A program made the translations under genes and the position numbers. The notes under the pieces are model-generated. The model did no database searches, was not told the origin of the DNA, and saw only the letters and a program-made list of their open reading frames with translations. This document shows, in pieces, positions 1-64,000 of a stretch of 64,000 nt of DNA (position 1 is its first letter; the number at the start of each line of letters is the position of its first letter). This stretch comes from an uncultured Eubacterium sp. (lineage in GTDB: Bacteria; Bacillota; Clostridia; Lachnospirales; Lachnospiraceae): contig CATLIX010000004.1 in the NCBI GenBank assembly GCA_949959185.1, positions 1 to 64,000 on the forward strand, in the 5' to 3' direction.

Positions 1-84
1 TTTTCCGGATTATCACTGGCTTTCATGGGAAACTCTGCGGCGTTTTCCGGATTATCACTGGCTTTCATGGCAAGCTCTGTGATA
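1..84. repeat. 42-bp tandem repeat in the 3' end of the histidine phosphatase gene
   Basis: Positions 1-42 and 43-84 are near-identical copies; the first 28 bases match exactly and the second copy diverges near its end. The period is a multiple of three, so copy-number change keeps the reading frame and alters the protein tail by 14 residues per copy. The array continues past the window edge, so the total number of copies is unknown. Confidence 0.85.
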
Positions 85-623
85 TATCCGCAGCCATTCC
101 GTACCTGGTATTCAAAATACCCTCCGGGCGGCTCTGCAAATCCTTCCATAATGGACATAATCGTCCCGCCATGGACTGTAAACCCCACGGTTTCCCATTG
201 ATGTTCCTGTGCGGTACGGATACACCGGAAAAAGGCTTCCCGGCACCGGCGCCGGAATGCATCCGGCTCCTCTCCTCCCGGAAATCCTGTCTGCCCGCCG
301 CTGTCAAGAAATTTCTGGTATGCAGGATTTCCATTTAGTTCCTGATAATTTTTATATTCAAATTCTCCAAAGTCCATTTCCCGCAAATCCGTTTCCGCAA
401 TGACCCGCCCCTTCTGGCTGAATACCTCCGGAAACAATGCCCGCGCGGTTTCCAGACAGCGGCGGCTTGGACTGACAAACATTCCTTCCGGCTCAGGCAG
501 CAATCTGCCTCTCTCTCTCAGCCGTTCTTTTTCGGATTCCAGAATTCCCTCGTCGGTGCGTCCCACATACCGATGTTCCCGGTTGCCTCTGGTGGCTCCG
601 TGGCGGATGAAATATATTTTCAT
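1..623 (-). CDS. Histidine phosphatase family protein (phosphoglycerate mutase-like), C-terminus beyond the window
   Basis: The product starts MKIYFIRHGATRGN, which contains the RHG signature of the histidine phosphatase superfamily (residues 7-9); a second conserved His lies in FTVHGG near residue 148 and an Glu in REMDFGEFE near residue 82. Members remove phosphate from small molecules; alpha-ribazole phosphatase (CobC) is one possibility, but the sequence does not decide the substrate. The ATG at 621-623 follows a weak AAGGAG. The reading frame is open to the left window edge, so the stop is not seen. The last visible part is a tandem repeat of 14 residues beginning MKASDNPEN, an unusual tail for this family. 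Family assignment is secure; the substrate is unknown. Confidence 0.85.
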   Translation of the reverse strand, partial: MKIYFIRHGATRGNREHRYVGRTDEGILESEKERLRERGRLLPEPEGMFVSPSRRCLETARALFPEVFSQKGRVIAETDLREMDFGEFEYKNYQELNGNPAYQKFLDSGGQTGFPGGEEPDAFRRRCREAFFRCIRTAQEHQWETVGFTVHGGTIMSIMEGFAEPPGGYFEYQVRNGCGYITELAMKASDNPENAAEFPMKASDNPE

Positions 624-656
624 GACAGACTCCTTTTATTCTTTCCCTTTTACATT

Positions 657-935
657 TTATCTGTTCAGTTCCTCCGGCGCATCGCTGTAATACTTCTGAT
701 TTTTACTTCTGGGCTTATCCGGTATGGTCATTTTCAGCTGTCCCGTTTCCAGAAGCGGATTCACGTAATGAGACATCACGTAATAAATGGTTTTTATGCG
801 AAGGTACCTGGCAATTTCACTCCGGCTTCTGGGTATACTGCAAAATTCAATAATCCCCTGCACTTCACCATCTGACAAAATTGCCATATCCGTTCTGAGT
901 ATCTCCTGCTGTTCCTCTCTGTTATAAAAAGTAAC
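657..935 (-). pseudogene. C-terminal winged-helix remnant of an AlbA_2-type ATP-binding protein
   Basis: The frame reads VTFYN (about 921-935), then a winged-helix segment with the motif LKMTIPDKPRSKNQKYY near its end. That pattern is what I know from the C-terminal end of ATP-binding proteins with an AlbA_2 domain (putative transcriptional regulators, often 400-500 residues). All upstream domains are missing: the frame begins directly after the sbcC stop at 945-947, and in the same frame. An internal ATG at 887 would give a 76-residue protein, with GGAG about 15 bases upstream. It is therefore either a decayed remnant or, less likely, a small free-standing winged-helix protein. Confidence 0.6.
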
Positions 936-944
936 GCAATGCCA

Positions 945-3785
945 CTATCTGAAATACGTCTGTCCATCCGGTACCCATCTGGCATGACTGCCCTTCTGGC
1001 TTTTACTGATTACCAGTTTCCTCTCCATCTGCTCTTTCAACTCTGTCACATGGGAAATAATACCTACCAGACGGGTATCTCCTGCCAGCTCATTCAGAAT
1101 TCCGATGGCTCTGCGTCTGGCTTCTTCATCCAGGGAACCGAATCCCTCGTCGATAAACATGGTGTCCAGGTGTACCCGGCCTGCAGTATTGCGAATCACA
1201 TCCGCCATGCCAAGGGCCATGGAAAGGGCTGCCAGAAATGACTCTCCCCCGGAAAGGGTTTTTACGTCCCGCACCCGGTCCGTTACCAGATCGTACACAT
1301 CTAAATCCAGCCCGGCTTCTCCCTGTCTGCCAAGGTTCTCCAGCTCCCGGCACCGCAGAATAAACTGACTGCCGTTTATCTTCACCAGCCGCCGGTTGGC
1401 CTCCCTGATAATGGAATGAAAATAGCGGCGCTGCACATAGGTCTGAAAATCCATCCGGATATGCTGTGCCAGATTGCCGTTGGCCGTTTTATCCAGATTG
1501 CTGACAAGCTCATACTGTTCTTTTAAAGATTTTCGCTGGTGTTCCAGTCTGCCAAGCTGCTGCCTGGCCTGGCTGTTCCGGCTTATGAAAGAAACAAGCT
1601 GCAATTTTTCCTGCTCCAGTTTCTGAGCCTGCTTCTTTAACTGCTGTTCCCGTTCCAGCACAGGAGCAGTATCCACCGGTTCCTTTCCTTCTGACTGTTG
1701 TTTTAACTGTTCCAGATTTTTCTGCTGCTCCGTCAGGATTCCCTGATTCCGGGCCAATTCCTGCTGCAGCTTCTGCAAAGATTTTTCAGCCTGAGATTTT
1801 TCTCTCTCCAGTCCGGCTTTTTCCTGTTCCACCTGTTCCAGATGCTGTTTCAGTTCACGCTCTGAGGAAAAAGGCAGTTCCTCCAGCAGGGACTGTCCGG
1901 CCTGGGCGGCAGTCTCAAAAGCCAGCTTTGCTTCATACTGTTTCTGCGTAAATGCTTCTTTCTCCTGCTCCAGTCTTTCTTTCTCCTGCTGTAACTGCTG
2001 CTGCCTTTCCTTCAACTGCTGCAGTTTCTTTTCCTGCATTTTTCCTTCTTTTAACCGGGCCTTTGTCTGCTCCGCCTTTTCTCGGCAATCAGTCAGGGCC
2101 GAAGGAATCATTTCCGGATGAAATGCTCCGCCAAACATTCGTGCACCATCCTGCTCTAACCGGTATTTCTCCTTCTCACAGGTTTCCTGCACCTTCTGAA
2201 ATGCTTCCCGGCACAGATTCAAGTCCTGGTCTGCCTGTTCCCGCTCCTTTTTGGCCTGTTCCACCTGCCGCCGGGTAACTGCTCCCTCGGACAGTTTCGC
2301 TTTTTGGGGATGAATCCGGGAACCGCATACGGGACAGGGTTCTCCCTCCCGGAGGGTTTCTGCAATCATTCCCACCTGTTCTCTGATAAAGCGCTGATTT
2401 TTTTCCTCGTATTCCCTGCTTTTTTCCTGAAATATCTGCAGAGATGTCTCTGTCTTTCGCCGCTGTTCTTCCCGCTTTCTTTCCTGATGATTCAGGCGTT
2501 TTAACGTTTCACTCATTTCTTCCAGCAAAGACTGACGGTCTGCCAGGGATTTCACCTGTTCCTCAAGCAAGGGCAGATTTACCGCTGTTTCTTCCAGAAT
2601 CTGCTGCTGTTTCTGTGCCTGTTCCTGGGAAACAATTACCGTTTCCAGTTGCTGCTGCACCTGACGACAGTTACTTTCTACCTGTTTCTGGTGTTTTTGA
2701 GCCTGCGCTGCCGCCTGCTGTTTTTCTTTCAGCAGTGCATACTTCGGCAGATAACTGCGCCATCCGGCAATCTGCTCCGACAGTTCCGGCATTCGCCTCT
2801 CATATCTGCAGGTACTCTCCTGGAGCTCCACGATCTTTTTCTGCTCCTGCTCCTTTTGCTGCCGCACCTCTTTTCTGCCTCTGGCAATCTCACCCTCTGC
2901 TTCTTCTATCCGCTGAAATAACTGATTGATTTCCCTGGCCTGCCGGAGCTTCCAGGCATTTTCTTCCAGCTCTTTCCGAAGTGTCTCCTCCCTGGACCGT
3001 ACTTCTGTTTCCCCGGCCTCCAGCTCCCGAATCAATGCGTCCAGACTTTCCAGTATCTGCTCCGGGTTTGTCTCCAGCAGACCGCGGCTTTCCTCCCATA
3101 AATTTCCGGCGGTACTGTCCGGCAGATACCGTACCCCCTGTATTTCATGGTCACAGAGCTTCCGGTTATCCTCAAGCTGCCCGTACAGGCATTTGCTCCG
3201 CTCCCGCAGTTTCATCTGGAGGGCAGCATAAACCCCGGTGTCAAATATTCTGGCAAATATTTCTTTCCGCTCTCTGGAAGAAGCATGGAGAAGCCGCAGA
3301 AATTCCCCCTGGGCAATCATGGCAGTCTGGGTGAACTGGGATGCTCCCAGGCCCAGAATTTCCACAATTTTCTCATTGATTTCCCTGATTTTCCCTGGAA
3401 ATTCCTGTCCGTCCGGCAGCCACAGTGCAGCGGAAGCGGATTCTTTCGTCATGGCGTATGTTCCTTCTTTGTTCTTCCGTTTGCTCTGCCTCCGGTAATT
3501 GGGGTTGCGGCGAACTCTGTATTCTTCTTTCCCGCAGGAAAACGTAAATTCCACGAACGTGGGCGTTTCCGGCTCCGCGTACTGGCTGCGCATCATATCT
3601 CCTTCCCGCAGCCCGCCGCTGGTCTGGTCGTACAATGCATAGGTGATGGCGTCAAATATGGTGGTTTTTCCGGCTCCTGTGTCTCCGGTAATCAGAAACA
3701 CCCCCCGGTTTCTGTCCCGAAAATCCAGAACTTCCTCTCCGGCATAAGAGCCAAAGGCTGACATAACAAGTTTTATGGGTTTCAT
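945..3785 (-). CDS. sbcC: Exonuclease SbcCD, subunit C (Rad50-like ATPase)
   Basis: This 946-residue SMC-like protein has Walker A GDTGAGKTT (residues 34-42), two long Gln/Glu/Lys-rich coiled-coil arms, a CxxC zinc hook CPVCGSRIHP near residue 482, an ABC signature LSGGES near residue 843, and Walker B MFIDEGFGSLDEE near residue 877. With SbcD it forms the Mre11-Rad50-type nuclease that opens DNA hairpins and processes blocked double-strand ends in the cytoplasm. Length and order are normal for Firmicutes. sbcD lies 37 bases upstream on the same strand, so the two form an operon. The ATG at 3785 has GGGAGGAG 4-5 bases upstream. Confidence 0.97.
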   Translation of the reverse strand: MKPIKLVMSAFGSYAGEEVLDFRDRNRGVFLITGDTGAGKTTIFDAITYALYDQTSGGLREGDMMRSQYAEPETPTFVEFTFSCGKEEYRVRRNPNYRRQSKRKNKEGTYAMTKESASAALWLPDGQEFPGKIREINEKIVEILGLGASQFTQTAMIAQGEFLRLLHASSRERKEIFARIFDTGVYAALQMKLRERSKCLYGQLEDNRKLCDHEIQGVRYLPDSTAGNLWEESRGLLETNPEQILESLDALIRELEAGETEVRSREETLRKELEENAWKLRQAREINQLFQRIEEAEGEIARGRKEVRQQKEQEQKKIVELQESTCRYERRMPELSEQIAGWRSYLPKYALLKEKQQAAAQAQKHQKQVESNCRQVQQQLETVIVSQEQAQKQQQILEETAVNLPLLEEQVKSLADRQSLLEEMSETLKRLNHQERKREEQRRKTETSLQIFQEKSREYEEKNQRFIREQVGMIAETLREGEPCPVCGSRIHPQKAKLSEGAVTRRQVEQAKKEREQADQDLNLCREAFQKVQETCEKEKYRLEQDGARMFGGAFHPEMIPSALTDCREKAEQTKARLKEGKMQEKKLQQLKERQQQLQQEKERLEQEKEAFTQKQYEAKLAFETAAQAGQSLLEELPFSSERELKQHLEQVEQEKAGLEREKSQAEKSLQKLQQELARNQGILTEQQKNLEQLKQQSEGKEPVDTAPVLEREQQLKKQAQKLEQEKLQLVSFISRNSQARQQLGRLEHQRKSLKEQYELVSNLDKTANGNLAQHIRMDFQTYVQRRYFHSIIREANRRLVKINGSQFILRCRELENLGRQGEAGLDLDVYDLVTDRVRDVKTLSGGESFLAALSMALGMADVIRNTAGRVHLDTMFIDEGFGSLDEEARRRAIGILNELAGDTRLVGIISHVTELKEQMERKLVISKSQKGSHARWVPDGQTYFR

Positions 3786-3822
3786 CGTTCTCCTCCCGGT
3801 TCTTCCGGAATGTTTCTTATTT

Positions 3823-4986
3823 TCATTGTTCTCCTCCCAGTTCCTCCAGAACTTCTCCGATTAACCGTTCCTCTTCCTCTCCCAATGGCTGCCCCTGCAT
3901 TTCCTGATAAAATCCCCGGAAAGCCTCCATGGGACTCAGAAAACTGCAGCTTTCCTCCTGGATTTCCAGAAGATTTCTGGTTCTGGTATTGTCGATGTTA
4001 ATCTCCAGCAGATGTTCATAGACCTCCTCTAACTGCTCTCTGGGATGGTAAGGCTCCTTTTCATCCGTCAGGGTAACGCTGACAAAATCCCGGCGGTTTT
4101 CCTGGGTGGCTCTTCCGATAATTTCCTGCAGAAGTCCCCGTTCCCGCCGCACGTCATATACAGGCTCCAGGGGTATGGTTTCTATACGGATTTCTTCCCC
4201 CTTTTGTCCCAGCGCGGCCATGGTAATGGATTTCTTATGATGTTCCTCGCTGACAGAATATTTCAGGGGCGTCCCGCAGTAGCGGATATGAGGAAATTTT
4301 ACTTTCTGAGGGCCGTGAATATGTCCCAGGGCAGCGTAGTCAAATTTTTCCACCACGGAGACGTCAATATTGTCCAGTCCTCCCACCATCAGCACAGACT
4401 GTTCCGAATCGCAGGTCTGAGTTTCCTGCCCTGTCCCGGTATAAAACTGATGGGACAGCAATACATTCCGTTTGCTGTAATCAATTTCCTCCCGCAGCAG
4501 GATTTCCCGCACCGCGCTTTCATAATCTGTCACCGTCCCTTCCTCAAACAGATGCCTCACATAGCCGGGCTTTAAAAAGGGCAGCAGATAGAAATTCACC
4601 TCTCCCCAGTCGTCCTCCAGCACAATCTTTTTCAGATGTTCCTCCGGCCGGGTGGGAGCCATTACCGACACATATATCCGATGCTTTTCCAGAAAAGAAC
4701 TGGCGTAATTCAGCCGCTGGGCATTATCATGATTTCCGGCAATCACCAGAACCGGAATCTGAGGGCTCAATTCTGAAAGTTCCTGCAGAAATCTGTCAAA
4801 AATAGTATAAGCCTCTCCGGAAGGCACTGAGCGGTCAAAAATATCGCCGCAGATTAAAATCACATCCGGCCTGTGCAGGCCGGCCTGTTTCACAATCTGA
4901 GAAAGAACCGCCTGCTGATTATCTCTGAGGCTGTAATTGTATAATTGTCTGCCAATATGCAAATCCGACAGATGAAATATCTTCAT
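3823..4986 (-). CDS. sbcD: Exonuclease SbcCD, subunit D (Mre11-like nuclease)
   Basis: The 387-residue product has the calcineurin-like phosphoesterase metal motifs in order: SDLHIG (D8, H10), GDIFD (47-51), GNHDN (84-88), a His in LLSHQF and GHIHGP. A C-terminal capping domain follows. It is the nuclease partner of SbcC, with Mn-dependent exo- and endonuclease activity. The ATG at 4986 is preceded by GGAGAGGAG, which lies inside the last codons of the gene upstream; the stop of that gene is only 3 bases away, so translation is probably coupled. Confidence 0.97.
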   Translation of the reverse strand: MKIFHLSDLHIGRQLYNYSLRDNQQAVLSQIVKQAGLHRPDVILICGDIFDRSVPSGEAYTIFDRFLQELSELSPQIPVLVIAGNHDNAQRLNYASSFLEKHRIYVSVMAPTRPEEHLKKIVLEDDWGEVNFYLLPFLKPGYVRHLFEEGTVTDYESAVREILLREEIDYSKRNVLLSHQFYTGTGQETQTCDSEQSVLMVGGLDNIDVSVVEKFDYAALGHIHGPQKVKFPHIRYCGTPLKYSVSEEHHKKSITMAALGQKGEEIRIETIPLEPVYDVRRERGLLQEIIGRATQENRRDFVSVTLTDEKEPYHPREQLEEVYEHLLEINIDNTRTRNLLEIQEESCSFLSPMEAFRGFYQEMQGQPLGEEEERLIGEVLEELGGEQ

Positions 4987-4989
4987 ATG

Positions 4990-5520
4990 CTATCTCCTCT
5001 CCGGCAATGCCGGGAATGTTCTTTCAGCAGTTTCTGACAGCCTGTCCATGATTCCTGTCATTCTCTTATCTGCCACATGCCAGACCCGCTGCAGGGGCCA
5101 GGGCAGTCCCAGAATATAGTCCCGGTCCTGTTCCTCCAGGCATTCAAGCTCTTTCAGAAATAATGCTTCATCCTGATACCGCTTCCGGCCAAAATCACAG
5201 GGAATATATTCAGCAGAACCATTCTCCACCGGTTCTGCCACTTTCCGGAAATGCACTTTTCCGTACTTCCCGTATTCTTTTACATAGGTGACTTTTTCCA
5301 GGGCAGTGCCTGCAGACGGTTCTTCCAGCAGAATCATCCCCTGCTCCAGATAATAACGCCATACCCTTTCTGCCACCTGTTTTTGGGACGCCGGGTAATC
5401 AATGGTTTCTGCAATCTGTTTTACGGTATAGCCCAAATCCGCCAGATGGCGGATGGCGCCGCCGTTTGCCATATCCTTTACAAAATCTGACAATGCCTTA
5501 TTGAAATACTGCTGTCCCAA
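4990..5520 (-). CDS. Conserved hypothetical protein upstream of sbcD
   Basis: I do not recognise a named family. The 176-residue soluble protein has no membrane segment or signal peptide. Residues 20-60 (LADLGYTVKQIAE and a following helix ending in RVWRYYLEQG) look like a helix-turn-helix; the C-terminal part is acidic and Trp-rich (LPWPLQRVWHV). It is the first gene of the sbcDC operon, with 3 bases to sbcD, so a role beside the nuclease is plausible but unproven. The start is a TTG at 5520: GAGGTGAC lies 6 bases upstream, and the first ATG in frame would remove the conserved-looking first 16 residues. Confidence 0.75.
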   Translation of the reverse strand: MGQQYFNKALSDFVKDMANGGAIRHLADLGYTVKQIAETIDYPASQKQVAERVWRYYLEQGMILLEEPSAGTALEKVTYVKEYGKYGKVHFRKVAEPVENGSAEYIPCDFGRKRYQDEALFLKELECLEEQDRDYILGLPWPLQRVWHVADKRMTGIMDRLSETAERTFPALPERR

Positions 5521-5558
5521 AAGCTGTCACCTCTCTTCACCGCACCCCGGATACTGTA

Positions 5559-6422
5559 TTAAATGGTCTGTGTTTTGCTGCACTCCAGATAACGTTTTAA
5601 ATCTTCCATCTGTTTTCTGGCCTGCTGGTAGCCCTCCTCGTACAGTTTTGTCAGTTTTTCCGGGTCTGATTCCGTTCTTCCCACTCCGTGGGTGGTTTCC
5701 GGTGCGATTACGAACACCTCTCCCGCCTGTTCCCGCTCCATCAGCTTTTCCATACAGGCATTGTACCGTTCCGGTCTGGTTCTGATGTCTTCCACGATAT
5801 TGGGATACTTTTTGTATAATTTTCTGGAAATATCCCCTGCTTTCTCCGGCTTTTTCACGTAACCCCGTTCTCTGGTGAGAATTACAATATTTTTATCACA
5901 GCCTTCTTCCATGGCATGTTCGTAGGGAATGGAGTCCGAAAGGCCGCCGTCCAGATAATACCGTCTGCCTACTTTCACCGGCTGAAACAGAATAGGCAGT
6001 GCGCAGCTTGCCACCAGCACGTCAAATTTCTCGTCTCTTCTGGGAACCTCCAGATATTCTGCTTTTCCTGTGTGAATATTCGTCACGCAGGCTTCCACTT
6101 TTCCCGGAAATGCCTCAAAGGCTTCATAGTCAAAGGCTTCCAGTTTGTTGGGCACTTCGTCAAACACAAAAGGAATGTTGTAATAATTCCTGTGTTTCAG
6201 CAGATGACGAATCCCCATATAGCGTTTGTCATTCATATATTTCTGAGCGATGGTCAGGTTCCTCCCTTTCTGCCCGGACAGGTAGGATACCCCGTAGGCA
6301 ATTCCTGCCGACACCCCGATAAAATAATCGGGCATAATCTGTTCCTCTAAAAAAGCATCGGTGACGCCGCAGCTGAACACAGTTCTGCTTGCGCCGCCTT
6401 CCATGGTAATTCCTAATTTCAT
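5559..6422 (-). CDS. Patatin-like phospholipase family protein
   Basis: The 287-residue product has all the patatin hallmarks: an oxyanion-hole glycine stretch GGASRT (9-14), the nucleophile elbow GVSAG (Ser38) and the catalytic Asp in LDGGLSDSIP (Asp158). Such proteins are acyl hydrolases of lipids; the compact bacterial form resembles E. coli YjjU. No signal peptide or membrane segment is visible. The ATG at 6422 was chosen because TGAGGT lies 5 bases upstream and the alignment of the oxyanion motif fits; the longer open frame to 6491 adds a stretch without a ribosome binding site. Confidence 0.92.
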   Translation of the reverse strand: MKLGITMEGGASRTVFSCGVTDAFLEEQIMPDYFIGVSAGIAYGVSYLSGQKGRNLTIAQKYMNDKRYMGIRHLLKHRNYYNIPFVFDEVPNKLEAFDYEAFEAFPGKVEACVTNIHTGKAEYLEVPRRDEKFDVLVASCALPILFQPVKVGRRYYLDGGLSDSIPYEHAMEEGCDKNIVILTRERGYVKKPEKAGDISRKLYKKYPNIVEDIRTRPERYNACMEKLMEREQAGEVFVIAPETTHGVGRTESDPEKLTKLYEEGYQQARKQMEDLKRYLECSKTQTI

Positions 6423-6472
6423 AATAACCTCATTTCTGTGTATAACATTTTGTCTGAACCATACAGCTTTTT

Positions 6473-6804
6473 TTACAAAAGCATATACCATAATCCCGGA
6501 TATTCAGATATCCTTCTTCCAGCAATCCGGTATGATACGATTGCCGCTCTCTTTACATAATTCATAACGCTCCAGGGATTACAGACTTCCGTATTTCCAA
6601 ACAGATAACCATCATACATGGTGTTTTTCCATATACTGAGTACAAGGGTTTTCCCAAAACGCCTGGACCGCGTAAACAGATTGACAGCCCCGCCTTTATC
6701 CAGCAAATCTTTTATAAAATATGTTTTATTTATATAGTAATACGATTATCTATCATACGTTTGTATCGCTCTATACCAACACTGATTGGTTTCTGTTCTG
6801 ACAT
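6473..6804 (-). pseudogene. Decayed AAA-ATPase-like gene (PD-(D/E)XK nuclease superfamily type)
   Basis: The ATG at 6804 with GGAGG upstream opens MSEQKPISVGIE, the usual N-terminus of AAA-ATPase_like/DUF1703 proteins. The frame shifts by one base around 6735, after which the other frame reads YYINKTYFIKDLL and the Walker-A-like segment VNLFTRSRRFGKT. It then jumps directly to a distal motif, YLFGNTEVCNPWSV, that normally lies a few hundred residues later, so an internal deletion is also present. Functional members have about 500-570 residues. Many gut Firmicutes and Bacteroidetes carry several copies; their function is unknown. Confidence 0.75.
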
Positions 6805-6912
6805 ATATGCACCTCCAGTTCCGTCCCGTATATTCTATCGGATTTTCCCCGTATTTACAAGTAACAATTCGGCCTGCGACTTCCCTGTTACAGAATCCGT
6901 CTGAATTCACAC

Positions 6913-6960
6913 CTTCTTACGGATTTCGCAGCAGATACAGATTCCTGGTCTGAACTGTTA
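6913..6960. repeat. Small intergenic repeat (family 2, copy 1)
   Basis: This segment matches 49629-49677 in most positions: a CTTAC/CTCAC-GGA start, a GCAGCAG core, and a TCCTGG-CTGAACTGTT end. Both copies can form a short hairpin around the GCAGCAG core. They lie between genes and do not code. Confidence 0.5.
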
Positions 6961-6991
6961 CGTTTACATTTTTCATCTTTTCCGGAATTTC

Positions 6992-7020
6992 TTGTCACCA
7001 GACCGTTTATCATGTATAAT
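6992..7020 (+). promoter_or_regulatory. Sigma-70-type promoter for the small gene at 7065
   Basis: TTGTCA (6992-6997) and TATAAT (7015-7020) are separated by 17 bases. The first gene downstream starts at 7065, giving a leader of about 37 bases with AGGAG. Confidence 0.75.
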
Positions 7021-7064
7021 ACATCAAAAGGGACTATAACCATACATTGAGGAGAGTGATTTTC

Positions 7065-7325
7065 ATGAGTCAGTTACAGGAAATTCGTATGACCTATTCC
7101 GGTCTGCTTTCACAGAAAGACGGTAAAAAAATCGTCCGGATCATTTTTGAACGGGGAAAAGATTATGCAGAAGGAATTGTGCCTTCCGGTGTAATGGAAA
7201 AATCCTCCGGTTTCACACCGGAAGAACTGAAGCAGCTCAGTGAATATCTGATTTGCAACACAGATGATATTCTCACGAAAGCCAGGGAAGTGAACCCTCT
7301 CAGAAGCTGGATAAAAAAAGAATAA
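7065..7325 (+). CDS. Small hypothetical protein
   Basis: This is an 86-residue soluble protein that I do not recognise. It contains a basic stretch KDGKKIVRIIFERGKD and an acidic C-terminal half (GFTPEELKQLSEYL) that could form two helices; no Cys pairs, signal peptide or membrane segment are visible. The ATG at 7065 was preferred over an upstream TTG at 7047 because AGGAG (7050-7054) lies 10 bases before the ATG. It is transcribed alone on the plus strand from a clear promoter, divergent from the patatin gene and facing the TfoX-like gene. Confidence 0.75.
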   Translation: MSQLQEIRMTYSGLLSQKDGKKIVRIIFERGKDYAEGIVPSGVMEKSSGFTPEELKQLSEYLICNTDDILTKAREVNPLRSWIKKE

Positions 7326-7385
7326 CGTAAAGAAGCCCCTGTGCAGCCCGCACAGCACCTGTGATATTCGTTATCGGAATCAGTA

Positions 7386-7706
7386 TCAGAACTTCTTTTT
7401 TGGCTTCGGCGCCGGCAGTTCTTCATACATGGCCTGAAATAATTCTGTCAGAAATTCTCTGTCATCCACATCTTCCACCAGTATCATTTCTTTTGCTCCT
7501 TTATACGGCGGCTCCAGAGGAGCGTCGGGAAGCAGTCTTCTGGCGGCTTTCACCGGTTTCACCAGAAACCGGTCGTCACAGATATACGCCGCAGTTTTTC
7601 CCCGATAACAAATAATATATTCCCCCATCATCATACGATGGGTAATTTCTTCCAGACCAGATAACTGTTCCAGTATAAAATTCAGATATTCTTTGCCAGT
7701 GGCCAT
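7386..7706 (-). CDS. TfoX/Sxy N-terminal domain family protein
   Basis: The 106-residue product reads MATGKEYLNFILEQLSGLE, then RMMMGEYIICYRGKTAAYICDDRFLVK. This fits the TfoX N-terminal domain (a small alpha/beta fold named after the competence regulator Sxy). In Firmicutes such stand-alone domains have no proven role. The C-terminus is Lys/Pro-rich (PAPKPKKKF). The ATG at 7706 follows AGGAGAAGGAG. The stop of the large gene upstream (7724) lies 17 bases before it, so both are probably in one transcript. Confidence 0.75.
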   Translation of the reverse strand: MATGKEYLNFILEQLSGLEEITHRMMMGEYIICYRGKTAAYICDDRFLVKPVKAARRLLPDAPLEPPYKGAKEMILVEDVDDREFLTELFQAMYEELPAPKPKKKF

Positions 7707-7723
7707 TGATTTTTCTCCTTCTC

Positions 7724-10624
7724 CTACTGGTTCGACTGATATCCGCACTTCGGGCACACATTCCCTTTCCGGTAATTGTAACCGCAGCGGTAACAGCATT
7801 TCACCTCATGCTTTTCCTTCGCCAGGTAGGCAATACTTCTGGACTCCGGTTTTTCTTTCAGATAGGACACAAATTTACCCATAATATCTCCCAGAGCTTT
7901 CAGATCCTTCGGAGCAATTCCTCCCGGAATTTTAGTTCGGACTCCGTTGCTCCTGTCCAGATACAGTCCCCGGTTCAGAAGGCCTGTCATCCCTTCAATC
8001 CCCCGGATGGAACGGACTGGTATCACTTCACTGTTAAACACACTGTTATAAAAAATATGGTCCGGCGTCAGAATAAAACCTTCCTTTCCGTTTTTCCTTG
8101 CGGAGGAATCACAAATCAGAATGGGAAATTCATAGCGGTCCCGGCCGGCGCCGTAGGTGTTCAGAGCCCTTGCCACAAGTTCTGCCTCTCTGGGGCCCCA
8201 GTCTCCGTTCATTACTTTCCGCACTTCATAGAAATGAAGTCGTTCGGAATCCCTGATTTTCCCCTTTAATTCTTCTCTCAGTTTTTCCACCAGCAATTCG
8301 CACTCATCCATTTTTATTTTAGTCAGACGCCTGTCAATCATCTCCAGCGTATTTGTTTTCAGTTCCGGCAGGAACGCTCCTCCTTCGATTTTCTCATAGG
8401 CCTCCGCCGCCTCATCAAAGGACATTCTCATAATATTGGGGCATATTCTGTCAATGACTTTTTCATCTATGGCACGGACTTTCTTCTCAATCATCTCAAT
8501 GGCCGGCTCTGCCTGCTCTCTGGAAAATCCATCTTCTTTCAGCTTTTTCAGCATACGCATCAGACCGTTCCGGTCACTTTTTTCCGCCCGGCTCAGCATG
8601 GCGCTGATTTCCCGCTTCTCTGTAAGTCTCCGTTTTCCCTCCAGCACTTCCTGGTAGGTGGAAATATCCGCGTCCGCAAACCTGTCCAGCTTCTCTTTAA
8701 AGGTCTGGTACTGGCTGCGGTTCATATGTTCCGGCACAAGGGCAATCAGTTTTTTTACCTCCTCCTGTCCCTTCTGCTTCTTCACCTCATCCAGTGAATC
8801 CAGAAGTTCCTTCTTCACCGGTTCCGGAATTTCCCCCTGAGAAATCTCTTCCATCACACGTTTGATTACTCCGTATGGCTTATCCATACTTTCTGCGGCT
8901 TTCTGGCGCAGTTCTTCTTCCTCTTTCCGGAAAATTTCCTGTTTTATCTGCTTGGTAAATTTCTCTTTTTCAATCCAGTCCAGACGTTCGTCCGACTGAA
9001 TCTGGCTGCGCAGAGTTTTTAACTGGAACAGGGACATTTTCTCCAGCGTCCGCATACGCGCCTTGTACCGTTCCCGGAAATTTCCTTCTTCCTCTTTGGG
9101 CGCTTTTTTTTCTTCCTGCTGTTTCCGGAATTTCAGAACAGATTCTTTTTCCCGGAACAGGAACTTCTTTCCGGAAGTTTCTTTGGGCAGAGCAGTTTCC
9201 TGACCGGACGAATCTCTGAGAGGTGTCTCCTTTTCTCCTGTATGTTCCGCCGGTTTTTGGGCGTCCTGTACCTTTGATTCCCTCTTCTTCCTTTCAGCAG
9301 CCTGCGCCTCTTTTCCGGTTTCGGCAGAGAGATGTTCCGACTCCTCCCTGGCGGATTCGGAGCGGATATTCTCCTGTTCCGGCTGTCGAGGAGATATTTT
9401 TTCCTGGTCCCCGCGGCCGGAGGATATGTTCTCCTGTTCCGGCAAAGCTGTCTCCTGCCGGCCCGCAGAAGTCTCGTCAGATACCCGTGACGTGTCTTTT
9501 TTCTTTTTTCCGGATTTCCTGCTTTCTTCTTTTTCCCGCTGTCTTCTTTCCAGCAGTTCTTCTATTTTTTCCCGGTAAGGCTCCGCTTTCAGAGGCGGAT
9601 AAAATCCATCCTCTATCTGTTCCGTTATGGCCTGCAGTTCTTCCTCGCTTTTTTCTTCCAGTTCCGCGCAGGCTTCCTCAATGGGGGGCAGTGCATGTTT
9701 TCCCCGCCGGGCTTCGAATTCGTTAAAATTACAGTTGGAGGTATGTTCCGCTCTGCTGCCCAGCAGCTCCTGATAATCTTCATAGGCCTCTTTGTCGCCG
9801 CCGAATTTCATGGCATAACTAAGCCCTTCCCGCAGCAGCCTGCCCGGCTTCGGAGTATAAAACAGGTTGCAGTTGCTGCAGGTATAACTTCTGGCCAGAT
9901 ATACTTTTCCTTCCTCCGTCTCTACCGGAAACTCCCGGCCCTGAGGATATACAGCCATGTACAGTTTTCTTCCGCAGCCCGGACACTGATAACCGCTTAT
10001 GTAGAAATTATTGCCCAAACGGGCGGTATTGCGCTCCGCAGCTTTGATTTCACTTTTGGTAAATGTGGCCTTCTCCGCGCTCCAGCGGATGTTATGCCAC
10101 AGGCCAAGTCCCTTTTCTTCCGGGGCTTCCTGCTCTTTTTCCTCTTTTACTTCCTCTGCCTTCCGCTTTCCTTCCTCCAGCGCGGCCTCCACTACTTCCT
10201 CGTAAGTCATCTGTATATTATTTCGGTAAAACCGGAAATAGTTGTCCTGAAATCCCGGTGTTATTTTCATATCCTTTAATATGGCGTAAAACAAGCCGTT
10301 TAACTGGCTGTAATCCTTATCCACTTTCAGCCCTTTAATCACGCCCCATTTCCCAAAGGCGTACAACGTCATATTTAATACATTGGTGACCACTTCATTT
10401 TCCGCCACCGGCTCCATATCTTCTTCCTTATTTGGCAGCTCAATCACATTTGTAATAACTTTTCCATTGTCAAAATTAAAAATCAGAGACCGGACATTTC
10501 CGGAGAGAATCAGGAAATTATTCAGCACCACAAAATTCCCTGTCCATACCACGTTGACCCCCATGGTGTTCAGCATCCGGCCAAATACTTTCTTCAGTTC
10601 ACTGTTTGCTTTTAACTGAATCAT
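7724..10624 (-). CDS. Large uncharacterised zinc-ribbon protein
   Basis: The protein has 966 residues and no function I can name. Visible parts: an N-terminal beta-rich domain of about 110 residues; a zinc-ribbon-like pair CPGCGRKLYM near 213 and CSNCNLFY near 248; a long Glu/Lys/Gln-rich linker (about 350-520) with short repeats such as PEQENIS; a helical part of about 350 residues; a domain with LICDSSARKNGKEGFILTPDHIFYNS that resembles a PH/GRAM-like membrane-binding fold (weak); and a C-terminal zinc ribbon CCYRCGYNYRKGNVCPKCGYQSN. No signal peptide or membrane helix. The gene stands between a YccF gene (3 bases) and a TfoX-like gene. Confidence 0.8.
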   Translation of the reverse strand: MIQLKANSELKKVFGRMLNTMGVNVVWTGNFVVLNNFLILSGNVRSLIFNFDNGKVITNVIELPNKEEDMEPVAENEVVTNVLNMTLYAFGKWGVIKGLKVDKDYSQLNGLFYAILKDMKITPGFQDNYFRFYRNNIQMTYEEVVEAALEEGKRKAEEVKEEKEQEAPEEKGLGLWHNIRWSAEKATFTKSEIKAAERNTARLGNNFYISGYQCPGCGRKLYMAVYPQGREFPVETEEGKVYLARSYTCSNCNLFYTPKPGRLLREGLSYAMKFGGDKEAYEDYQELLGSRAEHTSNCNFNEFEARRGKHALPPIEEACAELEEKSEEELQAITEQIEDGFYPPLKAEPYREKIEELLERRQREKEESRKSGKKKKDTSRVSDETSAGRQETALPEQENISSGRGDQEKISPRQPEQENIRSESAREESEHLSAETGKEAQAAERKKRESKVQDAQKPAEHTGEKETPLRDSSGQETALPKETSGKKFLFREKESVLKFRKQQEEKKAPKEEEGNFRERYKARMRTLEKMSLFQLKTLRSQIQSDERLDWIEKEKFTKQIKQEIFRKEEEELRQKAAESMDKPYGVIKRVMEEISQGEIPEPVKKELLDSLDEVKKQKGQEEVKKLIALVPEHMNRSQYQTFKEKLDRFADADISTYQEVLEGKRRLTEKREISAMLSRAEKSDRNGLMRMLKKLKEDGFSREQAEPAIEMIEKKVRAIDEKVIDRICPNIMRMSFDEAAEAYEKIEGGAFLPELKTNTLEMIDRRLTKIKMDECELLVEKLREELKGKIRDSERLHFYEVRKVMNGDWGPREAELVARALNTYGAGRDRYEFPILICDSSARKNGKEGFILTPDHIFYNSVFNSEVIPVRSIRGIEGMTGLLNRGLYLDRSNGVRTKIPGGIAPKDLKALGDIMGKFVSYLKEKPESRSIAYLAKEKHEVKCCYRCGYNYRKGNVCPKCGYQSNQ

Positions 10625-10627
10625 GGC

Positions 10628-11002
10628 TTACACCTGTCCTTTCTGCTCTACCACAGCCCCAAAGGGCATCAGAGCCAGCTTCGCCAGCTTAAACATCTGC
10701 AGTCCAAAGGGAATCCCAATCAGTGTTACGCACAGCAAACAGCCCCAAATGGCAAATCCCGCTGCCATGGGAATTCCCGATACAATCAGCCAGATAATAT
10801 TGACCAGCAGGGAAACTGCCCCGCCGCCATAACGCACTTCTTTTCCAAAAGGGCAGAGACTCAGGCCTGCAAACTTAAAGCACTGCACGCCCACCGGAAT
10901 CCCCACAATGGTAATACACCACAGACATCCGGCCAGCAGCCAGCCCAGACTGCTGAACAGTCCGCCAAAAATCATCCACAAAATATTTCCCAAACAATTC
11001 AT
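10628..11002 (-). CDS. YccF domain-containing small membrane protein
   Basis: The 124-residue protein contains two copies of the YccF pattern, each a hydrophobic helix followed by TIVGIPVGVQCFKFAGLSLCPFGKEV (residues 31-56) or TLIGIPFGLQMFKLAKLALMPFGAVV. Four or so membrane segments are visible. YccF proteins are inner-membrane proteins of unknown role. The ATG at 11002 follows AAAGGACAG. The gene is 3 bases upstream of the zinc-ribbon protein gene, so the two are very likely co-translated; this suggests a membrane-linked role for that protein. Confidence 0.92.
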   Translation of the reverse strand: MNCLGNILWMIFGGLFSSLGWLLAGCLWCITIVGIPVGVQCFKFAGLSLCPFGKEVRYGGGAVSLLVNIIWLIVSGIPMAAGFAIWGCLLCVTLIGIPFGLQMFKLAKLALMPFGAVVEQKGQV

Positions 11003-11027
11003 ATCATTCTGTCCTTTCTCTTTCGTT

Positions 11028-13049
11028 TCAGTGCCTGCTTTTTAAAATCATAACGCCTTTTGCAGGAAGAACTGCCTGTTTTCCGCGGCCGTATATTTTT
11101 CCTTCTGTCAGTTCCAGACACTGCTCCGGTATGGAAATTTCCTGTTCCTTCTCTCCGTGGTTCAGTAAAAACAGATATTCCGCCTGTTCTCCCGTTCGTC
11201 TGACTGCCTCCACTTCTTCCGGCAGCTCCGCCGCTGGCTCAATCTGCTGTTCCCGGCAGAGTTTCCGGATAAAATCCCGGTAAAATTCATCTCCGGAACA
11301 GGTTCCCACATAATATGCTTTTCCCATTCCAAAGGAATTGCATGTGACCACCGGGGTTCCTTCGTAAAAATCTTCCTGATACTCCGCCAGCGTCTCCGCC
11401 CCTTCCAGGTGCATGATATCACAGAGAATTTCAGCGGAATATTCCTGATTCCTGTATATAAACCGATTATTTCTGTGCCCCGGCAGAGCATCGCTTTCTT
11501 CTACCCATACGCCCAGAATATCCCGAAGTCTGCCGGGATAACCGCCGGTGATAACCCGGTCATTTTCGTCCACATATCCGCTGAAACAGGTAGTGACAAA
11601 GGCGCCGCCTTTCTTTACAAATTCCCGTATCCGTTCATCCACGCCGGGTTTTGTCATATATAAAAGGGGAGCAATTACCAGCTTATAGCCGGACAAATCA
11701 TCTTCTTCCCCGATAATATCCACGGGTATATTCTGCCGGTGCAGGGCCGTGTAATAATGGAGCACCTGCTCCTTATAGTTCAGATTTACACTGGGGCCTG
11801 CGGAATACTCTGCCGCCCACCAGTTTTCCCAGTCAAATATCAGGGCTGTCTCTGCACGGATACCGGAGCCGATAATCTCATTTCCCATCTGCTCCAGCTC
11901 CCGGCCCAGCTCTGCCACTTCCCGGAACACTCTGGTATGTTCATGGCCTGCATGGCTGATAACCGCGCCATGGTATTTTTCACAGGAGCCAATGCTGCGC
12001 TTCATCTGGAAAAACAGCACTGCGTCGGAACCGTGAGCCACTGCCTGATAACTCCAAAGACGCATGACGCCCGGCCGTTTCAGTGCATTAAAAGGCTGCC
12101 AGTTCTGCTGACTTGGAGTCTGCTCCATCAATATGAAAGGTTTTCCGCCCCCTGCGCCCCGCATCAGGTCATGATAAAAGGCCGTCTGGCTGAAAGAATC
12201 TTCATTGGAGGGATAGTTATCCCAGGAAATAAAATCCAGATATTTTCCCCATTTCCGGTAATCCAGAGGTTTGTAAGCCCCCATCAGGTTTGTGGTCACC
12301 GGAATGTCCGGGGTATGTTTTTTTACTGCTTCGTATTCCAGCCGGAAGCATTCCAGAATACTGTCCGAGTTAAATCTGCGATAGTCCAGGCTGATGGTCT
12401 GGGCCGTGGTCCGCTCTGATTCCATATGCTCGCTGCGCAAATCCGGCAGCACAATTTCTTCCCAGTCATAAAAGGTATGTCCCCAGAAAGCAGTAGTCCA
12501 GGCATGGTTTAGTTTTTCCAGAGTACCGTATCTTTTTTTCAGCCATTCCCGAAAGGCCTTTTCGCAGTTTTCGCAGTAACATTCCCCGCCGTATTCATTG
12601 GAAATATGCCATGCAACGATATTATCGTAATTCTGATACCGCTCTGCCAGCCGTTCCGCCAGTTTCACCGAATACTTCCGGTATACCGGACTGTTGGGGC
12701 AGGAATTGTGCCTTCCTCCGAATTTCCGCCGGACGCCCCGTTCATCGGTTCGCAGAATTTCGGGGTATTTCCTGGCCATCCAGGCCGGATGGGCCCCGGT
12801 ACTGGTGGCCAGACAGACTTTCATATCATTTGCCCTGGCCAGTTCCATAATTTTATCCAGTTTATCAAAACAGTATGTCTCCTCCGAAGGCTGCAAAGCC
12901 GCCCAGGAAAATACATTTAATGTCAGAGTATCAATGTGCGCCAGCTTCAGCAGACGCATATCTTCTTCCCAGGTTTCCTCCGGCCACTGTTCCGGATTGT
13001 AATCCCCGCCATAAGCGATTTTATCCTGGTTCCACACTTTATCCCACAT
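11028..13049 (-). CDS. Beta-galactosidase, glycoside hydrolase family 42
   Basis: The 673-residue product matches the GH42 plan: a TIM barrel starting YGGDYNPEQWPEETW, acid/base Glu152 in WHISNEYGGECYC, nucleophile Glu309 in FILMEQTPSQQNW, then a trimerisation domain and a C-terminal beta domain. Cys117, Cys157, Cys159 and Cys162 form the structural zinc site known in this family. It is cytoplasmic (no signal peptide) and releases galactose from beta-galactosides, typically oligosaccharides from plant galactan or host glycans. The ATG at 13049 follows AAAGGAG. No sugar transporter or regulator lies next to it, so it is not in an obvious utilisation locus. Confidence 0.95.
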   Translation of the reverse strand: MWDKVWNQDKIAYGGDYNPEQWPEETWEEDMRLLKLAHIDTLTLNVFSWAALQPSEETYCFDKLDKIMELARANDMKVCLATSTGAHPAWMARKYPEILRTDERGVRRKFGGRHNSCPNSPVYRKYSVKLAERLAERYQNYDNIVAWHISNEYGGECYCENCEKAFREWLKKRYGTLEKLNHAWTTAFWGHTFYDWEEIVLPDLRSEHMESERTTAQTISLDYRRFNSDSILECFRLEYEAVKKHTPDIPVTTNLMGAYKPLDYRKWGKYLDFISWDNYPSNEDSFSQTAFYHDLMRGAGGGKPFILMEQTPSQQNWQPFNALKRPGVMRLWSYQAVAHGSDAVLFFQMKRSIGSCEKYHGAVISHAGHEHTRVFREVAELGRELEQMGNEIIGSGIRAETALIFDWENWWAAEYSAGPSVNLNYKEQVLHYYTALHRQNIPVDIIGEEDDLSGYKLVIAPLLYMTKPGVDERIREFVKKGGAFVTTCFSGYVDENDRVITGGYPGRLRDILGVWVEESDALPGHRNNRFIYRNQEYSAEILCDIMHLEGAETLAEYQEDFYEGTPVVTCNSFGMGKAYYVGTCSGDEFYRDFIRKLCREQQIEPAAELPEEVEAVRRTGEQAEYLFLLNHGEKEQEISIPEQCLELTEGKIYGRGKQAVLPAKGVMILKSRH

Positions 13050-13117
13050 CTGTTGTTCTCCTTTGTCTATCTGAATTTATATATTTTTGCAGAGCTTTTC
13101 TTTCTGTCTGGTAATCC

Positions 13118-13240
13118 ATGACAAATCACTACGCTGATTTGTCATGGACCGGTACATGTATGGTGCCAGAGCATATGCCCCATCGCCCCAGGCGATCTGA
13201 AATGGGCATATGCAGTTACTGTTACTGTTCGCACTCAGGT
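13118..13240. repeat. Paired inverted repeats (intergenic hairpin element)
   Basis: Two hairpins are visible. The first is a perfect 14-bp stem, TCCATGACAAATCA (13118-13131) and its complement (13138-13151), with a 6-base loop. The second pairs GCATATGCCC (13171-13180) with GGGCATATGC (about 13204-13213) around an inner CGCC-GGCG stem. An open frame on the minus strand crosses the element, but its composition and repeats suggest it is not a real protein. The arrangement resembles a non-autonomous repeat or a strong transcript end for the genes on both sides. Confidence 0.6.
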
Positions 13241-13274
13241 CTCCTCCCATCTCGCCTTCAGGTCTCCTCCCATC

Positions 13275-13395
13275 TTCGATGGGGCCCTCCTCAAGGCAAA
13301 CGATGAGGCCCTCCTCAAGGCAAACGATGGGGCCCTCTTCAAGGCAAACGATGGGGCCCTCCTCAAGGCAAACGATGGGGCCCTCCTCAGTGCAT
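13275..13395. repeat. 24-bp tandem repeat array
   Basis: About five copies of a 24-base unit, GGGGCCCTCCTCAAGGCAAA plus CGAT, stand head to tail; copies differ by single bases (GAGGCC, CTCTTC). Each unit holds the palindrome GGGGCCC. There are no unique spacers, so this is not a CRISPR array. It lies between the GH42 gene and the HAD gene. Confidence 0.85.
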
Positions 13396-13501
13396 ATTAT
13401 ACCATATTCATGCAAACACACAAAGATTTTTCTTGCAGATTTCCTTCCTGAGGTATAAAATATTACTGTTCCACTTCAAACTGTCACAAAGGAGTGATAC
13501 T

Positions 13502-14170
13502 ATGCCGCAGAATATTGATACCATTATTTTTGATTTAGACGGAACTTTACTGGATACTTTAACAGATTTGACCAACAGCGTAAATTATGCCATGGAGCGC
13601 TTCGGCTTCCCGCTCCATTCTGAGGATGCAGTCCGCCAGATGGTGGGAAACGGCGTTACGGTCCTTATGGAAAAAGCCATCCCCGGCGGACATGAGTTCC
13701 CGGAATTTGACCGCTGCCTGAAAGAGTTTCAGGAACATTATGCTGCTCACAAAAAAGATTTTACCAGGCCTTTCCCCGGTATTATAGATTTCTTAAAAAA
13801 GGCTTCTGAATCCGGTTACAAACTGGCCGTTGTGTCCAACAAATTTGATTTGGCTGTCAAAGGCCTGTGTGAGGATTTCTTTACGCCCTACATTACTTCA
13901 GCCATCGGGGAATCTCCGCAGGTAGCCCGCAAACCTGCTCCGGACACGGTGTTTGCCGCCATGAAAGAACTTCAGTCCCCGGCGGAACGCTGTGTGTACG
14001 TGGGTGATTCCGACGTGGATATTATCACCGCCGGAAATTCCGGCATTCCCTGTATCTGCGTAAGCTGGGGCTTCCGCAGCCGGGAGTTTCTCATGGAACA
14101 CGGAGCAGAATACATTGCTGATAATGCGGAAGACTTGTGGAAGATTCTGGGTGAGATGGAGTCTCAGTAA
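13502..14170 (+). CDS. HAD-family hydrolase, phosphoglycolate phosphatase-like
   Basis: The 222-residue product has HAD motif I FDLDGTLLDT (nucleophile Asp11, Asp13), a helical cap, motif II VVSN, a conserved Lys in ARKPAP and motif III YVGDSDVDI. This is the Gph/PGMB-like subclass; likely substrates are phosphoglycolate or other small phosphate esters, not decidable from sequence. The ATG at 13502 follows AAAGGAG with 6 bases between. It is a single-gene unit with a clear terminator after it. Confidence 0.93.
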   Translation: MPQNIDTIIFDLDGTLLDTLTDLTNSVNYAMERFGFPLHSEDAVRQMVGNGVTVLMEKAIPGGHEFPEFDRCLKEFQEHYAAHKKDFTRPFPGIIDFLKKASESGYKLAVVSNKFDLAVKGLCEDFFTPYITSAIGESPQVARKPAPDTVFAAMKELQSPAERCVYVGDSDVDIITAGNSGIPCICVSWGFRSREFLMEHGAEYIADNAEDLWKILGEMESQ

Positions 14171-14185
14171 CGTACAGAGTAAAAC

Positions 14186-14222
14186 GTCCGGTTTCCCTGA
14201 GGTTGAGGGAACCGGACATTTT
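14186..14222 (+). terminator. Terminator after the HAD gene
   Basis: A 12-bp stem, GTCCGGTTTCCCT against AGGGAACCGGAC, with a short loop and a following T-rich stretch, ends 50 bases after the stop codon. Confidence 0.85.
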
Positions 14223-14435
14223 ACCCTGATGTATACAATGGAATGTATCCGCAGGTTCTTTTCTTAAGGCATGGTTTTCTTTTCCAGGGGAGGGTGTAAA
14301 TATTTCTGTGTCTATGGAGGAAAAATCCTTCCGATAAAAATTGGTAGTGTAAATAAGTTTGTGTTTTTGGAAATAAATGGCTCCCTTTTGGTAAGAATCA
14401 GGATATGCAAATTCTTATCGAAAAGGAGTGTTTTT

Positions 14436-15650
14436 ATGCCAGTAGCAAAGGAACAGATTCGACAGATTATCTCAGAAAACAACTTAAACAGCGTCACCGA
14501 TGTCTATGCCCTCCTCAGGGACAGTTTTAAGGACATTCTACAGGAACTGATGGAGGCTGAGTTGGATGCGGCCCTCGGCTATGAGAAAAACAACAGGGGA
14601 GACTTGCAGACGGACAACAAACGCAATGGGCATTCCCCCAAAAACCTCAAGAGCCAGTATGGAGAATTCCAGATTGACGTGCCCAGGGACCGGAATGGGG
14701 AGTTTGAGCCGAAGCTGATACCGAAATACCAGCGGGACATCTCGGGGATTGAAGAAAAGGTGATTTCCCTGTATGCTCGCGGGATGAGCACCCGGGATAT
14801 CCATGACCAGCTGAATGACCTGTATGGGATCGAATTATCAGCGGAGATGGTCAGCAGGATTACAGATAAGATTCTTCCACAGGTCAGGGAGTGACAGTCC
14901 CGCCCCCTGAACCCGGTATACCCATTTGTATTCATGGACTGCATCCACTACAAAGTCCGGGAGGATGGGCGGATACTAAGCCGTGCAGCCTATGTTGTGC
15001 CGGGCGTGACGACTGAAGGCTACAAGGAGATCCTGAGCATTACCGTCGGGGCAAACGAGACCGGCAGGTTCTGGCTGGGGATGCTGAACGACCTGCACAA
15101 CCGGGGCGTGAAGGACGTGCTGTTTTTCTGCGTGGACGGACTGCCGGGGTTCAAAGAGGCCATACAGGCGGTATTTCCAAAGGCAGAGATACAGCGATGC
15201 GTCATCCACATGCTGCGCAACTCGTTCAAATACGTCAGTTACAAAGACCTGAAAAGATTCGCCTCCGACTTCAAGGCGACCTACAATGCCCCAAACGAGG
15301 CGGCGGCCTGTGCAGAACTGGAAAACGTGAAAGAAACATGGGGGAAGAAATACCCCTACGCCGTCAGCAGCTGGGAGAACAACTGGGAAGACGTCAGCCC
15401 CTTCTTTCAGTTCCCGGATGAAATCCGCCGGATTATGTATACCACCAACATCATAGAGGGGCTGAACCGCCAGTACCGGAAAGTGACCAGGACAAAGAGC
15501 GTGTTCCCCAGCGACGCGTCCCTGGAGAAGATGCTATATCTGGCAAGCCGGAATGTCACGAAGAAATGGACGCAGAGATATCGGAACTGGGACCAGGTCC
15601 TGAACCAGCTGACAGTCCTGTACGGAGAGCGCCTCACGCAATACCTGTAA
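14436..15650 (+). pseudogene. IS256-family transposase, split by an in-frame UGA
   Basis: The ATG at 14436 (AAAGGAG upstream) opens a mutator-type transposase. The frame reads to a TGA at 14892-14894 and then continues in the same frame to 15650. Without the stop the protein would have 404 residues, a normal length. The stop replaces a Trp codon (context E-stop-QSRPLNPVYPFVFMD), one base change from TGG. Catalytic residues are present after the stop: Asp in FVFMDCIHYK, Asp in CVDGLPGFKEA and Glu in NIIEGLNRQYRK. Without read-through, all three catalytic acids are lost, so the element is probably inactive unless supplied in trans. Confidence 0.9.
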
Positions 15651-15658
15651 AAAAAACC

Positions 15659-15691
15659 GGGATGGCAATATTTGGAAACACCTGCCATCCC
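15659..15691 (+). terminator. Terminator-like hairpin after the transposase
   Basis: GGGATGGCA pairs with TGCCATCCC around a 15-base loop, directly after the transposase stop and a run of A. Confidence 0.6.
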
Positions 15692-15960
15692 AGCCTTATT
15701 CCATCGGCATTGATAGTATTGCCAGAAAATCCCAGTCTTATTCCGGAGGCCGGGTGTGGGCAGAGCCCACGAAAGTGGCAGTCAAATACAATGCCTGTTT
15801 GCCATACAAAAAATCAGAAAAAATGTATAGAATCCGCCAGACTGGTTATACTATAAATAGAAGAAATAATTCGACAGCCCTAAAAACACAAAACCGACAA
15901 AATACTCTTACATATCTAATTCTTATCAGGAAAGTCTAAAGTTCATAGACACAAGATTTT

Positions 15961-16143
15961 TTACAGCCTCTCAAGAGCCAGCCTGCGTATTTTTGCGATC
16001 CGGTAATAATAACTTTTTAAAGAGACGTTATTCTGTTCGCACCATGCCTGGTTTGTCAGGCCGGAGGCCCTGCATTGCCGGATCACATCGAGCCAGTACT
16101 GAAATTTTACCTGCTTATCCGGAGTTAAAGTGGAAATGTCCAT
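15961..16143 (-). pseudogene. IS66-type accessory gene (TnpA-like), truncated by the IS256 element
   Basis: The product MDISTLTPDKQVKFQYWLD...ASGLTNQAWCEQNNVS matches the small N-terminal accessory protein of IS66 elements (helix-turn-helix, about 100-130 residues). It reaches only 60 residues here: the last codons and the stop come from the right inverted repeat of the IS256 element. The ATG at 16143 follows AAAGGAG. The tnpB and tnpC genes that should follow are absent from the other side of the IS256 element, so the rest of the IS66 was deleted. Confidence 0.8.
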
Positions 16144-16257
16144 GAATATTCTCCTTTATCCAGATTTAGAGTTTTGGGAGTGGACTCTAAAAACTCTAAC
16201 CCTAAGTTTACAGGAGAACGCCATATGTTTCACTACACGTTCTTATTTGACGCTTAC
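15969..16257 (-). mobile_element. Remnant of an IS66-family element (one end only)
   Basis: Read on the minus strand the remnant begins GTAAGCGTCAAATAAGAACG at 16257, the GTAAGCG start typical of IS66 termini, then a leader and the truncated accessory gene. The opposite end is missing. It marks the left boundary of the AT-rich island. Confidence 0.65.
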
Positions 16258-16303
16258 ACTATATCTGTCTGGCATCTTTATATTTCCATTTTCTATTCAT
16301 ATC

Positions 16304-17044
16304 TTAAAATTTATCTTGATTTTTCTTAGTCAGAGTTTCTATTCTCTTTTGACGTTCCAATTTACATATTACATCAGTTACCCGACTGTATACATCAAGA
16401 AAATCAGGTTTATTTTTTATACCCTTCATTTTATTATAAGCTTCACCCAACCTGGCAATCTGAGTTTTAAATGCTTCAAAATCCCCCAATTTCCTACCTG
16501 TCTCGGTCCATATTTGATGCAGTTCATCTATATCAATTTTTGTAATAAAAGACATCACATAAATATCCAATACATCCTTCATTCTTCTACATACACTCTC
16601 TCCTGAAATTGCATATAATTTGTCAGACAGCATTTTGGATAAACTTGCTCCTGTAATGGATATTCCATTCACATAGGAAATGTAAGGTCTGCTAAATCGG
16701 TTCTGCCTGACGCTTAAATCAATACTTGCGATCTTTTCTCCAATTTCATTGATAATTTTAAAACCGGCAGATTTTCTTTCAGCGAATGTTCTGTTGGCCT
16801 GGACATCTAAGGAAGAATCCACTTCTTTAACCGCATTTCTCAATGCTATTTCCATTCCCTCCATAGTTGGAAATTCACCAATCCAGTCTCCATCTATATC
16901 TCTGGTCGCTCTTTCAACCTTTGATGGATTATTATCCCTGATTGCAAGATTAAGAACCATCGCCCCTTTGAACACAATCGGCACACCTGCATTTGACAGT
17001 TCTTCCATCACCCTGTATAAAAATTCCATTAAATCCAAACACAT
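16304..17044 (-). CDS. AbiEii/AbiGii-type nucleotidyltransferase toxin
   Basis: The 246-residue product has the DNA polymerase beta-like nucleotidyltransferase pattern of the AbiEii family: FKGAMVLNLAI (Lys26-Gly27) and RATRDIDGDW (Asp49, Asp51), followed by SIDLSVRQ and a helical C-terminal half with RRMKDVLDIYVM. AbiEii toxins of type IV systems, where studied (for example MenT), modify tRNA or use GTP; the substrate here is not visible. The ATG at 17044 was chosen over a GTG at 17047. The antitoxin stop lies 3 bases upstream, so translation is coupled. Type IV pairs abort phage infection or stabilise mobile DNA. Confidence 0.88.
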   Translation of the reverse strand: MCLDLMEFLYRVMEELSNAGVPIVFKGAMVLNLAIRDNNPSKVERATRDIDGDWIGEFPTMEGMEIALRNAVKEVDSSLDVQANRTFAERKSAGFKIINEIGEKIASIDLSVRQNRFSRPYISYVNGISITGASLSKMLSDKLYAISGESVCRRMKDVLDIYVMSFITKIDIDELHQIWTETGRKLGDFEAFKTQIARLGEAYNKMKGIKNKPDFLDVYSRVTDVICKLERQKRIETLTKKNQDKF

Positions 17045-17047
17045 CAC

Positions 17048-17458
17048 CTACTCTTCATAATATTCAAGCGCCCATACCTTATATTTTTCAAATCTCTTTT
17101 TCAAATGCGCTGGCATTTCAAGTCCATCAAAACTCTCATTGTGTGCATCATAATAATTTGCCAAACTCTCCGTGATAATCTGCTCATCTCCATTTTGCTC
17201 TAAAAGGTCAATGATAGTCTGATTTACAGTAGTGCATAATAGTCCGTTTCGTTTTTCACACACAAGGGTCTCAAGAGATGGCACCAAAATCTGTTCCGCC
17301 CCATCTATATCTTGCTTTTTATCGACAAATATCTGTGCTGCCGATCTACATCCGCCATTTGTCAGACCCAAAAAATCCGCCGCCGTGTCAAAGGCAAGTA
17401 CACATTCCACATCTGCTAATAAATTTCTTAGCTGGTCATTGTATGTGAAAACTGCCAT
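17048..17458 (-). CDS. AbiEi-like antitoxin of a type IV toxin-antitoxin pair
   Basis: The 136-residue protein directly precedes the AbiEii-like gene. The middle part resembles the C-terminal domain of AbiEi antitoxins (SLETLVCEKRNGLLCTTVNQTIIDLLEQNGDEQIITESLANYYD); the N-terminal winged helix usual for AbiEi repressors is not obvious, so this may be a short variant. It could neutralise the toxin and repress the promoter. The ATG at 17458 follows GGGAGAGGAG. The HD gene of the cassette ends only 45 bases upstream with no terminator between, so the pair may be read from the cassette promoter. Confidence 0.7.
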   Translation of the reverse strand: MAVFTYNDQLRNLLADVECVLAFDTAADFLGLTNGGCRSAAQIFVDKKQDIDGAEQILVPSLETLVCEKRNGLLCTTVNQTIIDLLEQNGDEQIITESLANYYDAHNESFDGLEMPAHLKKRFEKYKVWALEYYEE

Positions 17459-17503
17459 TTATGCTCTCTCCTCTCCCATTAATTGTGTCATCTATTACTA
17501 TTC

Positions 17504-19081
17504 TTACATCTCCAGAAACTTCCATAAAGAATAAATCTCTCCTAAATATTGTTCTGTGAATTCTCTTGCTGCACAAGCATATTTTACTGTATTCCGCTCT
17601 ATTTTTTCTCCATACTCTTTCGTTCTTCTCTTATCATCACATATGTTTATGAATTCTTTCAAATTAGTTCCATTTTTCTGGCTATCCATCCATTTGTCAA
17701 TATCAGCGGCATTCATTTTAGATTGATCCTGCATCTCTTTTATAATTTCAACCGGGTTATTGGAAAGAAAATAATGCAGTTCCATATCTGGCAAATAACT
17801 TTGAAATTGAATCATATTTTCGATATCTTTTAATCCCTTCTCACGGTATATCACCGCTTCATAATCACTCAATAACAGCTCTAAAAGCCTATAACAATCA
17901 TATTGAAGATATATATGAATTTTATGTCCATCCTCCTTTAATCGCATACTATTGCATATATCAATATAGCTCATTTTCTTATTTCCCATCTGCGTAATTT
18001 TTTGAAACTGTTTCCCACAACTACATTGATAAAGACTGTTATCATCCTCTGCCGGCCGAATAATCTTCCCACATGCAGCACATCTAAGAAAATTATGCTT
18101 TTCTTCTATGCATACCAAAAACCTCTGCCATTCCTGTAAGTCGTCACACAGCCGCAAAAAATAAGAAAATGGATCTTGGCTGAAAAGCATCCTATCATTT
18201 TTATGATAATAATTTGTATGTTTATATATCGAAACTGCTGCCATTTCTATAATACACTGTTTCCTGTCATCCAGACTGTATATGCTGCCAGAAAAATAAA
18301 AATTCATTAAAAAGCTAATTGCAGACAGACAGCCATGATCATTCTTTTCATATTTCTTTCTTATTTCATCATGTGCCACCGTCTGAAACAACCAACTATT
18401 ATTCAGTAATGCCTTGATTTCTGCAAAAACTGTCTTGACAGCAGGGTTTGCAATTTTAAAAAATGGCGCGAACTGATGTATTTCATCTGCCATCCGAAAA
18501 TAATAAGCAAGCGGATAACCAATATCATGAAATAGCGCACTAACCAGAAAACTTTTGTAAATAATTTCTTTCAGCATCTTCCGTTTGTTTTCCTCGGACT
18601 CTGCTGTTATCGCTGGCAGAATAAAATAAGCATACTCATTGTTTTTGTCCATAACGCAGTCTGCAATGCAGTCGTCAAAATGAAAATCTTTCAAAAGCAA
18701 AAGTCCCAGATAAGCATTGCGGAACTGATGCTTGTAATGTTCCCGTATTCTTTTGGGCGCTCCTTCCGAAGAATGTTCCAGAAAAATACCATTTTCAATT
18801 GCTGCATAATTATTAACCAGTAAATGCTCCATACCTTTAATCCCTACAAATCTGGTAAGAATTTCATATACATTTTCAATCAGGTATACCTCTTTGGCTG
18901 CCTCTTCTTTATTATAAATTACTTGAAGGCTTTTATAAATTTTGGAGATTCCCTCTCTCGTCATCTGACACATCGGAAACTCTTCCACTTTATCCGGCTG
19001 TTCTGAAAACTCTGCAAAGATATCTTTCGCTTCTCTCTGGAAAAATTCATACATCTTTTCATCATTTAATTTTCTTTCCAT
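17504..19081 (-). CDS. HD-domain phosphohydrolase with internal zinc ribbon (cassette gene 5)
   Basis: The 525-residue protein carries an HD-type metal site spread over residues 115-315: EHYKHQF (His115/118), SALFHDIGYP (His185-Asp186), NDHG (Asp248-His249), YKHTNYYH (His288) and LRLCDDLQEW (Asp313-314). A zinc-ribbon motif follows, CAAC (334-337) and CSC (353-355). The last 150 residues are helical and unassigned. HD enzymes cleave phosphate esters such as (c)NMPs, dNTPs or (p)ppGpp; here the partner genes and the AT-rich setting suggest an effector, which is inference. It lies 30 bases after the ParA-like gene. The ATG at 19081 has AGAGGA upstream. Confidence 0.8.
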   Translation of the reverse strand: MERKLNDEKMYEFFQREAKDIFAEFSEQPDKVEEFPMCQMTREGISKIYKSLQVIYNKEEAAKEVYLIENVYEILTRFVGIKGMEHLLVNNYAAIENGIFLEHSSEGAPKRIREHYKHQFRNAYLGLLLLKDFHFDDCIADCVMDKNNEYAYFILPAITAESEENKRKMLKEIIYKSFLVSALFHDIGYPLAYYFRMADEIHQFAPFFKIANPAVKTVFAEIKALLNNSWLFQTVAHDEIRKKYEKNDHGCLSAISFLMNFYFSGSIYSLDDRKQCIIEMAAVSIYKHTNYYHKNDRMLFSQDPFSYFLRLCDDLQEWQRFLVCIEEKHNFLRCAACGKIIRPAEDDNSLYQCSCGKQFQKITQMGNKKMSYIDICNSMRLKEDGHKIHIYLQYDCYRLLELLLSDYEAVIYREKGLKDIENMIQFQSYLPDMELHYFLSNNPVEIIKEMQDQSKMNAADIDKWMDSQKNGTNLKEFINICDDKRRTKEYGEKIERNTVKYACAAREFTEQYLGEIYSLWKFLEM

Positions 19082-19111
19082 TCCGCATCCTCTCTACAAT
19101 CCATCTGCTTT

Positions 19112-19999
19112 TTACTTATAGGAATAATATTCTTCCCTATATTCCTGCGGCAATATAAATGCGTCAATATTATCAATCAGCTTCTTCTGATATCCAATCA
19201 TGCTGGCATTTACCTGATCTGACACAAATTCTTTATAGCGTATTTTCATAAATTTTTTGTCTTTTAAATCTTTTAAAATATTCTCTGCGTCTTTTTTCCA
19301 ATTAAATTTATGGTCGTCATAATCTTTTGAAATAAATTCCCAATTATGTAAGTCGTTTAATACAATGCTGACATTCCTATCCCCTCTTTTTAAAAAATCT
19401 TTAGCATCATTCAGGCATTCCACTGTTTTGCGTATTTGGGAAGCATCGAATGTAGTAACATAAAGTTCCTCAATTTCTGATATTTCTCCATTTTGGCGCA
19501 TATTGTAGAATTCATTTAACAAAAACCGTTCCATATCTGTTAACCCTGGAGAACAATCTATCACAAACAGATTATTAATTTCGCAAGATATACACTTTTT
19601 CAGAAAAGAAAGCAAATCCTGTAAAAAAATAGAACCACTGATATCTGAATGCTGCCAGAAACGTCCGCGAACATCATAATCCTGCCTTCGGTTCGCAACC
19701 GGATTAAGAAGAACCGCATACAAAACGGTGCCCTTATCTTTGTCTTCTAATATCTTATTGCATACTCTCTCATAATAACGCTCCTCATATTCGTCAAAAT
19801 ACTTCGGTTTTATTTCATCTGGAAATAATGCATAAGACATGCTTGTACCCAATCTGTCAATATCAATAAAAAAAATATTTTTATAGAATTTGTTCTGTGT
19901 GCAGTTATGCACACAATTTGCCAGCGCCACAGAAGTTTTTCCTGTTCCCCCTTTAAATGAATTTACCATAATAATCTTATTATCTGTATTTTTACCCAT
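19112..19999 (-). CDS. ParA/MinD-type P-loop ATPase (cassette gene 4)
   Basis: The 295-residue product has the deviant Walker A SFKGGTGKTS (Lys16, Lys21), a Walker A' aspartate in FFIDIDRLGTSMSY and Walker B LFVIDCSPG. It belongs to the SIMIBI class, which dimerise on ATP and act as spatial or assembly switches. No ParB gene is near, so plasmid or chromosome segregation is unlikely. The ATG at 19999 overlaps the stop of the preceding gene by 8 bases and has GGAGG upstream, so translation is coupled. Its presence beside an HD protein and a DptF-like ATPase is not an arrangement I can match to a named system. Confidence 0.85.
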   Translation of the reverse strand: MGKNTDNKIIMVNSFKGGTGKTSVALANCVHNCTQNKFYKNIFFIDIDRLGTSMSYALFPDEIKPKYFDEYEERYYERVCNKILEDKDKGTVLYAVLLNPVANRRQDYDVRGRFWQHSDISGSIFLQDLLSFLKKCISCEINNLFVIDCSPGLTDMERFLLNEFYNMRQNGEISEIEELYVTTFDASQIRKTVECLNDAKDFLKRGDRNVSIVLNDLHNWEFISKDYDDHKFNWKKDAENILKDLKDKKFMKIRYKEFVSDQVNASMIGYQKKLIDNIDAFILPQEYREEYYSYK

Positions 20000-22892
20000 T
20001 ATTTTCCTCCAATTTTGTATATAACTTCTGCATTTTTCTTATTGTATTCTCATCCAGCAAATGTATCCTCTGATCTGCGCAAATGCATTGGCGAAGTATC
20101 TCTATATTGTACAAATCAGATTCTGAAAATGTACGGACAGCATATTCATCAATGTCGTTTCGCTCTCTGATAAATTCCAGCATCTTTTGAAACTGCATAA
20201 TTGCCGCAATATCTGCCGGGCTTGGCTTTTGTGGTTTTCCCTCTGCTTCTTCATAGTCCAACTGATATTTTGCGATTTCTGTCCTTTGCATATAATCCAG
20301 CATTAGCGCTGTTGGAATATTATCCGTTTCCTCATATAGCATCATCAGAAACTTTCTCTTGAACGTCTTGCTTTTATTTAAAAGCAAAAGTATATCTTCT
20401 ATCAGCTTCCTATAATGATTCTCCCGCTCTGCATCCTCTTCCTGGTTATTTATAAAAAGCCTGCATTTCAAACAAATACTCTTGTTATGACAGGAAATCG
20501 TCAGATAAGGTATTTCTGATGTCTCGCCTTTGTCAGATAAAATACATGTTATATCATCTAATCCTGACACCTTCTCTAAAAACGGCTTTAAAAACACTTC
20601 CACAGAAGCTTCCCCGTCTTCTTTTAACAGCTTACGCTGACAACCCGCATGAAAATTCACTAATAGCATTTCCTGGCCTGACAAAATGCTGTGGTGCATC
20701 TGGAATTCTGACAAATGATACATATGCTGCATCAACTGCGGATTCGAAGAAAGAAGCACGACTGTACGATGTGAATCCGCGCTTATCTTCTGACGTATCT
20801 GATTTAATACAGACTGGTTTAATTCTTTTGTATCCCAAAATGCCAGTTTTACATCCTGGTTTAATTCCATATAGTGCATACTGTCCCATAAAATTTCCAG
20901 CACCTGAACTTGTTTTTCATCAAACATTTTCCCTACTTCAAACTGCTCAAAATCAAGCATCAGACGGTTGGGCTGATTGCGCCATTCCTTCAGTTTTGGT
21001 TTCTGGTACAGAATACTGCTATCTGCTAAAAAAAGGAGATCCGCATCGCAAATCATATGTTCGATATCATATTCCTGCCCATTGCTATACATTTCTTTCG
21101 TAAAACGGAATAGCACCTGAGGATATTCCACATCCATTTCCATATTTTCCTGCAATTGTTTTTTTAATTCTTCCTCTTTGTCACTGACGATATTCAGAAT
21201 CACTTTATGTATCATGCTTTTTTCAGATTCCGCAAATCCCTTCAGCTTTCTTGTCATAGACATAATTTCACTAATATCATTGATGCCTACAATTGTTACA
21301 TATACTTCAGATAAATATTTTTGACGCTCCATATAATCCAGCAAATCCTCATTCAAAAGGCGGATATTTATCCACGAACCTGCTGTATGTTCCCTTGTTT
21401 TCTCGAATATAATCTCCTGATTCATATTTTGAATACTGCTATAGTCAAGCTGATACAATTCTTCCTGTAACAACAAATAACAGACGGGAAACTCCATCAC
21501 TTCCCTGCGGATCATCGCCCTGACTGTCTGTTCCCAGAATTCTCCTGCCTGAACAGCCAGTAATTCTCTGAATTCCTCATACTTTCTTTGCAATGAAATG
21601 AAATAATATCCCGCCAATGGATGATAAAAGGGCATCGAAATTTTACCATTTTCTTCTTTACAAAAGATCCTTTGCAAACGGCTTAGAAAATCCATGCCAA
21701 GGCACATCCGGGCTATTCCTTTATCCGATACACATCTTCCCATTAAAGCAAAATAGCATCTGACCAATTCTTCCTGACTCTTTGCGTAATGCCATAAATA
21801 AACTGGCGTATACTTACTGCCCTCTTCCTTTGCTTTCAAAAACAATTGCTGCAATTCTCCAAGTTTTTCCCGCAAAAACACTCTTTTTTCTTCCGTAAGA
21901 CTCAGCAATTCCATTAATTCTCTGATTGTCTGAAACTCTGTTTCTATTTCCTGTTTCTCTGGATAAGAATATTTTTGCCTGCTGGCTGACAGTATTTCTT
22001 CCTCTTGCTTTACCCCTGAAAGGTTTTTTTCCACCTGCTGCATAGGTTCCTGCAAAAGTTCCTGCATTGCATATTCGTAAGAATTTTCATAATATTGATC
22101 CTCCTGCTTTTCCTGCGGCAAATCTTTGCGTTTTCTCCCGCCTCCTTTGAACAATTGTTCTATCTTTTCATCATATGGAACATTTTTAAATACACTTTTC
22201 AAGTCATTCTTTGACAGCCACTTCATAATATTCTGCCGGATTTCTACTGGAAATTCTACTTTTTTTTCTGTAATGCCTCCCATCAATTTTGTCTCTGCCA
22301 GTAAGGGATCTGAATTCCGTATTAATTTTTTTAAGTATTGCTTTTTCTTTGCTTTAGCTAAATACTTATCTAAATCCTTTGCATTGTCAGACTTTATACT
22401 CCACAGATCTAACTTATACAGCTTTTGAACTATTTTTGAAAATTTGAAATTTCCAGATTTATCAATACAGGAATCCAGATATACAAATAAGTCTTCCAAA
22501 ACTATCTGTCTTGATTCCATAATGGTTTCCAGCACTTTTTTACAGTCATTATCCGGTTCCTGTCCAAATGCGGCTGTCAGACAATGCCAGAATATGTCCC
22601 TGTCTTCTGGTATCGCAGGATATTCCACAAAATCTTTCAGCGAATCAATCATCCTGACACTGTCATTGGAAAACAACACAATTCTTGACACATTTATGTC
22701 ATTACGCAAAACCACCGCCTGTGAATACTCTTTCCTTTCAAACCATGCCATCGCGTAATCAGCTTCCTGTTTTAAAAATCCATCTACCAGGTTTTTTTCA
22801 ATGTCTACAATAGCAATAAAATATTCCTTCCGACCTTTTGTCAGTAATTCAATATAGGCCCGCATATACCTGACAAATTTCCCTTCTATCAT
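19992..22892 (-). CDS. Large protein of unknown family (cassette gene 3)
   Basis: The 966-residue protein is not recognised. Visible parts: an N-terminal domain with VVLRNDINVSRIVLFSND then SVRMIDSLKDFVEYP; a charged linker with Gln/Glu-rich stretches (about 240-320); a long helical middle; a segment ICDADLLFLADSSILY followed by LMLDFEQFEV; and a C-terminal alpha/beta part (TVVLLSSNPQL, ILSDKGETSEIPYLTISCHN). No P-loop, signal peptide or membrane helix is seen. A longer open frame begins at 22964, but the ATG at 22892 overlaps the stop of gene 2 as ATGA, so it is the likely start. DptH-like proteins occupy a similar place in dptFGH loci but are larger and carry an ATPase; the relation is a guess. 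Confidence 0.75.
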   Translation of the reverse strand: MIEGKFVRYMRAYIELLTKGRKEYFIAIVDIEKNLVDGFLKQEADYAMAWFERKEYSQAVVLRNDINVSRIVLFSNDSVRMIDSLKDFVEYPAIPEDRDIFWHCLTAAFGQEPDNDCKKVLETIMESRQIVLEDLFVYLDSCIDKSGNFKFSKIVQKLYKLDLWSIKSDNAKDLDKYLAKAKKKQYLKKLIRNSDPLLAETKLMGGITEKKVEFPVEIRQNIMKWLSKNDLKSVFKNVPYDEKIEQLFKGGGRKRKDLPQEKQEDQYYENSYEYAMQELLQEPMQQVEKNLSGVKQEEEILSASRQKYSYPEKQEIETEFQTIRELMELLSLTEEKRVFLREKLGELQQLFLKAKEEGSKYTPVYLWHYAKSQEELVRCYFALMGRCVSDKGIARMCLGMDFLSRLQRIFCKEENGKISMPFYHPLAGYYFISLQRKYEEFRELLAVQAGEFWEQTVRAMIRREVMEFPVCYLLLQEELYQLDYSSIQNMNQEIIFEKTREHTAGSWINIRLLNEDLLDYMERQKYLSEVYVTIVGINDISEIMSMTRKLKGFAESEKSMIHKVILNIVSDKEEELKKQLQENMEMDVEYPQVLFRFTKEMYSNGQEYDIEHMICDADLLFLADSSILYQKPKLKEWRNQPNRLMLDFEQFEVGKMFDEKQVQVLEILWDSMHYMELNQDVKLAFWDTKELNQSVLNQIRQKISADSHRTVVLLSSNPQLMQHMYHLSEFQMHHSILSGQEMLLVNFHAGCQRKLLKEDGEASVEVFLKPFLEKVSGLDDITCILSDKGETSEIPYLTISCHNKSICLKCRLFINNQEEDAERENHYRKLIEDILLLLNKSKTFKRKFLMMLYEETDNIPTALMLDYMQRTEIAKYQLDYEEAEGKPQKPSPADIAAIMQFQKMLEFIRERNDIDEYAVRTFSESDLYNIEILRQCICADQRIHLLDENTIRKMQKLYTKLEENNG

Positions 22893-24388
22893 AAAAGCGT
22901 AAATTCCCCTTTCTCCTCTGGAAGTGTAACCACATATCCGCTGTCTGAAAGCCGAATCAGGCAATTAATTTCATCCAGATTATCAATCAAAGCCTGCTCA
23001 TTCTGCCTGAATTCCTGAAACGGAACTTTCATATGCATTTTTTTTAACATCTTATCCATCTGATCATTCTTCTGAATACAAATCCCATATTTTTCCTGCA
23101 AAGAATCCAAAAAATTATCCAAATACGCGTACGTACTCTCTTCCTTTGCAAGATACAGCCTTACCAGAAATTCCAACAGGGACGGAGACAACGCAAAATA
23201 TTTATGTCTGGAACGGGTCTTGGGAAATACAAATTCAATATCCTTTCCGCATGTATTAAGCGCCGAGGAAATTTTACTCAAAGCAGAACCTTTTCTGGCC
23301 TTGCTCATATCAATATAGCACATCACAAATTCTTCTGCCGAATACGGTTTTTCTTTTACCCCATCTAACGCAAACACTTTCCGAATAGACGGATACAGGG
23401 ATGGTTTCGCATCCAGCTTAAAGTTGGAATTAAATACCTGCCTCACAAATTGTATCATTTCTTTTTTTCCATTTTTTCCTATTACAAAAATTTCATCATC
23501 TGAATTCTCAACCACAATATCCTGATCGTCCACCTGTTCCTCTTTCAAACATTTAATATAAAATTCTTTCAACTCTGTTTGGAACACAAAACGGATTTCC
23601 GAATAATTCTGTACACAAGCAAGGTGGTAGGCCTCGCCGTTGGATAAATGGCTGGAACCCTGACACAGCACATATCCCCGATTTGAAGTAATCGCTTTCT
23701 TATTTATAACAAATTGGATTACATAAAAATCCAACAATGTAGCCAGATAATCATATCGTTTATAAAAATCCAGATTTCGGAAAAATCTATGTTTCAACAG
23801 CTTGTATAAATCTTCCCTGAAATTCTTTCGGACATTCCTGAAATTACCTGATTTCAGCATATCAAGTTCGTAATTTCTTTTTTCTTCCCTTTTCCAGTCA
23901 TCTCCGCCAAAATATTTCTCACAAATAGTGCTCATAAGATAACTCACCCCGTCTGCGCCACCGTACAGATACTCAAATAGTAAATTTTGCACTTCGCAGA
24001 AAACTTCCTCTTTCTCAATCCCCGGTATCATACAATAAAGGAGATGCCGCAGATTATATGAGGCGCTGCGCAGCATTTGCGGCTTCAATGGGAAATAATG
24101 ATGGCTATTTTCACTAAACGAAATCATATCTTCTCCGGAAAACCGCTGAAAAAAATAATTAAACGACTCTTCCAGCTGTTTCTTCTTTTGCTCATCATCT
24201 TCTTCGCATATAAGGATTTTTTTATCAAAAAAATCTTTATATCTATACTGTTGTTCCTTTCCCCGCTTATCCTCCAGAAAAAATTCTGACAGAAAATTGT
24301 TAACTAACAAATATCTTGGCGTCTCTGGTCCCGAAATACCTATATAGGAAGCAAGTTCCCTCTCATTTACTTTATCGCCTGTGCCCAT
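22889..24388 (-). CDS. Protein of unknown family (cassette gene 2)
   Basis: The 499-residue soluble protein is not recognised. It is rich in aromatic and charged residues, has an N-terminal part with RYLLVNNFLSEFFLED, a middle with DDEIFVIGKNGKKEMIQFVR, and a C-terminal part FALSPSLLEFLVRLYLA then LDSLQEKYGICI that looks like a winged-helix domain. No catalytic motif is evident. It starts 2 bases after the stop of gene 1 (ATG 24388, with AGAGGG upstream; a TTG at 24394 overlaps that stop and is an alternative) and overlaps gene 3 by ATGA. Strict coupling with both neighbours argues for a stoichiometric subunit of one complex. Confidence 0.75.
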   Translation of the reverse strand: MGTGDKVNERELASYIGISGPETPRYLLVNNFLSEFFLEDKRGKEQQYRYKDFFDKKILICEEDDEQKKKQLEESFNYFFQRFSGEDMISFSENSHHYFPLKPQMLRSASYNLRHLLYCMIPGIEKEEVFCEVQNLLFEYLYGGADGVSYLMSTICEKYFGGDDWKREEKRNYELDMLKSGNFRNVRKNFREDLYKLLKHRFFRNLDFYKRYDYLATLLDFYVIQFVINKKAITSNRGYVLCQGSSHLSNGEAYHLACVQNYSEIRFVFQTELKEFYIKCLKEEQVDDQDIVVENSDDEIFVIGKNGKKEMIQFVRQVFNSNFKLDAKPSLYPSIRKVFALDGVKEKPYSAEEFVMCYIDMSKARKGSALSKISSALNTCGKDIEFVFPKTRSRHKYFALSPSLLEFLVRLYLAKEESTYAYLDNFLDSLQEKYGICIQKNDQMDKMLKKMHMKVPFQEFRQNEQALIDNLDEINCLIRLSDSGYVVTLPEEKGEFTLL

Positions 24389-24390
24389 AG

Positions 24391-25941
24391 TCAACCCTCT
24401 TTTCTTATTTTAACCACTGTACTCTGTCCTTTCAAAAAATGATTTAAATGTTGGACACTCAATGAAAAATTGCACAATTCCTTCTGTCCCTGATCGTTAA
24501 ATCTGACATGCATCCTTTCATAAGCGCCATTTTTTTTCTTCAAAATTTTCTGGTAAAATGAATTAATCCGGTATTCTTCCAATGACTTGCTATTATGGCT
24601 CAAATAATAGTAACCGTCTGCCATCATTAAATAACGGAACAATTTGTAATCTACCACAAGCGTAATCGCGTCAATTTTTTCATCTTCCTGAAATACATAA
24701 CTGATGGAAAAACGATTTTGTTTCTCCGGCTTATGTGTTTCCATATCTAAATTTCCAAAATCCAGGCCATACCTGTGCCAAATCATGTCTATATTGCCAA
24801 GTTCAAATTCTGTCTGGATATCATCTCCAAACATCACCGGCGTATCCGCCACTTTCATGGCAATGTCGCTCTGCCCACGCCTTGTCAATCTTCCAAGGCC
24901 GCGCTTTAAGTAATAAAGCTCCTTGCTTTGGATCTCTGCCGAATCAATGAACGGCGTTCCCTGAAAAAAAGAAATAACATTTTGAAATTCCGTCAAATAA
25001 TCTACTGCAAGCAGTTCATAAGGATTCTCTTTGCCATAAAAAAATCGTTTTCTCTTTTCCCTTCGGCATTCTTCCACTGAATTATATTTTAAGCCATCGT
25101 CTTTTGAGTTTTTAAACGCAGGATCCATACGGCTTATATTTAAAAGCACTTTATCCAAATGTTCTCCTTGATTAAAAACAGCATCTACAAAAAAATCTTC
25201 TGGCTTTTCCCTTTCTCCGCGTTCTCTGCAGCTATCACCAAATGTCACCATATAAGCCAACAACGACAACAATTCCCGGAATGTTACATGCTCTCCTATC
25301 AAACAGATTGCGTCACATATAATTCGCACACTTTCCATTCCTCTTTCTGACAACAGATAAGTTAGATTTTCCTGAAACGCACACTTTCCACAACACACAC
25401 ATTCCCTGTCTTCGCATGGTTTTCCGTCATAAGATAAAAAATCCTGCACAATTTTTTGAAATATCTCTTTATCCCGTGCAAGATTTCTTTTCTCAAAGTT
25501 TATAATTTTCACTCTCTCATTCTTCTGGGTAAGTTTTTCCATCAAAGATCGTTGATACTTAATCACACATTTTGTAAATATACCCACATTGGCTGCAATA
25601 ATAATTCGCTCTTTTGTTTTGCCATCAATAATATCAGCAATTCTTTTCAATATTCTCTCTTTTTCCGTCTCTGGCTCAGCTGAAAAATCCATATACGGCT
25701 CGCAAAATCCGTATTCATCCAATTTTTTTCGCAGTGCCCGGATTAGCCGGGATTTTCCATCTCCGGCTTCTCCTGTCAGCAAAATAAATTGCAATTTATC
25801 AAGATGCAAAAGAATATCCTCTTCTTCTGGCAACGTAACTTGAAATCCCCCATCTGCTCTGCGTTCATCCATCATATTCACATGTCCTTGATATACAGAA
25901 CAGTATTTTAATAAGTCGTCGATTTTTTCTGAAATATTCAT
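24391..25941 (-). CDS. DptF-like P-loop ATPase (cassette gene 1)
   Basis: The 516-residue product has Walker A LLTGEAGDGKSRLIRAL (about 54-70), a following RIIIAANVGIF strand, the stretch KIINFEKRNLA, a Cys cluster CEDRECVCCGKC (about 176-187) and then HVTFRELLSLLAYMVTFG. The order P-loop, Cys cluster, RELL helix is like that of DptF, the ATPase of phosphorothioation-dependent restriction, but overall similarity cannot be judged here and no dnd/dpt modification gene is in the window. It is the first gene of the cassette. The ATG at 25941 has AAGGTG 6 bases upstream; a GTG at 25950 has none. Confidence 0.75.
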   Translation of the reverse strand: MNISEKIDDLLKYCSVYQGHVNMMDERRADGGFQVTLPEEEDILLHLDKLQFILLTGEAGDGKSRLIRALRKKLDEYGFCEPYMDFSAEPETEKERILKRIADIIDGKTKERIIIAANVGIFTKCVIKYQRSLMEKLTQKNERVKIINFEKRNLARDKEIFQKIVQDFLSYDGKPCEDRECVCCGKCAFQENLTYLLSERGMESVRIICDAICLIGEHVTFRELLSLLAYMVTFGDSCRERGEREKPEDFFVDAVFNQGEHLDKVLLNISRMDPAFKNSKDDGLKYNSVEECRREKRKRFFYGKENPYELLAVDYLTEFQNVISFFQGTPFIDSAEIQSKELYYLKRGLGRLTRRGQSDIAMKVADTPVMFGDDIQTEFELGNIDMIWHRYGLDFGNLDMETHKPEKQNRFSISYVFQEDEKIDAITLVVDYKLFRYLMMADGYYYLSHNSKSLEEYRINSFYQKILKKKNGAYERMHVRFNDQGQKELCNFSLSVQHLNHFLKGQSTVVKIRKEG

Positions 25942-25973
25942 ACTTTTCACCTTTACCTGGTATTTTAGCTATA

Positions 25974-26002
25974 ATTATATTCCATTCTTATTTTTCTGTA
26001 AA
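25974..26002 (-). promoter_or_regulatory. Promoter of the five-gene cassette
   Basis: On the minus strand TTTACA (25997-26002) and TATAAT (25974-25979) are spaced by exactly 17 bases. The leader to the ATG at 25941 would be about 26 bases with a ribosome binding site. No second promoter of this quality was seen inside the cassette, consistent with one transcript. Confidence 0.8.
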
Positions 26003-26020
26003 GGAAATTAATCCTATCAT

Positions 26021-26042
26021 CAATTTACCAAATTGTAAATTG
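26021..26042. promoter_or_regulatory. Inverted repeat upstream of the cassette promoter, possible operator
   Basis: CAATTTAC and GTAAATTG are perfect 8-base arms around a 6-base spacer, ending 19 bases upstream of the -35 box. The position fits an activator or repressor site. No regulator gene is present in the cassette itself. Confidence 0.5.
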
Positions 26043-26085
26043 AGCAAATGCGATAAAAACAGTTTTTAGCCTGGCAAACTGTCCC

Positions 26086-26307
26086 TCAGACAGAGAACTC
26101 CCAGCCCACCCGCGGATTCGGATGGATACACGTCAAACCCTGGAAGCGACCTGTCCCCTCTCGCCTTAAGTAAGCCTCCACCTTCTCCCCATGCCTGTAG
26201 AGATTAGTAATGGATTTTCTCATTGGAACCCAACGCTTTGAAGTGGTTCCGTCATGATGACAGACCTTTTTGCAGACTTTAAATTCCTTTGGGTCGTTAA
26301 TTGTCAT
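26086..26307 (-). CDS. Small hypothetical protein of the island edge
   Basis: This 73-residue open frame is basic and Cys/His-rich near its start (KVCKKVCHHDGTTSKRW) and ends HPNPRVGWEFSV. I do not recognise it. The start has no good ribosome binding site, and the surrounding 26043-26650 region shows no other coding signal, so it may be a fragment of a lost gene of the island. Confidence 0.35.
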   Translation of the reverse strand: MTINDPKEFKVCKKVCHHDGTTSKRWVPMRKSITNLYRHGEKVEAYLRREGTGRFQGLTCIHPNPRVGWEFSV

Positions 26308-26660
26308 CTCAATACGCAGGCTGCTGAATTAATTTACCATACATCTTAATACTGATAGACTTCATTTTGAATTTGATTCTCCAGCCAATCGGAGGTTTGC
26401 AATAATCGTAGACTGCTTCTCCCGTAAATTTTAGAACGGAACGTGCCACAACCAGATATCATTATATACGGCAGAAGGCAGGATTAGAAAAATAAAAGTA
26501 ATTTTTAGCCGGAAGACAATCTGGCTTTCCATTGACCAAATGACAGAACTATTTCAAAGGAATAATAATGTAACAAAAAACACATAAGAAATATTTTTAA
26601 GGAAAGAGAGTTGATATGGGAAGCAGTTTAGGCAAAATCTGCCTGTACTATTCCCATATA
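26308..26660. other. Non-coding AT-rich stretch
   Basis: I see no open frame with a ribosome binding site, no RNA gene and no clear repeat here. It separates the island from the core-type genes and probably contains the right island boundary; no direct repeat matching the left side was found by eye. Confidence 0.4.
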
Positions 26661-26701
26661 AAAAGCCGGAAATTCCGCTGTTTTTACGTCTTTCCGGCTT
26701 T
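26661..26701 (-). terminator. Terminator after the small membrane protein gene
   Basis: AAAGCCGGAAA pairs with TTTCCGGCTTT across an 18-base loop; on the minus strand a T-run follows the stem. Confidence 0.75.
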
Positions 26702-26753
26702 GATTCACTGCTCCATTTTCTTCCTTCACCCGGCATTTTTTCTTATACGCTGC

Positions 26754-26945
26754 TTAGTCCAGCAGCATTACAACCAATGCCGCAATTCCCACTGCAATGG
26801 TAATCCCGCCGAACAAACAGCAGATTCTCCAGTAATTCTTCTGCTTTCCCTCATTTCCTTTATTCCGATAACTCATGATATAGGAAATAATGGCCATAAT
26901 GGCAGAAATGCTCAGTGCTGTTCCCAGATAGTCCAACAATTTCAT
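26754..26945 (-). CDS. Small two-helix membrane protein
   Basis: The 63-residue protein has two membrane segments (about residues 5-25 and 43-62) joined by a basic loop, SYRNKGNEGKQKNYWR. I do not recognise a family. The ATG at 26945 has CAGGAGGAA upstream, so it is very likely translated. It lies 43 bases after the YitT gene on the same strand and ends in a terminator, making a two-gene unit with yitT possible. Confidence 0.75.
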   Translation of the reverse strand: MKLLDYLGTALSISAIMAIISYIMSYRNKGNEGKQKNYWRICCLFGGITIAVGIAALVVMLLD

Positions 26946-26988
26946 ACTTTTCCTCCTGTATATATGCTTTTCCTGATTCCGCTCCGGC

Positions 26989-27849
26989 TCAGTTCAACCC
27001 CCGGAAGCCTTTCCCGATAATCTCACTGCTGTTGGTAATCATCATAAATGCGTCCGGCTGATTCCATTTAATGTAATTTCTGAGCTGAACTGCCTGACCC
27101 CTTTTCATAACTGTCAGAATCACATATTTTCTGTTATGGGTATACGTCCCCTCTGCCTGAAAAATCGTGGCGCTCCGCACAAGCTCTTCATGAATAAAAT
27201 CGCAGATAGGTTCCGGGTCGTCGCAGACAATGGTAAAATACTTGCACAGATTGATATTCTCAATGGTGGTATCAATTACCAGGGATTTTGCCATCAGTCC
27301 GCAGAAAGAAAACAGGCCGGTCTGGGCGTCAAATATAAAGCAGGCTGCCACGGTAATCATCAAATCCACCAGGAACAGAGCTGTCCCGATGTTGACGGTA
27401 CTGTGCTTTTTCAGCACCATGGCTATAATGTCCGTACCGCCGCCGCTGGCCCCGATATTAAATAAAATAGCGGAACTTAACGCCGGAAGGATAATGGCAA
27501 ATATCAGTTCCAGTACCGGCTCATTCGTCATGGGGCGTGCCATGGGAAAATATTTCTCCAGCCCGCTCAGTCCCAGAGAAATCAGAATGCTCACATAAAC
27601 GGTCCTGATGCCGAATTCACGTCCCAGCGCGACGAAGCCCACCACCAGCAGCGCCATATTGATGACAAAATTTATGGTGCCTGCACTGAGGGGCGTCACT
27701 GCGCTGAAAATAACCGCCATACCGGTGACTCCGCCAAAAGAAAAATTATTGGGGAATTTAAAAAAATGCACTCCCACCACCAGCAAAATTGCTGCGACTG
27801 TAATCATTGTATATTCAAATAACGCCAGCTTTACCTTATGTTGTTCCAT
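26989..27849 (-). CDS. YitT family membrane protein (DUF161/DUF2179)
   Basis: The 286-residue protein has five or six membrane segments with glycine-rich signatures (FGGVTGMAVIFS, GASGGGTDIIAMVLKKHS) and a cytoplasmic C-terminal DUF2179 domain that starts near residue 205 (CKYFTIVCDDPEPICDFI... GTYTHNRKYVILTVMKRGQ). Many Firmicutes carry several YitT proteins; a transport role is suspected but not proven. The ATG at 27849 has GAGGT upstream. The lipoprotein gene lies 36 bases upstream on the same strand. Confidence 0.93.
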   Translation of the reverse strand: MEQHKVKLALFEYTMITVAAILLVVGVHFFKFPNNFSFGGVTGMAVIFSAVTPLSAGTINFVINMALLVVGFVALGREFGIRTVYVSILISLGLSGLEKYFPMARPMTNEPVLELIFAIILPALSSAILFNIGASGGGTDIIAMVLKKHSTVNIGTALFLVDLMITVAACFIFDAQTGLFSFCGLMAKSLVIDTTIENINLCKYFTIVCDDPEPICDFIHEELVRSATIFQAEGTYTHNRKYVILTVMKRGQAVQLRNYIKWNQPDAFMMITNSSEIIGKGFRGLN

Positions 27850-27885
27850 AACCTCATACCTCTGCTCCTGTATCCTGCAAAAATC

Positions 27886-29193
27886 CTATTCCCCGTCTGT
27901 CTCTGGTTCCGGTGTCTCTCCGTCTGTCTCCGCTTCCGGCGTCTCTCCGTTTGTTTCATTTTCCGAAGTTTCATCTTCTGTTTCTGGTTCCGGTGTCTCT
28001 CCGTCCGCCTCAGTGTCTTCTGTATCCTCGTCCATCATTTCTTCCTCTTCCTGATAATATTCTTCCTGGGAAACTTCTTCCAGGTTTGCATTTTCACAGA
28101 GGAAATTTACCACTTTTTCCCGCACAATCTGCGTAATAATGCCGGCTTTTCCATAATCCGCTTCAAATTCTTCCACAGATTCATATTCATATTCTTCCGC
28201 CAGGGCTTTTGCTTCTTCCTGATAGCTGTCTTCTGTCACTGCAAGTCCTTCCTGGTCCGCAATGGCCTGAACCACAAGATACTCATTTGTCTGAGCTTCG
28301 GTTGCTTCTTCTACTGCACCTTCTCCCATTTCATCCAGAAATTCATCATATTCCATGCCCATCAGAGATGCATAAAACTGGTAGCCCTCCACGGTCTCAT
28401 TATAAAAGAAATCATACAGCGCCTGAGGATAGCCTTCCACTTTTGCATTTTCCACAGCCAGTACAAGGGCGTCCTCACCTGCCGCCGAATCAGATTCCTC
28501 CTGAGCAGAAATCATTAAATCTGCATTTAAGTATTCCTCATATTCCGCTGTGGTATTATAATCTGAGACTTTTTTCACAAACTCATCATTGTATTCCGGA
28601 ACAATGACTTCGCTGATTGTATTGATGGTCACCGTAAATTCCGCAGTCTTCCCGTTCAGCTCCGTATCCATTTCATTGTAATCCTCCGGAAAGGTTACCG
28701 GAAATGTAAATGCTTCTCCGGCATTTTTATCAACCAGATTTTTTTCAAACTCTTCCAGGAATTCTCCGGAGCCTATGACCAGATCAAAATCCTCTCCGGT
28801 TCCGCCGTCAAATGCTTCTCCGTCTATCACTCCGGTAAAATCAATATTGACGCTGTCCCCTTCCTGAGCCGCCCGATCTTTGATTTCCTTATACTCCGTA
28901 TTTTCTTCCACCAGCTGCTGAATGGAAAATTCCACATCATCCCCGGACACCTCCGGTATGGGATACTTCACGTTCAGCCCTTTATACTCTCCCAGTTTCA
29001 CATAATCTTCCGCTTTAAAATCCAGCACATCTTCCCCGGCTGTCTCTCCGGCGTCGTCTGATTCTTCTGTTTTTTCATCTTCTGTCTTCCTGGAAGCGCT
29101 GTCTTCCTGATTCTTTTTGCTGTTTCCGCAGCCGGTAAACACTGCCATTCCCAATAACAGCAGCAACGCTGCCAGATAACTTCTTTTTTTCAT
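27886..29193 (-). CDS. Trigger factor/FKBP-type peptidyl-prolyl isomerase lipoprotein
   Basis: The 435-residue protein begins with a lipoprotein signal, MKKRSYLAALLLLLGMAVFTGCG (lipid-anchored Cys22). An FKBP domain follows (EGDSVNIDFTGVIDGEAFDGGTGEDFDLVIGSG and LNGKTAEFTVTI), then a helical domain like the trigger factor C-terminus (about 210-370). It should help fold exported proteins on the outer face of the membrane, like PrsA. The last about 50 residues are an acidic tail of repeated GETPEPETD/GETPEAETD units, probably unstructured. The ATG at 29193 was chosen for the GGAGG 5 bases upstream. Confidence 0.92.
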   Translation of the reverse strand: MKKRSYLAALLLLLGMAVFTGCGNSKKNQEDSASRKTEDEKTEESDDAGETAGEDVLDFKAEDYVKLGEYKGLNVKYPIPEVSGDDVEFSIQQLVEENTEYKEIKDRAAQEGDSVNIDFTGVIDGEAFDGGTGEDFDLVIGSGEFLEEFEKNLVDKNAGEAFTFPVTFPEDYNEMDTELNGKTAEFTVTINTISEVIVPEYNDEFVKKVSDYNTTAEYEEYLNADLMISAQEESDSAAGEDALVLAVENAKVEGYPQALYDFFYNETVEGYQFYASLMGMEYDEFLDEMGEGAVEEATEAQTNEYLVVQAIADQEGLAVTEDSYQEEAKALAEEYEYESVEEFEADYGKAGIITQIVREKVVNFLCENANLEEVSQEEYYQEEEEMMDEDTEDTEADGETPEPETEDETSENETNGETPEAETDGETPEPETDGE

Positions 29194-29419
29194 ACTTTCC
29201 TCCATTTTTCTGCCTGTTCCGCAAAGGTTTCCTATTACAACAACGCTATTTTAACACAAGATTTTGAAAAAATCATGAAAATTGTAATTTTTTTGAAGAA
29301 TTGAAAACAGCAAATCGTTCCTGGAGGTGTTAAGCGTACTTCCTGGTCAGCCGGTAACCAGACATGCAAAGGATTGATCTGTGAACAGAATGTGGACAAA
29401 ATGAAACGGATATCCAATA

Positions 29420-29468
29420 AAAACTGCCGGAAGAAGAATTCCTGAAAAATTCCTTCTCCCGGCAGTCC
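29420..29468 (-). terminator. Terminator after rubrerythrin
   Basis: ACTGCCGGGAGAAGGAAT pairs with an almost complementary arm on the minus strand and is followed by TTTTTAT, 15 bases after the stop. Confidence 0.8.
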
Positions 29469-29482
29469 TCGATTCAAAAATT

Positions 29483-30091
29483 TTAATTTCCCTGCGGTCC
29501 GCAGTAAGGAGCCAACTCCAGCCGCACAAACCAGCCCTGTTCATGGTCGCATACCGGACAGGTCATGGGTGCTTCTGTTCCTTCATACACATAGCCGCAG
29601 TTCAGGCACATCCATTTTGTCTCCACTTTGGACACAAATAACTGGTTTGCCTCCAGCAATCTGGCAAATTCTCCGAAACGGTCTCCGTGAATTTTCTCAA
29701 TCTCCGCAATTTTGTGGAATTTTACAGCAGCTTTGCCAAAGCCTTCTTCCTGCGCTTTGTCCCCAAAATGCTGATACACGTCGTCATGTTCTTCATACTC
29801 GTTATGCTGGGCCATTTTCAGCAGTTCCGTCATATTAGGGCTTAAATCCACGGGATAGGTACCGTCAATTTCAATGGTCTCTCCCGCCAGTTCCTTCAGC
29901 TGATTGTAGAAAACTTCCGCATGTTCCTTTTCCTGGTCTGCAGTAAACCGGAATATTTTTTCAATCACATACAGCCCCTGCTGATGTGCCTGTCCGGCCG
30001 CAAAAGTATAGCGGTTTCTGGCCTGGCTTTCTCCGGCAAATGCGCGCATTAAATTTTTCATGGTTTCACTCTGCTTAAAATCTGTTGCCAT
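29483..30091 (-). CDS. Rubrerythrin
   Basis: The 202-residue protein has a ferritin-like four-helix part with the di-iron ligands (FAGESQARNRYTF, DQEKEHAEVF, AEIEKIHGDRF) and a C-terminal rubredoxin domain with MCLNCGYVYEG and CPVCDHEQGWF. It reduces hydrogen peroxide with electrons from rubredoxin/NADH and protects anaerobes from oxygen. It is a single-gene unit. The ATG at 30091 has AGGAGACAG upstream. Confidence 0.97.
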   Translation of the reverse strand: MATDFKQSETMKNLMRAFAGESQARNRYTFAAGQAHQQGLYVIEKIFRFTADQEKEHAEVFYNQLKELAGETIEIDGTYPVDLSPNMTELLKMAQHNEYEEHDDVYQHFGDKAQEEGFGKAAVKFHKIAEIEKIHGDRFGEFARLLEANQLFVSKVETKWMCLNCGYVYEGTEAPMTCPVCDHEQGWFVRLELAPYCGPQGN

Positions 30092-30239
30092 AACTGTCTC
30101 CTGCCTTTCTTTCCATCCATTTTCCGGTGGACATTTACGCAGGTAGTATGTGCAGACATGGAAATTTTATGCAGGAACTGTCCATTAAATTTGCCTGGCC
30201 GCCCTGAAATACCGGTTCAGATTCCGCTCTGAAATACTG

Positions 30240-31604
30240 TCAGGCATTTGCCTGCTCCTGACGCTCAAATCCATGAATCCAGTCGGCTTTCAGAAAGTAA
30301 ATCAAAAATATAATGGAGCTCAGGCTCCAGGTCAGAGGATAGGCCCAGAACACCGTGCGAATCACCGGAACCAGCTTCACCGCAACGGTAATATAGGTAA
30401 TCCGAACCACACACCAGCACAGCAGCATAACCACCATGGGCACTATGGATTTCCCTGCGCCCCGGAAAATCCCCGCCAGGCAATGGGAAAATGCCAGCAG
30501 AAAATAAAAAAGCGTTACGGTTCTGGCCTGAGTGGTGCCAAACCGGATGACTGCCGGATTGCTGTCAAAAGCCTGAATCAGTGTGGGAATAAAAATATAA
30601 ATACAGATTCCCACGATTTCCGCGGTAATGATGGAGCAGAAAATCCCGAATCTGGCTCCCTTTCTGGCACGCTCATACTCTCTGGCTCCCAGATTCTGGC
30701 TGATAAAGGTAGTCAGCGAAAGGGCAAAACAGGTGATGGGCAGAAAGCCAAAGCCCTCAATCTTGGAATATGCGCCGCAGCCTGCCACAGCAGTCATGCC
30801 AAAAACATTGATATTGGACTGAACCACCACATTGGCCAGCGCGATAATGGAATTCTGTACTCCTGCCGGAAGTCCGTTGGAAATAATCTGGCGCATCATC
30901 CTTCCGTCAAACCTGATTTTACTCAGTTCAATCCGGTATTCTTCCTTTGTCCTCATCAGCCGTACCAGACACAGAAAAGCACTGAAAAACTGTGAAATAA
31001 TGGTAGCAGCTCCCGCAGCTCCCACTCCCATGTCCAGCACCGCAATAAACAGAAGATCCAGCACAATATTGGTAACAGAAGAAATAATCAGATAAATCAG
31101 CGGATGTCTGCTGTCTCCCACAGACTGCAGAATTCCCACAAAAACATTGTACATGACAAACCCTAAAGACCCGGCAAAATAAATTCTGAAATACAAAACA
31201 GAATTGGGGAACACCGTTTCCGGCGTCCCCATCCATGTCAGAATCTGAGGCGTAATCAAGACTCCTGCAACCGTCAGAAACACACCCGCCGCCAGGCCAA
31301 AGGCCACCAGCGTATGGACTGCCGCAGATACTTCCTCTGCCCTCCTGGCCCCGTAATAACGGGCAATGACCACACCTGCTCCCATGGCAATCCCGCTGAA
31401 AAAACCTACCATCAGAAAAATCAGGTTCCCGGAGGAGCTGACTGCCGCAAGGGCATCGCTGCCTATAAAATTTCCTACAATCAGGGAATCTGCCGTATTA
31501 TAAAGCTGCTGAAACAGGTTGCCCAGAAAAATCGGTATGGCAAAAGCGATAATCTTTTTCCAGATACTCCCTTCTGTCAGCAGCGTAGATGTTTTGTTCT
31601 GCAT
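30240..31604 (-). CDS. MATE family efflux transporter
   Basis: The 454-residue protein has about 12 membrane segments in two homologous halves. Typical MATE stretches are present: PIFLGNLFQQLYNTADSLIVGNFIG near residue 20-45 and NVFVGILQSVGDSRHPL near 160-177. It is expected to export cationic drugs or metabolites with Na+ or H+ antiport. The ATG at 31604 has GAGGGGGG upstream. The neighbour upstream is a small zinc-ribbon protein gene 21 bases away. Confidence 0.95.
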   Translation of the reverse strand: MQNKTSTLLTEGSIWKKIIAFAIPIFLGNLFQQLYNTADSLIVGNFIGSDALAAVSSSGNLIFLMVGFFSGIAMGAGVVIARYYGARRAEEVSAAVHTLVAFGLAAGVFLTVAGVLITPQILTWMGTPETVFPNSVLYFRIYFAGSLGFVMYNVFVGILQSVGDSRHPLIYLIISSVTNIVLDLLFIAVLDMGVGAAGAATIISQFFSAFLCLVRLMRTKEEYRIELSKIRFDGRMMRQIISNGLPAGVQNSIIALANVVVQSNINVFGMTAVAGCGAYSKIEGFGFLPITCFALSLTTFISQNLGAREYERARKGARFGIFCSIITAEIVGICIYIFIPTLIQAFDSNPAVIRFGTTQARTVTLFYFLLAFSHCLAGIFRGAGKSIVPMVVMLLCWCVVRITYITVAVKLVPVIRTVFWAYPLTWSLSSIIFLIYFLKADWIHGFERQEQANA

Positions 31605-31625
31605 ACGAATGATTCCCCCTCCTGT

Positions 31626-31979
31626 CTAAGATATTACAATTCCGCAGGAACCCCGCATTTTCAGAGGACATTCATAAGCACTCTGGGAACCGTTGGTGTC
31701 TATGTAGGAAATAGGACATTTCCTGCAGTCTCCTACGGTAAATTCTTCCGAAACCTCGAATTCCAGCACTGCCTTTTTCTTCCCGTGGGGAGATTCCTTC
31801 TGATTGATGTTTTTCCAGCTTAAAATCTGGCTGCAGCCTCCGCATTTGTCCATACCCAGAGATACCATTCTGCCGCAGGTAGGGCAGGAATAATACATTT
31901 GGTCCATGGAGCCTCTCTGCTCCACCACTTCCGCCGGAAACTGTCGAATTAACTGTGCTCTGATATCATCCTTATCCAT
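31626..31979 (-). CDS. Small Cys-rich zinc-binding protein
   Basis: The 117-residue product has YSCPTCGRMVSLGMDKCGGC (two CxxC pairs, a zinc ribbon, about residues 29-48) and a second Cys group CRKCPI...YECPLKMRGSCG near the C-terminus. No family name recognised. The ATG at 31979 was chosen because AAAGGAGGAA lies 5 bases upstream; the longer open frame to 32036 overlaps the chemotaxis receptor gene. The gene follows that receptor by 13 bases, so they are in one operon. Confidence 0.8.
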   Translation of the reverse strand: MDKDDIRAQLIRQFPAEVVEQRGSMDQMYYSCPTCGRMVSLGMDKCGGCSQILSWKNINQKESPHGKKKAVLEFEVSEEFTVGDCRKCPISYIDTNGSQSAYECPLKMRGSCGIVIS

Positions 31980-31992
31980 AATTTTCCTCCTT

Positions 31993-33504
31993 TTAACTGA
32001 TATACTGATCCAGCTGGTGGGATACCTCCAATACACTGCCTAACAGAGATTTGGCATGTTCCGCATTGTCCAGGTTCTGCACGCTCAAATCTGCCGCCTG
32101 TACGGAGGAAGCTGTCACTTCCTGCGTGGTGGCGGAAAGGTGCATGATATTCTCCACTATCTGGTTATTTGCCTCTGACAGACTGCCCAGCATCTGGTCT
32201 ATCTGAGCAATGTCCTCAGTCAGAATATTTACATTTCCATTCATTTTGTCAAAACTTTCGGAAGCCTGTTCAATCATCTTCTCCTGGTACTGCGCTGCAT
32301 CCACAGACCTGGACACCGCCCCTGCCGCGGCCTGGGCGTCTTCTGACAGCTCATTGAGGATAGACGCTATGCTTTCCGTTTCTTCTTTGGTCCGCTCCGC
32401 AAGCTGGCGGATTTCATCTGCCACCACTGCAAATCCTCTGCCGGCTTCCCCCGCCCTGGCACTTTCGATAGACGCATTCAGAGCCAGCAGATTGGTCTGG
32501 CTGGAAATTTCAAAAATAGTATCCGTAATGGTTTTTACCGCTTCGGTGCGCTCCTGCAGTTTCTGCATGGACGCCGCCACTTCGCCGTTGGTGCCTGCAA
32601 TCACATCAGACTGCTGCTTCAGATGATGCATAATCTCCAGACTCTGGCTGTTTAATGCTTCCGACTGTTTTGCCACCTGCACCATATTTTCCGAATGCTC
32701 CAGCGTGGTTCCGATGGAATCCTGAATATTCCGGGTCTGGATGGTCTGGGTCTGAATATTCTCCGCTGTGCTCTGGTTACTGTCGGAAATATCCTTCATG
32801 GCGCCGTTTACAATTTCTGTGGAAGCGTTCAGTTCATTTACAATCTGCACCACTTCTTCAGTGCCTTTCCGCACTTCTTCCGCCACTTCCAGTACATTTT
32901 CCATTACCTTTTTCTGGCTTTCCTGCTCCCGCGTCAGGCTGTGCCTGGTGTCATGGTTAAATTTCTCCGCAAGCTGGGCCGTATAATAAATCAGGAACAG
33001 CATAACCGCTATGGCAACCGTAGCCCAGACCTGCTCCTGGGCTGCCTTTCCCTCATAAGTATGCGCAATCAGAATTTTATAGACCGTAATTCCCACATTC
33101 AGCATAAAACATGCAATACAGGATATAGCCGAAAATTTCCGGTTAAAAAACAGGATACAGGCGATATATGGAATCGCAGCCATAAACCGGACAAAAGAAT
33201 CATCAAATGCCAGGGACATAAAAAACGCCACAATAAAGAGTCCCACAAACGTAAGATAACGGACATTGACGCCGTCAGGATCCCGTTTATTCCAGAACAG
33301 AGAAACCCCTGTAACCGCCATCACAATCACGGTAATGGTTCCGGCAAACCCCGTGGTCCGTTCTCCCTGCGCACAGGAAATCCAGACAAGGCACAGAATA
33401 AAGAAATAAAAAATCATATTACCAAAGGTCAGGAAATGATTTGCCCGTTTAATCTGATCTTCCTTCTTCGCATATGGATACTTTTTTCTTACACGTTCTT
33501 CCAC
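31993..33504 (-). CDS. Methyl-accepting chemotaxis protein with polytopic membrane sensor
   Basis: The 503-residue protein has a basic N-terminus, about six membrane segments (residues 25-190) with almost no periplasmic domain, then a coiled coil and the chemoreceptor signalling tip ([38 protein letters not shown]). It should control CheA and flagellar motion or a related output. The GTG at 33504 is chosen as start: a TATAAT box at 33546-33551 leaves only a few bases before the first ATG (33534), while AAGGAAGG lies 7 bases before the GTG. Confidence 0.92.
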
Positions 33505-33545
33505 AATCTCACCTTCCTTAAAAAATTTTTGCATATTTCTGTATG

Positions 33546-33551
33546 ATTATA
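33546..33551 (-). promoter_or_regulatory. -10 box of the chemotaxis receptor gene
   Basis: TATAAT on the minus strand, preceded by an AT-rich TTAAAT-like -35 about 17-19 bases upstream. Its distance rules out the ATG at 33534 as a normal start. Confidence 0.5.
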
Positions 33552-33622
33552 GCATATTTTAAGGAAAATTTAAATAATCTGTTCAAAATTAGCATAATAT
33601 TGCTACAAAAAAACCGCGTTTC

Positions 33623-36151
33623 TTATTCTATATAACCCAAAAACACGTTCCCGGCTTCTTCAAACATGGTGTTGCTGTCCTGTCTTCCCATTTTACGCAC
33701 CACATTCAAATCCGGATAATACAGAAGAGTGTTATGTTCGTCATAGCCCACAATCAGCACCGCTCCCTGTTCTACCATGGCGAATACGGGAGTATTCAGG
33801 TTTACATAATATAATACCTGTTCTACCCCGCAGCCGGTCAGATCAATCACCTTTCTGCCGTTTAATGCTTCCTCCAGTATCTGTCTGGGCGTCTCTCCCT
33901 GAGCAACCAGGTCATCCACGTCGATATTAATTTCTTCCGTTCTCAGCAGATACGTCAGGCAGCGGGAAGCCGGATTGTCGCTTACTCCTGCCAGATCCAC
34001 CGTACCCGGTCCGATGGCAGGCTGGACGCTTTTCCGGCCCCTCTGCCAGATATACTTCTGTTCCTGGCCGATTACCACGCCCATGGACTGGTCGGCAGAA
34101 ATAATGGCTTCCTTCAGGGAAGGCGTGGAGAGAAGGATTTTCCCGCCGCTGTATACGTAATAGGTTTCCTGCTCACTGCCTGAATCCAGCTTTACAACTC
34201 TTTTTTCTTTCAGCACCACTTCCTTCGGCACCACCACCTGAGGCTGTCTTGCCGTTTCCTCCGAAGACGCTCCAAGAACAATCCGTACCTGGCACTGCTT
34301 TTTCTCAGTCTGGGTGGTTTCCAGAATAATTTTCCTGGAAGACTCCAGCTGCTGATTCTTTATCGTATCCTGCTCCACACTCTCATAGCCTGTTTCCGTG
34401 CGGATTTCCCTGTCCAGGAAAATGGTTTCCTGTTCCACATATGCTTTTGACACATAATATCCGCTTTTCTGGTAATCTTTAATCACCTGAGATTTTTTAT
34501 CCACAATCACAATCCGGTACATGGGAATTCTGGTATTCCCGGCGGCATCTGTGACAATATCTTCTTTTCTGGCGGCTCCGTACACAAAATCGCTTTCCAC
34601 GAATCCCACAGGTTTCAGATATTCTCCTTCATCCCCCTCAATGGTACGGCTTTCCTCCCCTTCCAAATCCATAATTTTCAATGTATGGGCCTGGTTCTGT
34701 TCCCCTTTTTCCTGCCAGGCAATATAGCGTCCGTCCTCGGACACCGCATAACTTCCCGTTTTCAGCCCTTCCATCACCTGTCTGGCGTCTCTGGCCGCAA
34801 GGTCAATGCGGTACAGCACGTCATCGGCCAGCAGATAGAAAATATTGCCGTCGCTTACATAGAAAAGATTTCCCCATTCCGCTTTCAGCATCTCCGGAGA
34901 TTTGTAATAGGGAATAAACAGTTCTTCTTCGATGGTATTTCCCACGCTGTCATAGTGAAATACGCAGATTCCCGTCTGCCCCTCATGGAGCCCCCGGTTC
35001 ATATATCCGTACACTACAAAATCCATGCTTCCCGTCTCATCAATTTTCATAATCTGAATCTGATGTGCGGAATGGTTCTCCCGGTCGGAAATTCCTTCCG
35101 GGCTGCGGAAGCTGTACACCTGGGAAAGGCTGTTTCTGTCGCTGTTGTAACTCCACAGTTCTCCCTCCTGAACAAAGGCAATGATATTCCCTTTTTCATT
35201 TGTCATATGCTCCACATCGGAAGACCGAATCCCCAGAAGCATTTTATTCCGCTCCACCCTTCCGTTTTCTCCCCGGAAAATCTGATTCATGGTACGCTCA
35301 AAATTGAGCAGATACATGCGGCCTGCCTGCTGGTCATAGCGGACCCTGTAATATTCTTCCACGTTATAATATTCCACTTCCCCGTTCTCTCCTGCGGCTG
35401 TCAGCACATAGGGAAGGATAATGGTATTGTAGGAGCTGCCCATTTCTTTAACGGAAGGTACCGGCTGTTCCAGGCGCTCTCCCTCAAAATCCGCCCAACT
35501 TACCTGCCGCAGGCTGGAGTGGATGGTCACTTTCTGCAAAGTGGTATTGTCCCCCATACTGTCCGGCTCCAGGTAAGTGGCAAGGTTGTCCGCATACTCC
35601 TTATCAAAGGTCTGGTCATGGAAATCTTTTACAAACTCCAGGGATTCCCCGATATAACAGTCGCTTTCTCTGGCAATTCTGGTGTAGTAATACACCTGCT
35701 TTTCCTGGTATTTTACAGAGAGCACCAGCATATACTCCGTATCTTCTTCCAGAATATTCTGGAACTGCAGAGACAGATGTATTTCACCGTTTTTTTCCGA
35801 AAAATCAGCCAGATTTCCATTTTCAATCAGCCGCTCCATATTCATGGTACGCACTTCATAGGCCACTTCGTCAATCTGATTCTGGCATGTTTTTATCACC
35901 ACAGGCAGGGACAGTTCCTTACCCAGAGGAGTGATGGTATCGCGCATTCCTGTTCCGTCCCTTTCGGATGTGTATCCGTACAGCTCATTGATTCTGGTAT
36001 CTTCCCGCTGTAAATACACCACAGGCAGGGTGGCCGGGGCCATTTCCGATGTCATATCCATACTGTCCTGATGGCTGAACAGCCCTGTAATTCCGACGGT
36101 TACACAAAAAACCAATATTAATACAACTGTCTTTATCAAGCCTTTACGCAT
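33623..36151 (-). CDS. Membrane-anchored protein with beta-propeller-like part and possible C39-like tail
   Basis: The 842-residue protein has one N-terminal membrane helix (about residues 5-22), so the rest is outside the cell. Repeated beta-strand stretches (YRIDLAARDARQVMEGL, YAVSEDGRYIAWQEKG) suggest a WD40/propeller-like domain. The last 100 residues, with DLTGCGVEQVLYYVNLNTPVF and LIVGYDEHNTLLYYPD, resemble the C39-like cysteine peptidase fold, with Cys and His in the right order; this is inference. The ATG at 36151 has AAAGGGAG upstream; the ATG at 36172 has less support. It starts 8 bases inside the methyltransferase gene. Confidence 0.75.
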   Translation of the reverse strand: MRKGLIKTVVLILVFCVTVGITGLFSHQDSMDMTSEMAPATLPVVYLQREDTRINELYGYTSERDGTGMRDTITPLGKELSLPVVIKTCQNQIDEVAYEVRTMNMERLIENGNLADFSEKNGEIHLSLQFQNILEEDTEYMLVLSVKYQEKQVYYYTRIARESDCYIGESLEFVKDFHDQTFDKEYADNLATYLEPDSMGDNTTLQKVTIHSSLRQVSWADFEGERLEQPVPSVKEMGSSYNTIILPYVLTAAGENGEVEYYNVEEYYRVRYDQQAGRMYLLNFERTMNQIFRGENGRVERNKMLLGIRSSDVEHMTNEKGNIIAFVQEGELWSYNSDRNSLSQVYSFRSPEGISDRENHSAHQIQIMKIDETGSMDFVVYGYMNRGLHEGQTGICVFHYDSVGNTIEEELFIPYYKSPEMLKAEWGNLFYVSDGNIFYLLADDVLYRIDLAARDARQVMEGLKTGSYAVSEDGRYIAWQEKGEQNQAHTLKIMDLEGEESRTIEGDEGEYLKPVGFVESDFVYGAARKEDIVTDAAGNTRIPMYRIVIVDKKSQVIKDYQKSGYYVSKAYVEQETIFLDREIRTETGYESVEQDTIKNQQLESSRKIILETTQTEKKQCQVRIVLGASSEETARQPQVVVPKEVVLKEKRVVKLDSGSEQETYYVYSGGKILLSTPSLKEAIISADQSMGVVIGQEQKYIWQRGRKSVQPAIGPGTVDLAGVSDNPASRCLTYLLRTEEINIDVDDLVAQGETPRQILEEALNGRKVIDLTGCGVEQVLYYVNLNTPVFAMVEQGAVLIVGYDEHNTLLYYPDLNVVRKMGRQDSNTMFEEAGNVFLGYIE

Positions 36152-37349
36152 TCTGTTTGTCTCCCTTTCCATCCTGCAGTACAGCCAGTGTGGGCTCTGC
36201 GTGCAGAAATTCCATTACTTCCCGGTATCCCCTGCTGTCTTTTGCCTTTCCTTTTTTCACCGCGCGAATCAGGATATTTTTGGGCGTATGCTCCATATCA
36301 ATAAATTCCAGAATCTGCACCTGATAGCCCCTGCTCTCCAGAATCTGCCCTCTGAGGGCGTCGGTAATCAATGCTGCCATCCGCTCTCTGATCAGGCCGT
36401 AGCCCAGCACCGGGGCCAGTAAATCATTCCGTATCTGGCGGTTCAGCTCGTGCTGGCAGCAGGGTACGGACAGAATTACCCTGGCGCCCCAGCGAATGGC
36501 CCGGTCCAGCGCATAATCGGTGGCTGTGTCGCAGGCATGGAGGGTAACTACCATGTCCACCTGGGTTACTCCTTCATAACCGGCAATATCCCCCACCTGA
36601 AATTCCAGTCCGTCGTATCCGTATTTTTCCGCCAGGCTGCTGCATGTCTCAATGACATCTCGTTTCAAATCCAGTCCGATAATATGCACCTGATATCCTT
36701 TTAATTCTTTCAGATAATGGTACATGGCAAAGGTCAGATAGGATTTGCCGCAGCCAAAATCCAGGATGGTCACTTCCCGGTCCTGGGGAAGCTGCGGCAG
36801 TATATCTTCAATAAACTCCAGAAAACGGTTAATCTGGCGAAATTTATCATATCTGGATTTAATAATCTTTCCTTCTTTTGTCTGCACGCCCAAATCCACC
36901 AGAAAATCCACTTTCCGCTCCGAATCCAGAATATAGTTCTTCTTCCTGTTATGGGCCAAATCCGTCTGTTTATGTCCCGGTATACAGTCCGGACAGCCGC
37001 CCTGCTGTTCTCCGGGCATTCTGCCGGCAGGACAGGCTTTTTCCTTTATGGTAATTTTTCCCTTTTTACTCACCAGCACAGTAGCCTGTCCCTGCTGAGA
37101 AGTCAGAGCAAACTGGCGGTATTCTGTGATTTGTTTCTCAATCTCTGCGGCTGCTTCCTCCATGGAATAATTCCTGTGGAAGACTTTCTGCTCCCGATAT
37201 TCGCTGGCCTGGAATACCAGGCTGTTTTTTATCAGAACCGGACGGAAAACGATTCTGGCGGCGCTTTCCCGGCGGCGGGGGCCGCTGATAACCGCGTGAA
37301 CAAGCTGTTCGTTAAAATATTTTTCCAGTAACTGGTGCAATTCAATCAT
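36144..37349 (-). CDS. SAM-dependent methyltransferase (RNA methylase-like)
   Basis: The 401-residue product has a class I methyltransferase core: motif I ILDFGCGKSYLTFAMYHYL near residue 195, acidic motif II IIGLDLKRD, and VVTLHACDTATDYAL plus ILSVPCCQHELNRQI, the latter typical of the Methyltransf_32 group. An N-terminal domain of about 130 residues includes a Cys-containing stretch. The target is not known; rRNA or protein modification has been suggested for the group. It overlaps the start of the propeller-like gene by 8 bases. Confidence 0.85.
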   Translation of the reverse strand: MIELHQLLEKYFNEQLVHAVISGPRRRESAARIVFRPVLIKNSLVFQASEYREQKVFHRNYSMEEAAAEIEKQITEYRQFALTSQQGQATVLVSKKGKITIKEKACPAGRMPGEQQGGCPDCIPGHKQTDLAHNRKKNYILDSERKVDFLVDLGVQTKEGKIIKSRYDKFRQINRFLEFIEDILPQLPQDREVTILDFGCGKSYLTFAMYHYLKELKGYQVHIIGLDLKRDVIETCSSLAEKYGYDGLEFQVGDIAGYEGVTQVDMVVTLHACDTATDYALDRAIRWGARVILSVPCCQHELNRQIRNDLLAPVLGYGLIRERMAALITDALRGQILESRGYQVQILEFIDMEHTPKNILIRAVKKGKAKDSRGYREVMEFLHAEPTLAVLQDGKGDKQNA

Positions 37350-37440
37350 AATGGGCCTTTCTCAATTTCAGTAACCATCTCTTCCGGCTCTGTATTTATC
37401 AAACATTATACACATTACTCCTGAAAGGTCAATCCTTTTT

Positions 37441-37484
37441 AAAAAGAACTCCCCGCAAAACTTACACAGTCCCGCAGGGAGTCT
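37441..37484 (-). terminator. Terminator after the proline-rich protein gene
   Basis: ACTCCCTGC pairs with GCGGGGAGT (one G-U) and is followed on the minus strand by TCTTTTTAAA. Confidence 0.7.
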
Positions 37485-37514
37485 CCTTTCAGATACATGC
37501 AGCTCTGTGCACGT

Positions 37515-38114
37515 CTACCACCAGCGGCGGCAGCGTTTATGGCGGCATCTTCTCTGATACATCTCGTTAAACAGCAATACCTCTATCAGATTCTGCAGAC
37601 CATTATTCCCCTGAGGCGGCCTGCCCGGAGGCGGTGGCGGCGGTCCCCAGCCCGGCCCCGGAGGCGGTGGCGGCGGTCCCCAGCCCGGTCCTGGCGGCGG
37701 CCCCGGAGGCCTTCTCTGTTCCACCATGCGGCCTTCTAACGGAAGTTCCTCGGCCTGCATATCGTCTGTTTCGTACTGTTCTGCCTCGTAAGGACCTGCC
37801 TCAAAGCTCTGGATATTCATCTGGCCGCCTGTGGCCCCGTCATAAATCCGGTTCACAATCTGCCGGAGCATGAGTTTATCCGGATATTCGTCGAACATCA
37901 GGCTGCCTTCATATTCCATCTTGTCGCATTCTTCTTCTACCAGCGCCTGGATGGATTTTACTTCTTTGGGATACATGTCTTTTAATTTCTGCATATCTTT
38001 TTCATATTCCAGTTCTTCCAGATATACATTCTGCATGGGATATGCCATGTAAAAAGGCATTTTGGGCATATTCCTGTCCGGCATCCGGTAAAACATTTCC
38101 TGTCTATAATCCAC
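37515..38114 (-). CDS. Proline-rich low-complexity protein
   Basis: The 199-residue protein begins with a Met/Tyr/Pro-rich segment (YRMPDRNMPKMPFYMAYPMQNVY), has a helical middle (about 35-95) and then two copies of GPGWGPPPPPP (near 142-163), ending in a basic Arg/Cys-rich tail RRCRHKRCRRWW. I know of no defined family; the Tyr-Pro/Met composition recalls spore coat proteins, which is only a suggestion. No signal peptide. The ATG at 38114 has GGGAG 11 bases upstream. It is a single gene with a terminator. Confidence 0.7.
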   Translation of the reverse strand: MDYRQEMFYRMPDRNMPKMPFYMAYPMQNVYLEELEYEKDMQKLKDMYPKEVKSIQALVEEECDKMEYEGSLMFDEYPDKLMLRQIVNRIYDGATGGQMNIQSFEAGPYEAEQYETDDMQAEELPLEGRMVEQRRPPGPPPGPGWGPPPPPPGPGWGPPPPPPGRPPQGNNGLQNLIEVLLFNEMYQRRCRHKRCRRWW

Positions 38115-38205
38115 TGCTTTACTCCCATTTTTTCTGTCTCTATACTATATGCCCCGCTTCCGGTTGTGCTACACCGGATTGTCTGTTTCTTCCACAATAA
38201 CACAT

Positions 38206-38234
38206 TTGACGATATTTTTCTACTTTGCTATACT
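38206..38234 (+). promoter_or_regulatory. Promoter of cbiK
   Basis: TTGACG (38206-38211) and TATACT (38229-38234) are 17 bases apart. Transcription would begin near 38241, leaving an untranslated leader of about 130 bases before the ATG at 38374. Confidence 0.75.
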
Positions 38235-38240
38235 TATGAT

Positions 38241-38373
38241 AACAGTTCGGCCCCGGCCTGTCCGGTGTAAACCGTGCCGGCATACATGAGTACACGACCC
38301 ATACCGTGGTTATGGGCAAGGCGGCTGCTATCAGGCTGTTAATTTAATGACAATTCACAGAACGGAGGAAATT
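38241..38373 (+). promoter_or_regulatory. Structured leader of cbiK, possible cis-regulator
   Basis: The leader is GC-rich and can form several hairpins: CCGGTGTAAACCGTGCCGG and CCCATACCGTGGTTATGGG are visible. I could not match it to the conserved boxes of cobalamin, NiCo or other riboswitch classes I know. The location before a cobalt chelatase gene makes a metal- or corrinoid-sensing element possible. Confidence 0.3.
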
Positions 38374-39180
38374 ATGAAAGACACCAGTGCTATTCTTCTG
38401 GTCAGTTTCGGCACCAGCTATGCGGACAGCAGAAGGAAAACAATTGATAAAATACTGGAAAGAACTGCAGAAACCTTTCCGGACTATAAGATTTATCAGG
38501 CATGGACCAGCAAAATGATTCTTAAAATCCTGAGAGAGCGGGATAATCTCATCATTCCCACCATTGAGGAAGCCATGGCCGGACTGCAGGAAGACAACAT
38601 TCGGACACTGATTGTACAGCCCACCCATTTCATCAACGGACTGGAAAATGAGCTTATGACGGAACTGGTCCGGCAGCATACTTCTTCCGAGCTGGACGTC
38701 CGGTTCGGCGCTCCTCTGCTCAGCAGCACCCAGGACCAGCAGCACGTCCTTCAGGCACTGTTCCGGGAATTTTCCTGGCTACCGGAGGAAGAAGCGCTGG
38801 TATTTATGGGACACGGCACCACCCATTACGCCAACTCCGTGTACGCCGCCCTGGATTACATGATGAAAGATATGGGGCACCGCAACTTTTTTATGGGAAC
38901 AGTGGAGTCTTATCCCGATCTTGATACTTTAATCCGGCAGGTAGCCCGCACCAATGCAAAAAAAGTCCATCTTGCGCCTTTTATGCTGGTGGCAGGAGAC
39001 CATGCCAACCGGGATATGGCCGGTTCAGAGCCGGATTCCTGGAAGTCCCTGTTTGAAGCCGCAGGATACGAGGTGGAATGCCATCTGCGGGGACTGGGAG
39101 AATATAAGGCTATTCAGGATATTTACCTGAAACACCTCCAGGCAGCAATTGAGGGACAGCAGCCTCATTTTTTCCAGTAG
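38374..39180 (+). CDS. cbiK: Sirohydrochlorin cobaltochelatase, CbiK type
   Basis: The 268-residue product has the class II chelatase pattern of anaerobic CbiK: SFGTSYADSR at the start, the metal-binding His in FMGHGTTHYAN and the second His in LVAGDHANRDMAG. It inserts cobalt into sirohydrochlorin (early insertion route to vitamin B12); a heme-related chelatase role is possible in organisms lacking the rest of the pathway. No signal peptide, so it is cytoplasmic. No other cobalamin genes are in the window. The ATG at 38374 has GGAGG 6 bases upstream. Its 3' end overlaps the convergent regulator gene by 16 bases. Confidence 0.93.
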   Translation: MKDTSAILLVSFGTSYADSRRKTIDKILERTAETFPDYKIYQAWTSKMILKILRERDNLIIPTIEEAMAGLQEDNIRTLIVQPTHFINGLENELMTELVRQHTSSELDVRFGAPLLSSTQDQQHVLQALFREFSWLPEEEALVFMGHGTTHYANSVYAALDYMMKDMGHRNFFMGTVESYPDLDTLIRQVARTNAKKVHLAPFMLVAGDHANRDMAGSEPDSWKSLFEAAGYEVECHLRGLGEYKAIQDIYLKHLQAAIEGQQPHFFQ

Positions 39181-39713
39181 GTATTTCCCTTCCGCGCCAT
39201 AATTCCCTCGGAAATCATATCTCTGCGGATGGTACAGAAATCCTCGTGGAACCGGGCAATCAGCTCATTGATTTCCTTTTCTTCATATATTCTGCCGGGC
39301 TCAAACTGCCCGGCAATTTCTTCCAGACAAATCCGTTCTTTTTTCCGCTGAGCAGGAATGGATTTCAGCCTGCCATATTCAAAAAATGCGGAAATTACTT
39401 TCCTGCGGTAAGCCTCCTCCCGTTGTTTCTGTTCCTGTATCTCGTCCGATTCTTCTTTGATGATATCCAGAATATTGGCCATGAACACTTCCTGACGGAT
39501 GGAATACATGGTATAATACTGCTCTTTGTAAGAAGTTACTGCTTTCACATCCTCCAGCTTTTTCAGATGAAAGGAAATCGTCGCAGGGGTAAGGCCGAGA
39601 CGCTCTGCCAGACGCTCCACGTACATGTCTTCCTGTATCAGGGATTTCAGAATCTGCAGCCGGGACTTGTCCGCCAGGCATTTAAACAGTTTTACCGCAT
39701 CGGTTTCCATCAT
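39165..39713 (-). CDS. ArsR-type helix-turn-helix regulator with DUF2087 domain
   Basis: The 182-residue protein has an N-terminal ArsR-like winged helix (KCLADKSRLQILKSLI, then LGLTPATISFHLKKLE as recognition helix) and a C-terminal DUF2087 domain (RIYEEKEINELIARFHEDFCTIRRDMISEGIMARKGNTYWKK), a combination known in Firmicutes. The ligand is unknown; no metal-binding Cys pairs are seen. The ATG at 39713 overlaps the stop of the upstream gene as ATGA. The gene ends inside cbiK on the other strand, so antisense effects between the two are possible. Confidence 0.88.
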   Translation of the reverse strand: MMETDAVKLFKCLADKSRLQILKSLIQEDMYVERLAERLGLTPATISFHLKKLEDVKAVTSYKEQYYTMYSIRQEVFMANILDIIKEESDEIQEQKQREEAYRRKVISAFFEYGRLKSIPAQRKKERICLEEIAGQFEPGRIYEEKEINELIARFHEDFCTIRRDMISEGIMARKGNTYWKK

Positions 39714-40060
39714 TGTCCCGCCCTCCATAATTTATTAAATTTTTCTTTAATTTCTTCTATAGTTTCCAGTTTAATCGTTTCTGTCACAATCTTCTCCACA
39801 TCCTCATGCTGTTTTGCTTTCTCTTTTGAAATCTTCCAGTTCGTCAGGGTCTCTTCCAGCTTTGCCAGATATTTTTCCCTTAACTGCTCTCCCGATTCCT
39901 GCCTGCTTATGACTTCAAAAACTGTTTTGCAGATACCATAGATATTAATTCTGATTTTCATCAGATTGGCCTCGTCCTTCCGGTGAGTAGCTGCCAGCTC
40001 CCCTTCTTCCCGACGGAGTTTTTCCACAGAATCATCCAGATATTTCAGATATTCGTTCAT
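39710..40060 (-). CDS. Small coiled-coil hypothetical protein
   Basis: The 116-residue protein is almost entirely helical and charged (VEKLRREEGELAATHRKDEANLMK, ISKEKAKQHEDVEKIVTETIK). I do not recognise it. It precedes the ArsR/DUF2087 regulator with ATGA overlap, so it is translationally coupled and could be its partner or modulator. The ATG at 40060 follows GGGAGGCAGG. Confidence 0.75.
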   Translation of the reverse strand: MNEYLKYLDDSVEKLRREEGELAATHRKDEANLMKIRINIYGICKTVFEVISRQESGEQLREKYLAKLEETLTNWKISKEKAKQHEDVEKIVTETIKLETIEEIKEKFNKLWRAGQ

Positions 40061-40273
40061 TGTTTTCCTGCCTCCCTGTTTTAATTTTATATTTATCTAA
40101 TCAGATATGGACACTATACCACCTACTCAGGAAGATGTCAATATCCATTTTGATATTTATCTAATTACTTGTCTTCCAAGAAAGAATCCTGCTTTGCAGG
40201 ATTCTCCGCGTGCGAGCGGATTGCGCAGCAATAGACTTCCTCTCCACGAGCTGCGCATCCCACCCGAAGGGCT

Positions 40274-40332
40274 TTATCTTACAGGAAGACACTTTCACGC
40301 TTTACCATGACAAAGTCTTTCCTGTAAGATAA
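40274..40332. repeat. Palindromic intergenic repeat (family 1, copy A)
   Basis: An outer stem TTATCTTACAGGAA / TTCCTGTAAGATAA encloses a second segment ACACTTTCACGCTTTA. The inner arm is degraded in this copy (CATGA instead of GCGTGA). Nearly the same sequence occurs at about 45485-45542 and 60366-60428. Upstream of the hairpin all three copies share a weaker GTGCGAG...CTGCGCAT module. Confidence 0.85.
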
Positions 40333-40336
40333 AACA

Positions 40337-40375
40337 AAAGCCCCCGGAAGGCCCAAACCCTCCGGGGACTTTTGC
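40337..40375 (-). terminator. Terminator after glgB
   Basis: AGTCCCCGGAGGGT pairs with CCTTCCGGGGGCT around a short loop, followed on the minus strand by TTTTGTTTT. Confidence 0.85.
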
Positions 40376-40394
40376 TTTATTATTAAATACAGAT

Positions 40395-42287
40395 TTAATA
40401 TACAAAAACTGCTACGCCGAATGCCGGCAGGGGATATGCAAAGGAGAACGGACGGTTATCGCATTCCTCCTTTTCCGCTTTGTACACCAGCGGACGCTTT
40501 TCGCCCTCTCCGCCGTATTTCTTATCATCGCTGTTAAAAATCAGCTTATACTGCTTTTTCAGCGGCACTCCTACACGGTAATCTTCCCGCGCTACCGGTG
40601 TAAAGTTGCATACAAACAGCAGGTTATTTTTACCGCTGCGGCTCTTTCTCACAAAACTGAAAATGCTTCTGAAATTATCGTCCGCATTAATCCACTCAAA
40701 GTTATCAAACCGGGTATCTGCTTCGTACATGGCCGGATATTTGGTGTAAATGTGGAGCAAATCTTTTACATAAGTCTGAAGCTGAAGATGTTCCGGTTCT
40801 TCCAGCAGGAACCAGTCAAGTTCCCGTTCCTCGCTCCATTCCCGGAGCTGGCCGAATTCCTGTCCCATAAACAGCAGTTTTTTGCCGGGATGGCCCATCA
40901 TAAATCCATATCCTGCTTTCAGATTGGCAAATTTCTCTTTTCCTTCCCCTGGCATTTTGTTAATCATGGAGCACTTCAAATGTACCACCTCGTCATGAGA
41001 CAGCACCAGAATATAATTTTCACTGTGGTTGTAGCTCATGGCAAAGGTCATCCGGTTATGATTGTCTTTCCGGAAATATGGGTCAAGTTTCATGTAATCC
41101 AGGAAATCATGCATCCAGCCCATATTCCATTTATAACTGAAATTCAGGCCGTCATCTTCCACTTTTCCGGTCACTCTGGGCCATGCGGTAGATTCCTCCG
41201 CAATCATAACGGTTCCTGGATTTCTTCCCAGAATCAGCGTATTGATATGTTTGAAAAATTCGATTGCTTCCAGATTGTGGTTGCCGCCGTATTTATTGGC
41301 TACCCACTGGCCGTCCTGTTTGCCATAATCCAGATACAGCATGGAAGCCACTGCATCCACCCGCAGGCCATCCACATGATAATGCTCAATCCACATCAGC
41401 GCACTGCCAATGAGGAAATTCTTCACTTCATTTTTACCGTAATCAAAAATCTTGGTACCCCAGTCGGGATGTTCTCCCTTTTTCGGGTCTGCATATTCAT
41501 AAAGGCAGGTGCCGTCAAATTCTGCCATACCGTGGGCATCTCTGGGGAAATGAGCCGGAACCCAGTCCAGAATCACGCCGATTCCATGTTTGTGCAGATA
41601 ATCTACCAGGTAAGCGAAATCCTCCGGCGTTCCATACCGGGAAGTGGGAGCGTAATAACCGGTTACCTGATAGCCCCAGGAACCGTCAAAGGGATATTCT
41701 GAAATTCCCATCAGCTCCACATGGGTATATCCCATTTCCTTTACATACTCTGTGAGCCTTACCGCCAGTTCCCGGTAAGTGTAAAATCCTTCATCTTCCC
41801 TGCCCGGATGACGCATCCAGGAGCCGGGATGTACTTCATAAATGGCCATGGGCTGTGTATGCACATCTTTGCACGCCGCGCGCTTTTCCATCCATTTGCT
41901 GTCTGTCCACTTAAAGGCATTGATATCTGCCACTGCGGAAGCATTTCCCGGCCGCAGTTCCGCATAATTTGCAAAAGGGTCTGCCTTGTAGAGCTTTCTG
42001 CCGTCCGGAGTTTCAATATAGAATTTATACAAAGCCCCCAGCTGCACCCCAGGAATAAACAACTCATAGATTCCCATAGGCTCCAGACGGGTCATTTCAT
42101 TTGCGTCCTCTTTCCACTCATTAAAATCTCCTATTACGGAAACTTTTGCCGCGTTGGGCGCCCACACTGCAAAATACACACCTTTTTTCCCTTTTTCCGT
42201 AACGGGATGTGCGCCCAGTTTCTTATAAATATCATAATGTGTTGCCTGTCCAAAATAGTACATATCCAAATCTGAAAAACGTTCCAT
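40395..42287 (-). CDS. glgB: 1,4-alpha-glucan branching enzyme
   Basis: The 630-residue product has an N-terminal carbohydrate-binding domain (YFAVWAPNAAKVSVIGDFNEW), a GH13 barrel with the four conserved regions (nucleophile Asp in GLRVDAVASM near 309, Glu in VMIAEEST near 362, Asp in VLSHDEVV near 431) and a C-terminal beta domain. It makes alpha-1,6 branches in glycogen. No other glg genes are adjacent. The ATG at 42287 was chosen for CAGGAG 8 bases upstream; the open frame reaches 42323 without a site. Confidence 0.97.
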   Translation of the reverse strand: MERFSDLDMYYFGQATHYDIYKKLGAHPVTEKGKKGVYFAVWAPNAAKVSVIGDFNEWKEDANEMTRLEPMGIYELFIPGVQLGALYKFYIETPDGRKLYKADPFANYAELRPGNASAVADINAFKWTDSKWMEKRAACKDVHTQPMAIYEVHPGSWMRHPGREDEGFYTYRELAVRLTEYVKEMGYTHVELMGISEYPFDGSWGYQVTGYYAPTSRYGTPEDFAYLVDYLHKHGIGVILDWVPAHFPRDAHGMAEFDGTCLYEYADPKKGEHPDWGTKIFDYGKNEVKNFLIGSALMWIEHYHVDGLRVDAVASMLYLDYGKQDGQWVANKYGGNHNLEAIEFFKHINTLILGRNPGTVMIAEESTAWPRVTGKVEDDGLNFSYKWNMGWMHDFLDYMKLDPYFRKDNHNRMTFAMSYNHSENYILVLSHDEVVHLKCSMINKMPGEGKEKFANLKAGYGFMMGHPGKKLLFMGQEFGQLREWSEERELDWFLLEEPEHLQLQTYVKDLLHIYTKYPAMYEADTRFDNFEWINADDNFRSIFSFVRKSRSGKNNLLFVCNFTPVAREDYRVGVPLKKQYKLIFNSDDKKYGGEGEKRPLVYKAEKEECDNRPFSFAYPLPAFGVAVFVY

Positions 42288-42312
42288 CACTATCACTCCT
42301 GTTTCCAATATT

Positions 42313-45300
42313 TTATTCCTCAAAGTCTTTTTCTCTCAGATAGAGATATCCTTCGGGGCTGAACTTCTTTCCGCCAAATAATTTTTTCAATCCACCTCTT
42401 TCCGCACTGCTGATGGCCATATCCACAATTTCTTTCACTTCCGTCAATGTTGTGGCCTCATCCAGTTTCTGTATGTTGCTGATACGGTTGTAAAGTGCTA
42501 ATATCCCCATATCATCAATTTCACATTCCTGCTCCTCTGCATATGCCTTTGCAAATTCCACCAGTTCATCGCTGGTAAACACAGGTATTTTTATCCGCTC
42601 TGTAAATTTTTTTGCAAAATTCACATCCTGGCTTAACACCTTCTCAATTCCTTTTCTGGTATCCTCCAGAATAAACAGAAGCCCGTCCGTATTCTGCTCC
42701 ATCAAAAGAGAAAGTCTTGTGGCTGTTTCCGGAGATATTTCTCCTGCTTTTTCTATAATCAGATAGCCCCCTGCTATTTTTTTCAGCAGTTGGCTCAAAT
42801 CCTTCTGATTCAGGGATTCTCCTGTAATTTTTCCAACTTTTCCTGCAGGATGGCCTCCGCTTTTCTGCACTGCCTTAATAATATCCGTTGCCAGCACCGT
42901 CTTCCCGCTGCCCCGGCCGCCCATAATCAGAATATTTCCGCTGGCGGAACTGCTGTCTTTCCCTTTCCGGTGCAGAGCGCCCTCTAACACCTGGCAAAGC
43001 TGCTGCTCCATTCCGGTTACCGGAACAAAATAGGAAAAGATTTCTTTCTGTTCCTCACTCAGCTTCCGAACCGGTTCTTCGGCAGGTTCCAGACGAATCT
43101 CCGGAATCCCTTCATGCTCTCCGGGAGACGTTGTTTTCACAACGGGAATATAAGAAGTTTCTTCTTCCAGTTCTGTCCTTACTTCCGGAATAGCCATTTC
43201 TTCCGGCCCGATTCTCACTTCCGGAATCATCGGTTCCTCCGGCCTGGTTCTCATTTCCGGAATCATCGGTTCCTCCGGCTCGGTTCTCACTTCCGGAATG
43301 GCCATTTCCTCCGGCCCGGTTCTCACTTCCGGAACCGGTACAGCTATCTCTTTTGCCTCCATCCCTGCTTCTGCAACCGGCTTTAGCGGTACCTGATTTT
43401 TCTCCTCCCTGGCCGCCTTTGCCGCCTGAAATACAGAGGCCAGATATCGTTCCGCATCTTTTTTCTCCGCTGCAGCCTCCGGAATCTCCACAGCTTCCAG
43501 GTTTTCTGCCGCAGGAATCCGGGGTTCTTCTTCCGGAATCGGAGATTTTTCTTCCGGAATTCGGGGTTCTTCTTCCGGAACCGGAGATTTTTCTTCCTGA
43601 ATTCGGGGTTCTTCTTCCGGAATCCAGGGTTCCTCCATATTCAGGGGCAACTCCTGCACTTCTGTTTCCGGATGTGCTGCCGGCTCCAAAACTGCTCCCG
43701 GCACTTCTGCTTCCGGATGTACTGCCGGCTCCAGGACTGCTCCCGGCACTTCCGAAACCTGAGACAGTTCCGGCACTTCTGAAACCTGAGACAGTTCCGT
43801 ATCCGGAATCGTCTGCGGCAGTTCAGGATACGATTCCGCTATCTCCGAAATTTCTTCCTGCACATATGCCTGTTCCGGCACTTCTGAAAATGTCTCCTGG
43901 GGATACATCTGCTCCGGGATTTCCGAAAATGTCTCCTGGGAATACATCTGCTCCGGAATTTCCGCCTCCGGATATGTCCCCTGCATGGAATACTCCGGCA
44001 TATTCTCAGGGTAGCCCTCAGTTACTTCCGGCTCCGGCATATTCTCAGGGTAGTCCCCTGGCACAGCTTCTTCCGTCATGCCCTGTTCTTCCGGTTCAAA
44101 TCCTTCTGTATTCTGCAGATAACGCTCTGCAAGCAATTCCTGGGGAGACACCCCTGCATTCAGTCTGGGAATGATCTGATTCAGCCGTTCCATCAGTTCT
44201 TCCGCCTCCTGCAATGCCCGCGCCTTTGCAGATTCCAGCCTCCGCTGCTGGGCAACCGCCATGGCTGCTTCCGCCGCACGTCTTGTCTTCTCCCATTCTG
44301 TCAGAACATCTTCAATATTAATCTGCCCGTTTATCTGGGGTTCGTGCCAGCCTCCGCCGGGAACGGAAAGGCTTATCTGCCCGTCCCGGTCTTCTGCCAG
44401 CATTTCCTGAAAATCATTTTTCAGAGAACCGTCAATTTCCTCATCGGTCTCAATATGGCCATACCGTTCTTCTTCCGGTACCGGTTCTTCCTGTTCCTGA
44501 GACACCTGCAGATATGGAATTTCCTCCACCATTTTCTTGATATTATCCATAGTATCTGTAACGGTTTCTCTGGTGTCGGCATCCAGAATCTGCTGCATAC
44601 TCTTCGCCAGTTCTTCCTGCAGGTTCAGCGTGTTAAACCGCCCGGTGTTGGAAGTAATATCCGGTATCGGCACCGCTTCCTGAACAATCTCCTCTGATTC
44701 GGGCTGTTCTGCCGCTTCTTCCACCGGTTCCCCCCGGCTCATCTTGAACTGGCGGTACTTCTCTTCCTGATACTTATTCAAAGGCTGGTACAGCATTTTC
44801 AGCTCCAGCGCTTTCTCCACATATTTTCCATCCCCAAACCAGAGTACCAGGTCGTCGCAGACTTCCACGCACCGCTCGCTGTTCCCGGAACGATGGTACA
44901 GATAGGCCAGTTCAAAGGCCCATTCTTCCTTATACTCCCTGTCTTTGAATTCTTCCAGTATATCTATCAGCTCCGGCAGAGAAGCCCCTTCCAGCTTCGC
45001 AATCTGGTAACGGAGCACATATTTCAGATTATCCTGTGGGGCCACCTCCAGAAATTCCTCGTAATATTCTTTCGCTTCTTCCAGTCTGCCCATCTTCATG
45101 GCAACCAGCGCCAGCCGGTAAATAATATTTCTTCCTACGGTCGCCCTGTCATAGGCCATGAGAAGAATCTCATGACTGTTCTCGTACTGTTTATTTCTGT
45201 CATATATTTCGCCAACCATACAAAGGGTTGCCGCACTCTTTACTTTCCTCCAGTTAATGGTATCTGCAATCTCCGCTGCTGTCCGGTAATCCTTTTCCTG

Positions 45301-45351
45301 TACCAGATTCCTTAACTGTTCCAGCTTGAGCTTATATTCGTATTTATCCAA
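42313..45351 (-). CDS. Large protein with TPR-like N-terminus, repeat linker and P-loop AAA-type domain
   Basis: The 1012-residue protein has TPR-like helices at residues 20-180 (AKEYYEEFLEVAPQDN), a Pro/Glu-rich linker (about 370-740) built of several short repeats (MYPQETFSEVPEQ, PEEEPRIPEEKSP, PEEMAIPEVRT), and a C-terminal AAA-like ATPase with Walker A IMGGRGSGKTVL near residue 810 and Walker B GGYLIIEKAGE. No signal peptide. Function unknown; a scaffold with ATP-driven activity is a fair guess. The start is taken as TTG 45351, since GAGGTG lies 6 bases upstream; a GTG at 45360 is an alternative. glgB follows 25 bases after the stop. Confidence 0.75.
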   Translation of the reverse strand: MDKYEYKLKLEQLRNLVQEKDYRTAAEIADTINWRKVKSAATLCMVGEIYDRNKQYENSHEILLMAYDRATVGRNIIYRLALVAMKMGRLEEAKEYYEEFLEVAPQDNLKYVLRYQIAKLEGASLPELIDILEEFKDREYKEEWAFELAYLYHRSGNSERCVEVCDDLVLWFGDGKYVEKALELKMLYQPLNKYQEEKYRQFKMSRGEPVEEAAEQPESEEIVQEAVPIPDITSNTGRFNTLNLQEELAKSMQQILDADTRETVTDTMDNIKKMVEEIPYLQVSQEQEEPVPEEERYGHIETDEEIDGSLKNDFQEMLAEDRDGQISLSVPGGGWHEPQINGQINIEDVLTEWEKTRRAAEAAMAVAQQRRLESAKARALQEAEELMERLNQIIPRLNAGVSPQELLAERYLQNTEGFEPEEQGMTEEAVPGDYPENMPEPEVTEGYPENMPEYSMQGTYPEAEIPEQMYSQETFSEIPEQMYPQETFSEVPEQAYVQEEISEIAESYPELPQTIPDTELSQVSEVPELSQVSEVPGAVLEPAVHPEAEVPGAVLEPAAHPETEVQELPLNMEEPWIPEEEPRIQEEKSPVPEEEPRIPEEKSPIPEEEPRIPAAENLEAVEIPEAAAEKKDAERYLASVFQAAKAAREEKNQVPLKPVAEAGMEAKEIAVPVPEVRTGPEEMAIPEVRTEPEEPMIPEMRTRPEEPMIPEVRIGPEEMAIPEVRTELEEETSYIPVVKTTSPGEHEGIPEIRLEPAEEPVRKLSEEQKEIFSYFVPVTGMEQQLCQVLEGALHRKGKDSSSASGNILIMGGRGSGKTVLATDIIKAVQKSGGHPAGKVGKITGESLNQKDLSQLLKKIAGGYLIIEKAGEISPETATRLSLLMEQNTDGLLFILEDTRKGIEKVLSQDVNFAKKFTERIKIPVFTSDELVEFAKAYAEEQECEIDDMGILALYNRISNIQKLDEATTLTEVKEIVDMAISSAERGGLKKLFGGKKFSPEGYLYLREKDFEE

Positions 45352-45484
45352 CGGTTTCACCTCAAATTTATCAAAAAGGTATAAAACTCCTGATTATCAG
45401 CCTGTTCCTTGCATTCTACCATATTTCACCCATAAATGTCAAAGTCAAATACTCCGCCTGCGGGGCGAGTGCGCATCTTAATTT

Positions 45485-45542
45485 GTTTCTACAGGAAGGC
45501 ACTTTCATACTTTAGCGTGACAAGGTCTTTCCTGATAGAAGC
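45485..45542. repeat. Palindromic intergenic repeat (family 1, copy B)
   Basis: The segment GTTTCTACAGGAAGGCACTT to CCTGATAGAAGC is a diverged copy of the repeat at 40274-40332, with the inner CTTTAGCGTGACAAGGTCTT intact. It overlaps the space before the AI-2E transporter terminator. Confidence 0.75.
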
Positions 45543-45581
45543 AAAAAAACAGAAGCGCCCCTCAGGGTACTTCTGTTTTTT
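45543..45581. terminator. Terminator after the AI-2E family transporter gene
   Basis: AAACAGAAG pairs with CTTCTGTTT across a 14-base loop with T runs on both strands, so it may act in both directions. Confidence 0.85.
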
Positions 45582-45618
45582 ATGAAAAATTACCGGACTT
45601 TCAGAACAGGGACAGATC

Positions 45619-46974
45619 TTATGGTCTGTCTGCCTTATTTTTTTCATCCCTGTTCTCTTTTTTCGATTCCCTCAGCTTTCTCTGCTTTTTCACCGAATCT
45701 TCTTCCGGGAAACAAATCAGCCTGTTGGTTGCAGGGTCCAGCCGTTCCGCCCTGATATAACTCTCCGTATCCCTGGGAAGCTGCTTTTTCTTCAGGACCC
45801 AGGACAGAATATTTTTAATCACATAGAAAATCACCGCAAATACCGGAACACCGATAATCATGCCGGGAATACCGAAAATTCCGCCGAAGGTCAGAATGGC
45901 AAACACCACCCAGAAGGAAGATAATCCGGTGGAATCTCCCAGAATTTTTGGTCCGATGATATTTCCGTCTATCTGCTGAAGCACCACAATGAAAATAATA
46001 AAATACAGTCCTTTTATGGGATTTGCCAGCATAATCAGGATGGCGCTGGGCACTGCTCCAAGATAAGGCCCGAAAAAGGGAATTACATTTGTCACGCCTA
46101 CAATTACGCTGACCAGCACCGTATAGGGCATTTTCATCAGATACAGGCAGGCAAAGCAGAGCAGTCCGATAATCAGAGAATCCAGGATTTTCCCGGAAAT
46201 AAAGCCGCCGAATATTTCGTTGCTTTTATGGACGGTATGAATAATAGCGTTGGCTTTTTTAGCAGGAAAAACAGCATAAGTAATTTTCTTGCTCTGGCCG
46301 ATAAAATCTTCTTTGCTCATCAGCACATAAATGGAAATAATAATGCCCACCACCACGTTAAACACCAGTTTTACGGCTATAATCACACCGGAAGTCAGTC
46401 CGGCAATGATATTCTTGGTCTGGGGAAGAAATTCTGTCTGTGCCCAGTTTTCAAAAAATTCCGTACCCTTTGTCAGTGCCGTTTCCAGATAACCGGAAAT
46501 CTCGCTGTCCGAGCTTACATACTCGTTGAGCCAGTCCATAAAACTGTTGACCTGTCTGGGCAGAGTGCCAATCATGCCATTGATGCTCCGGTAAAGTTCC
46601 GGAATTACCATCTGCAGCAAAACGCCGATAATCACTGCCACAAACAGCAGCGCTCCTGCCACGCTTAAACCACGCACCATTTTGTCCGCTTTCTTCGGAT
46701 TCTTCATTTTCTCCCGCATATAAGGCAGCAAATGGCGTTCCTCAAAATTCACAATCGGCGTCACCAGATATGCAAGAATCAGTCCGATAATGATGGGCTG
46801 CAGAATTACCATCATTTTATCCACAATTTTTGTAAATCCGTGATACCGGTAAATCAGAAAGAAAAATAAGATACTGGCCACAATGACCAGAAAGGAAGTC
46901 AGCCCCACAGCCATATAGGGCCTGATATTCCAGTTCGATTTTTCCTTTCTCTGTTTATTCTCCTGTTTGTCCAA
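45619..46974 (-). CDS. AI-2E family transporter
   Basis: The 451-residue protein has about eight membrane segments, with the family patterns ILQPIIIGLILAYLVTPIVNFEER, VGVTNVIPFFGPYLGAVPSAIL and QQIDGNIIGPKILGDSTGLSSFWVVFAIL. Members export small molecules; the autoinducer-2 link is only shown in a few cases, others are Na+/H+ antiporters. The charged C-terminal tail is about 70 residues. The start is a TTG at 46974 with AAAGGAAG 8 bases upstream; no ATG lies near. Confidence 0.9.
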   Translation of the reverse strand: MDKQENKQRKEKSNWNIRPYMAVGLTSFLVIVASILFFFLIYRYHGFTKIVDKMMVILQPIIIGLILAYLVTPIVNFEERHLLPYMREKMKNPKKADKMVRGLSVAGALLFVAVIIGVLLQMVIPELYRSINGMIGTLPRQVNSFMDWLNEYVSSDSEISGYLETALTKGTEFFENWAQTEFLPQTKNIIAGLTSGVIIAVKLVFNVVVGIIISIYVLMSKEDFIGQSKKITYAVFPAKKANAIIHTVHKSNEIFGGFISGKILDSLIIGLLCFACLYLMKMPYTVLVSVIVGVTNVIPFFGPYLGAVPSAILIMLANPIKGLYFIIFIVVLQQIDGNIIGPKILGDSTGLSSFWVVFAILTFGGIFGIPGMIIGVPVFAVIFYVIKNILSWVLKKKQLPRDTESYIRAERLDPATNRLICFPEEDSVKKQRKLRESKKENRDEKNKADRP

Positions 46975-47076
46975 AATAAAACTTCCTTTCTTCCCGCAGA
47001 GCCTCTCCTTTATTTCATCCGCCCCTGGACAGGCTCTCCGAAGCTGTCCTGCCCGGCGGACCGTTTTTGCAGCAGG

Positions 47077-49383
47077 CTATCCCTTATAATAATTAATCAG
47101 GCAGCCTTTTAAAATAATTGTGCGTTCATCTTCTGTCAGTTCACCCATGCCCAGGGTAAATTCTTTCAATTCTCCGTCTTTCACCACATAGGCCGGAATG
47201 TCCGTCTTCCTGTCCTCCACTGCCTGGCGGATATCCGGAATAAAAATATAATCTTCATTTGAGAAAGGCAATTCTCCCTCTGAAATCAGGAAGGGAAGCA
47301 TACCCCAGTTAATCAGATTGGAGCGGTAGCGTTTCGTTGCATACTCGTTGGCGATATTCGCCCATCCCCCCAGCACCTTCTGGCAGGAGGCAGCCTGCTC
47401 CCTGGCGGAACCGTCTCCCGGTTTTACTGCAAAGATAGTGCTTCCAAATCCCAGCAGTCCGGCTTCTGCTTTTTCTCCAAAGGCTTTTTCCGGAAATACT
47501 CTGTGAATGGCTTCCATGACCGGCCCCAGTTCTTCCACTGCCTCTATGGGGCAGGTACCTGCTTCCAGCGCCTTCTGGGCCTTCTGAATCTCTTTGGCCC
47601 GTCCCACATAGGCGGGATCTTTTCTGGACAGGGTGAACTCTGCCAGACCCAGAGGGTTGGAGCGGTAGGAGGACGTCTCTCCGGAAGGAATCAGCTCGTC
47701 CGTGGTGGTAACCGGGTCATGAATCTCGGAAACCACTTTTAATACCATATTCTGAGGCAGTTCGCTCATGGCCGGCCAGTCTTTGATATTGGGGCCGAAT
47801 TTGATTTCCTGTGCGGGATCTGCAACCCCTTTGCTGTCGAACACCCGGTTTGCATAAATTCTGCTGTCAAAATGATATTTCGGATTAGTGTAGTATACGT
47901 CCATATCGGTAGCTGCGGTAAGATATCCCTTATTTGCCGCTGTGGCTGCAATGGAACGGGCGTCCATCAGAGCCACGGAAGCAATCTGTCCGCTCTGGAG
48001 CTTGCTTCCTTCCCGGTTGGGGAAGTTCCTGGTGGAATGGCGGATGGAGAATCCGTTATTGCCCGGTGTATCTCCGGCGCCGAAACATGGCCCGCAGAAA
48101 GCCGTTTTCAGAATGGCGCCTGTTTCCATCAGTGTCTCTGCCGCACCTGTCTTCATCAGTTCCATATAAATGGGCATACTTGCCGGATATATACTCAGCG
48201 TAAACTCATCGGAACCAATGCTGGCTCCTTCCATAATATCCGCCGCCGCCGCAATATTTTCAAATCCGCCGCCGGCACAGCCCGCAATGATTCCCTGGTC
48301 CACATAGAGTTTCCCGTTCCGGACCTTATCTTTCAGAGTGAAATCCACCGCTCCGTCCAGACTCACCTGAGCTTTCTTCTCGCAGTCGTCCAGAATGTCC
48401 ATAAGATTTGCATTTAATTCCTCAATGGTGTACGTATTACTGGGGTGGAAGGGCATGGCAATCATGGGCTTCACTTTACTCAAATCCACTTCTATCATGC
48501 CGTCGTAATAAACAGCCTGGCCGGGATTCAACTCCTTAAATTCTTCTTTCCGTCCATGAATTTCATAGAATTCCCGGATTGTGTCATCTGTTCTCCAGAT
48601 AGACGACAGACATGTGGTTTCTGTAGTCATAACATCGATACCGATGCGGAAATCTGCGCTTAAGGATGATACGCCGGGGCCCACAAATTCCATCACTTTA
48701 TTATTCACATAACCGTTGGCAAATACTTCTCCGATAATGGCAAGAGCCACATCCTGAGGGCCCACTCCCTTCTGAGGTTTTCCGGTAAGGTAAACTCCCA
48801 CCACGCCCGGCATATTGATATCATAGGTTTTGTTCAGAAGCTGTTTTACCAGTTCTGGCCCTCCCTCTCCCATGGCCATGGTACCCAGCGCCCCATAACG
48901 GGTATGGGAATCGGAGCCCAGAATCATTTTGCCGCCTCCTGCCAGCATTTCTCTGGCATACTGGTGGATAACTGCCTGATGAGGCGGTACATAGACGCCG
49001 CCGTATTTTTTGGCGCAGCTCAGTCCGAACATGTGGTCGTCTTCGTTGATGGTCCCTCCCACTGCACACAGGGAATTGTGACAGTTGGTCAGTACATAGG
49101 GAACCGGAAATTTCTCCAGTCCGGAGGCCCGTGCAGTCTGAATAATACCCACAAAAGTAATATCGTGGGACGTCAGTTTATCAAATTTAATTTTTAATTT
49201 CTCCATATTTCCGGAAGTATTGTGGTCTGCCAGAATTCCATATGCAATGGTGCTTCCGGCTGCTTCCTCTCTGGTTACTTCCTTACCGGTTTCTTTCCGG
49301 ATGGCTGCCGCTGCCTGGGGGCCGTCGTCAATCAGCGTGGTACCGTTGACCAGATAAACCCCTCCGTCGTGTAATTTTATCAT
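47077..49383 (-). CDS. Aconitase-family hydratase
   Basis: The 768-residue protein has the aconitase plan: [18 protein letters not shown], a [19 protein letters not shown] stretch, Cys in IIAGCAGGG, the cluster motif [27 protein letters not shown], and a C-terminal swivel domain with [18 protein letters not shown]. It groups with E. coli YbhJ-like hydratases rather than with citrate-cycle aconitase, and its substrate is not known. It lacks neighbouring leu or citrate genes. The ATG at 49383 follows AGGAGG; the frame upstream has no site. Confidence 0.88.
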
Positions 49384-49433
49384 ATTATTTCCTCCTGAAT
49401 GATAATAAAGAATCTTTCCTGCTGAATGATGAA

Positions 49434-49468
49434 AGAAGCCAATGGAAACCTCCATCGGCTTGCTTCTC
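49434..49468 (-). promoter_or_regulatory. Hairpin in the leader of the hydratase gene
   Basis: AAGCCNATGGA and TCCATNGGCTT (one mismatch each) form an 11-bp stem about 55 bases upstream of the start. It could be a terminator-like structure or a cis-regulator. Confidence 0.35.
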
Positions 49469-49628
49469 CTTACTAAAGTATTATACGGGTCTGTTACTGA
49501 AATTGCAAGGTAATTTTATTTTGAAAGGCCCTGGCTTGTAACTATTCAGCCTTCGGTTTCATAGTTACTGAATCCGGCCTGTTCCAGTTTGCCTTCGGCA
49601 AAGAGGCCGGATTCTTCTCAACCATTAC

Positions 49629-49677
49629 ACATTCTCACGGACTTTGCAGCAGGCGCAAAGTCCTGGGCTGAACTGTT
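49629..49677. repeat. Small intergenic repeat (family 2, copy 2)
   Basis: The segment ATTCTCACGGACTTTGCAGCAG to CTGGGCTGAACTGTT corresponds to 6913-6960. The core GGACTTTGC pairs with GCAAAGTCC. The rest of the 49.49-49.74 kb space is also rich in short hairpins (GCCTTCGGC) and holds no gene. Confidence 0.55.
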
Positions 49678-49742
49678 CCCTGACTTTCAAAGTATGGATG
49701 ACCATGGGGCCCGCCAGCCGACAGGCTGTGCATAATGTGGGT

Positions 49743-52172
49743 TTATCTGCAAAAGAACTCTTTTATCTTCCGGTACAGCAGCTTCATTTCCACCGGTTTG
49801 GTCAGATATTCATTCATCCCGATACTGGCCGCATACCTGCTGTCCTCCTGTGAAGCATTGGCTGTCAGGGCCATAATAGGCACGGTACCGGCGTCCTCCC
49901 GGTTCAGACCCCGGATTTTTCTGGTGGCCGTCAGTCCGTCCATCACCGGCATACGGATATCCATCAGTATAAGACGGTACCAGCCCGGCCGGGAAGCCCT
50001 GAATTTTTCCAGAGCCACCAGACCATTTTCTGCGGCGTCCACCACCAGGTTCCAGCCTTCCAGAATGGTCTGCACAATCTCCAGATTGATATCATTATCC
50101 TCCACCACCAGCACCCGCTGGCCCTGAAATCCTTCCGGTTCCACCTCCGTTACTTCTGCTTCTCTCCGGGGAAATTCCTCTGTGATTTTAAAGGGAAGTT
50201 CCACCTCAAAAGTGGTTCCCTCCGCAATTTTGCTTTCAAACTCTATGGTACCGCCCATAAGCTGTACCAGATTTCTGGTAATGGAAAGGCCCAGACCGCT
50301 GCTCTCAAACACCCGCCCTTCCGTGGCATTTTCCTGCTCAAAGGGCTCAAACAGCACTTTCTGAAATTCCTCGCTCATTCCGATTCCATTGTCTTCCACC
50401 TGAATCTTAAGAACTGCCTGTTCTCCACTCTTTTCTGTCTGCCGGGCGGTCAGGGAAATACGTCCTTCCTCTCTGGTAAACTGTATCGCGTTACTCAGAA
50501 GATTCAGAAGAATCTGCTTCAAATGCATGGCGTCGCCCAGATAAGCCTCCGCCACATTCTCTTCAATGGAAATATGTAACTCCTGCTTCTTTTCCTGCAC
50601 CTGCACGGTTATCATGGAAGTGATTTCCTGCATCAGTTCCCGGAATCGGAACTCCTTCTCCACAATGACCAGTTTCCCGCTTTCAATTCTGGACATATCC
50701 AGAATATCATTGATCATAGACAGCAGAAATCTGGCTGAAAGGCCTATTTTCTCCAGGCACTCTCCAACCTTTCCGGAATCCTCAGGGCTGGCGGAAGCAA
50801 TGGCAGACATCCCCATAATGGCGTTGATAGGAGTACGAATGTCATGGGACATTCTGGAAATAAAGTCTGCTTTGACCCGGTTGGCACTTTTGGCTTCCTC
50901 CAGTGCTTTCTGCAGTTCCTGCTTCTTCTGCTCATCTTTATTCCGGATTGCATTGATATCACGGGCAAAAATCATAATACGGAAATCATTCTGATTCTCG
51001 GATACAAGCTGAATCAGGTTGGAATATCAGTGGCATTCCCCTCCTGTTTTCTCTCTCCGGTACTCAAAATACACCTGTTTTTCTTCTTCCAGCAGATGTT
51101 TCTGCAGGGTATACACCGACATGTTTTCAAGGTACTTTTCCCGGCATTCCGGGCAGACCTGTTCTTCCGCAATCTCCTCCACCAGTTCCCGGTAGCTCTT
51201 ATCCATCAGTACTCTGGCCAGACCTGTATCCTCATACCGGAAATTATAAATTTCCCCGCGTACCAGATCCGCTTCGTAAATGTCGTCATACATGTTACGG
51301 ATACTGATGGCAAATCGCTTGCTGACTTCCACCTGCTGCAGAACAGCATTCCGAATCTGTTCCTCCATGGCCTTTTGGTCGTCAATATTCCGGCTCAGAG
51401 AAATCTGCATAATATCCTCACTGTAAGGATTCTCAATACGGATAACATGGGTATCCGTCCAGTGGTAACTGCCGTCATCTCCCATCTGGAGGTGTTCCAT
51501 GTATCTGGATCTCCCTCCCTCTCCGTACAGCTTCAGAAGACTGCTTCTGCTGAACTTCTCCACAAATGCCTCCTGGTAATCCGGATGCATGGTGGCTGCG
51601 CCGCTTTCTATCAGACTGTCAAAGGTTCCGGAAACAGGCGCGCAATGGCTGTCAAATCCTGCATACTCCACCATAAAATATGTATTTTGGGTAAGATTTA
51701 CAGAAATTACCATGGTATAAATCTGAGATACTGCAATCTGCATCTGCTGCCTGCCAAGTTCTTTCTCCTGGTCCAGTTCTTCCATCATGTGATTGCTGAT
51801 AGACACCAGACAGGCAGGAATCTCATCATTCCACATAATCTTTGTGGCAGACATATCCACAAATTTTCCAAAAGGCATGTCATAACTGGTTATGAAACTG
51901 CTCTCCCTCTCTCCCATAAGACATCCGGGACAGTTCCGGCAGCCGCAGTTCCATACGTCCTCACAAATATCTCCCAGTTGTATAAACGGCCTGATTTTCC
52001 TGAGCCGGTCATTCACGTATAAAATCTCATGGCTGTCCTGCGCCATGACAAAAACAGAAGCACCTGTTATATGATCCAGCACGTTTTCCATCTGGTTTTT
52101 CTTTTCCATAAAGTTTCCCATTCCTCGTATCATATGATGCGGAATCTGTGTGTTGGGGTACATCCGCCGCAT
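49743..52172 (-). pseudogene. Hybrid sensor histidine kinase with receiver, interrupted by an in-frame UGA
   Basis: The open frame from 52172 stops at TGA 51027-51029 and continues in the same frame to 49743. First part (381 residues): two or three PAS-like sensor segments with a Cys-rich CGCRNCPGC motif. Second part: His kinase core (FISRMSHDIRTPINAI), ATP domain (VEDNGIGM, SGLGLSITRNLVQLMGG) and a receiver (phospho-Asp in ILMDIRMPVMDG). The stop replaces a Trp that the internal PAS repeat keeps (SYHW against ECH-stop). The start could also be the ATG at 52109. An ATG at 50975 could give a free kinase-receiver protein, but without the sensor. Confidence 0.85.
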
Positions 52173-52238
52173 TTTACTTTGTTACAAAAATATGATACTT
52201 ACATTATAGAGCCTTTTTGCTGTTACTGCAATAAAAAT

Positions 52239-55019
52239 TTATACTTCATTTTCTGAATCCGGCAGCCTCCGTACTTCTGGCTCCTGCTTAAAACGAATGG
52301 TGGCTTTAAACAAATCTCCGTCAAGATAGATTTCAAAGTTCCCTCCCATCAGGCCCGTCAGGCTTTTGGCAATGGAAAGGCCCAGGCCGCTGCCTTCCGT
52401 ACTTCGGGAAATATCTCCCCGGATAAAACGCTCTGTCAGCTCATCCGCCTGTATGTTCAGGGGATTTTCCGAAATATTTTTGATGGAAAAGGACACTTCC
52501 TCCCCGTCTGCTTCCATATCCACATAGACCCGTGTATGTTCCATGGCATATTTTGCCACATTGTTGTAAAGATTTTCCAGAACACGCCAGATTCTTCGTC
52601 CATCCGCCATAATTACCACCGGCTCGCTGGGCAGTTTTGTGATTATGGTAAGGTTCCGGGCCTCGAATTTCTCATTGAACTCGCCCCCTGTCTGGTATAC
52701 CAGCTCCACCAGATTAATCCGCTCCATTTCCAGCCTGATATTTCCGGAGCTGACCTTGGAGGCCTCCACCAGATCTTCGGTCAGCTGTTTCAGACGCTGG
52801 GATTTGCTGTCCAGCACCGCAATGTAATTCTGTACCCGCTCATTGGGCAGTTCCTCTCTTTTCAGCAAATCCACATAATTGATAATGGACGTGAGAGGCG
52901 TTTTAATATCATGGGAAACATTAGTTATTAAATCTGCCTTTAAGTGTTCGTTCCGCATACTGGCGTCCACTGCATGAAAGAGTCCGTCCCCGACAGCATT
53001 GACTGCTTCTGCCAGCCGCCGGTTATCTCCCGTCAGTTCTTCCAGGGCAATTTTGTACTCCAGATCTCCGTCGGAAATGTTCCGGATTCCTTCCAGAACC
53101 TTGTTGCGCTGAACGCCTTCCCGGATAATCAGCACGCCTTCCACTGCGCACAGCAGCAGGAAACACAGCGTTCCTCCTGTCAGCAGAGACTGGTCATAAG
53201 CATTGGCCAGCATAAGGGAAAAAATCAGAAAACATGCTGCCAGGTGCAGGCCAAACCAGAACAGCATCTTGGCAGAAGATTTTCTGGTTGTAAACAGCAT
53301 TCTGATGCCTTTTGCAAACCAGTGCAGAATGCTGCTGCTCCAGAGAACGCCCGCCCGGATTCTCCGTATAAAGCTAAGATAAAAAATCAGCAGAAAAGCT
53401 GTGTTGAAAAATGTCAGCACCCCGAACATAATCAGCAGCCCGGCCATCTGGTCGCTGCCAAATCTTGCAAACACTTCTCCAATCATCACAATGCAGGCAA
53501 TCCCTTCCAGAACTGCCAGAATATATAAAACTTCCGTGGGTATACGGTCAAACAGATTCAGATATACTTTTCCGCCTTCTTCCCGCCTGCCCGCCGCCAT
53601 GCTGAGATAAATCAGCGCAATCAGGCACATAACCAGACTGACAACCATCCCCAGAATGCCGAGATATATCCAGGGATGCAGCCGGTTATATTCTGCTTTT
53701 GCATCCAGAAAACTGTCCTGATGGGGAAACGACGTATCCACGCTGATAAACAGTACGCTGCCTTTTCCTCCGTACCTGGGCTCCAGCCTGTTGTAAAATA
53801 TATCCTCCATTCCTTTTACATTGGTTTTCAGACGGATATCATGTTCCTGATAAAAGAGGTATTTTCCCTTTTTTTCTCCGTATTCTTCCAGCTGCATATT
53901 GACAGGTTCTGAAATATTCGTGTAAATGACGTCTTCATTTCCCCGGCTGATCAGGTAGCTTACATTGGTGCCGTCTTCCGTCAGATTATACAGATTCAGG
54001 CATTTTTTATACTGGTTGACTTCCTCTCCGATATTGTCAAGGGTATATTCCAGTGCGGCATAGGCGCTGCACATCTGCTCCATGGAGTACCTGCCTTTGA
54101 GAAAACTGTCCCATATTCCCGTCCCTTCCAGCGGCAGGTAATCCTCATCCGGAAATTCATAACTGATATTCTTCTGCACGTAGGACATATCCATGCTGTT
54201 TAAAAGCAGGGCCAGTTCTTCTCCGTCCAGCTCATACAAATCGCCCGTCATAACTTTTCGGATAATCTTATCCATTTTTTCGGAAGTCTCCGAATCCTCT
54301 GCCATCTGTTCGGAGGAGGTCTCCGCCACATCCATTTCTGTGGACATACTCTGCCCCTGAAGTTCCCGCATTACCCTGTTCCGGGAAACACTGTCTGTTC
54401 CTGCGGCAGACATCTGATTCATTCCTGAAGAGGGTACGCTGTAAGAACCACCGTAATAATGTTCCACATTCCGAATAATCACATCCTGCAGTTCTCTGGT
54501 CATTTCTCCCAGACCGGAAACTGTGATTTCCTCACTCAACACGGAGTTGCCGTTTTTATAAATATTCCGTTTCTGGTAAATTTCCCCGTCCACCGTATAA
54601 GAAGAGCTGAATTCAAAATCCGATTTGCTGTATCCTCTTGACCATTCGGATAAATCTCCCAGATGATACCGGATTCTGCTCTGCCCTTTTTCTTTTTTCC
54701 CTGCAGTCTGCCCTGCCATCTCCCGGCTGTCATAATAACTTTGGATATCCACTTCTTTTTCGCTGTCATAACTTCCGTCTGTTTCGAATTTTCTCCGCAA
54801 ATCCGTAAAATCCAGAATTTCTTCTGCTGTCTCCTGAAATTTGGAAGAAAAATAGCCGGAAGACTCAAAGGATTTGTCCTTTACCTCTCCCAGATACAGA
54901 ATATCTTTCTGATACAGCACAGCCAGAATCAGAATAGACAGTACCAGTATCACCGAGAATACCTGCTCTGCTGCAATCGCTGCAATTTTCAGTCCGGCAG
55001 AATATCGAATCTTTGTCAC
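52239..55019 (-). CDS. Membrane sensor histidine kinase
   Basis: The 926-residue protein has one N-terminal membrane helix (about 13-37), a large external domain of about 430 residues with Ser/Thr/Glu-rich stretches, six or so membrane helices (about 470-660), then HAMP-like, dimerisation (TNVSHDIKTPLTSIINYVDLL) and ATPase parts (LENLYNNVAKYAM, GSGLGLSIAKSLTGLMGG). It should phosphorylate the response regulator gene that ends 27 bases upstream. The signal is unknown. Start GTG 55019; GGTGGTGAA precedes it and no ATG lies nearby. Confidence 0.93.
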   Translation of the reverse strand: MTKIRYSAGLKIAAIAAEQVFSVILVLSILILAVLYQKDILYLGEVKDKSFESSGYFSSKFQETAEEILDFTDLRRKFETDGSYDSEKEVDIQSYYDSREMAGQTAGKKEKGQSRIRYHLGDLSEWSRGYSKSDFEFSSSYTVDGEIYQKRNIYKNGNSVLSEEITVSGLGEMTRELQDVIIRNVEHYYGGSYSVPSSGMNQMSAAGTDSVSRNRVMRELQGQSMSTEMDVAETSSEQMAEDSETSEKMDKIIRKVMTGDLYELDGEELALLLNSMDMSYVQKNISYEFPDEDYLPLEGTGIWDSFLKGRYSMEQMCSAYAALEYTLDNIGEEVNQYKKCLNLYNLTEDGTNVSYLISRGNEDVIYTNISEPVNMQLEEYGEKKGKYLFYQEHDIRLKTNVKGMEDIFYNRLEPRYGGKGSVLFISVDTSFPHQDSFLDAKAEYNRLHPWIYLGILGMVVSLVMCLIALIYLSMAAGRREEGGKVYLNLFDRIPTEVLYILAVLEGIACIVMIGEVFARFGSDQMAGLLIMFGVLTFFNTAFLLIFYLSFIRRIRAGVLWSSSILHWFAKGIRMLFTTRKSSAKMLFWFGLHLAACFLIFSLMLANAYDQSLLTGGTLCFLLLCAVEGVLIIREGVQRNKVLEGIRNISDGDLEYKIALEELTGDNRRLAEAVNAVGDGLFHAVDASMRNEHLKADLITNVSHDIKTPLTSIINYVDLLKREELPNERVQNYIAVLDSKSQRLKQLTEDLVEASKVSSGNIRLEMERINLVELVYQTGGEFNEKFEARNLTIITKLPSEPVVIMADGRRIWRVLENLYNNVAKYAMEHTRVYVDMEADGEEVSFSIKNISENPLNIQADELTERFIRGDISRSTEGSGLGLSIAKSLTGLMGGNFEIYLDGDLFKATIRFKQEPEVRRLPDSENEV

Positions 55020-55046
55020 TTCACCACCGCTTTCATTTCTATGACG

Positions 55047-55742
55047 CTATTTTGATTTCTCTATCTTATACCCCACGCCCCAGACTACTTTCAGATATCT
55101 GGGTTCCTTGGGATTTATCTCTATTTTTTCTCTGATATGACGTATATGTACCGCCACCGTATTATCTGCCCCGATAGCGTCCTCGTTCCAGATGCTTTCA
55201 TAAATCTGGTTGATGGAAAATACTTTTCCCTGATTTTTCACCAGCAGCAGCAGAATATTGTATTCGATGGGGGTAAGTTTTACCGGTTCGTCGTCTACGG
55301 TTACTTCCTTCAGGTCATCATTAATTACCAGGCCTCCCACCTGATACACCCGTTTACTGCTTTCCGCCGCATTTCCCAGCTGAGTATAGCGCCGGAGCTG
55401 GGATTTCACCCGTGCCACCAGTTCCAGGGGATTAAAGGGCTTGGTCACATAGTCGTCCGCACCGATGTTCAGCCCCAGAATCTTGTCCGCATCTTCGGAT
55501 TTGGCTGACAGAATGATTATGGGAATGCTGCTGTCCTCCCGGATTTTCAATGTGGCCCGTATGCCGTCCAGTCTGGGCATCATTACATCTATAATCAGAA
55601 GATGCACTTCGTGCTCTTTCAGTACCTGCAGGGCCTGCTCTCCGTCATAGGCTTTGAGAATACGGTATCCTTCCTGCTGCAGATATATCTCTATGGCATC
55701 TACAATTTCTCTGTCGTCATCACAAACCAGAATACTTTTCAT
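55047..55742 (-). CDS. OmpR/PhoB-family response regulator
   Basis: The 231-residue protein has a receiver (CDDDRE, phospho-Asp52 in LLIIDVMMPRLDG, Lys in DDYVTKPFNPLELVARV) and a C-terminal winged helix of the OmpR type (VKLTPIEYNILLLLVKNQGKVFSINQIYESIWNED, HIRHIREKIEINP). It partners the sensor kinase downstream. The ATG at 55742 fits the family start MKSILVCDDD; an upstream open frame to 55796 has no site. The target genes are not visible. Confidence 0.95.
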   Translation of the reverse strand: MKSILVCDDDREIVDAIEIYLQQEGYRILKAYDGEQALQVLKEHEVHLLIIDVMMPRLDGIRATLKIREDSSIPIIILSAKSEDADKILGLNIGADDYVTKPFNPLELVARVKSQLRRYTQLGNAAESSKRVYQVGGLVINDDLKEVTVDDEPVKLTPIEYNILLLLVKNQGKVFSINQIYESIWNEDAIGADNTVAVHIRHIREKIEINPKEPRYLKVVWGVGYKIEKSK

Positions 55743-56046
55743 TTCATTCGCCTCGCTTTTTTCATCCATTATACCCGCAGGAACGGAAAATGGCAAGATT
55801 CTCCGGCTGAACTCACACTTGCCTGTGATATTTGTTTTATTATATCAGCGGATTGTTAAATTACAGTTGGGAATTTTATTAAGATTTTTTGAAATTGGCC
55901 GCCGGCATAAGACTGGCAAAATGCCCGGCCGGCTCGTAAATGAGCGGCCTGAACACTTTGAGGGCCGGGACATTCCCCTGACCGGGAATATGATATTTTT
56001 CACCGGAAACGCGCCTCCTGCCTGAAAAGTTTTCAGTTCACAGGAT

Positions 56047-57123
56047 TCAGGATTTTCTTCCAAACAGAAAATGGCGTTCCTTTTTTTCCTGAGGGTGCTG
56101 TTCTCCCCCTTCTTTTTCTTCTCTCCATTTAAAGTATTCTGCATCCAGATCCACATGTATTTCCGGCAGCAGGGATTCTCCATCCAAATCCCCGGCCGGA
56201 GCAGACTCCGGCGTTCCCCCGGTTTCTTCTGCTGCTGCGGCTTTCAGCTCCTTTAACTCTGCCTCTGCCAGAGCCGCAAGACCTGCGCCTGCCTGGGCCA
56301 GAATGTCCTCCACGTCTGTTTCCATGACGCTTTCTGACCGGGCTCCGGAAACAGGCTCGGACATATCCTCCACTTCCGGCTCTTTCGTCCGGTTTCGGGC
56401 TGCTCTGCGGCGCAGATTCTCCGCAAATTCTTTTCCGGTCACCCGAATCATGCTGTCAGATTCTTCCTTTTTATGTTCCGATTCCTCTGAACCGAAATCA
56501 TAAGATTTGCCTGTACGCTCAAAATAAGCCTGATTGATTTTAATTTCAGGCTTCACAGCAGAATAGGATTTGCCTTCGTTGGGAATCCGTTTTTCCTTCT
56601 TCCCTTCCACCTGATGGCGGTGTTCCTGCTCTGCCTGTTTATTTACTTCCTGAATCAGCTTCACGTATTTGTCCGTATCGGCAAAGTCCCGGAGCTGTCC
56701 TGTGAGCTCTAACTGATTGCGCCGCACGCGTTCCCGATGCGCTTCCATCTCCGCATTCATTTTATGGAAAATATTCCGGACTTCGTGGCTGGCGTCATCC
56801 ATAATATAGCAGATTCGATTAATGGCGTCATCCGTATACATAATCGAGGCCGCATAAATATCATCCGCATGTCTGCTGGCCTTCTGAACAATTTCTTCAC
56901 CGCGCTTTTCACAGCGGCGCTCTGCCATTTCATGCTTCTGGGATGTGACCTCATACTGGTCCATAGCCTCATAAACTGCCAGATTCAGTTTCTCCAGCAA
57001 ATCAAAGACCGCCTTTTTTTCCACAATTATTTTCTCACTGTTTTCTCCGTACGGCGGGCTTTCTGAAAACAGCAGATGTATGCTTTTTAAAATATGTTCT
57101 AATTTATCCTGTACACTCATCAT
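56047..57123 (-). CDS. Coiled-coil hypothetical protein, possibly cell-division or cytoskeletal
   Basis: The 358-residue protein has an N-terminal helical part with a DivIVA-like look (residues 1-165: VFDLLEKLNLAVYEAMDQYEVTSQKHEMAERRCEKRGEEIVQKASRHADDIYAASIMYTDD), then a charged linker with repeated Glu/Ala stretches and a C-terminal basic end RHFLFGRKS. No signal peptide or catalytic motif. I know no name for it. ATGATG at 57118-57123 has AGGGG upstream. Confidence 0.7.
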   Translation of the reverse strand: MMSVQDKLEHILKSIHLLFSESPPYGENSEKIIVEKKAVFDLLEKLNLAVYEAMDQYEVTSQKHEMAERRCEKRGEEIVQKASRHADDIYAASIMYTDDAINRICYIMDDASHEVRNIFHKMNAEMEAHRERVRRNQLELTGQLRDFADTDKYVKLIQEVNKQAEQEHRHQVEGKKEKRIPNEGKSYSAVKPEIKINQAYFERTGKSYDFGSEESEHKKEESDSMIRVTGKEFAENLRRRAARNRTKEPEVEDMSEPVSGARSESVMETDVEDILAQAGAGLAALAEAELKELKAAAAEETGGTPESAPAGDLDGESLLPEIHVDLDAEYFKWREEKEGGEQHPQEKKERHFLFGRKS

Positions 57124-57171
57124 TCAATTCCCCTGTTCTGACTGATTAATTTTAACAGAATTCCTTTCCCG

Positions 57172-57561
57172 TTGCAAGAAAATTTCGGCAGCCTTACTTT
57201 TTCCATATCTTCTCTAAATTTTATGCACCGGCCGCCGAAACATACCATTGTGGAGCCGGATATCAGCGTCATCTGCGACAGAAACAAACTTACTGACCGG
57301 GGCTGCAGCGGCGCGCCGGACTGGGTAATTGAGATTGTCTCCTCCGGCAATTCCAGCCATGATTATGTGCGGAAACTGAATCTCTATGCAGACGCAGGGG
57401 TACAGGAGTACTGGATTGTGAATCCCATGGAAGAAACCGTTCTGATTTATCATCTGGAAGAAAGTAAATTTAAAGTACGTTCCTGTACCTTTCAGGACAT
57501 GCTGGACGTAAACATTTTTGAAGACCTCCGGATTGACTTTTCATCTCTGGATTTGAAGTGA
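57172..57561 (+). pseudogene. Truncated Uma2/DUF820 nuclease gene
   Basis: Residues from about 25 on match the Uma2 family of PD-(D/E)XK type proteins: VEPDISVICDRNKL, APDWVIEIVSSGN, RKLNLYADAGVQEYWIVNP. Complete members have about 180-200 residues with a further N-terminal 60 residues that are absent here; the first 24 residues look unrelated and cross the start region of the coiled-coil gene. There is no ribosome binding site. It looks like a leftover of a deleted gene. Confidence 0.75.
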
Positions 57562-57598
57562 CAGGTCGTTCCGTATCCCGTACAAAAGGAAGCATACG

Positions 57599-59017
57599 TC
57601 AGAATCGGAAATCACGCTGTCCGTTGTGGATATTTTTCAGATAATCCTCAACCTTTTCTCTGACTTTCGGATTGGTAATCACATCCAGTTCCTTTTCAAT
57701 CAGTTTATCTCCGATTACTTTTGTCTCTTCCGCAGCATAATCTTCCAGATATTCTTTCAGGGTCATCAGTGCATTGGGATGGCAGCAGTTCACAATCTGT
57801 CCGCTTTTTAATAATGTCATAAACCGGTCTCCGGTTCTGCCTTCCCGGTAACATGCGGTGCAGAAACTGGGCACGTAATTCATTTCCATCAGCCATTTTA
57901 CCACTTCGTCCAGGGTGCGGTTGTCGCTCACATCAAACTGAGCGGAGTTCTCTTCCTCCGGTTCCGGCTCCGCATAGCCGCCCACGCTTGTTCTGGAACC
58001 GCCGCTAATCTGGGAAATCCCCAGGTGGAGCACTTTCTCCCGGCAGGCCTGGCTCTCTCTGGTAGACACAATCATGCCGGTATAGGGCACCGCAATCCGG
58101 ATACAGGCTACAATTTTGGCAAAAGTCTCATCGGTAATTCCATTGTCAAATGCATCCGGGTCGATATCGTCCGCCCGGCGCAGTCTGGGCACGCTGATGG
58201 TATGAGGGCCAACCCCTTTATATGCTTCCAGATGTTCCGCGTGCATCAGGATTCCGGCAAAATCATACCGATAGTTATTCAGGCCGAACAGTACGCCCAG
58301 GCCCACGTCGTCAATGCCTCCCTCCATGGCCCGGTCCATGGCTTCCGTATGATAGGCGTAGTCATGTTTCGGCCCGGTGGGGTGGAGTTTTTCATAGGAT
58401 TCTTTGTGGTAAGTCTCCTGGAACAGAATATAGGTGCCGATACCGGCTTCCTTTAACTTCCGGTAATTTTCCACTGTGGTGGCGGCTATGTTCACATTGA
58501 CGCGCCGGATGGCGCCGTTTTTATGTTTAATCCCGTAAATGGTATGGATACATTCCAGAATATACTCGATGGGATTGTGCACCGGGTCTTCGCCGGCTTC
58601 CAGCGCCAGCCTCTTATGGCCCATGTCCTGCAGCGCGGTAACCTCTTTTATAATTTCTTCCTGAGTCAGTTTCTTCCGGGCAATGTGTTTGTTTTTTGCG
58701 TGATAGGGACAGTATTCGCATCCGTTGACACAGTAATTGGACAGATAAAGAGGCGCGAACATTACGATACGGTTTCCGTAAAAATCCTTTTTAATCTGTT
58801 CTGCAAGGGCGAATATTTCCTGGTTTTTATCCTCCAGTTCACAGTCCAGAAGCACCATGGCCTCTTTATGGGAAAGGCCTTTGCGCTCCCTGGCCTTTGT
58901 GAGTATTTTGTCAATCAGTTCCCGGTCCTCTTTATGTTTTTCTCCGTATGTCAGAGAATCCAGAATTTCCTCATGACTGATAAATTCTTCTGCTTTCGGC
59001 GACATGATATGATACAT
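57599..59017 (-). CDS. hydG: [FeFe] hydrogenase H-cluster radical SAM maturase HydG
   Basis: The 472-residue protein has the radical-SAM cluster CVNGCEYCPYH (Cys96, Cys100, Cys103) and the C-terminal CTACYREGRTGDRFM with a following NCCHPNA cluster that binds the auxiliary iron-sulfur site. HydG cleaves tyrosine to give CO and CN- for the H-cluster of [FeFe] hydrogenase. The ATG at 59017 follows GGGAGGAAA. hydE is 19 bases upstream on the same strand; hydF and hydrogenase structural genes are not in the window. Confidence 0.96.
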   Translation of the reverse strand: MYHIMSPKAEEFISHEEILDSLTYGEKHKEDRELIDKILTKARERKGLSHKEAMVLLDCELEDKNQEIFALAEQIKKDFYGNRIVMFAPLYLSNYCVNGCEYCPYHAKNKHIARKKLTQEEIIKEVTALQDMGHKRLALEAGEDPVHNPIEYILECIHTIYGIKHKNGAIRRVNVNIAATTVENYRKLKEAGIGTYILFQETYHKESYEKLHPTGPKHDYAYHTEAMDRAMEGGIDDVGLGVLFGLNNYRYDFAGILMHAEHLEAYKGVGPHTISVPRLRRADDIDPDAFDNGITDETFAKIVACIRIAVPYTGMIVSTRESQACREKVLHLGISQISGGSRTSVGGYAEPEPEEENSAQFDVSDNRTLDEVVKWLMEMNYVPSFCTACYREGRTGDRFMTLLKSGQIVNCCHPNALMTLKEYLEDYAAEETKVIGDKLIEKELDVITNPKVREKVEDYLKNIHNGQRDFRF

Positions 59018-59036
59018 ATGTTTCCTCCCTGTTTTT

Positions 59037-60089
59037 TTATAAATTTTCGGGAAAATCTCCCCGTTCTGTTACAAGTTCATACCCAATCTTTTCCATCCTC
59101 CGCCCCAGACATTCTCTGCATTCGGCGGCTTCCTCGCCGGTACAGATTTTGTTGTCATACAGCTCGTATTTTTTCCGCACGGAGACCGGCGACAGATTGG
59201 GCATTACCACATTGGCCCCGGCCTGAATCCCTTTTTCCCGGCCCTGGGGGTCTATGGTTCCCAGGGATGTGGTGGCTGGCAGCAGCAGTTTGGGCAGCAT
59301 AACCCGCAAAAGCCCGGTCAGAAACAGCGTCAGTTCCACTGTTCCCCCCGGCTCCCCGGCAAAGGGCGTTTCGTGATGGGGGACAAAAGGACCGATTCCC
59401 ACCATATGGGGTTCCAGCTCCCGGATAAACAGCATATCTTCCGCAAGCTGTTCCGGCGTCTGGCCGGGGCTTCCCACCATAAATCCGGTTCCGGTCTGAT
59501 AGCCGATTTCTTTCAGTTGAAACAGGCATTTCTTCCGGTGTTCCAGAGACAGTTCCGGCGGATGGAGTTTCCGGTAATGGGTATCTTCCGCTGTTTCATG
59601 ACGGAGAAGATACCGGTCGGCTCCCGCCTGAAACAGCCCCAGACAACTTTCATAAGAACGCTCCCCCAGAGACAGGGTTACGGCGCAGTCCGGCCAGTTC
59701 TGTTTCATGGTACGGATAATATCCTCAAGCATTTCCTGGGAGAACCATCCATCCTCTCCTCCCTGGAGCACAAAGGTACGGAATCCCAGCTCATAGCCCT
59801 GACGACAGCATTCCAGAATCTGGTCTTTTGTCAGCCGGTATCTCTGAGCATTGCTGTTGCTTCTGCGAATGCCGCAGTAGTAACAGTCGTTTTTACAGTA
59901 ATTGGTAAACTCAATCAGCCCTCTGGTGTAAACTTTATTGCCATAATATTTCTGCTGCCATTTCCTGGATTTTGCAAAAAGGTATTCTGCTGCTTCGGGG
60001 CTGCGGTTTGCAATCAGCCAAATCCATTCTTCTTTTGTGAGATGTGATGTTGCTTCCAGTTTGTCAATCAGTTGTCCGGCCTGTTTCAT
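59037..60089 (-). CDS. hydE: [FeFe] hydrogenase H-cluster radical SAM maturase HydE
   Basis: The 350-residue protein has FTNYCKNDCYYCGIRRSN (Cys65, Cys69, Cys72), GYELGFRTFVLQGGEDGW and the biotin-synthase-like barrel, in line with HydE. It makes the dithiomethylamine-precursor intermediate of the H-cluster. It is the first gene of the hydEG pair. The ATG at 60089 follows CAGGGAGGG. A 6-bp hairpin with a T run (60121-60141) lies in the leader and could attenuate the transcript. Confidence 0.95.
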   Translation of the reverse strand: MKQAGQLIDKLEATSHLTKEEWIWLIANRSPEAAEYLFAKSRKWQQKYYGNKVYTRGLIEFTNYCKNDCYYCGIRRSNSNAQRYRLTKDQILECCRQGYELGFRTFVLQGGEDGWFSQEMLEDIIRTMKQNWPDCAVTLSLGERSYESCLGLFQAGADRYLLRHETAEDTHYRKLHPPELSLEHRKKCLFQLKEIGYQTGTGFMVGSPGQTPEQLAEDMLFIRELEPHMVGIGPFVPHHETPFAGEPGGTVELTLFLTGLLRVMLPKLLLPATTSLGTIDPQGREKGIQAGANVVMPNLSPVSVRKKYELYDNKICTGEEAAECRECLGRRMEKIGYELVTERGDFPENL

Positions 60090-60120
60090 GGTCCCTCCCT
60101 GAAAATATTTCCTGATAAGT

Positions 60121-60141
60121 AAAAAGCGGACAGGTCCGCTT
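60121..60141 (-). terminator. Short hairpin in the hydE leader
   Basis: AGCGGA pairs with TCCGCT over 4 bases and is followed by TTTTAC on the minus strand; it may end upstream transcription or attenuate hydE. Confidence 0.4.
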
Positions 60142-60365
60142 CAACTCCCTGAATCCCTCATTCTTGAGGGACCTGGGCGCTTTGCCGCGCCATTTGCGGT
60201 GCGTCAGAGCATACGCAGTATGCTGAACGTATCGCGTTTAAGCACAATTACGAAGTAATATTTTCCTCCTGTGCGAGTACCATCGCTTCGCTGGGTTGCC
60301 AGGTGCCAGTGGCACCTGATCGGCAACGACCGAAACGGAGTGTAGAAGACCCTGCGCATATTATT
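60142..60365. repeat. Complex non-coding repeat region between hydE and the 5'-nucleotidase-type gene
   Basis: The space contains CCCTCATTCTTGAGGG, the long hairpin GTTGCCAGGTGCCAGTGGCACC with its partner CAGGTGCC...GGCAAC, and short palindromes. Open frames here are of unlikely composition. No RNA gene is recognised. Confidence 0.45.
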
Positions 60366-60428
60366 TTTTATCTTACATGAAGACACTTTCACGCTTTAGC
60401 GTGACAAGGTCTTTCCTGTAAGATGAAA
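60366..60428. repeat. Palindromic intergenic repeat (family 1, copy C)
   Basis: The copy has an intact inner hairpin TCACGC-TTTA-GCGTGA and outer arms TCTTACA(T/G)GAAGA / TCTTTCCTGTAAGA. It is the most complete copy and shows that the element is an inverted repeat about 60 bases long. Same sequence as copies A and B with few changes. Confidence 0.9.
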
Positions 60429-60767
60429 AAAGTGTCCCATCTGAGCAAATCTGCAGAACATTAAAATTGATTATCCTGTGATTTTCCCCGATGGGACAGC
60501 ACTGCCTTCCCGGCCCGGCTTTCGCCTGGCCAAAAAGAATCCTGTGATATGGAAATTCTGTAATATCTTCCTTTTGCTTTGCTGTACCGTCCCCTTCAGG
60601 CGCTCCTTGTGGTCTGGTCTGCTTTTATCTTCTTTTATTGCAGGAAAATGATTCCTTTTACTTTACAGGGGTTTCCGGTCAGAATTTCTTTCCGGTCACC
60701 TGTTTTTCCTATGGTAGCATGGTTTTGTGAAATTTTCAACAGGATAAATATAAATAATTTTCGTTTT

Positions 60768-62723
60768 TCACTGCAGCCCGTTCCGCTTCCTTCTCCGTTT
60801 TTTCACACTTCTGACTATCAGAATAATCAGCAGAATCAGTAAAATGAAAACCCCTGCTCCAATACAGAAAACTGCAACTGCAATTTTATTGGGATTGCTT
60901 ATAACGGCCCCGATGCTGCTGTCATCTCTGATTATCTTACGGTTCTGAGTAGTACTGTAATATTCCGGTATTTCAGAATCTCCGCCCTTTTTTTCAAAGG
61001 AGTTCAGATATTCGGCCACACAGGCCCAGGCCTTCAGTTCCTGTCCGTCAATATACACAATATATTCTTCCATCTTATCCATGGGAATCTCATTGCCCTG
61101 AGCGTCCTTTGGCACAATAGAAAGAATTCCGTGGGACTGGTCTGTCACTGCTCCCAGCATCTGTCCGCTGTAAAGATCCGCTACCATCCGGTACAGTTTA
61201 TCGTCCTCCAGTTCCTGCACCTTTCCGGACATGTCCTGCAGCTCTGTTTCCGTCACTCTGTTCATCATCATCCGGCTGGGATTGATGGTATAGGTAAGAC
61301 CGCTGCTGTACAGCTGGGCTGTGGACATAATGGGGGAAATGGAAGCGTCCACTTCCGCCATGGTTTTCAGTTCCTCTCCTGTCAGATATGCGCTGATCAG
61401 AGGGTAACCCGGTACCCCGTCCGGCCCGATTCCCAGCGAAAGCACCTGAAATGCATCTGACACCGTGATATCTTTATCTTTGTAAAACGTATCGCGGATA
61501 CAGCCGCTGGGAACCACTGCAATCTCTGCCGGATTTTCATCGCCTGTATCATGGCTGTTGACCACATACAGGTAAGCGTCTGTCAGAAGATTTCCCAGGG
61601 TTTCTTCCTGCAGCTTTTCACCCAGACCATTCATTTTTGTAAATTCCCAGGGATTGTGCACCAGTATCTGATCTCTGGTAAATCCAAACCTGGACAGATA
61701 TTCAGAATCAATGGTAAGGCCCAGTTCCTCCACTTTCTTTCCCGCGTCCGCATGTTCCTTATAAGTTTCATCCATCAGGGTAAGCTGGTAGTCTTTAAGG
61801 CTCCAGCGGCCGTCTTCTGTCTGAACCATGCGCAGAGAACCCACGCGGGCGCCGTATTCTCCGGTGGATACAATGGCCGTATCCCCATGGATGATGGGCT
61901 CCTTAAGAATACTGTGGGTATGGCCGCTGATAATCAAATCCAGTTCCGGTACGCCTTTTGCCAGAAGTTCATCCTCTGATTTCTTCTCGTCCTCCCAGGT
62001 ACCGCTGTGAGAAACGCATACAATCATATCCACATCTTCCTGGCTCTGAATCTCCTCCACCGTTTCCTTTACCGCTTCCACCGGATCACGGAATGTCAGT
62101 GCGCAGGTAGGCGCGCAGGCCAGAGCGTCCTTGCCGAATACGCCTGTTATGGCGATTTTGACGCCGCCTTTTTCTACTACAATATATGATTTGATTCCAT
62201 AATCTTCAAAGGCTTCCTGCAACACGGCACCGTCTTCCGCCTGTTCTCCGGCCAGTGTGGCTTCCCAGTCAACGTTGCAGACCACCAGAGGCGGTACCCT
62301 GTCACCGCTTGCTTTTGCCTGACGGAGCATATCTGCAAGACCCTGGCTGCGGTAGTCAAACTCATGATTTCCCAGGGTGGTGGCGTCAGCCCCCAGATAC
62401 CCCAGCATCCGCAGTTCCGCTGCCTGTGTGGTATACACGGTCTGATACAGGGTTCCCATGGAAAAATCCCCGCCATCCAGATACAGCAGATTTTCTTTTT
62501 CCTGCCGCTGTTCTTCCAGATAACTCATGATTCTGGCGGCACCTCCCACATCCTGTCCTTCTCCGTCTTCCTCCAGATAAAAGGGTTCCAGATGGGAATG
62601 GAGATCATGGGTAAACACCACATTGATTTCTTTTGGTTCTTCTGCCAATACACTCACTCCTGACGCTGCAATCCCAATCAGGGACAGCAGCAGTATATGC
62701 CTTATTTTTCTAATTATCCTCAT
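60768..62723 (-). CDS. Cell-surface 5'-nucleotidase/metallophosphoesterase (UshA type)
   Basis: The 651-residue protein has a signal peptide (IRHILLLSLIGIAASGVSVLAEE), metallophosphoesterase motifs (FTHDLHSHLEPF, LDGGDFSMGT, GNHEFDYR, SGHTHSIL), a C-terminal nucleotidase domain and, near the end, a membrane helix (VAVFCIGAGVFILLILLIILIV) with the basic tail KKRRRKR. So it is anchored at the cell surface. It likely releases phosphate and nucleosides from nucleotides. The ATG at 62723 fits the signal peptide; GCGGAG precedes it. Confidence 0.93.
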   Translation of the reverse strand: MRIIRKIRHILLLSLIGIAASGVSVLAEEPKEINVVFTHDLHSHLEPFYLEEDGEGQDVGGAARIMSYLEEQRQEKENLLYLDGGDFSMGTLYQTVYTTQAAELRMLGYLGADATTLGNHEFDYRSQGLADMLRQAKASGDRVPPLVVCNVDWEATLAGEQAEDGAVLQEAFEDYGIKSYIVVEKGGVKIAITGVFGKDALACAPTCALTFRDPVEAVKETVEEIQSQEDVDMIVCVSHSGTWEDEKKSEDELLAKGVPELDLIISGHTHSILKEPIIHGDTAIVSTGEYGARVGSLRMVQTEDGRWSLKDYQLTLMDETYKEHADAGKKVEELGLTIDSEYLSRFGFTRDQILVHNPWEFTKMNGLGEKLQEETLGNLLTDAYLYVVNSHDTGDENPAEIAVVPSGCIRDTFYKDKDITVSDAFQVLSLGIGPDGVPGYPLISAYLTGEELKTMAEVDASISPIMSTAQLYSSGLTYTINPSRMMMNRVTETELQDMSGKVQELEDDKLYRMVADLYSGQMLGAVTDQSHGILSIVPKDAQGNEIPMDKMEEYIVYIDGQELKAWACVAEYLNSFEKKGGDSEIPEYYSTTQNRKIIRDDSSIGAVISNPNKIAVAVFCIGAGVFILLILLIILIVRSVKKRRRKRNGLQ

Positions 62724-62753
62724 AAACCTGTTTCTCCGCAATCCTTGAATTTG

Positions 62754-62814
62754 CAACAGTTCAGCCATAGCCTGCGTTTGCGAATGGCGCGGGCTTTACT
62801 GTTACTTAAATTTC
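62754..62814. repeat. Small intergenic repeat (family 2, copy 3, inverted and diverged)
   Basis: The segment AACAGTTCAGCC followed by a GC-rich inverted repeat matches the complement of the end of copies 1 and 2 only in that 12-base core. It lies between the DUF362 gene and the nucleotidase gene. Confidence 0.35.
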
Positions 62815-63921
62815 TATCAGCTCATATTCCCGGCTGCCGATACCGATTTTTTCTCCGTGTTCCACACAGGATTTCCAGTTGGTATCCGGATGTGTGATAT
62901 GGAAATGATCGTGGTTCTCATCATGGTCATGTTCTCTGTTCTCATGGAGAATGCTGCCGGCAATCACAGGCTGCCGGTTGCAGGCATCCGCACAGGCCAC
63001 ATCCAGCGCCACCGGGTCAAAGGAAGCAAACATCCCCACATCGGGAATAATGGGAATATCATTCTCCGCATGGCAGTCGCAGTTGGGGGATACGTCGCAC
63101 ACAATGGAAATATGGAAATGGGGACGTCCCTGGAGTACCGCTTTGCTGTATTCCGCCATTTTGCAGTTCAGCACGTCGTTGGATTTTCCAAAGCTGGGCT
63201 CAATGGCGTCTTTGGGGCAGACGCCGATACACCGACCGCAGCCCGCACATTTCTCGTGGTCGATACAGGCCTTTTTATCTGTAACGGTAACTCCCTGATG
63301 GGCGCAGACTCTGGTACACATGCCGCAGCCCACACAGTTTTCCTGATTTACATATGGCTTGCCCTCGCTGTGCATTTCCATTTTTCCCGCTCTGGAGCCG
63401 CAGCCCATACCGATATTTTTCAGGGCTCCGCCAAAGCCTGTCATTTCATGGCCTTTGAAATGATTCAGGGAAATAAAAACGTCGGCGTCCATGACCGCCC
63501 GCCCGATTTTAGCCTCTTTTATGTATTCTCCGTCTACAGGTACCAGAACTTCGTCCGTTCCTTTCAGACCGTCTCCGATAATCACATGGCAGCCTGTGGA
63601 AAAGGGGGTAAATCCGTTCTCATATGCAGTGTCCAGATGATCCAGTGCATTTTTCCGGCTTCCCACATACAGGGTATTGCAGTCTGTCAGAAATACTTTT
63701 CCGCCCAGCTCCTTTACCACGTCCGCTACGGCTCTGGCATAATTGGGACGCAGGAAAGCCAGGTTGCCCAGTTCTCCGAAATGTATCTTAATGGCTGCAT
63801 ATTTATCGGTAAAATCAATGTCTTTGATACCCGCTGTCAGAATCAGACGTTTTAATTTGTCCGGAATGTTTTCTGTAAATGAGGTTTTAAAGGTTGTAAA
63901 ATATACTTTTGATTTTTCCAT
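62806..63921 (-). CDS. DUF362 protein with 4Fe-4S ferredoxin domain
   Basis: The 371-residue protein has an N-terminal DUF362 part (KIHFGELGNLAFLRPNYARAVADVV... ADVFISLNHFKGHEMTGFGGALKNIGMGCGSRAGK) and a bacterial two-cluster ferredoxin insert with CVGCGMCTRVCAHQG and CAGCGRCIGVCPKDA. Gene neighbours do not fix the role; electron transfer is likely. The C-terminus is His-rich (HENREHDHDENHDHFHI), which may bind metal. The ATG at 63921 was chosen for AAGGAG 8 bases upstream. Confidence 0.9.
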   Translation of the reverse strand: MEKSKVYFTTFKTSFTENIPDKLKRLILTAGIKDIDFTDKYAAIKIHFGELGNLAFLRPNYARAVADVVKELGGKVFLTDCNTLYVGSRKNALDHLDTAYENGFTPFSTGCHVIIGDGLKGTDEVLVPVDGEYIKEAKIGRAVMDADVFISLNHFKGHEMTGFGGALKNIGMGCGSRAGKMEMHSEGKPYVNQENCVGCGMCTRVCAHQGVTVTDKKACIDHEKCAGCGRCIGVCPKDAIEPSFGKSNDVLNCKMAEYSKAVLQGRPHFHISIVCDVSPNCDCHAENDIPIIPDVGMFASFDPVALDVACADACNRQPVIAGSILHENREHDHDENHDHFHITHPDTNWKSCVEHGEKIGIGSREYELIEI

Positions 63922-64000
63922 ATGAAATTCTCCTTCTCTCATAATAATATTCGCTGACTGCTCCGATACCCGGCGTTTCCACGGGGTATATCCTATTCTA

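Follow-up and report, generated by a model that had tools for sequence, protein, structure and literature searches.

The five-gene cassette and its surroundings

In the window examined here--that is, the whole 64,000-nucleotide stretch of DNA that was analysed--five open reading frames (ORFs) of 516, 501, 966, 295 and 525 aa follow one another on the minus strand from 25941 to 17504 (Table 1). Genes 2 and 3 overlap by 4 bases, genes 3 and 4 overlap by 8 bases, and 30 bases lie between genes 4 and 5; the most likely start of gene 2 is the ATG at 24388, 2 bases past the stop of gene 1, a longer reading being possible from the TTG at 24394. The GC content of the cassette is 36.3%, as against 48.8% for positions 1-13000 and 47.7% for positions 27001-64000. 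The reading of ORFs and composition bears out a preliminary description of this DNA, which had reported closely packed genes on one strand with a base composition unlike that of the flanks, a promoter in front of them, and an AbiE-type pair and IS elements (pieces of an IS256-type transposase) adjoining. The promoter-like site, TTTACA-17-TATAAT (26002-25974), ranks best among 51 promoter-like matches in 11 kb; by itself it proves little, because 36.6 such matches are expected by chance. That the five genes form one operon, and that this operon is intact, is well supported.

Table 1. Features in and around the five-gene cassette
Feature	Position	Strand	Evidence
Gene 1: DptF/SspF-type P-loop protein, 516 aa	24391..25941	-	SspF models, hhalign, invariant residues
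Gene 2: DptG/SspG/MAD7-type protein, 499-501 aa	22889..24388	-	SspG and MAD7 models, hhalign
Gene 3: most likely a DptH/SspH-like core without REase and HerA/FtsK, 966 aa	19992..22892	-	hhalign, N-terminal motif
Gene 4: ParA/MinD-type ATPase, 295 aa (KGGTGKT, DCSPG)	19112..19999	-	Family models, motifs
Gene 5: probable HD-type metal-dependent phosphohydrolase with C2C2 zinc ribbon, 525 aa	17504..19081	-	Invariant residues
Promoter-like site TTTACA-17-TATAAT	25974..26002	-	11/12 positions; the first ATG follows after about 30 bases
AbiEi-like antitoxin (passenger)	17048..17458	-	PADLOC AbiEi, E 4e-4
AbiEii-like nucleotidyltransferase toxin (passenger)	16304..17047	-	Pfam AbiEii, E 1.7e-8, 35.1 bits (cut-off 22.5)
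IS256/Mutator-type transposase, two pieces	14271..15650	+	PF00872, E 1e-38 and 5e-68
Island missing from the orthologous site in same-genus genome L054	14171..26753		Empty-site comparison

Recurrence of the gene order in a patchy, mobile cassette

This set of five genes, with its order unchanged--recurrence of that order next to known defence genes had been proposed as a check--is found at six further loci, one of them cut by a contig end, to give seven loci in all. The arrangement is not due to chance, because this order is kept at the six other loci, and its conservation at seven loci rules out a collection of five unrelated genes. Identity to the further cassettes falls to 19-32%, the flanks differ between loci, and four of the seven have mobile, toxin-antitoxin or defence genes in the neighbourhood. 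The AbiE pair is missing beside the other six cassettes within the stretches examined; it is thus a passenger outside the conserved core, and a core enlarged by this pair to seven genes can be ruled out. Nor is the cassette a core locus in all relatives, since the orthologous chromosomal site lacks it in six of the seven genomes of the genus that could be tested. Purifying selection acts on each of the five genes (dN/dS 0.06-0.14). L008 and L069 are decayed copies, the former retaining genes 1 and 2 and a truncated gene 3 and missing genes 4 and 5.

Matches to gene 3 occur in 4 of 397 genomes of the family, a count that takes in one chance match (G150), and in 4 of 391 genomes of the class, a count that takes in two weak matches (G519 and G703). 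Gene 5 is matched in 5 of 29 genomes of the genus (one match being a remnant), in 1 of 320 genomes of the order (the cassette's own genome), and in 5 of 398 genomes of the phylum, where two weak matches (G1140 and G1143) are included. G150 was rejected as a carrier: its 1203-aa ORF has, by eye, a helicase-like start, and no cassette gene was found. Another genome (G787, locus L022) encodes a stand-alone gene 5 relative, and nothing else from the cassette was found within the 19 kb examined. Gene 3 found no match in phages, plasmids or viral contigs; two distant gene 5 proteins found none among plasmids, the gene 5 protein of locus L014 none among phages, and the gene 5 alignment none among viral contigs. 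With gene 1 of locus L021 as query, three haloarchaeal plasmids were matched and no phage. The cassette is mobile and patchy in its distribution, and is found in gut bacteria.

Assignment of the five proteins

Gene 1 is related to DptF and SspF, and gene 2 to DptG, SspG and MAD7. The DptF-like character that had been proposed for gene 1 is upheld by SspF models, which match all seven homologues (best E 9e-23), and by hhalign comparison with DptF (E 4e-13) and with a haloarchaeal F protein (E 7e-13). The protein has an intact Walker A motif (GEAGDGKS), an Asn in place of the usual Walker B Asp (AANVGIF) and a Cys cluster (C176/C181/C187), and the patterns GxAGDGK[ST] and A[AG]NxGxF recur in all six full-length gene 1 proteins checked. 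An intact Walker A with Asn replacing the Walker B Asp is the rule given for DndF-type P-loop proteins in PMC10853773, and gene 1 shares these features, together with a Cys insert, with the F proteins of DndFGH and DptFGH. Gene 2, which like gene 3 had been left without an assignment, matches SspG (E 1.3e-8), and its C-terminus aligns to SspG/DptG-type proteins (hhalign E 1e-4 to 9e-4); the similarity sits in this C-terminal domain, the G component of DptFGH/DndFGH being defined as a DndG-type triple winged-helix protein. Gene 2 also resembles MAD7 of the MADS system (E 1.5e-7), but at 30.9 and 34 bits, far from the equivalog cut-off of 410, and family searches recognised no methylase or kinase gene in the cassette. 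Among PDB sequence profiles neither gene 1 nor gene 2 has a convincing relative.

Gene 3 matches no PADLOC, Pfam or NCBIfam family and has no convincing relative among PDB sequence profiles. The H core was defined as that of DndH: an SF2-like N-terminal domain, HTH, beta-sandwiches, TRD and an inactive methylase. Residues 369-570 of gene 3 align to DptH 612-800 with an hhalign score of 38.0, which none of 200 shuffles reached (the maxima being 24.3 for 100 column-shuffled and 29.9 for 100 block-shuffled controls), and against ten H sequences the score is 40.2; the hhalign probability is 6-10%, weak by ordinary standards. The score of an N-terminal block against H was attained by 3 of 200 shuffles, and the C-terminal part found no match. 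A signal above the shuffled level comes only from comparison of multi-sequence profiles: hhalign found nothing when the aligned gene 3 proteins were compared with one H protein, that of L026, and the sole match from HMMER searches that used portions of gene 3 as queries was a weak one, to the H protein of L030 (sequence E 0.0027, domain E 0.052), while shuffled decoys of another gene 3 part attained a sequence E of 0.011.

A motif near the N-terminus (RN..SLKDF) is also seen in Ssp-type H proteins; as the pattern RN..S[LM][KA]DF, composed after inspection of the sequences that carry it, it is present in 16 gene 3 ORFs, in 5 ORFs for Ssp-type H proteins and in none of the remaining 511 ORFs scanned. 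It is missing from all six Dnd-type H proteins. The predicted structure is of low confidence (pLDDT 64.7, pTM 0.38), and Foldseek returned nothing at E <= 0.001. Of the 50 Foldseek matches listed, 17 are chance matches to GPCRs and 30, among them those at the head of the listing, we take to be Rossmann methyltransferase-type folds. Such matches are as expected, because DndH contains an inactive methylase according to PMC10853773.

What gene 3 lacks is the other half of H. A Walker A motif is present in none of seven gene 3 proteins and in all eight H proteins, in agreement with the earlier remark that gene 3 has no P-loop, and no site corresponding to the REase D..ExK is found in the seven proteins, which stop before the REase region; the D..ExK pattern itself detects the expected site in five of eight H proteins. 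(The gene 3 protein of L021 has one unrelated match to this pattern, at residue 289.) Gene 3 has 966 aa as against about 1700 for the H of DndFGH and DptFGH, with REase and HerA/FtsK missing. The absence of a P-loop had been read as setting the cassette apart from dptFGH; it is no argument against kinship, because the C-terminal half has most likely been lost. Most likely, though at modest confidence, gene 3 is a DptH derivative shorn of its nuclease and translocase. The same missing half, along with the decayed copies L008 and L069, would fit a DptFGH operon in decay, its H truncated and non-functional, a reading largely refuted by conservation: gene 3 is similarly shortened at all seven loci (961-1042 aa), always beside genes 4 and 5, and the dN/dS values cover all five genes.

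Gene 4 is ParA-like, as had been supposed: AAA_31 and CbiA models match all six homologues scanned (best E 8e-10 and 1e-6), the motifs, including the deviant Walker A KGGxGK[ST], are present in seven of seven, and PDB sequence profiles return ParA-type entries. A ParA-type ATPase on a mobile island might suggest not defence but a ParA-driven module for the stability or partition of some mobile element. This is very improbable: family searching, the one means used, finds no ParB-like gene in the cassette, which is chromosomal and occupies differing sites; genes 1 and 2 are kin to antiphage SspF and SspG; and the gene 3 and gene 5 queries returned no plasmid record.

For gene 5 the proposed HD assignment holds at the level of residues. 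Invariant in seven homologues are H115, H118, H185-D186, H249, H288 and D313-D314, as are the zinc-ribbon cysteines C334, C337, C353 and C355; the H...HD...D ligand set (H118, H185-D186, H249, H288 and D313) is retained even in the stand-alone relative. No HD family, Pfam, NCBIfam or PDB profile matches. An HD fold is thus probable, with modest confidence founded on the invariant residues, and judging from such motifs the catalytic sites of genes 1, 4 and 5 are intact. The AF2 model of gene 5 (pLDDT 79.5) gave weak Foldseek matches, the best to GppA at E 0.32, and nothing at E <= 0.001 in a viral structure library. Nine of the 50 matches listed are presumably HD-type (PDE and GppA/PPX), all at E >= 0.32.

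These phosphohydrolase matches bear on whether the HD protein might instead be a nuclease, which ParA would load along the invader following detection by the same sensing core, so that the parts would differ from those of DptFGH and the principle would not. HD nucleases are known in CRISPR effectors, and the zinc ribbon of gene 5 could bind nucleic acid. According to PMC8092258, DptFGH and SspFGH act through DNA damage. Against this stand the PDE and GppA/PPX matches and a sequence that gives no sign of nuclease over nucleotidase activity; the nuclease reading is rather unlikely.

A possible counter-invader system with an exchanged output

The five-gene order matches no named system in the family libraries searched, and no description of it was found in the literature searched, in keeping with the earlier failure to name one. 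Among the nearest known systems is SspFGH, which operates with SspBCD (PMC8092258): the F-G-H order is the same, genes 1 and 2 correspond to SspF and SspG, and the N-terminal motif is common to gene 3, the H protein of L026 and those of three haloarchaeal plasmids. The F-G-H operons of these plasmids (L071-L073) encode an F protein of 519 aa and G proteins of 498-500 aa, near the lengths of genes 1 and 2, but their third gene is annotated as a DNA translocase FtsK of 1522-1535 aa, DruA or DUF4338 genes adjoin, and no ParA or HD gene is annotated beside them. DndFGH and DptFGH likewise have a G-type protein and an H whose middle region part of gene 3 weakly resembles, and lack the two extra genes.

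No phosphorothioation gene was seen beside the cassettes in the stretches examined. A DndC model scores above its cut-off in none of six cassette-bearing genomes and below it in three; the cassette's own genome has four PAPS-reductase-type genes, a domain present in 14 of 14 controls. The absence of modification genes had been taken as a further contrast with dptFGH, yet it does not set the cassette apart, because DndFGH is commonly decoupled from modification, as stated in PMC10853773.

With a probability of roughly 60%, the cassette is a counter-invader system that works by itself and follows the DptFGH/SspFGH plan, its output having been swapped for a ParA-type ATPase and an HD enzyme. F, G and the shortened H, encoded by genes 1-3, would assemble into a complex that senses nucleotides and DNA and recognises the DNA of invaders. 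In canonical systems H uses its own nuclease and HerA/FtsK domain to cut and pump DNA; genes 4 and 5 would replace this missing half. The ParA-type ATPase may bind or spread on DNA when ATP-bound, serving as carrier, and the HD-type metal hydrolase would be the effector. Its substrates are most likely nucleotides, either dNTPs or a nucleotide signal, whose hydrolysis would stop either invader replication or the cell. We infer complex formation, activation by foreign DNA, the carrier role of ParA, the HD substrate and phage defence itself from kinship and gene content. For comparison, SspFGH suppresses phage DNA replication and requires all three genes (PMC8092258). The fuller proposal--a re-armed DptFGH/SspFGH branch whose nuclease and pump have been exchanged for a DNA-bound ParA-type ATPase and an HD nucleotide hydrolase, coupling foreign-DNA detection to nucleotide hydrolysis rather than cutting and needing no protective modification--is offered tentatively, at somewhat below even odds.

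Genes 4 and 5 might, alternatively, be regulators of a complex that binds the invader and blocks its replication or segregation, with the HD protein degrading a signal as an off-switch. PMC8092258 reports that unrestrained canonical FGH activity damages cells, which would make a brake useful in a system that lacks modification. This is nonetheless improbable: no nuclease was found in genes 1-4, which leaves gene 5 as the most evident output, and family searches recognise no cyclase or other signal-making gene in the cassette.

Under the preferred reading, that of an exchanged output, the set apparently retains, from a known anti-virus machine, the half that senses DNA, and joins it to an undescribed way of stopping invaders. 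Family searches overlook it, genes 3 and 5 of the window falling below every Pfam, PADLOC and NCBIfam cut-off. A relative without nuclease, pump or, apparently, linked modification would separate sensing from killing, allowing the sensing half to be tested alone, and bears on how canonical DptFGH spares its own host. More generally, the cassette points to a modular sensor, the F-G-H core, that may be joined to different outputs, and its ParA-HD pair would be a kind of effector that was seen in none of the named systems compared.

Recurrence and genomic setting of the cassette

The five reading frames proposed in the preliminary description are present at the positions claimed for them, all on the minus strand and separated from one another by -8 to +30 bases. 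Their base composition is indeed unlike that of the flanks (36.3% GC versus 48.8% and 47.7%), and in 7/7 loci the cassette is lower in GC than the rest of the stretch that holds it. The strong promoter placed in front of the cassette is a real promoter-like site, but one among many matches in AT-rich DNA. Beyond the cassette, a lipoprotein-like ORF at 27886-29205 carries, as judged by eye, an acidic repeat tail of the TEDETPEPETDGE type.

Positions of the five cassette genes within the window
Gene	Coordinates	Strand	Type
gene 1	25941-24391	minus	ORF
gene 2	24388 (or 24394)-22889	minus	ORF
gene 3	22892-19992	minus	ORF
gene 4	19999-19112	minus	ORF
gene 5	19081-17504	minus	ORF

The suggested check on whether this gene order recurs gave a positive answer: five of six further loci hold all five genes intact and in unchanged order, and in the sixth (L068) gene 1 is interrupted by a contig end. 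Loci L002 and L003, in records titled Eubacterium sp., were found by searching with gene 3 (L003 and genome G1167 being one and the same record), and L007, L014, L021 and L068 (in G223, G547, G817 and G1177, respectively) by genome searches. The carriers belong to the same genus as the window genome (G1167, G1177), the same family (G223), the same class (G547) and the same phylum (G817); identities to the window are lowest for L021, at 30, 27, 19, 23 and 31-32% for genes 1 to 5. A same-species genome has the cassette at 99.6% identity across 16 kb. Between the window and L003, dN/dS is 0.10, 0.06, 0.14, 0.10 and 0.11 for genes 1 to 5; between the window and L002, dS is saturated. Decayed copies also occur: L008 (G157) retains genes 1 and 2 and the initial 249 residues of gene 3, and L069 (G1159) only remnants of gene 5 (L069:6872-7380 and 14459-15607). 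The latter sit at the agr-like site where L003 has its cassette; an AAA-type fragment adjoins them and, a few kb away, there is an AbiE pair 90-93% identical to that of the window.

Occupancy of the site was followed using a YitT-type gene (26992-27849) and a GH42-type gene (11031-13049) as flank markers, which lie on a single contig in 7 of 28 other genomes of the genus. The cassette is absent between them in six of these seven, where they are 1.1-6.5 kb apart; the seventh, a same-species genome, carries it. Elsewhere in the genome, two of the six (G1167 and G1159) hold the cassette or a remnant. The stretch missing in G1162 corresponds to window 14171-26753, and in G1171 and G1168 the same gap is occupied by other small genes or by a 1626-aa ORF. 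Because this ORF (L055:2414-7294, in G1171) lies between the same two genes, the gap may be an insertion hot spot.

The AbiE-type pair and IS elements described previously do adjoin the window cassette, the latter as IS256-type pieces. Mobile or defence-type neighbours occur at four of seven loci: the window; L007, with a PD-T4-9_C-like gene (L007:797-1192, E 3e-8) and an adjoining GNAT-type gene; L021, with an integrase piece and an MNT-type gene that PDC-S09 matches (E 1e-11); and L014, where two integrase-type genes accompany an IS256-type transposase. Inspection by eye recognised no such genes at L002, L003 or L068. The IS256/Mutator-type transposase at window 14271-15650 consists of two ORFs in different frames, both also found in the same-species locus L053; there, an extra insertion of ~1.6 kb with a 520-aa ORF (L053:2078-3640) lies ~0.4 kb upstream of gene 1, between window positions 26326 and 26331.

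Kinship of genes 1 and 2, and probable kinship of gene 3, to F-G-H operons

The DptF-like assignment of gene 1 is borne out: SspF models match 7/7 homologues (best E 9e-23), and hhalign aligns it with DptF (E 4e-13), one SspF (2e-12) and haloarchaeal F (7e-13). It shares with DndF, as characterised in PMC10853773, an intact Walker A motif and an Asn replacing the Walker B Asp. Gene 2, previously listed as an unknown protein, matches SspG (E 1.3e-8), as do 3/7 homologues at E <= 0.01, and hhalign gives E 1e-4 to 9e-4 against DptG C-termini; its match to MAD7 is far under the cut-off.

No family model in Pfam, PADLOC or NCBIfam matched gene 3, and it was compared with H proteins from reference operons: L026 (found via the SspG model), the plasmids L027, L028, L031 and L032 (annotated dptF-dptG), L029 and L030. 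Over residues 369-570, gene 3 aligns to DptH columns 612-800 at an hhalign score of 38.0 (E 0.006), versus maxima of 24.3 and 29.9 among 100 column-shuffled and 100 block-shuffled controls; comparison with ten H sequences gives 40.2. Each of the two has an HPL motif, after which a Rossmann-like region is predicted. Against haloarchaeal H, the N-terminal block of gene 3 aligns at a score of 23.4, a value reached by 3/200 shuffles. Near residues 62-100, an RN-hydrophobic strand-S[LM][KA]DF motif is shared by 16 gene 3 and 5 Ssp-type H ORFs, and occurs in 0/511 other ORFs scanned and 0/6 Dnd-type H proteins; this pattern was composed after the sequences were seen, and the ORF counts include duplicates and fragments. 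The AF2 model of gene 3 is poor (pLDDT 64.7, pTM 0.38) and retrieved nothing at E <= 0.001 with Foldseek, the best match being HemK (8e-3). By description or background knowledge, the 50 matches listed comprise 30 Rossmann methyltransferase-type proteins, 17 GPCRs, which are helical chance matches, and 3 others; DndH contains an inactive methylase, according to PMC10853773. As first noted, gene 3 has no P-loop: Walker A is found in none of seven gene 3 proteins, versus 8/8 H proteins. Gene 3 is read, with a probability of roughly three in four, as a core derived from DptH that lacks the nuclease and the translocase.

Haloarchaeal plasmids (L071-L073) carry F-G-H operons, with F and G unnamed, adjoining DruA or DUF4338 genes; a large helicase also lies next to these operons. 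Their H is of the FtsK type, unlike gene 3, which lacks Walker A. For the five-gene combination no description was found in the open-licence literature searched, and the terms HD domain, MinD and SIMIBI occur nowhere in the main text of PMC10853773.

Genes 4 and 5 and a possible mechanism

Gene 4 is ParA-like, as proposed, with KGGxGK[ST] and DCxPG in 7/7 proteins and matches to AAA_31 and CbiA in 6/6 scanned. For gene 5, the proposed HD phosphohydrolase identity agrees with residues invariant in 7/7 (H115, H118, H185-D186, D248-H249, H288, D313-D314 and four Cys). Its AF2 model is of fair quality (pLDDT 79.5, pTM 0.82), but the Foldseek matches are weak (GppA first, E 0.32; 9/50 HD-type by description or background knowledge) and no profile in Pfam, NCBIfam or the PDB libraries matched; for these reasons an HD-type fold is regarded as probable, not proven. 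A stand-alone 624-aa relative (G787, L022:9044-10918) keeps the His/Asp metal-ligand set and has an extra N-terminal region; no cassette surrounds it in the 19 kb read.

SspFGH damages DNA lacking the modification and suppresses the replication of phage DNA, and none of its three genes is dispensable (PMC8092258); for DndFGH, a stand-alone role in which DNA and nucleotides are sensed has been proposed (PMC10853773). By analogy, genes 1-3 would act as the sensor. Since Pfam, PADLOC and NCBIfam searches gave no nuclease match in genes 1-4, the likeliest output of the cassette would be gene 5, and its likeliest link to DNA gene 4.
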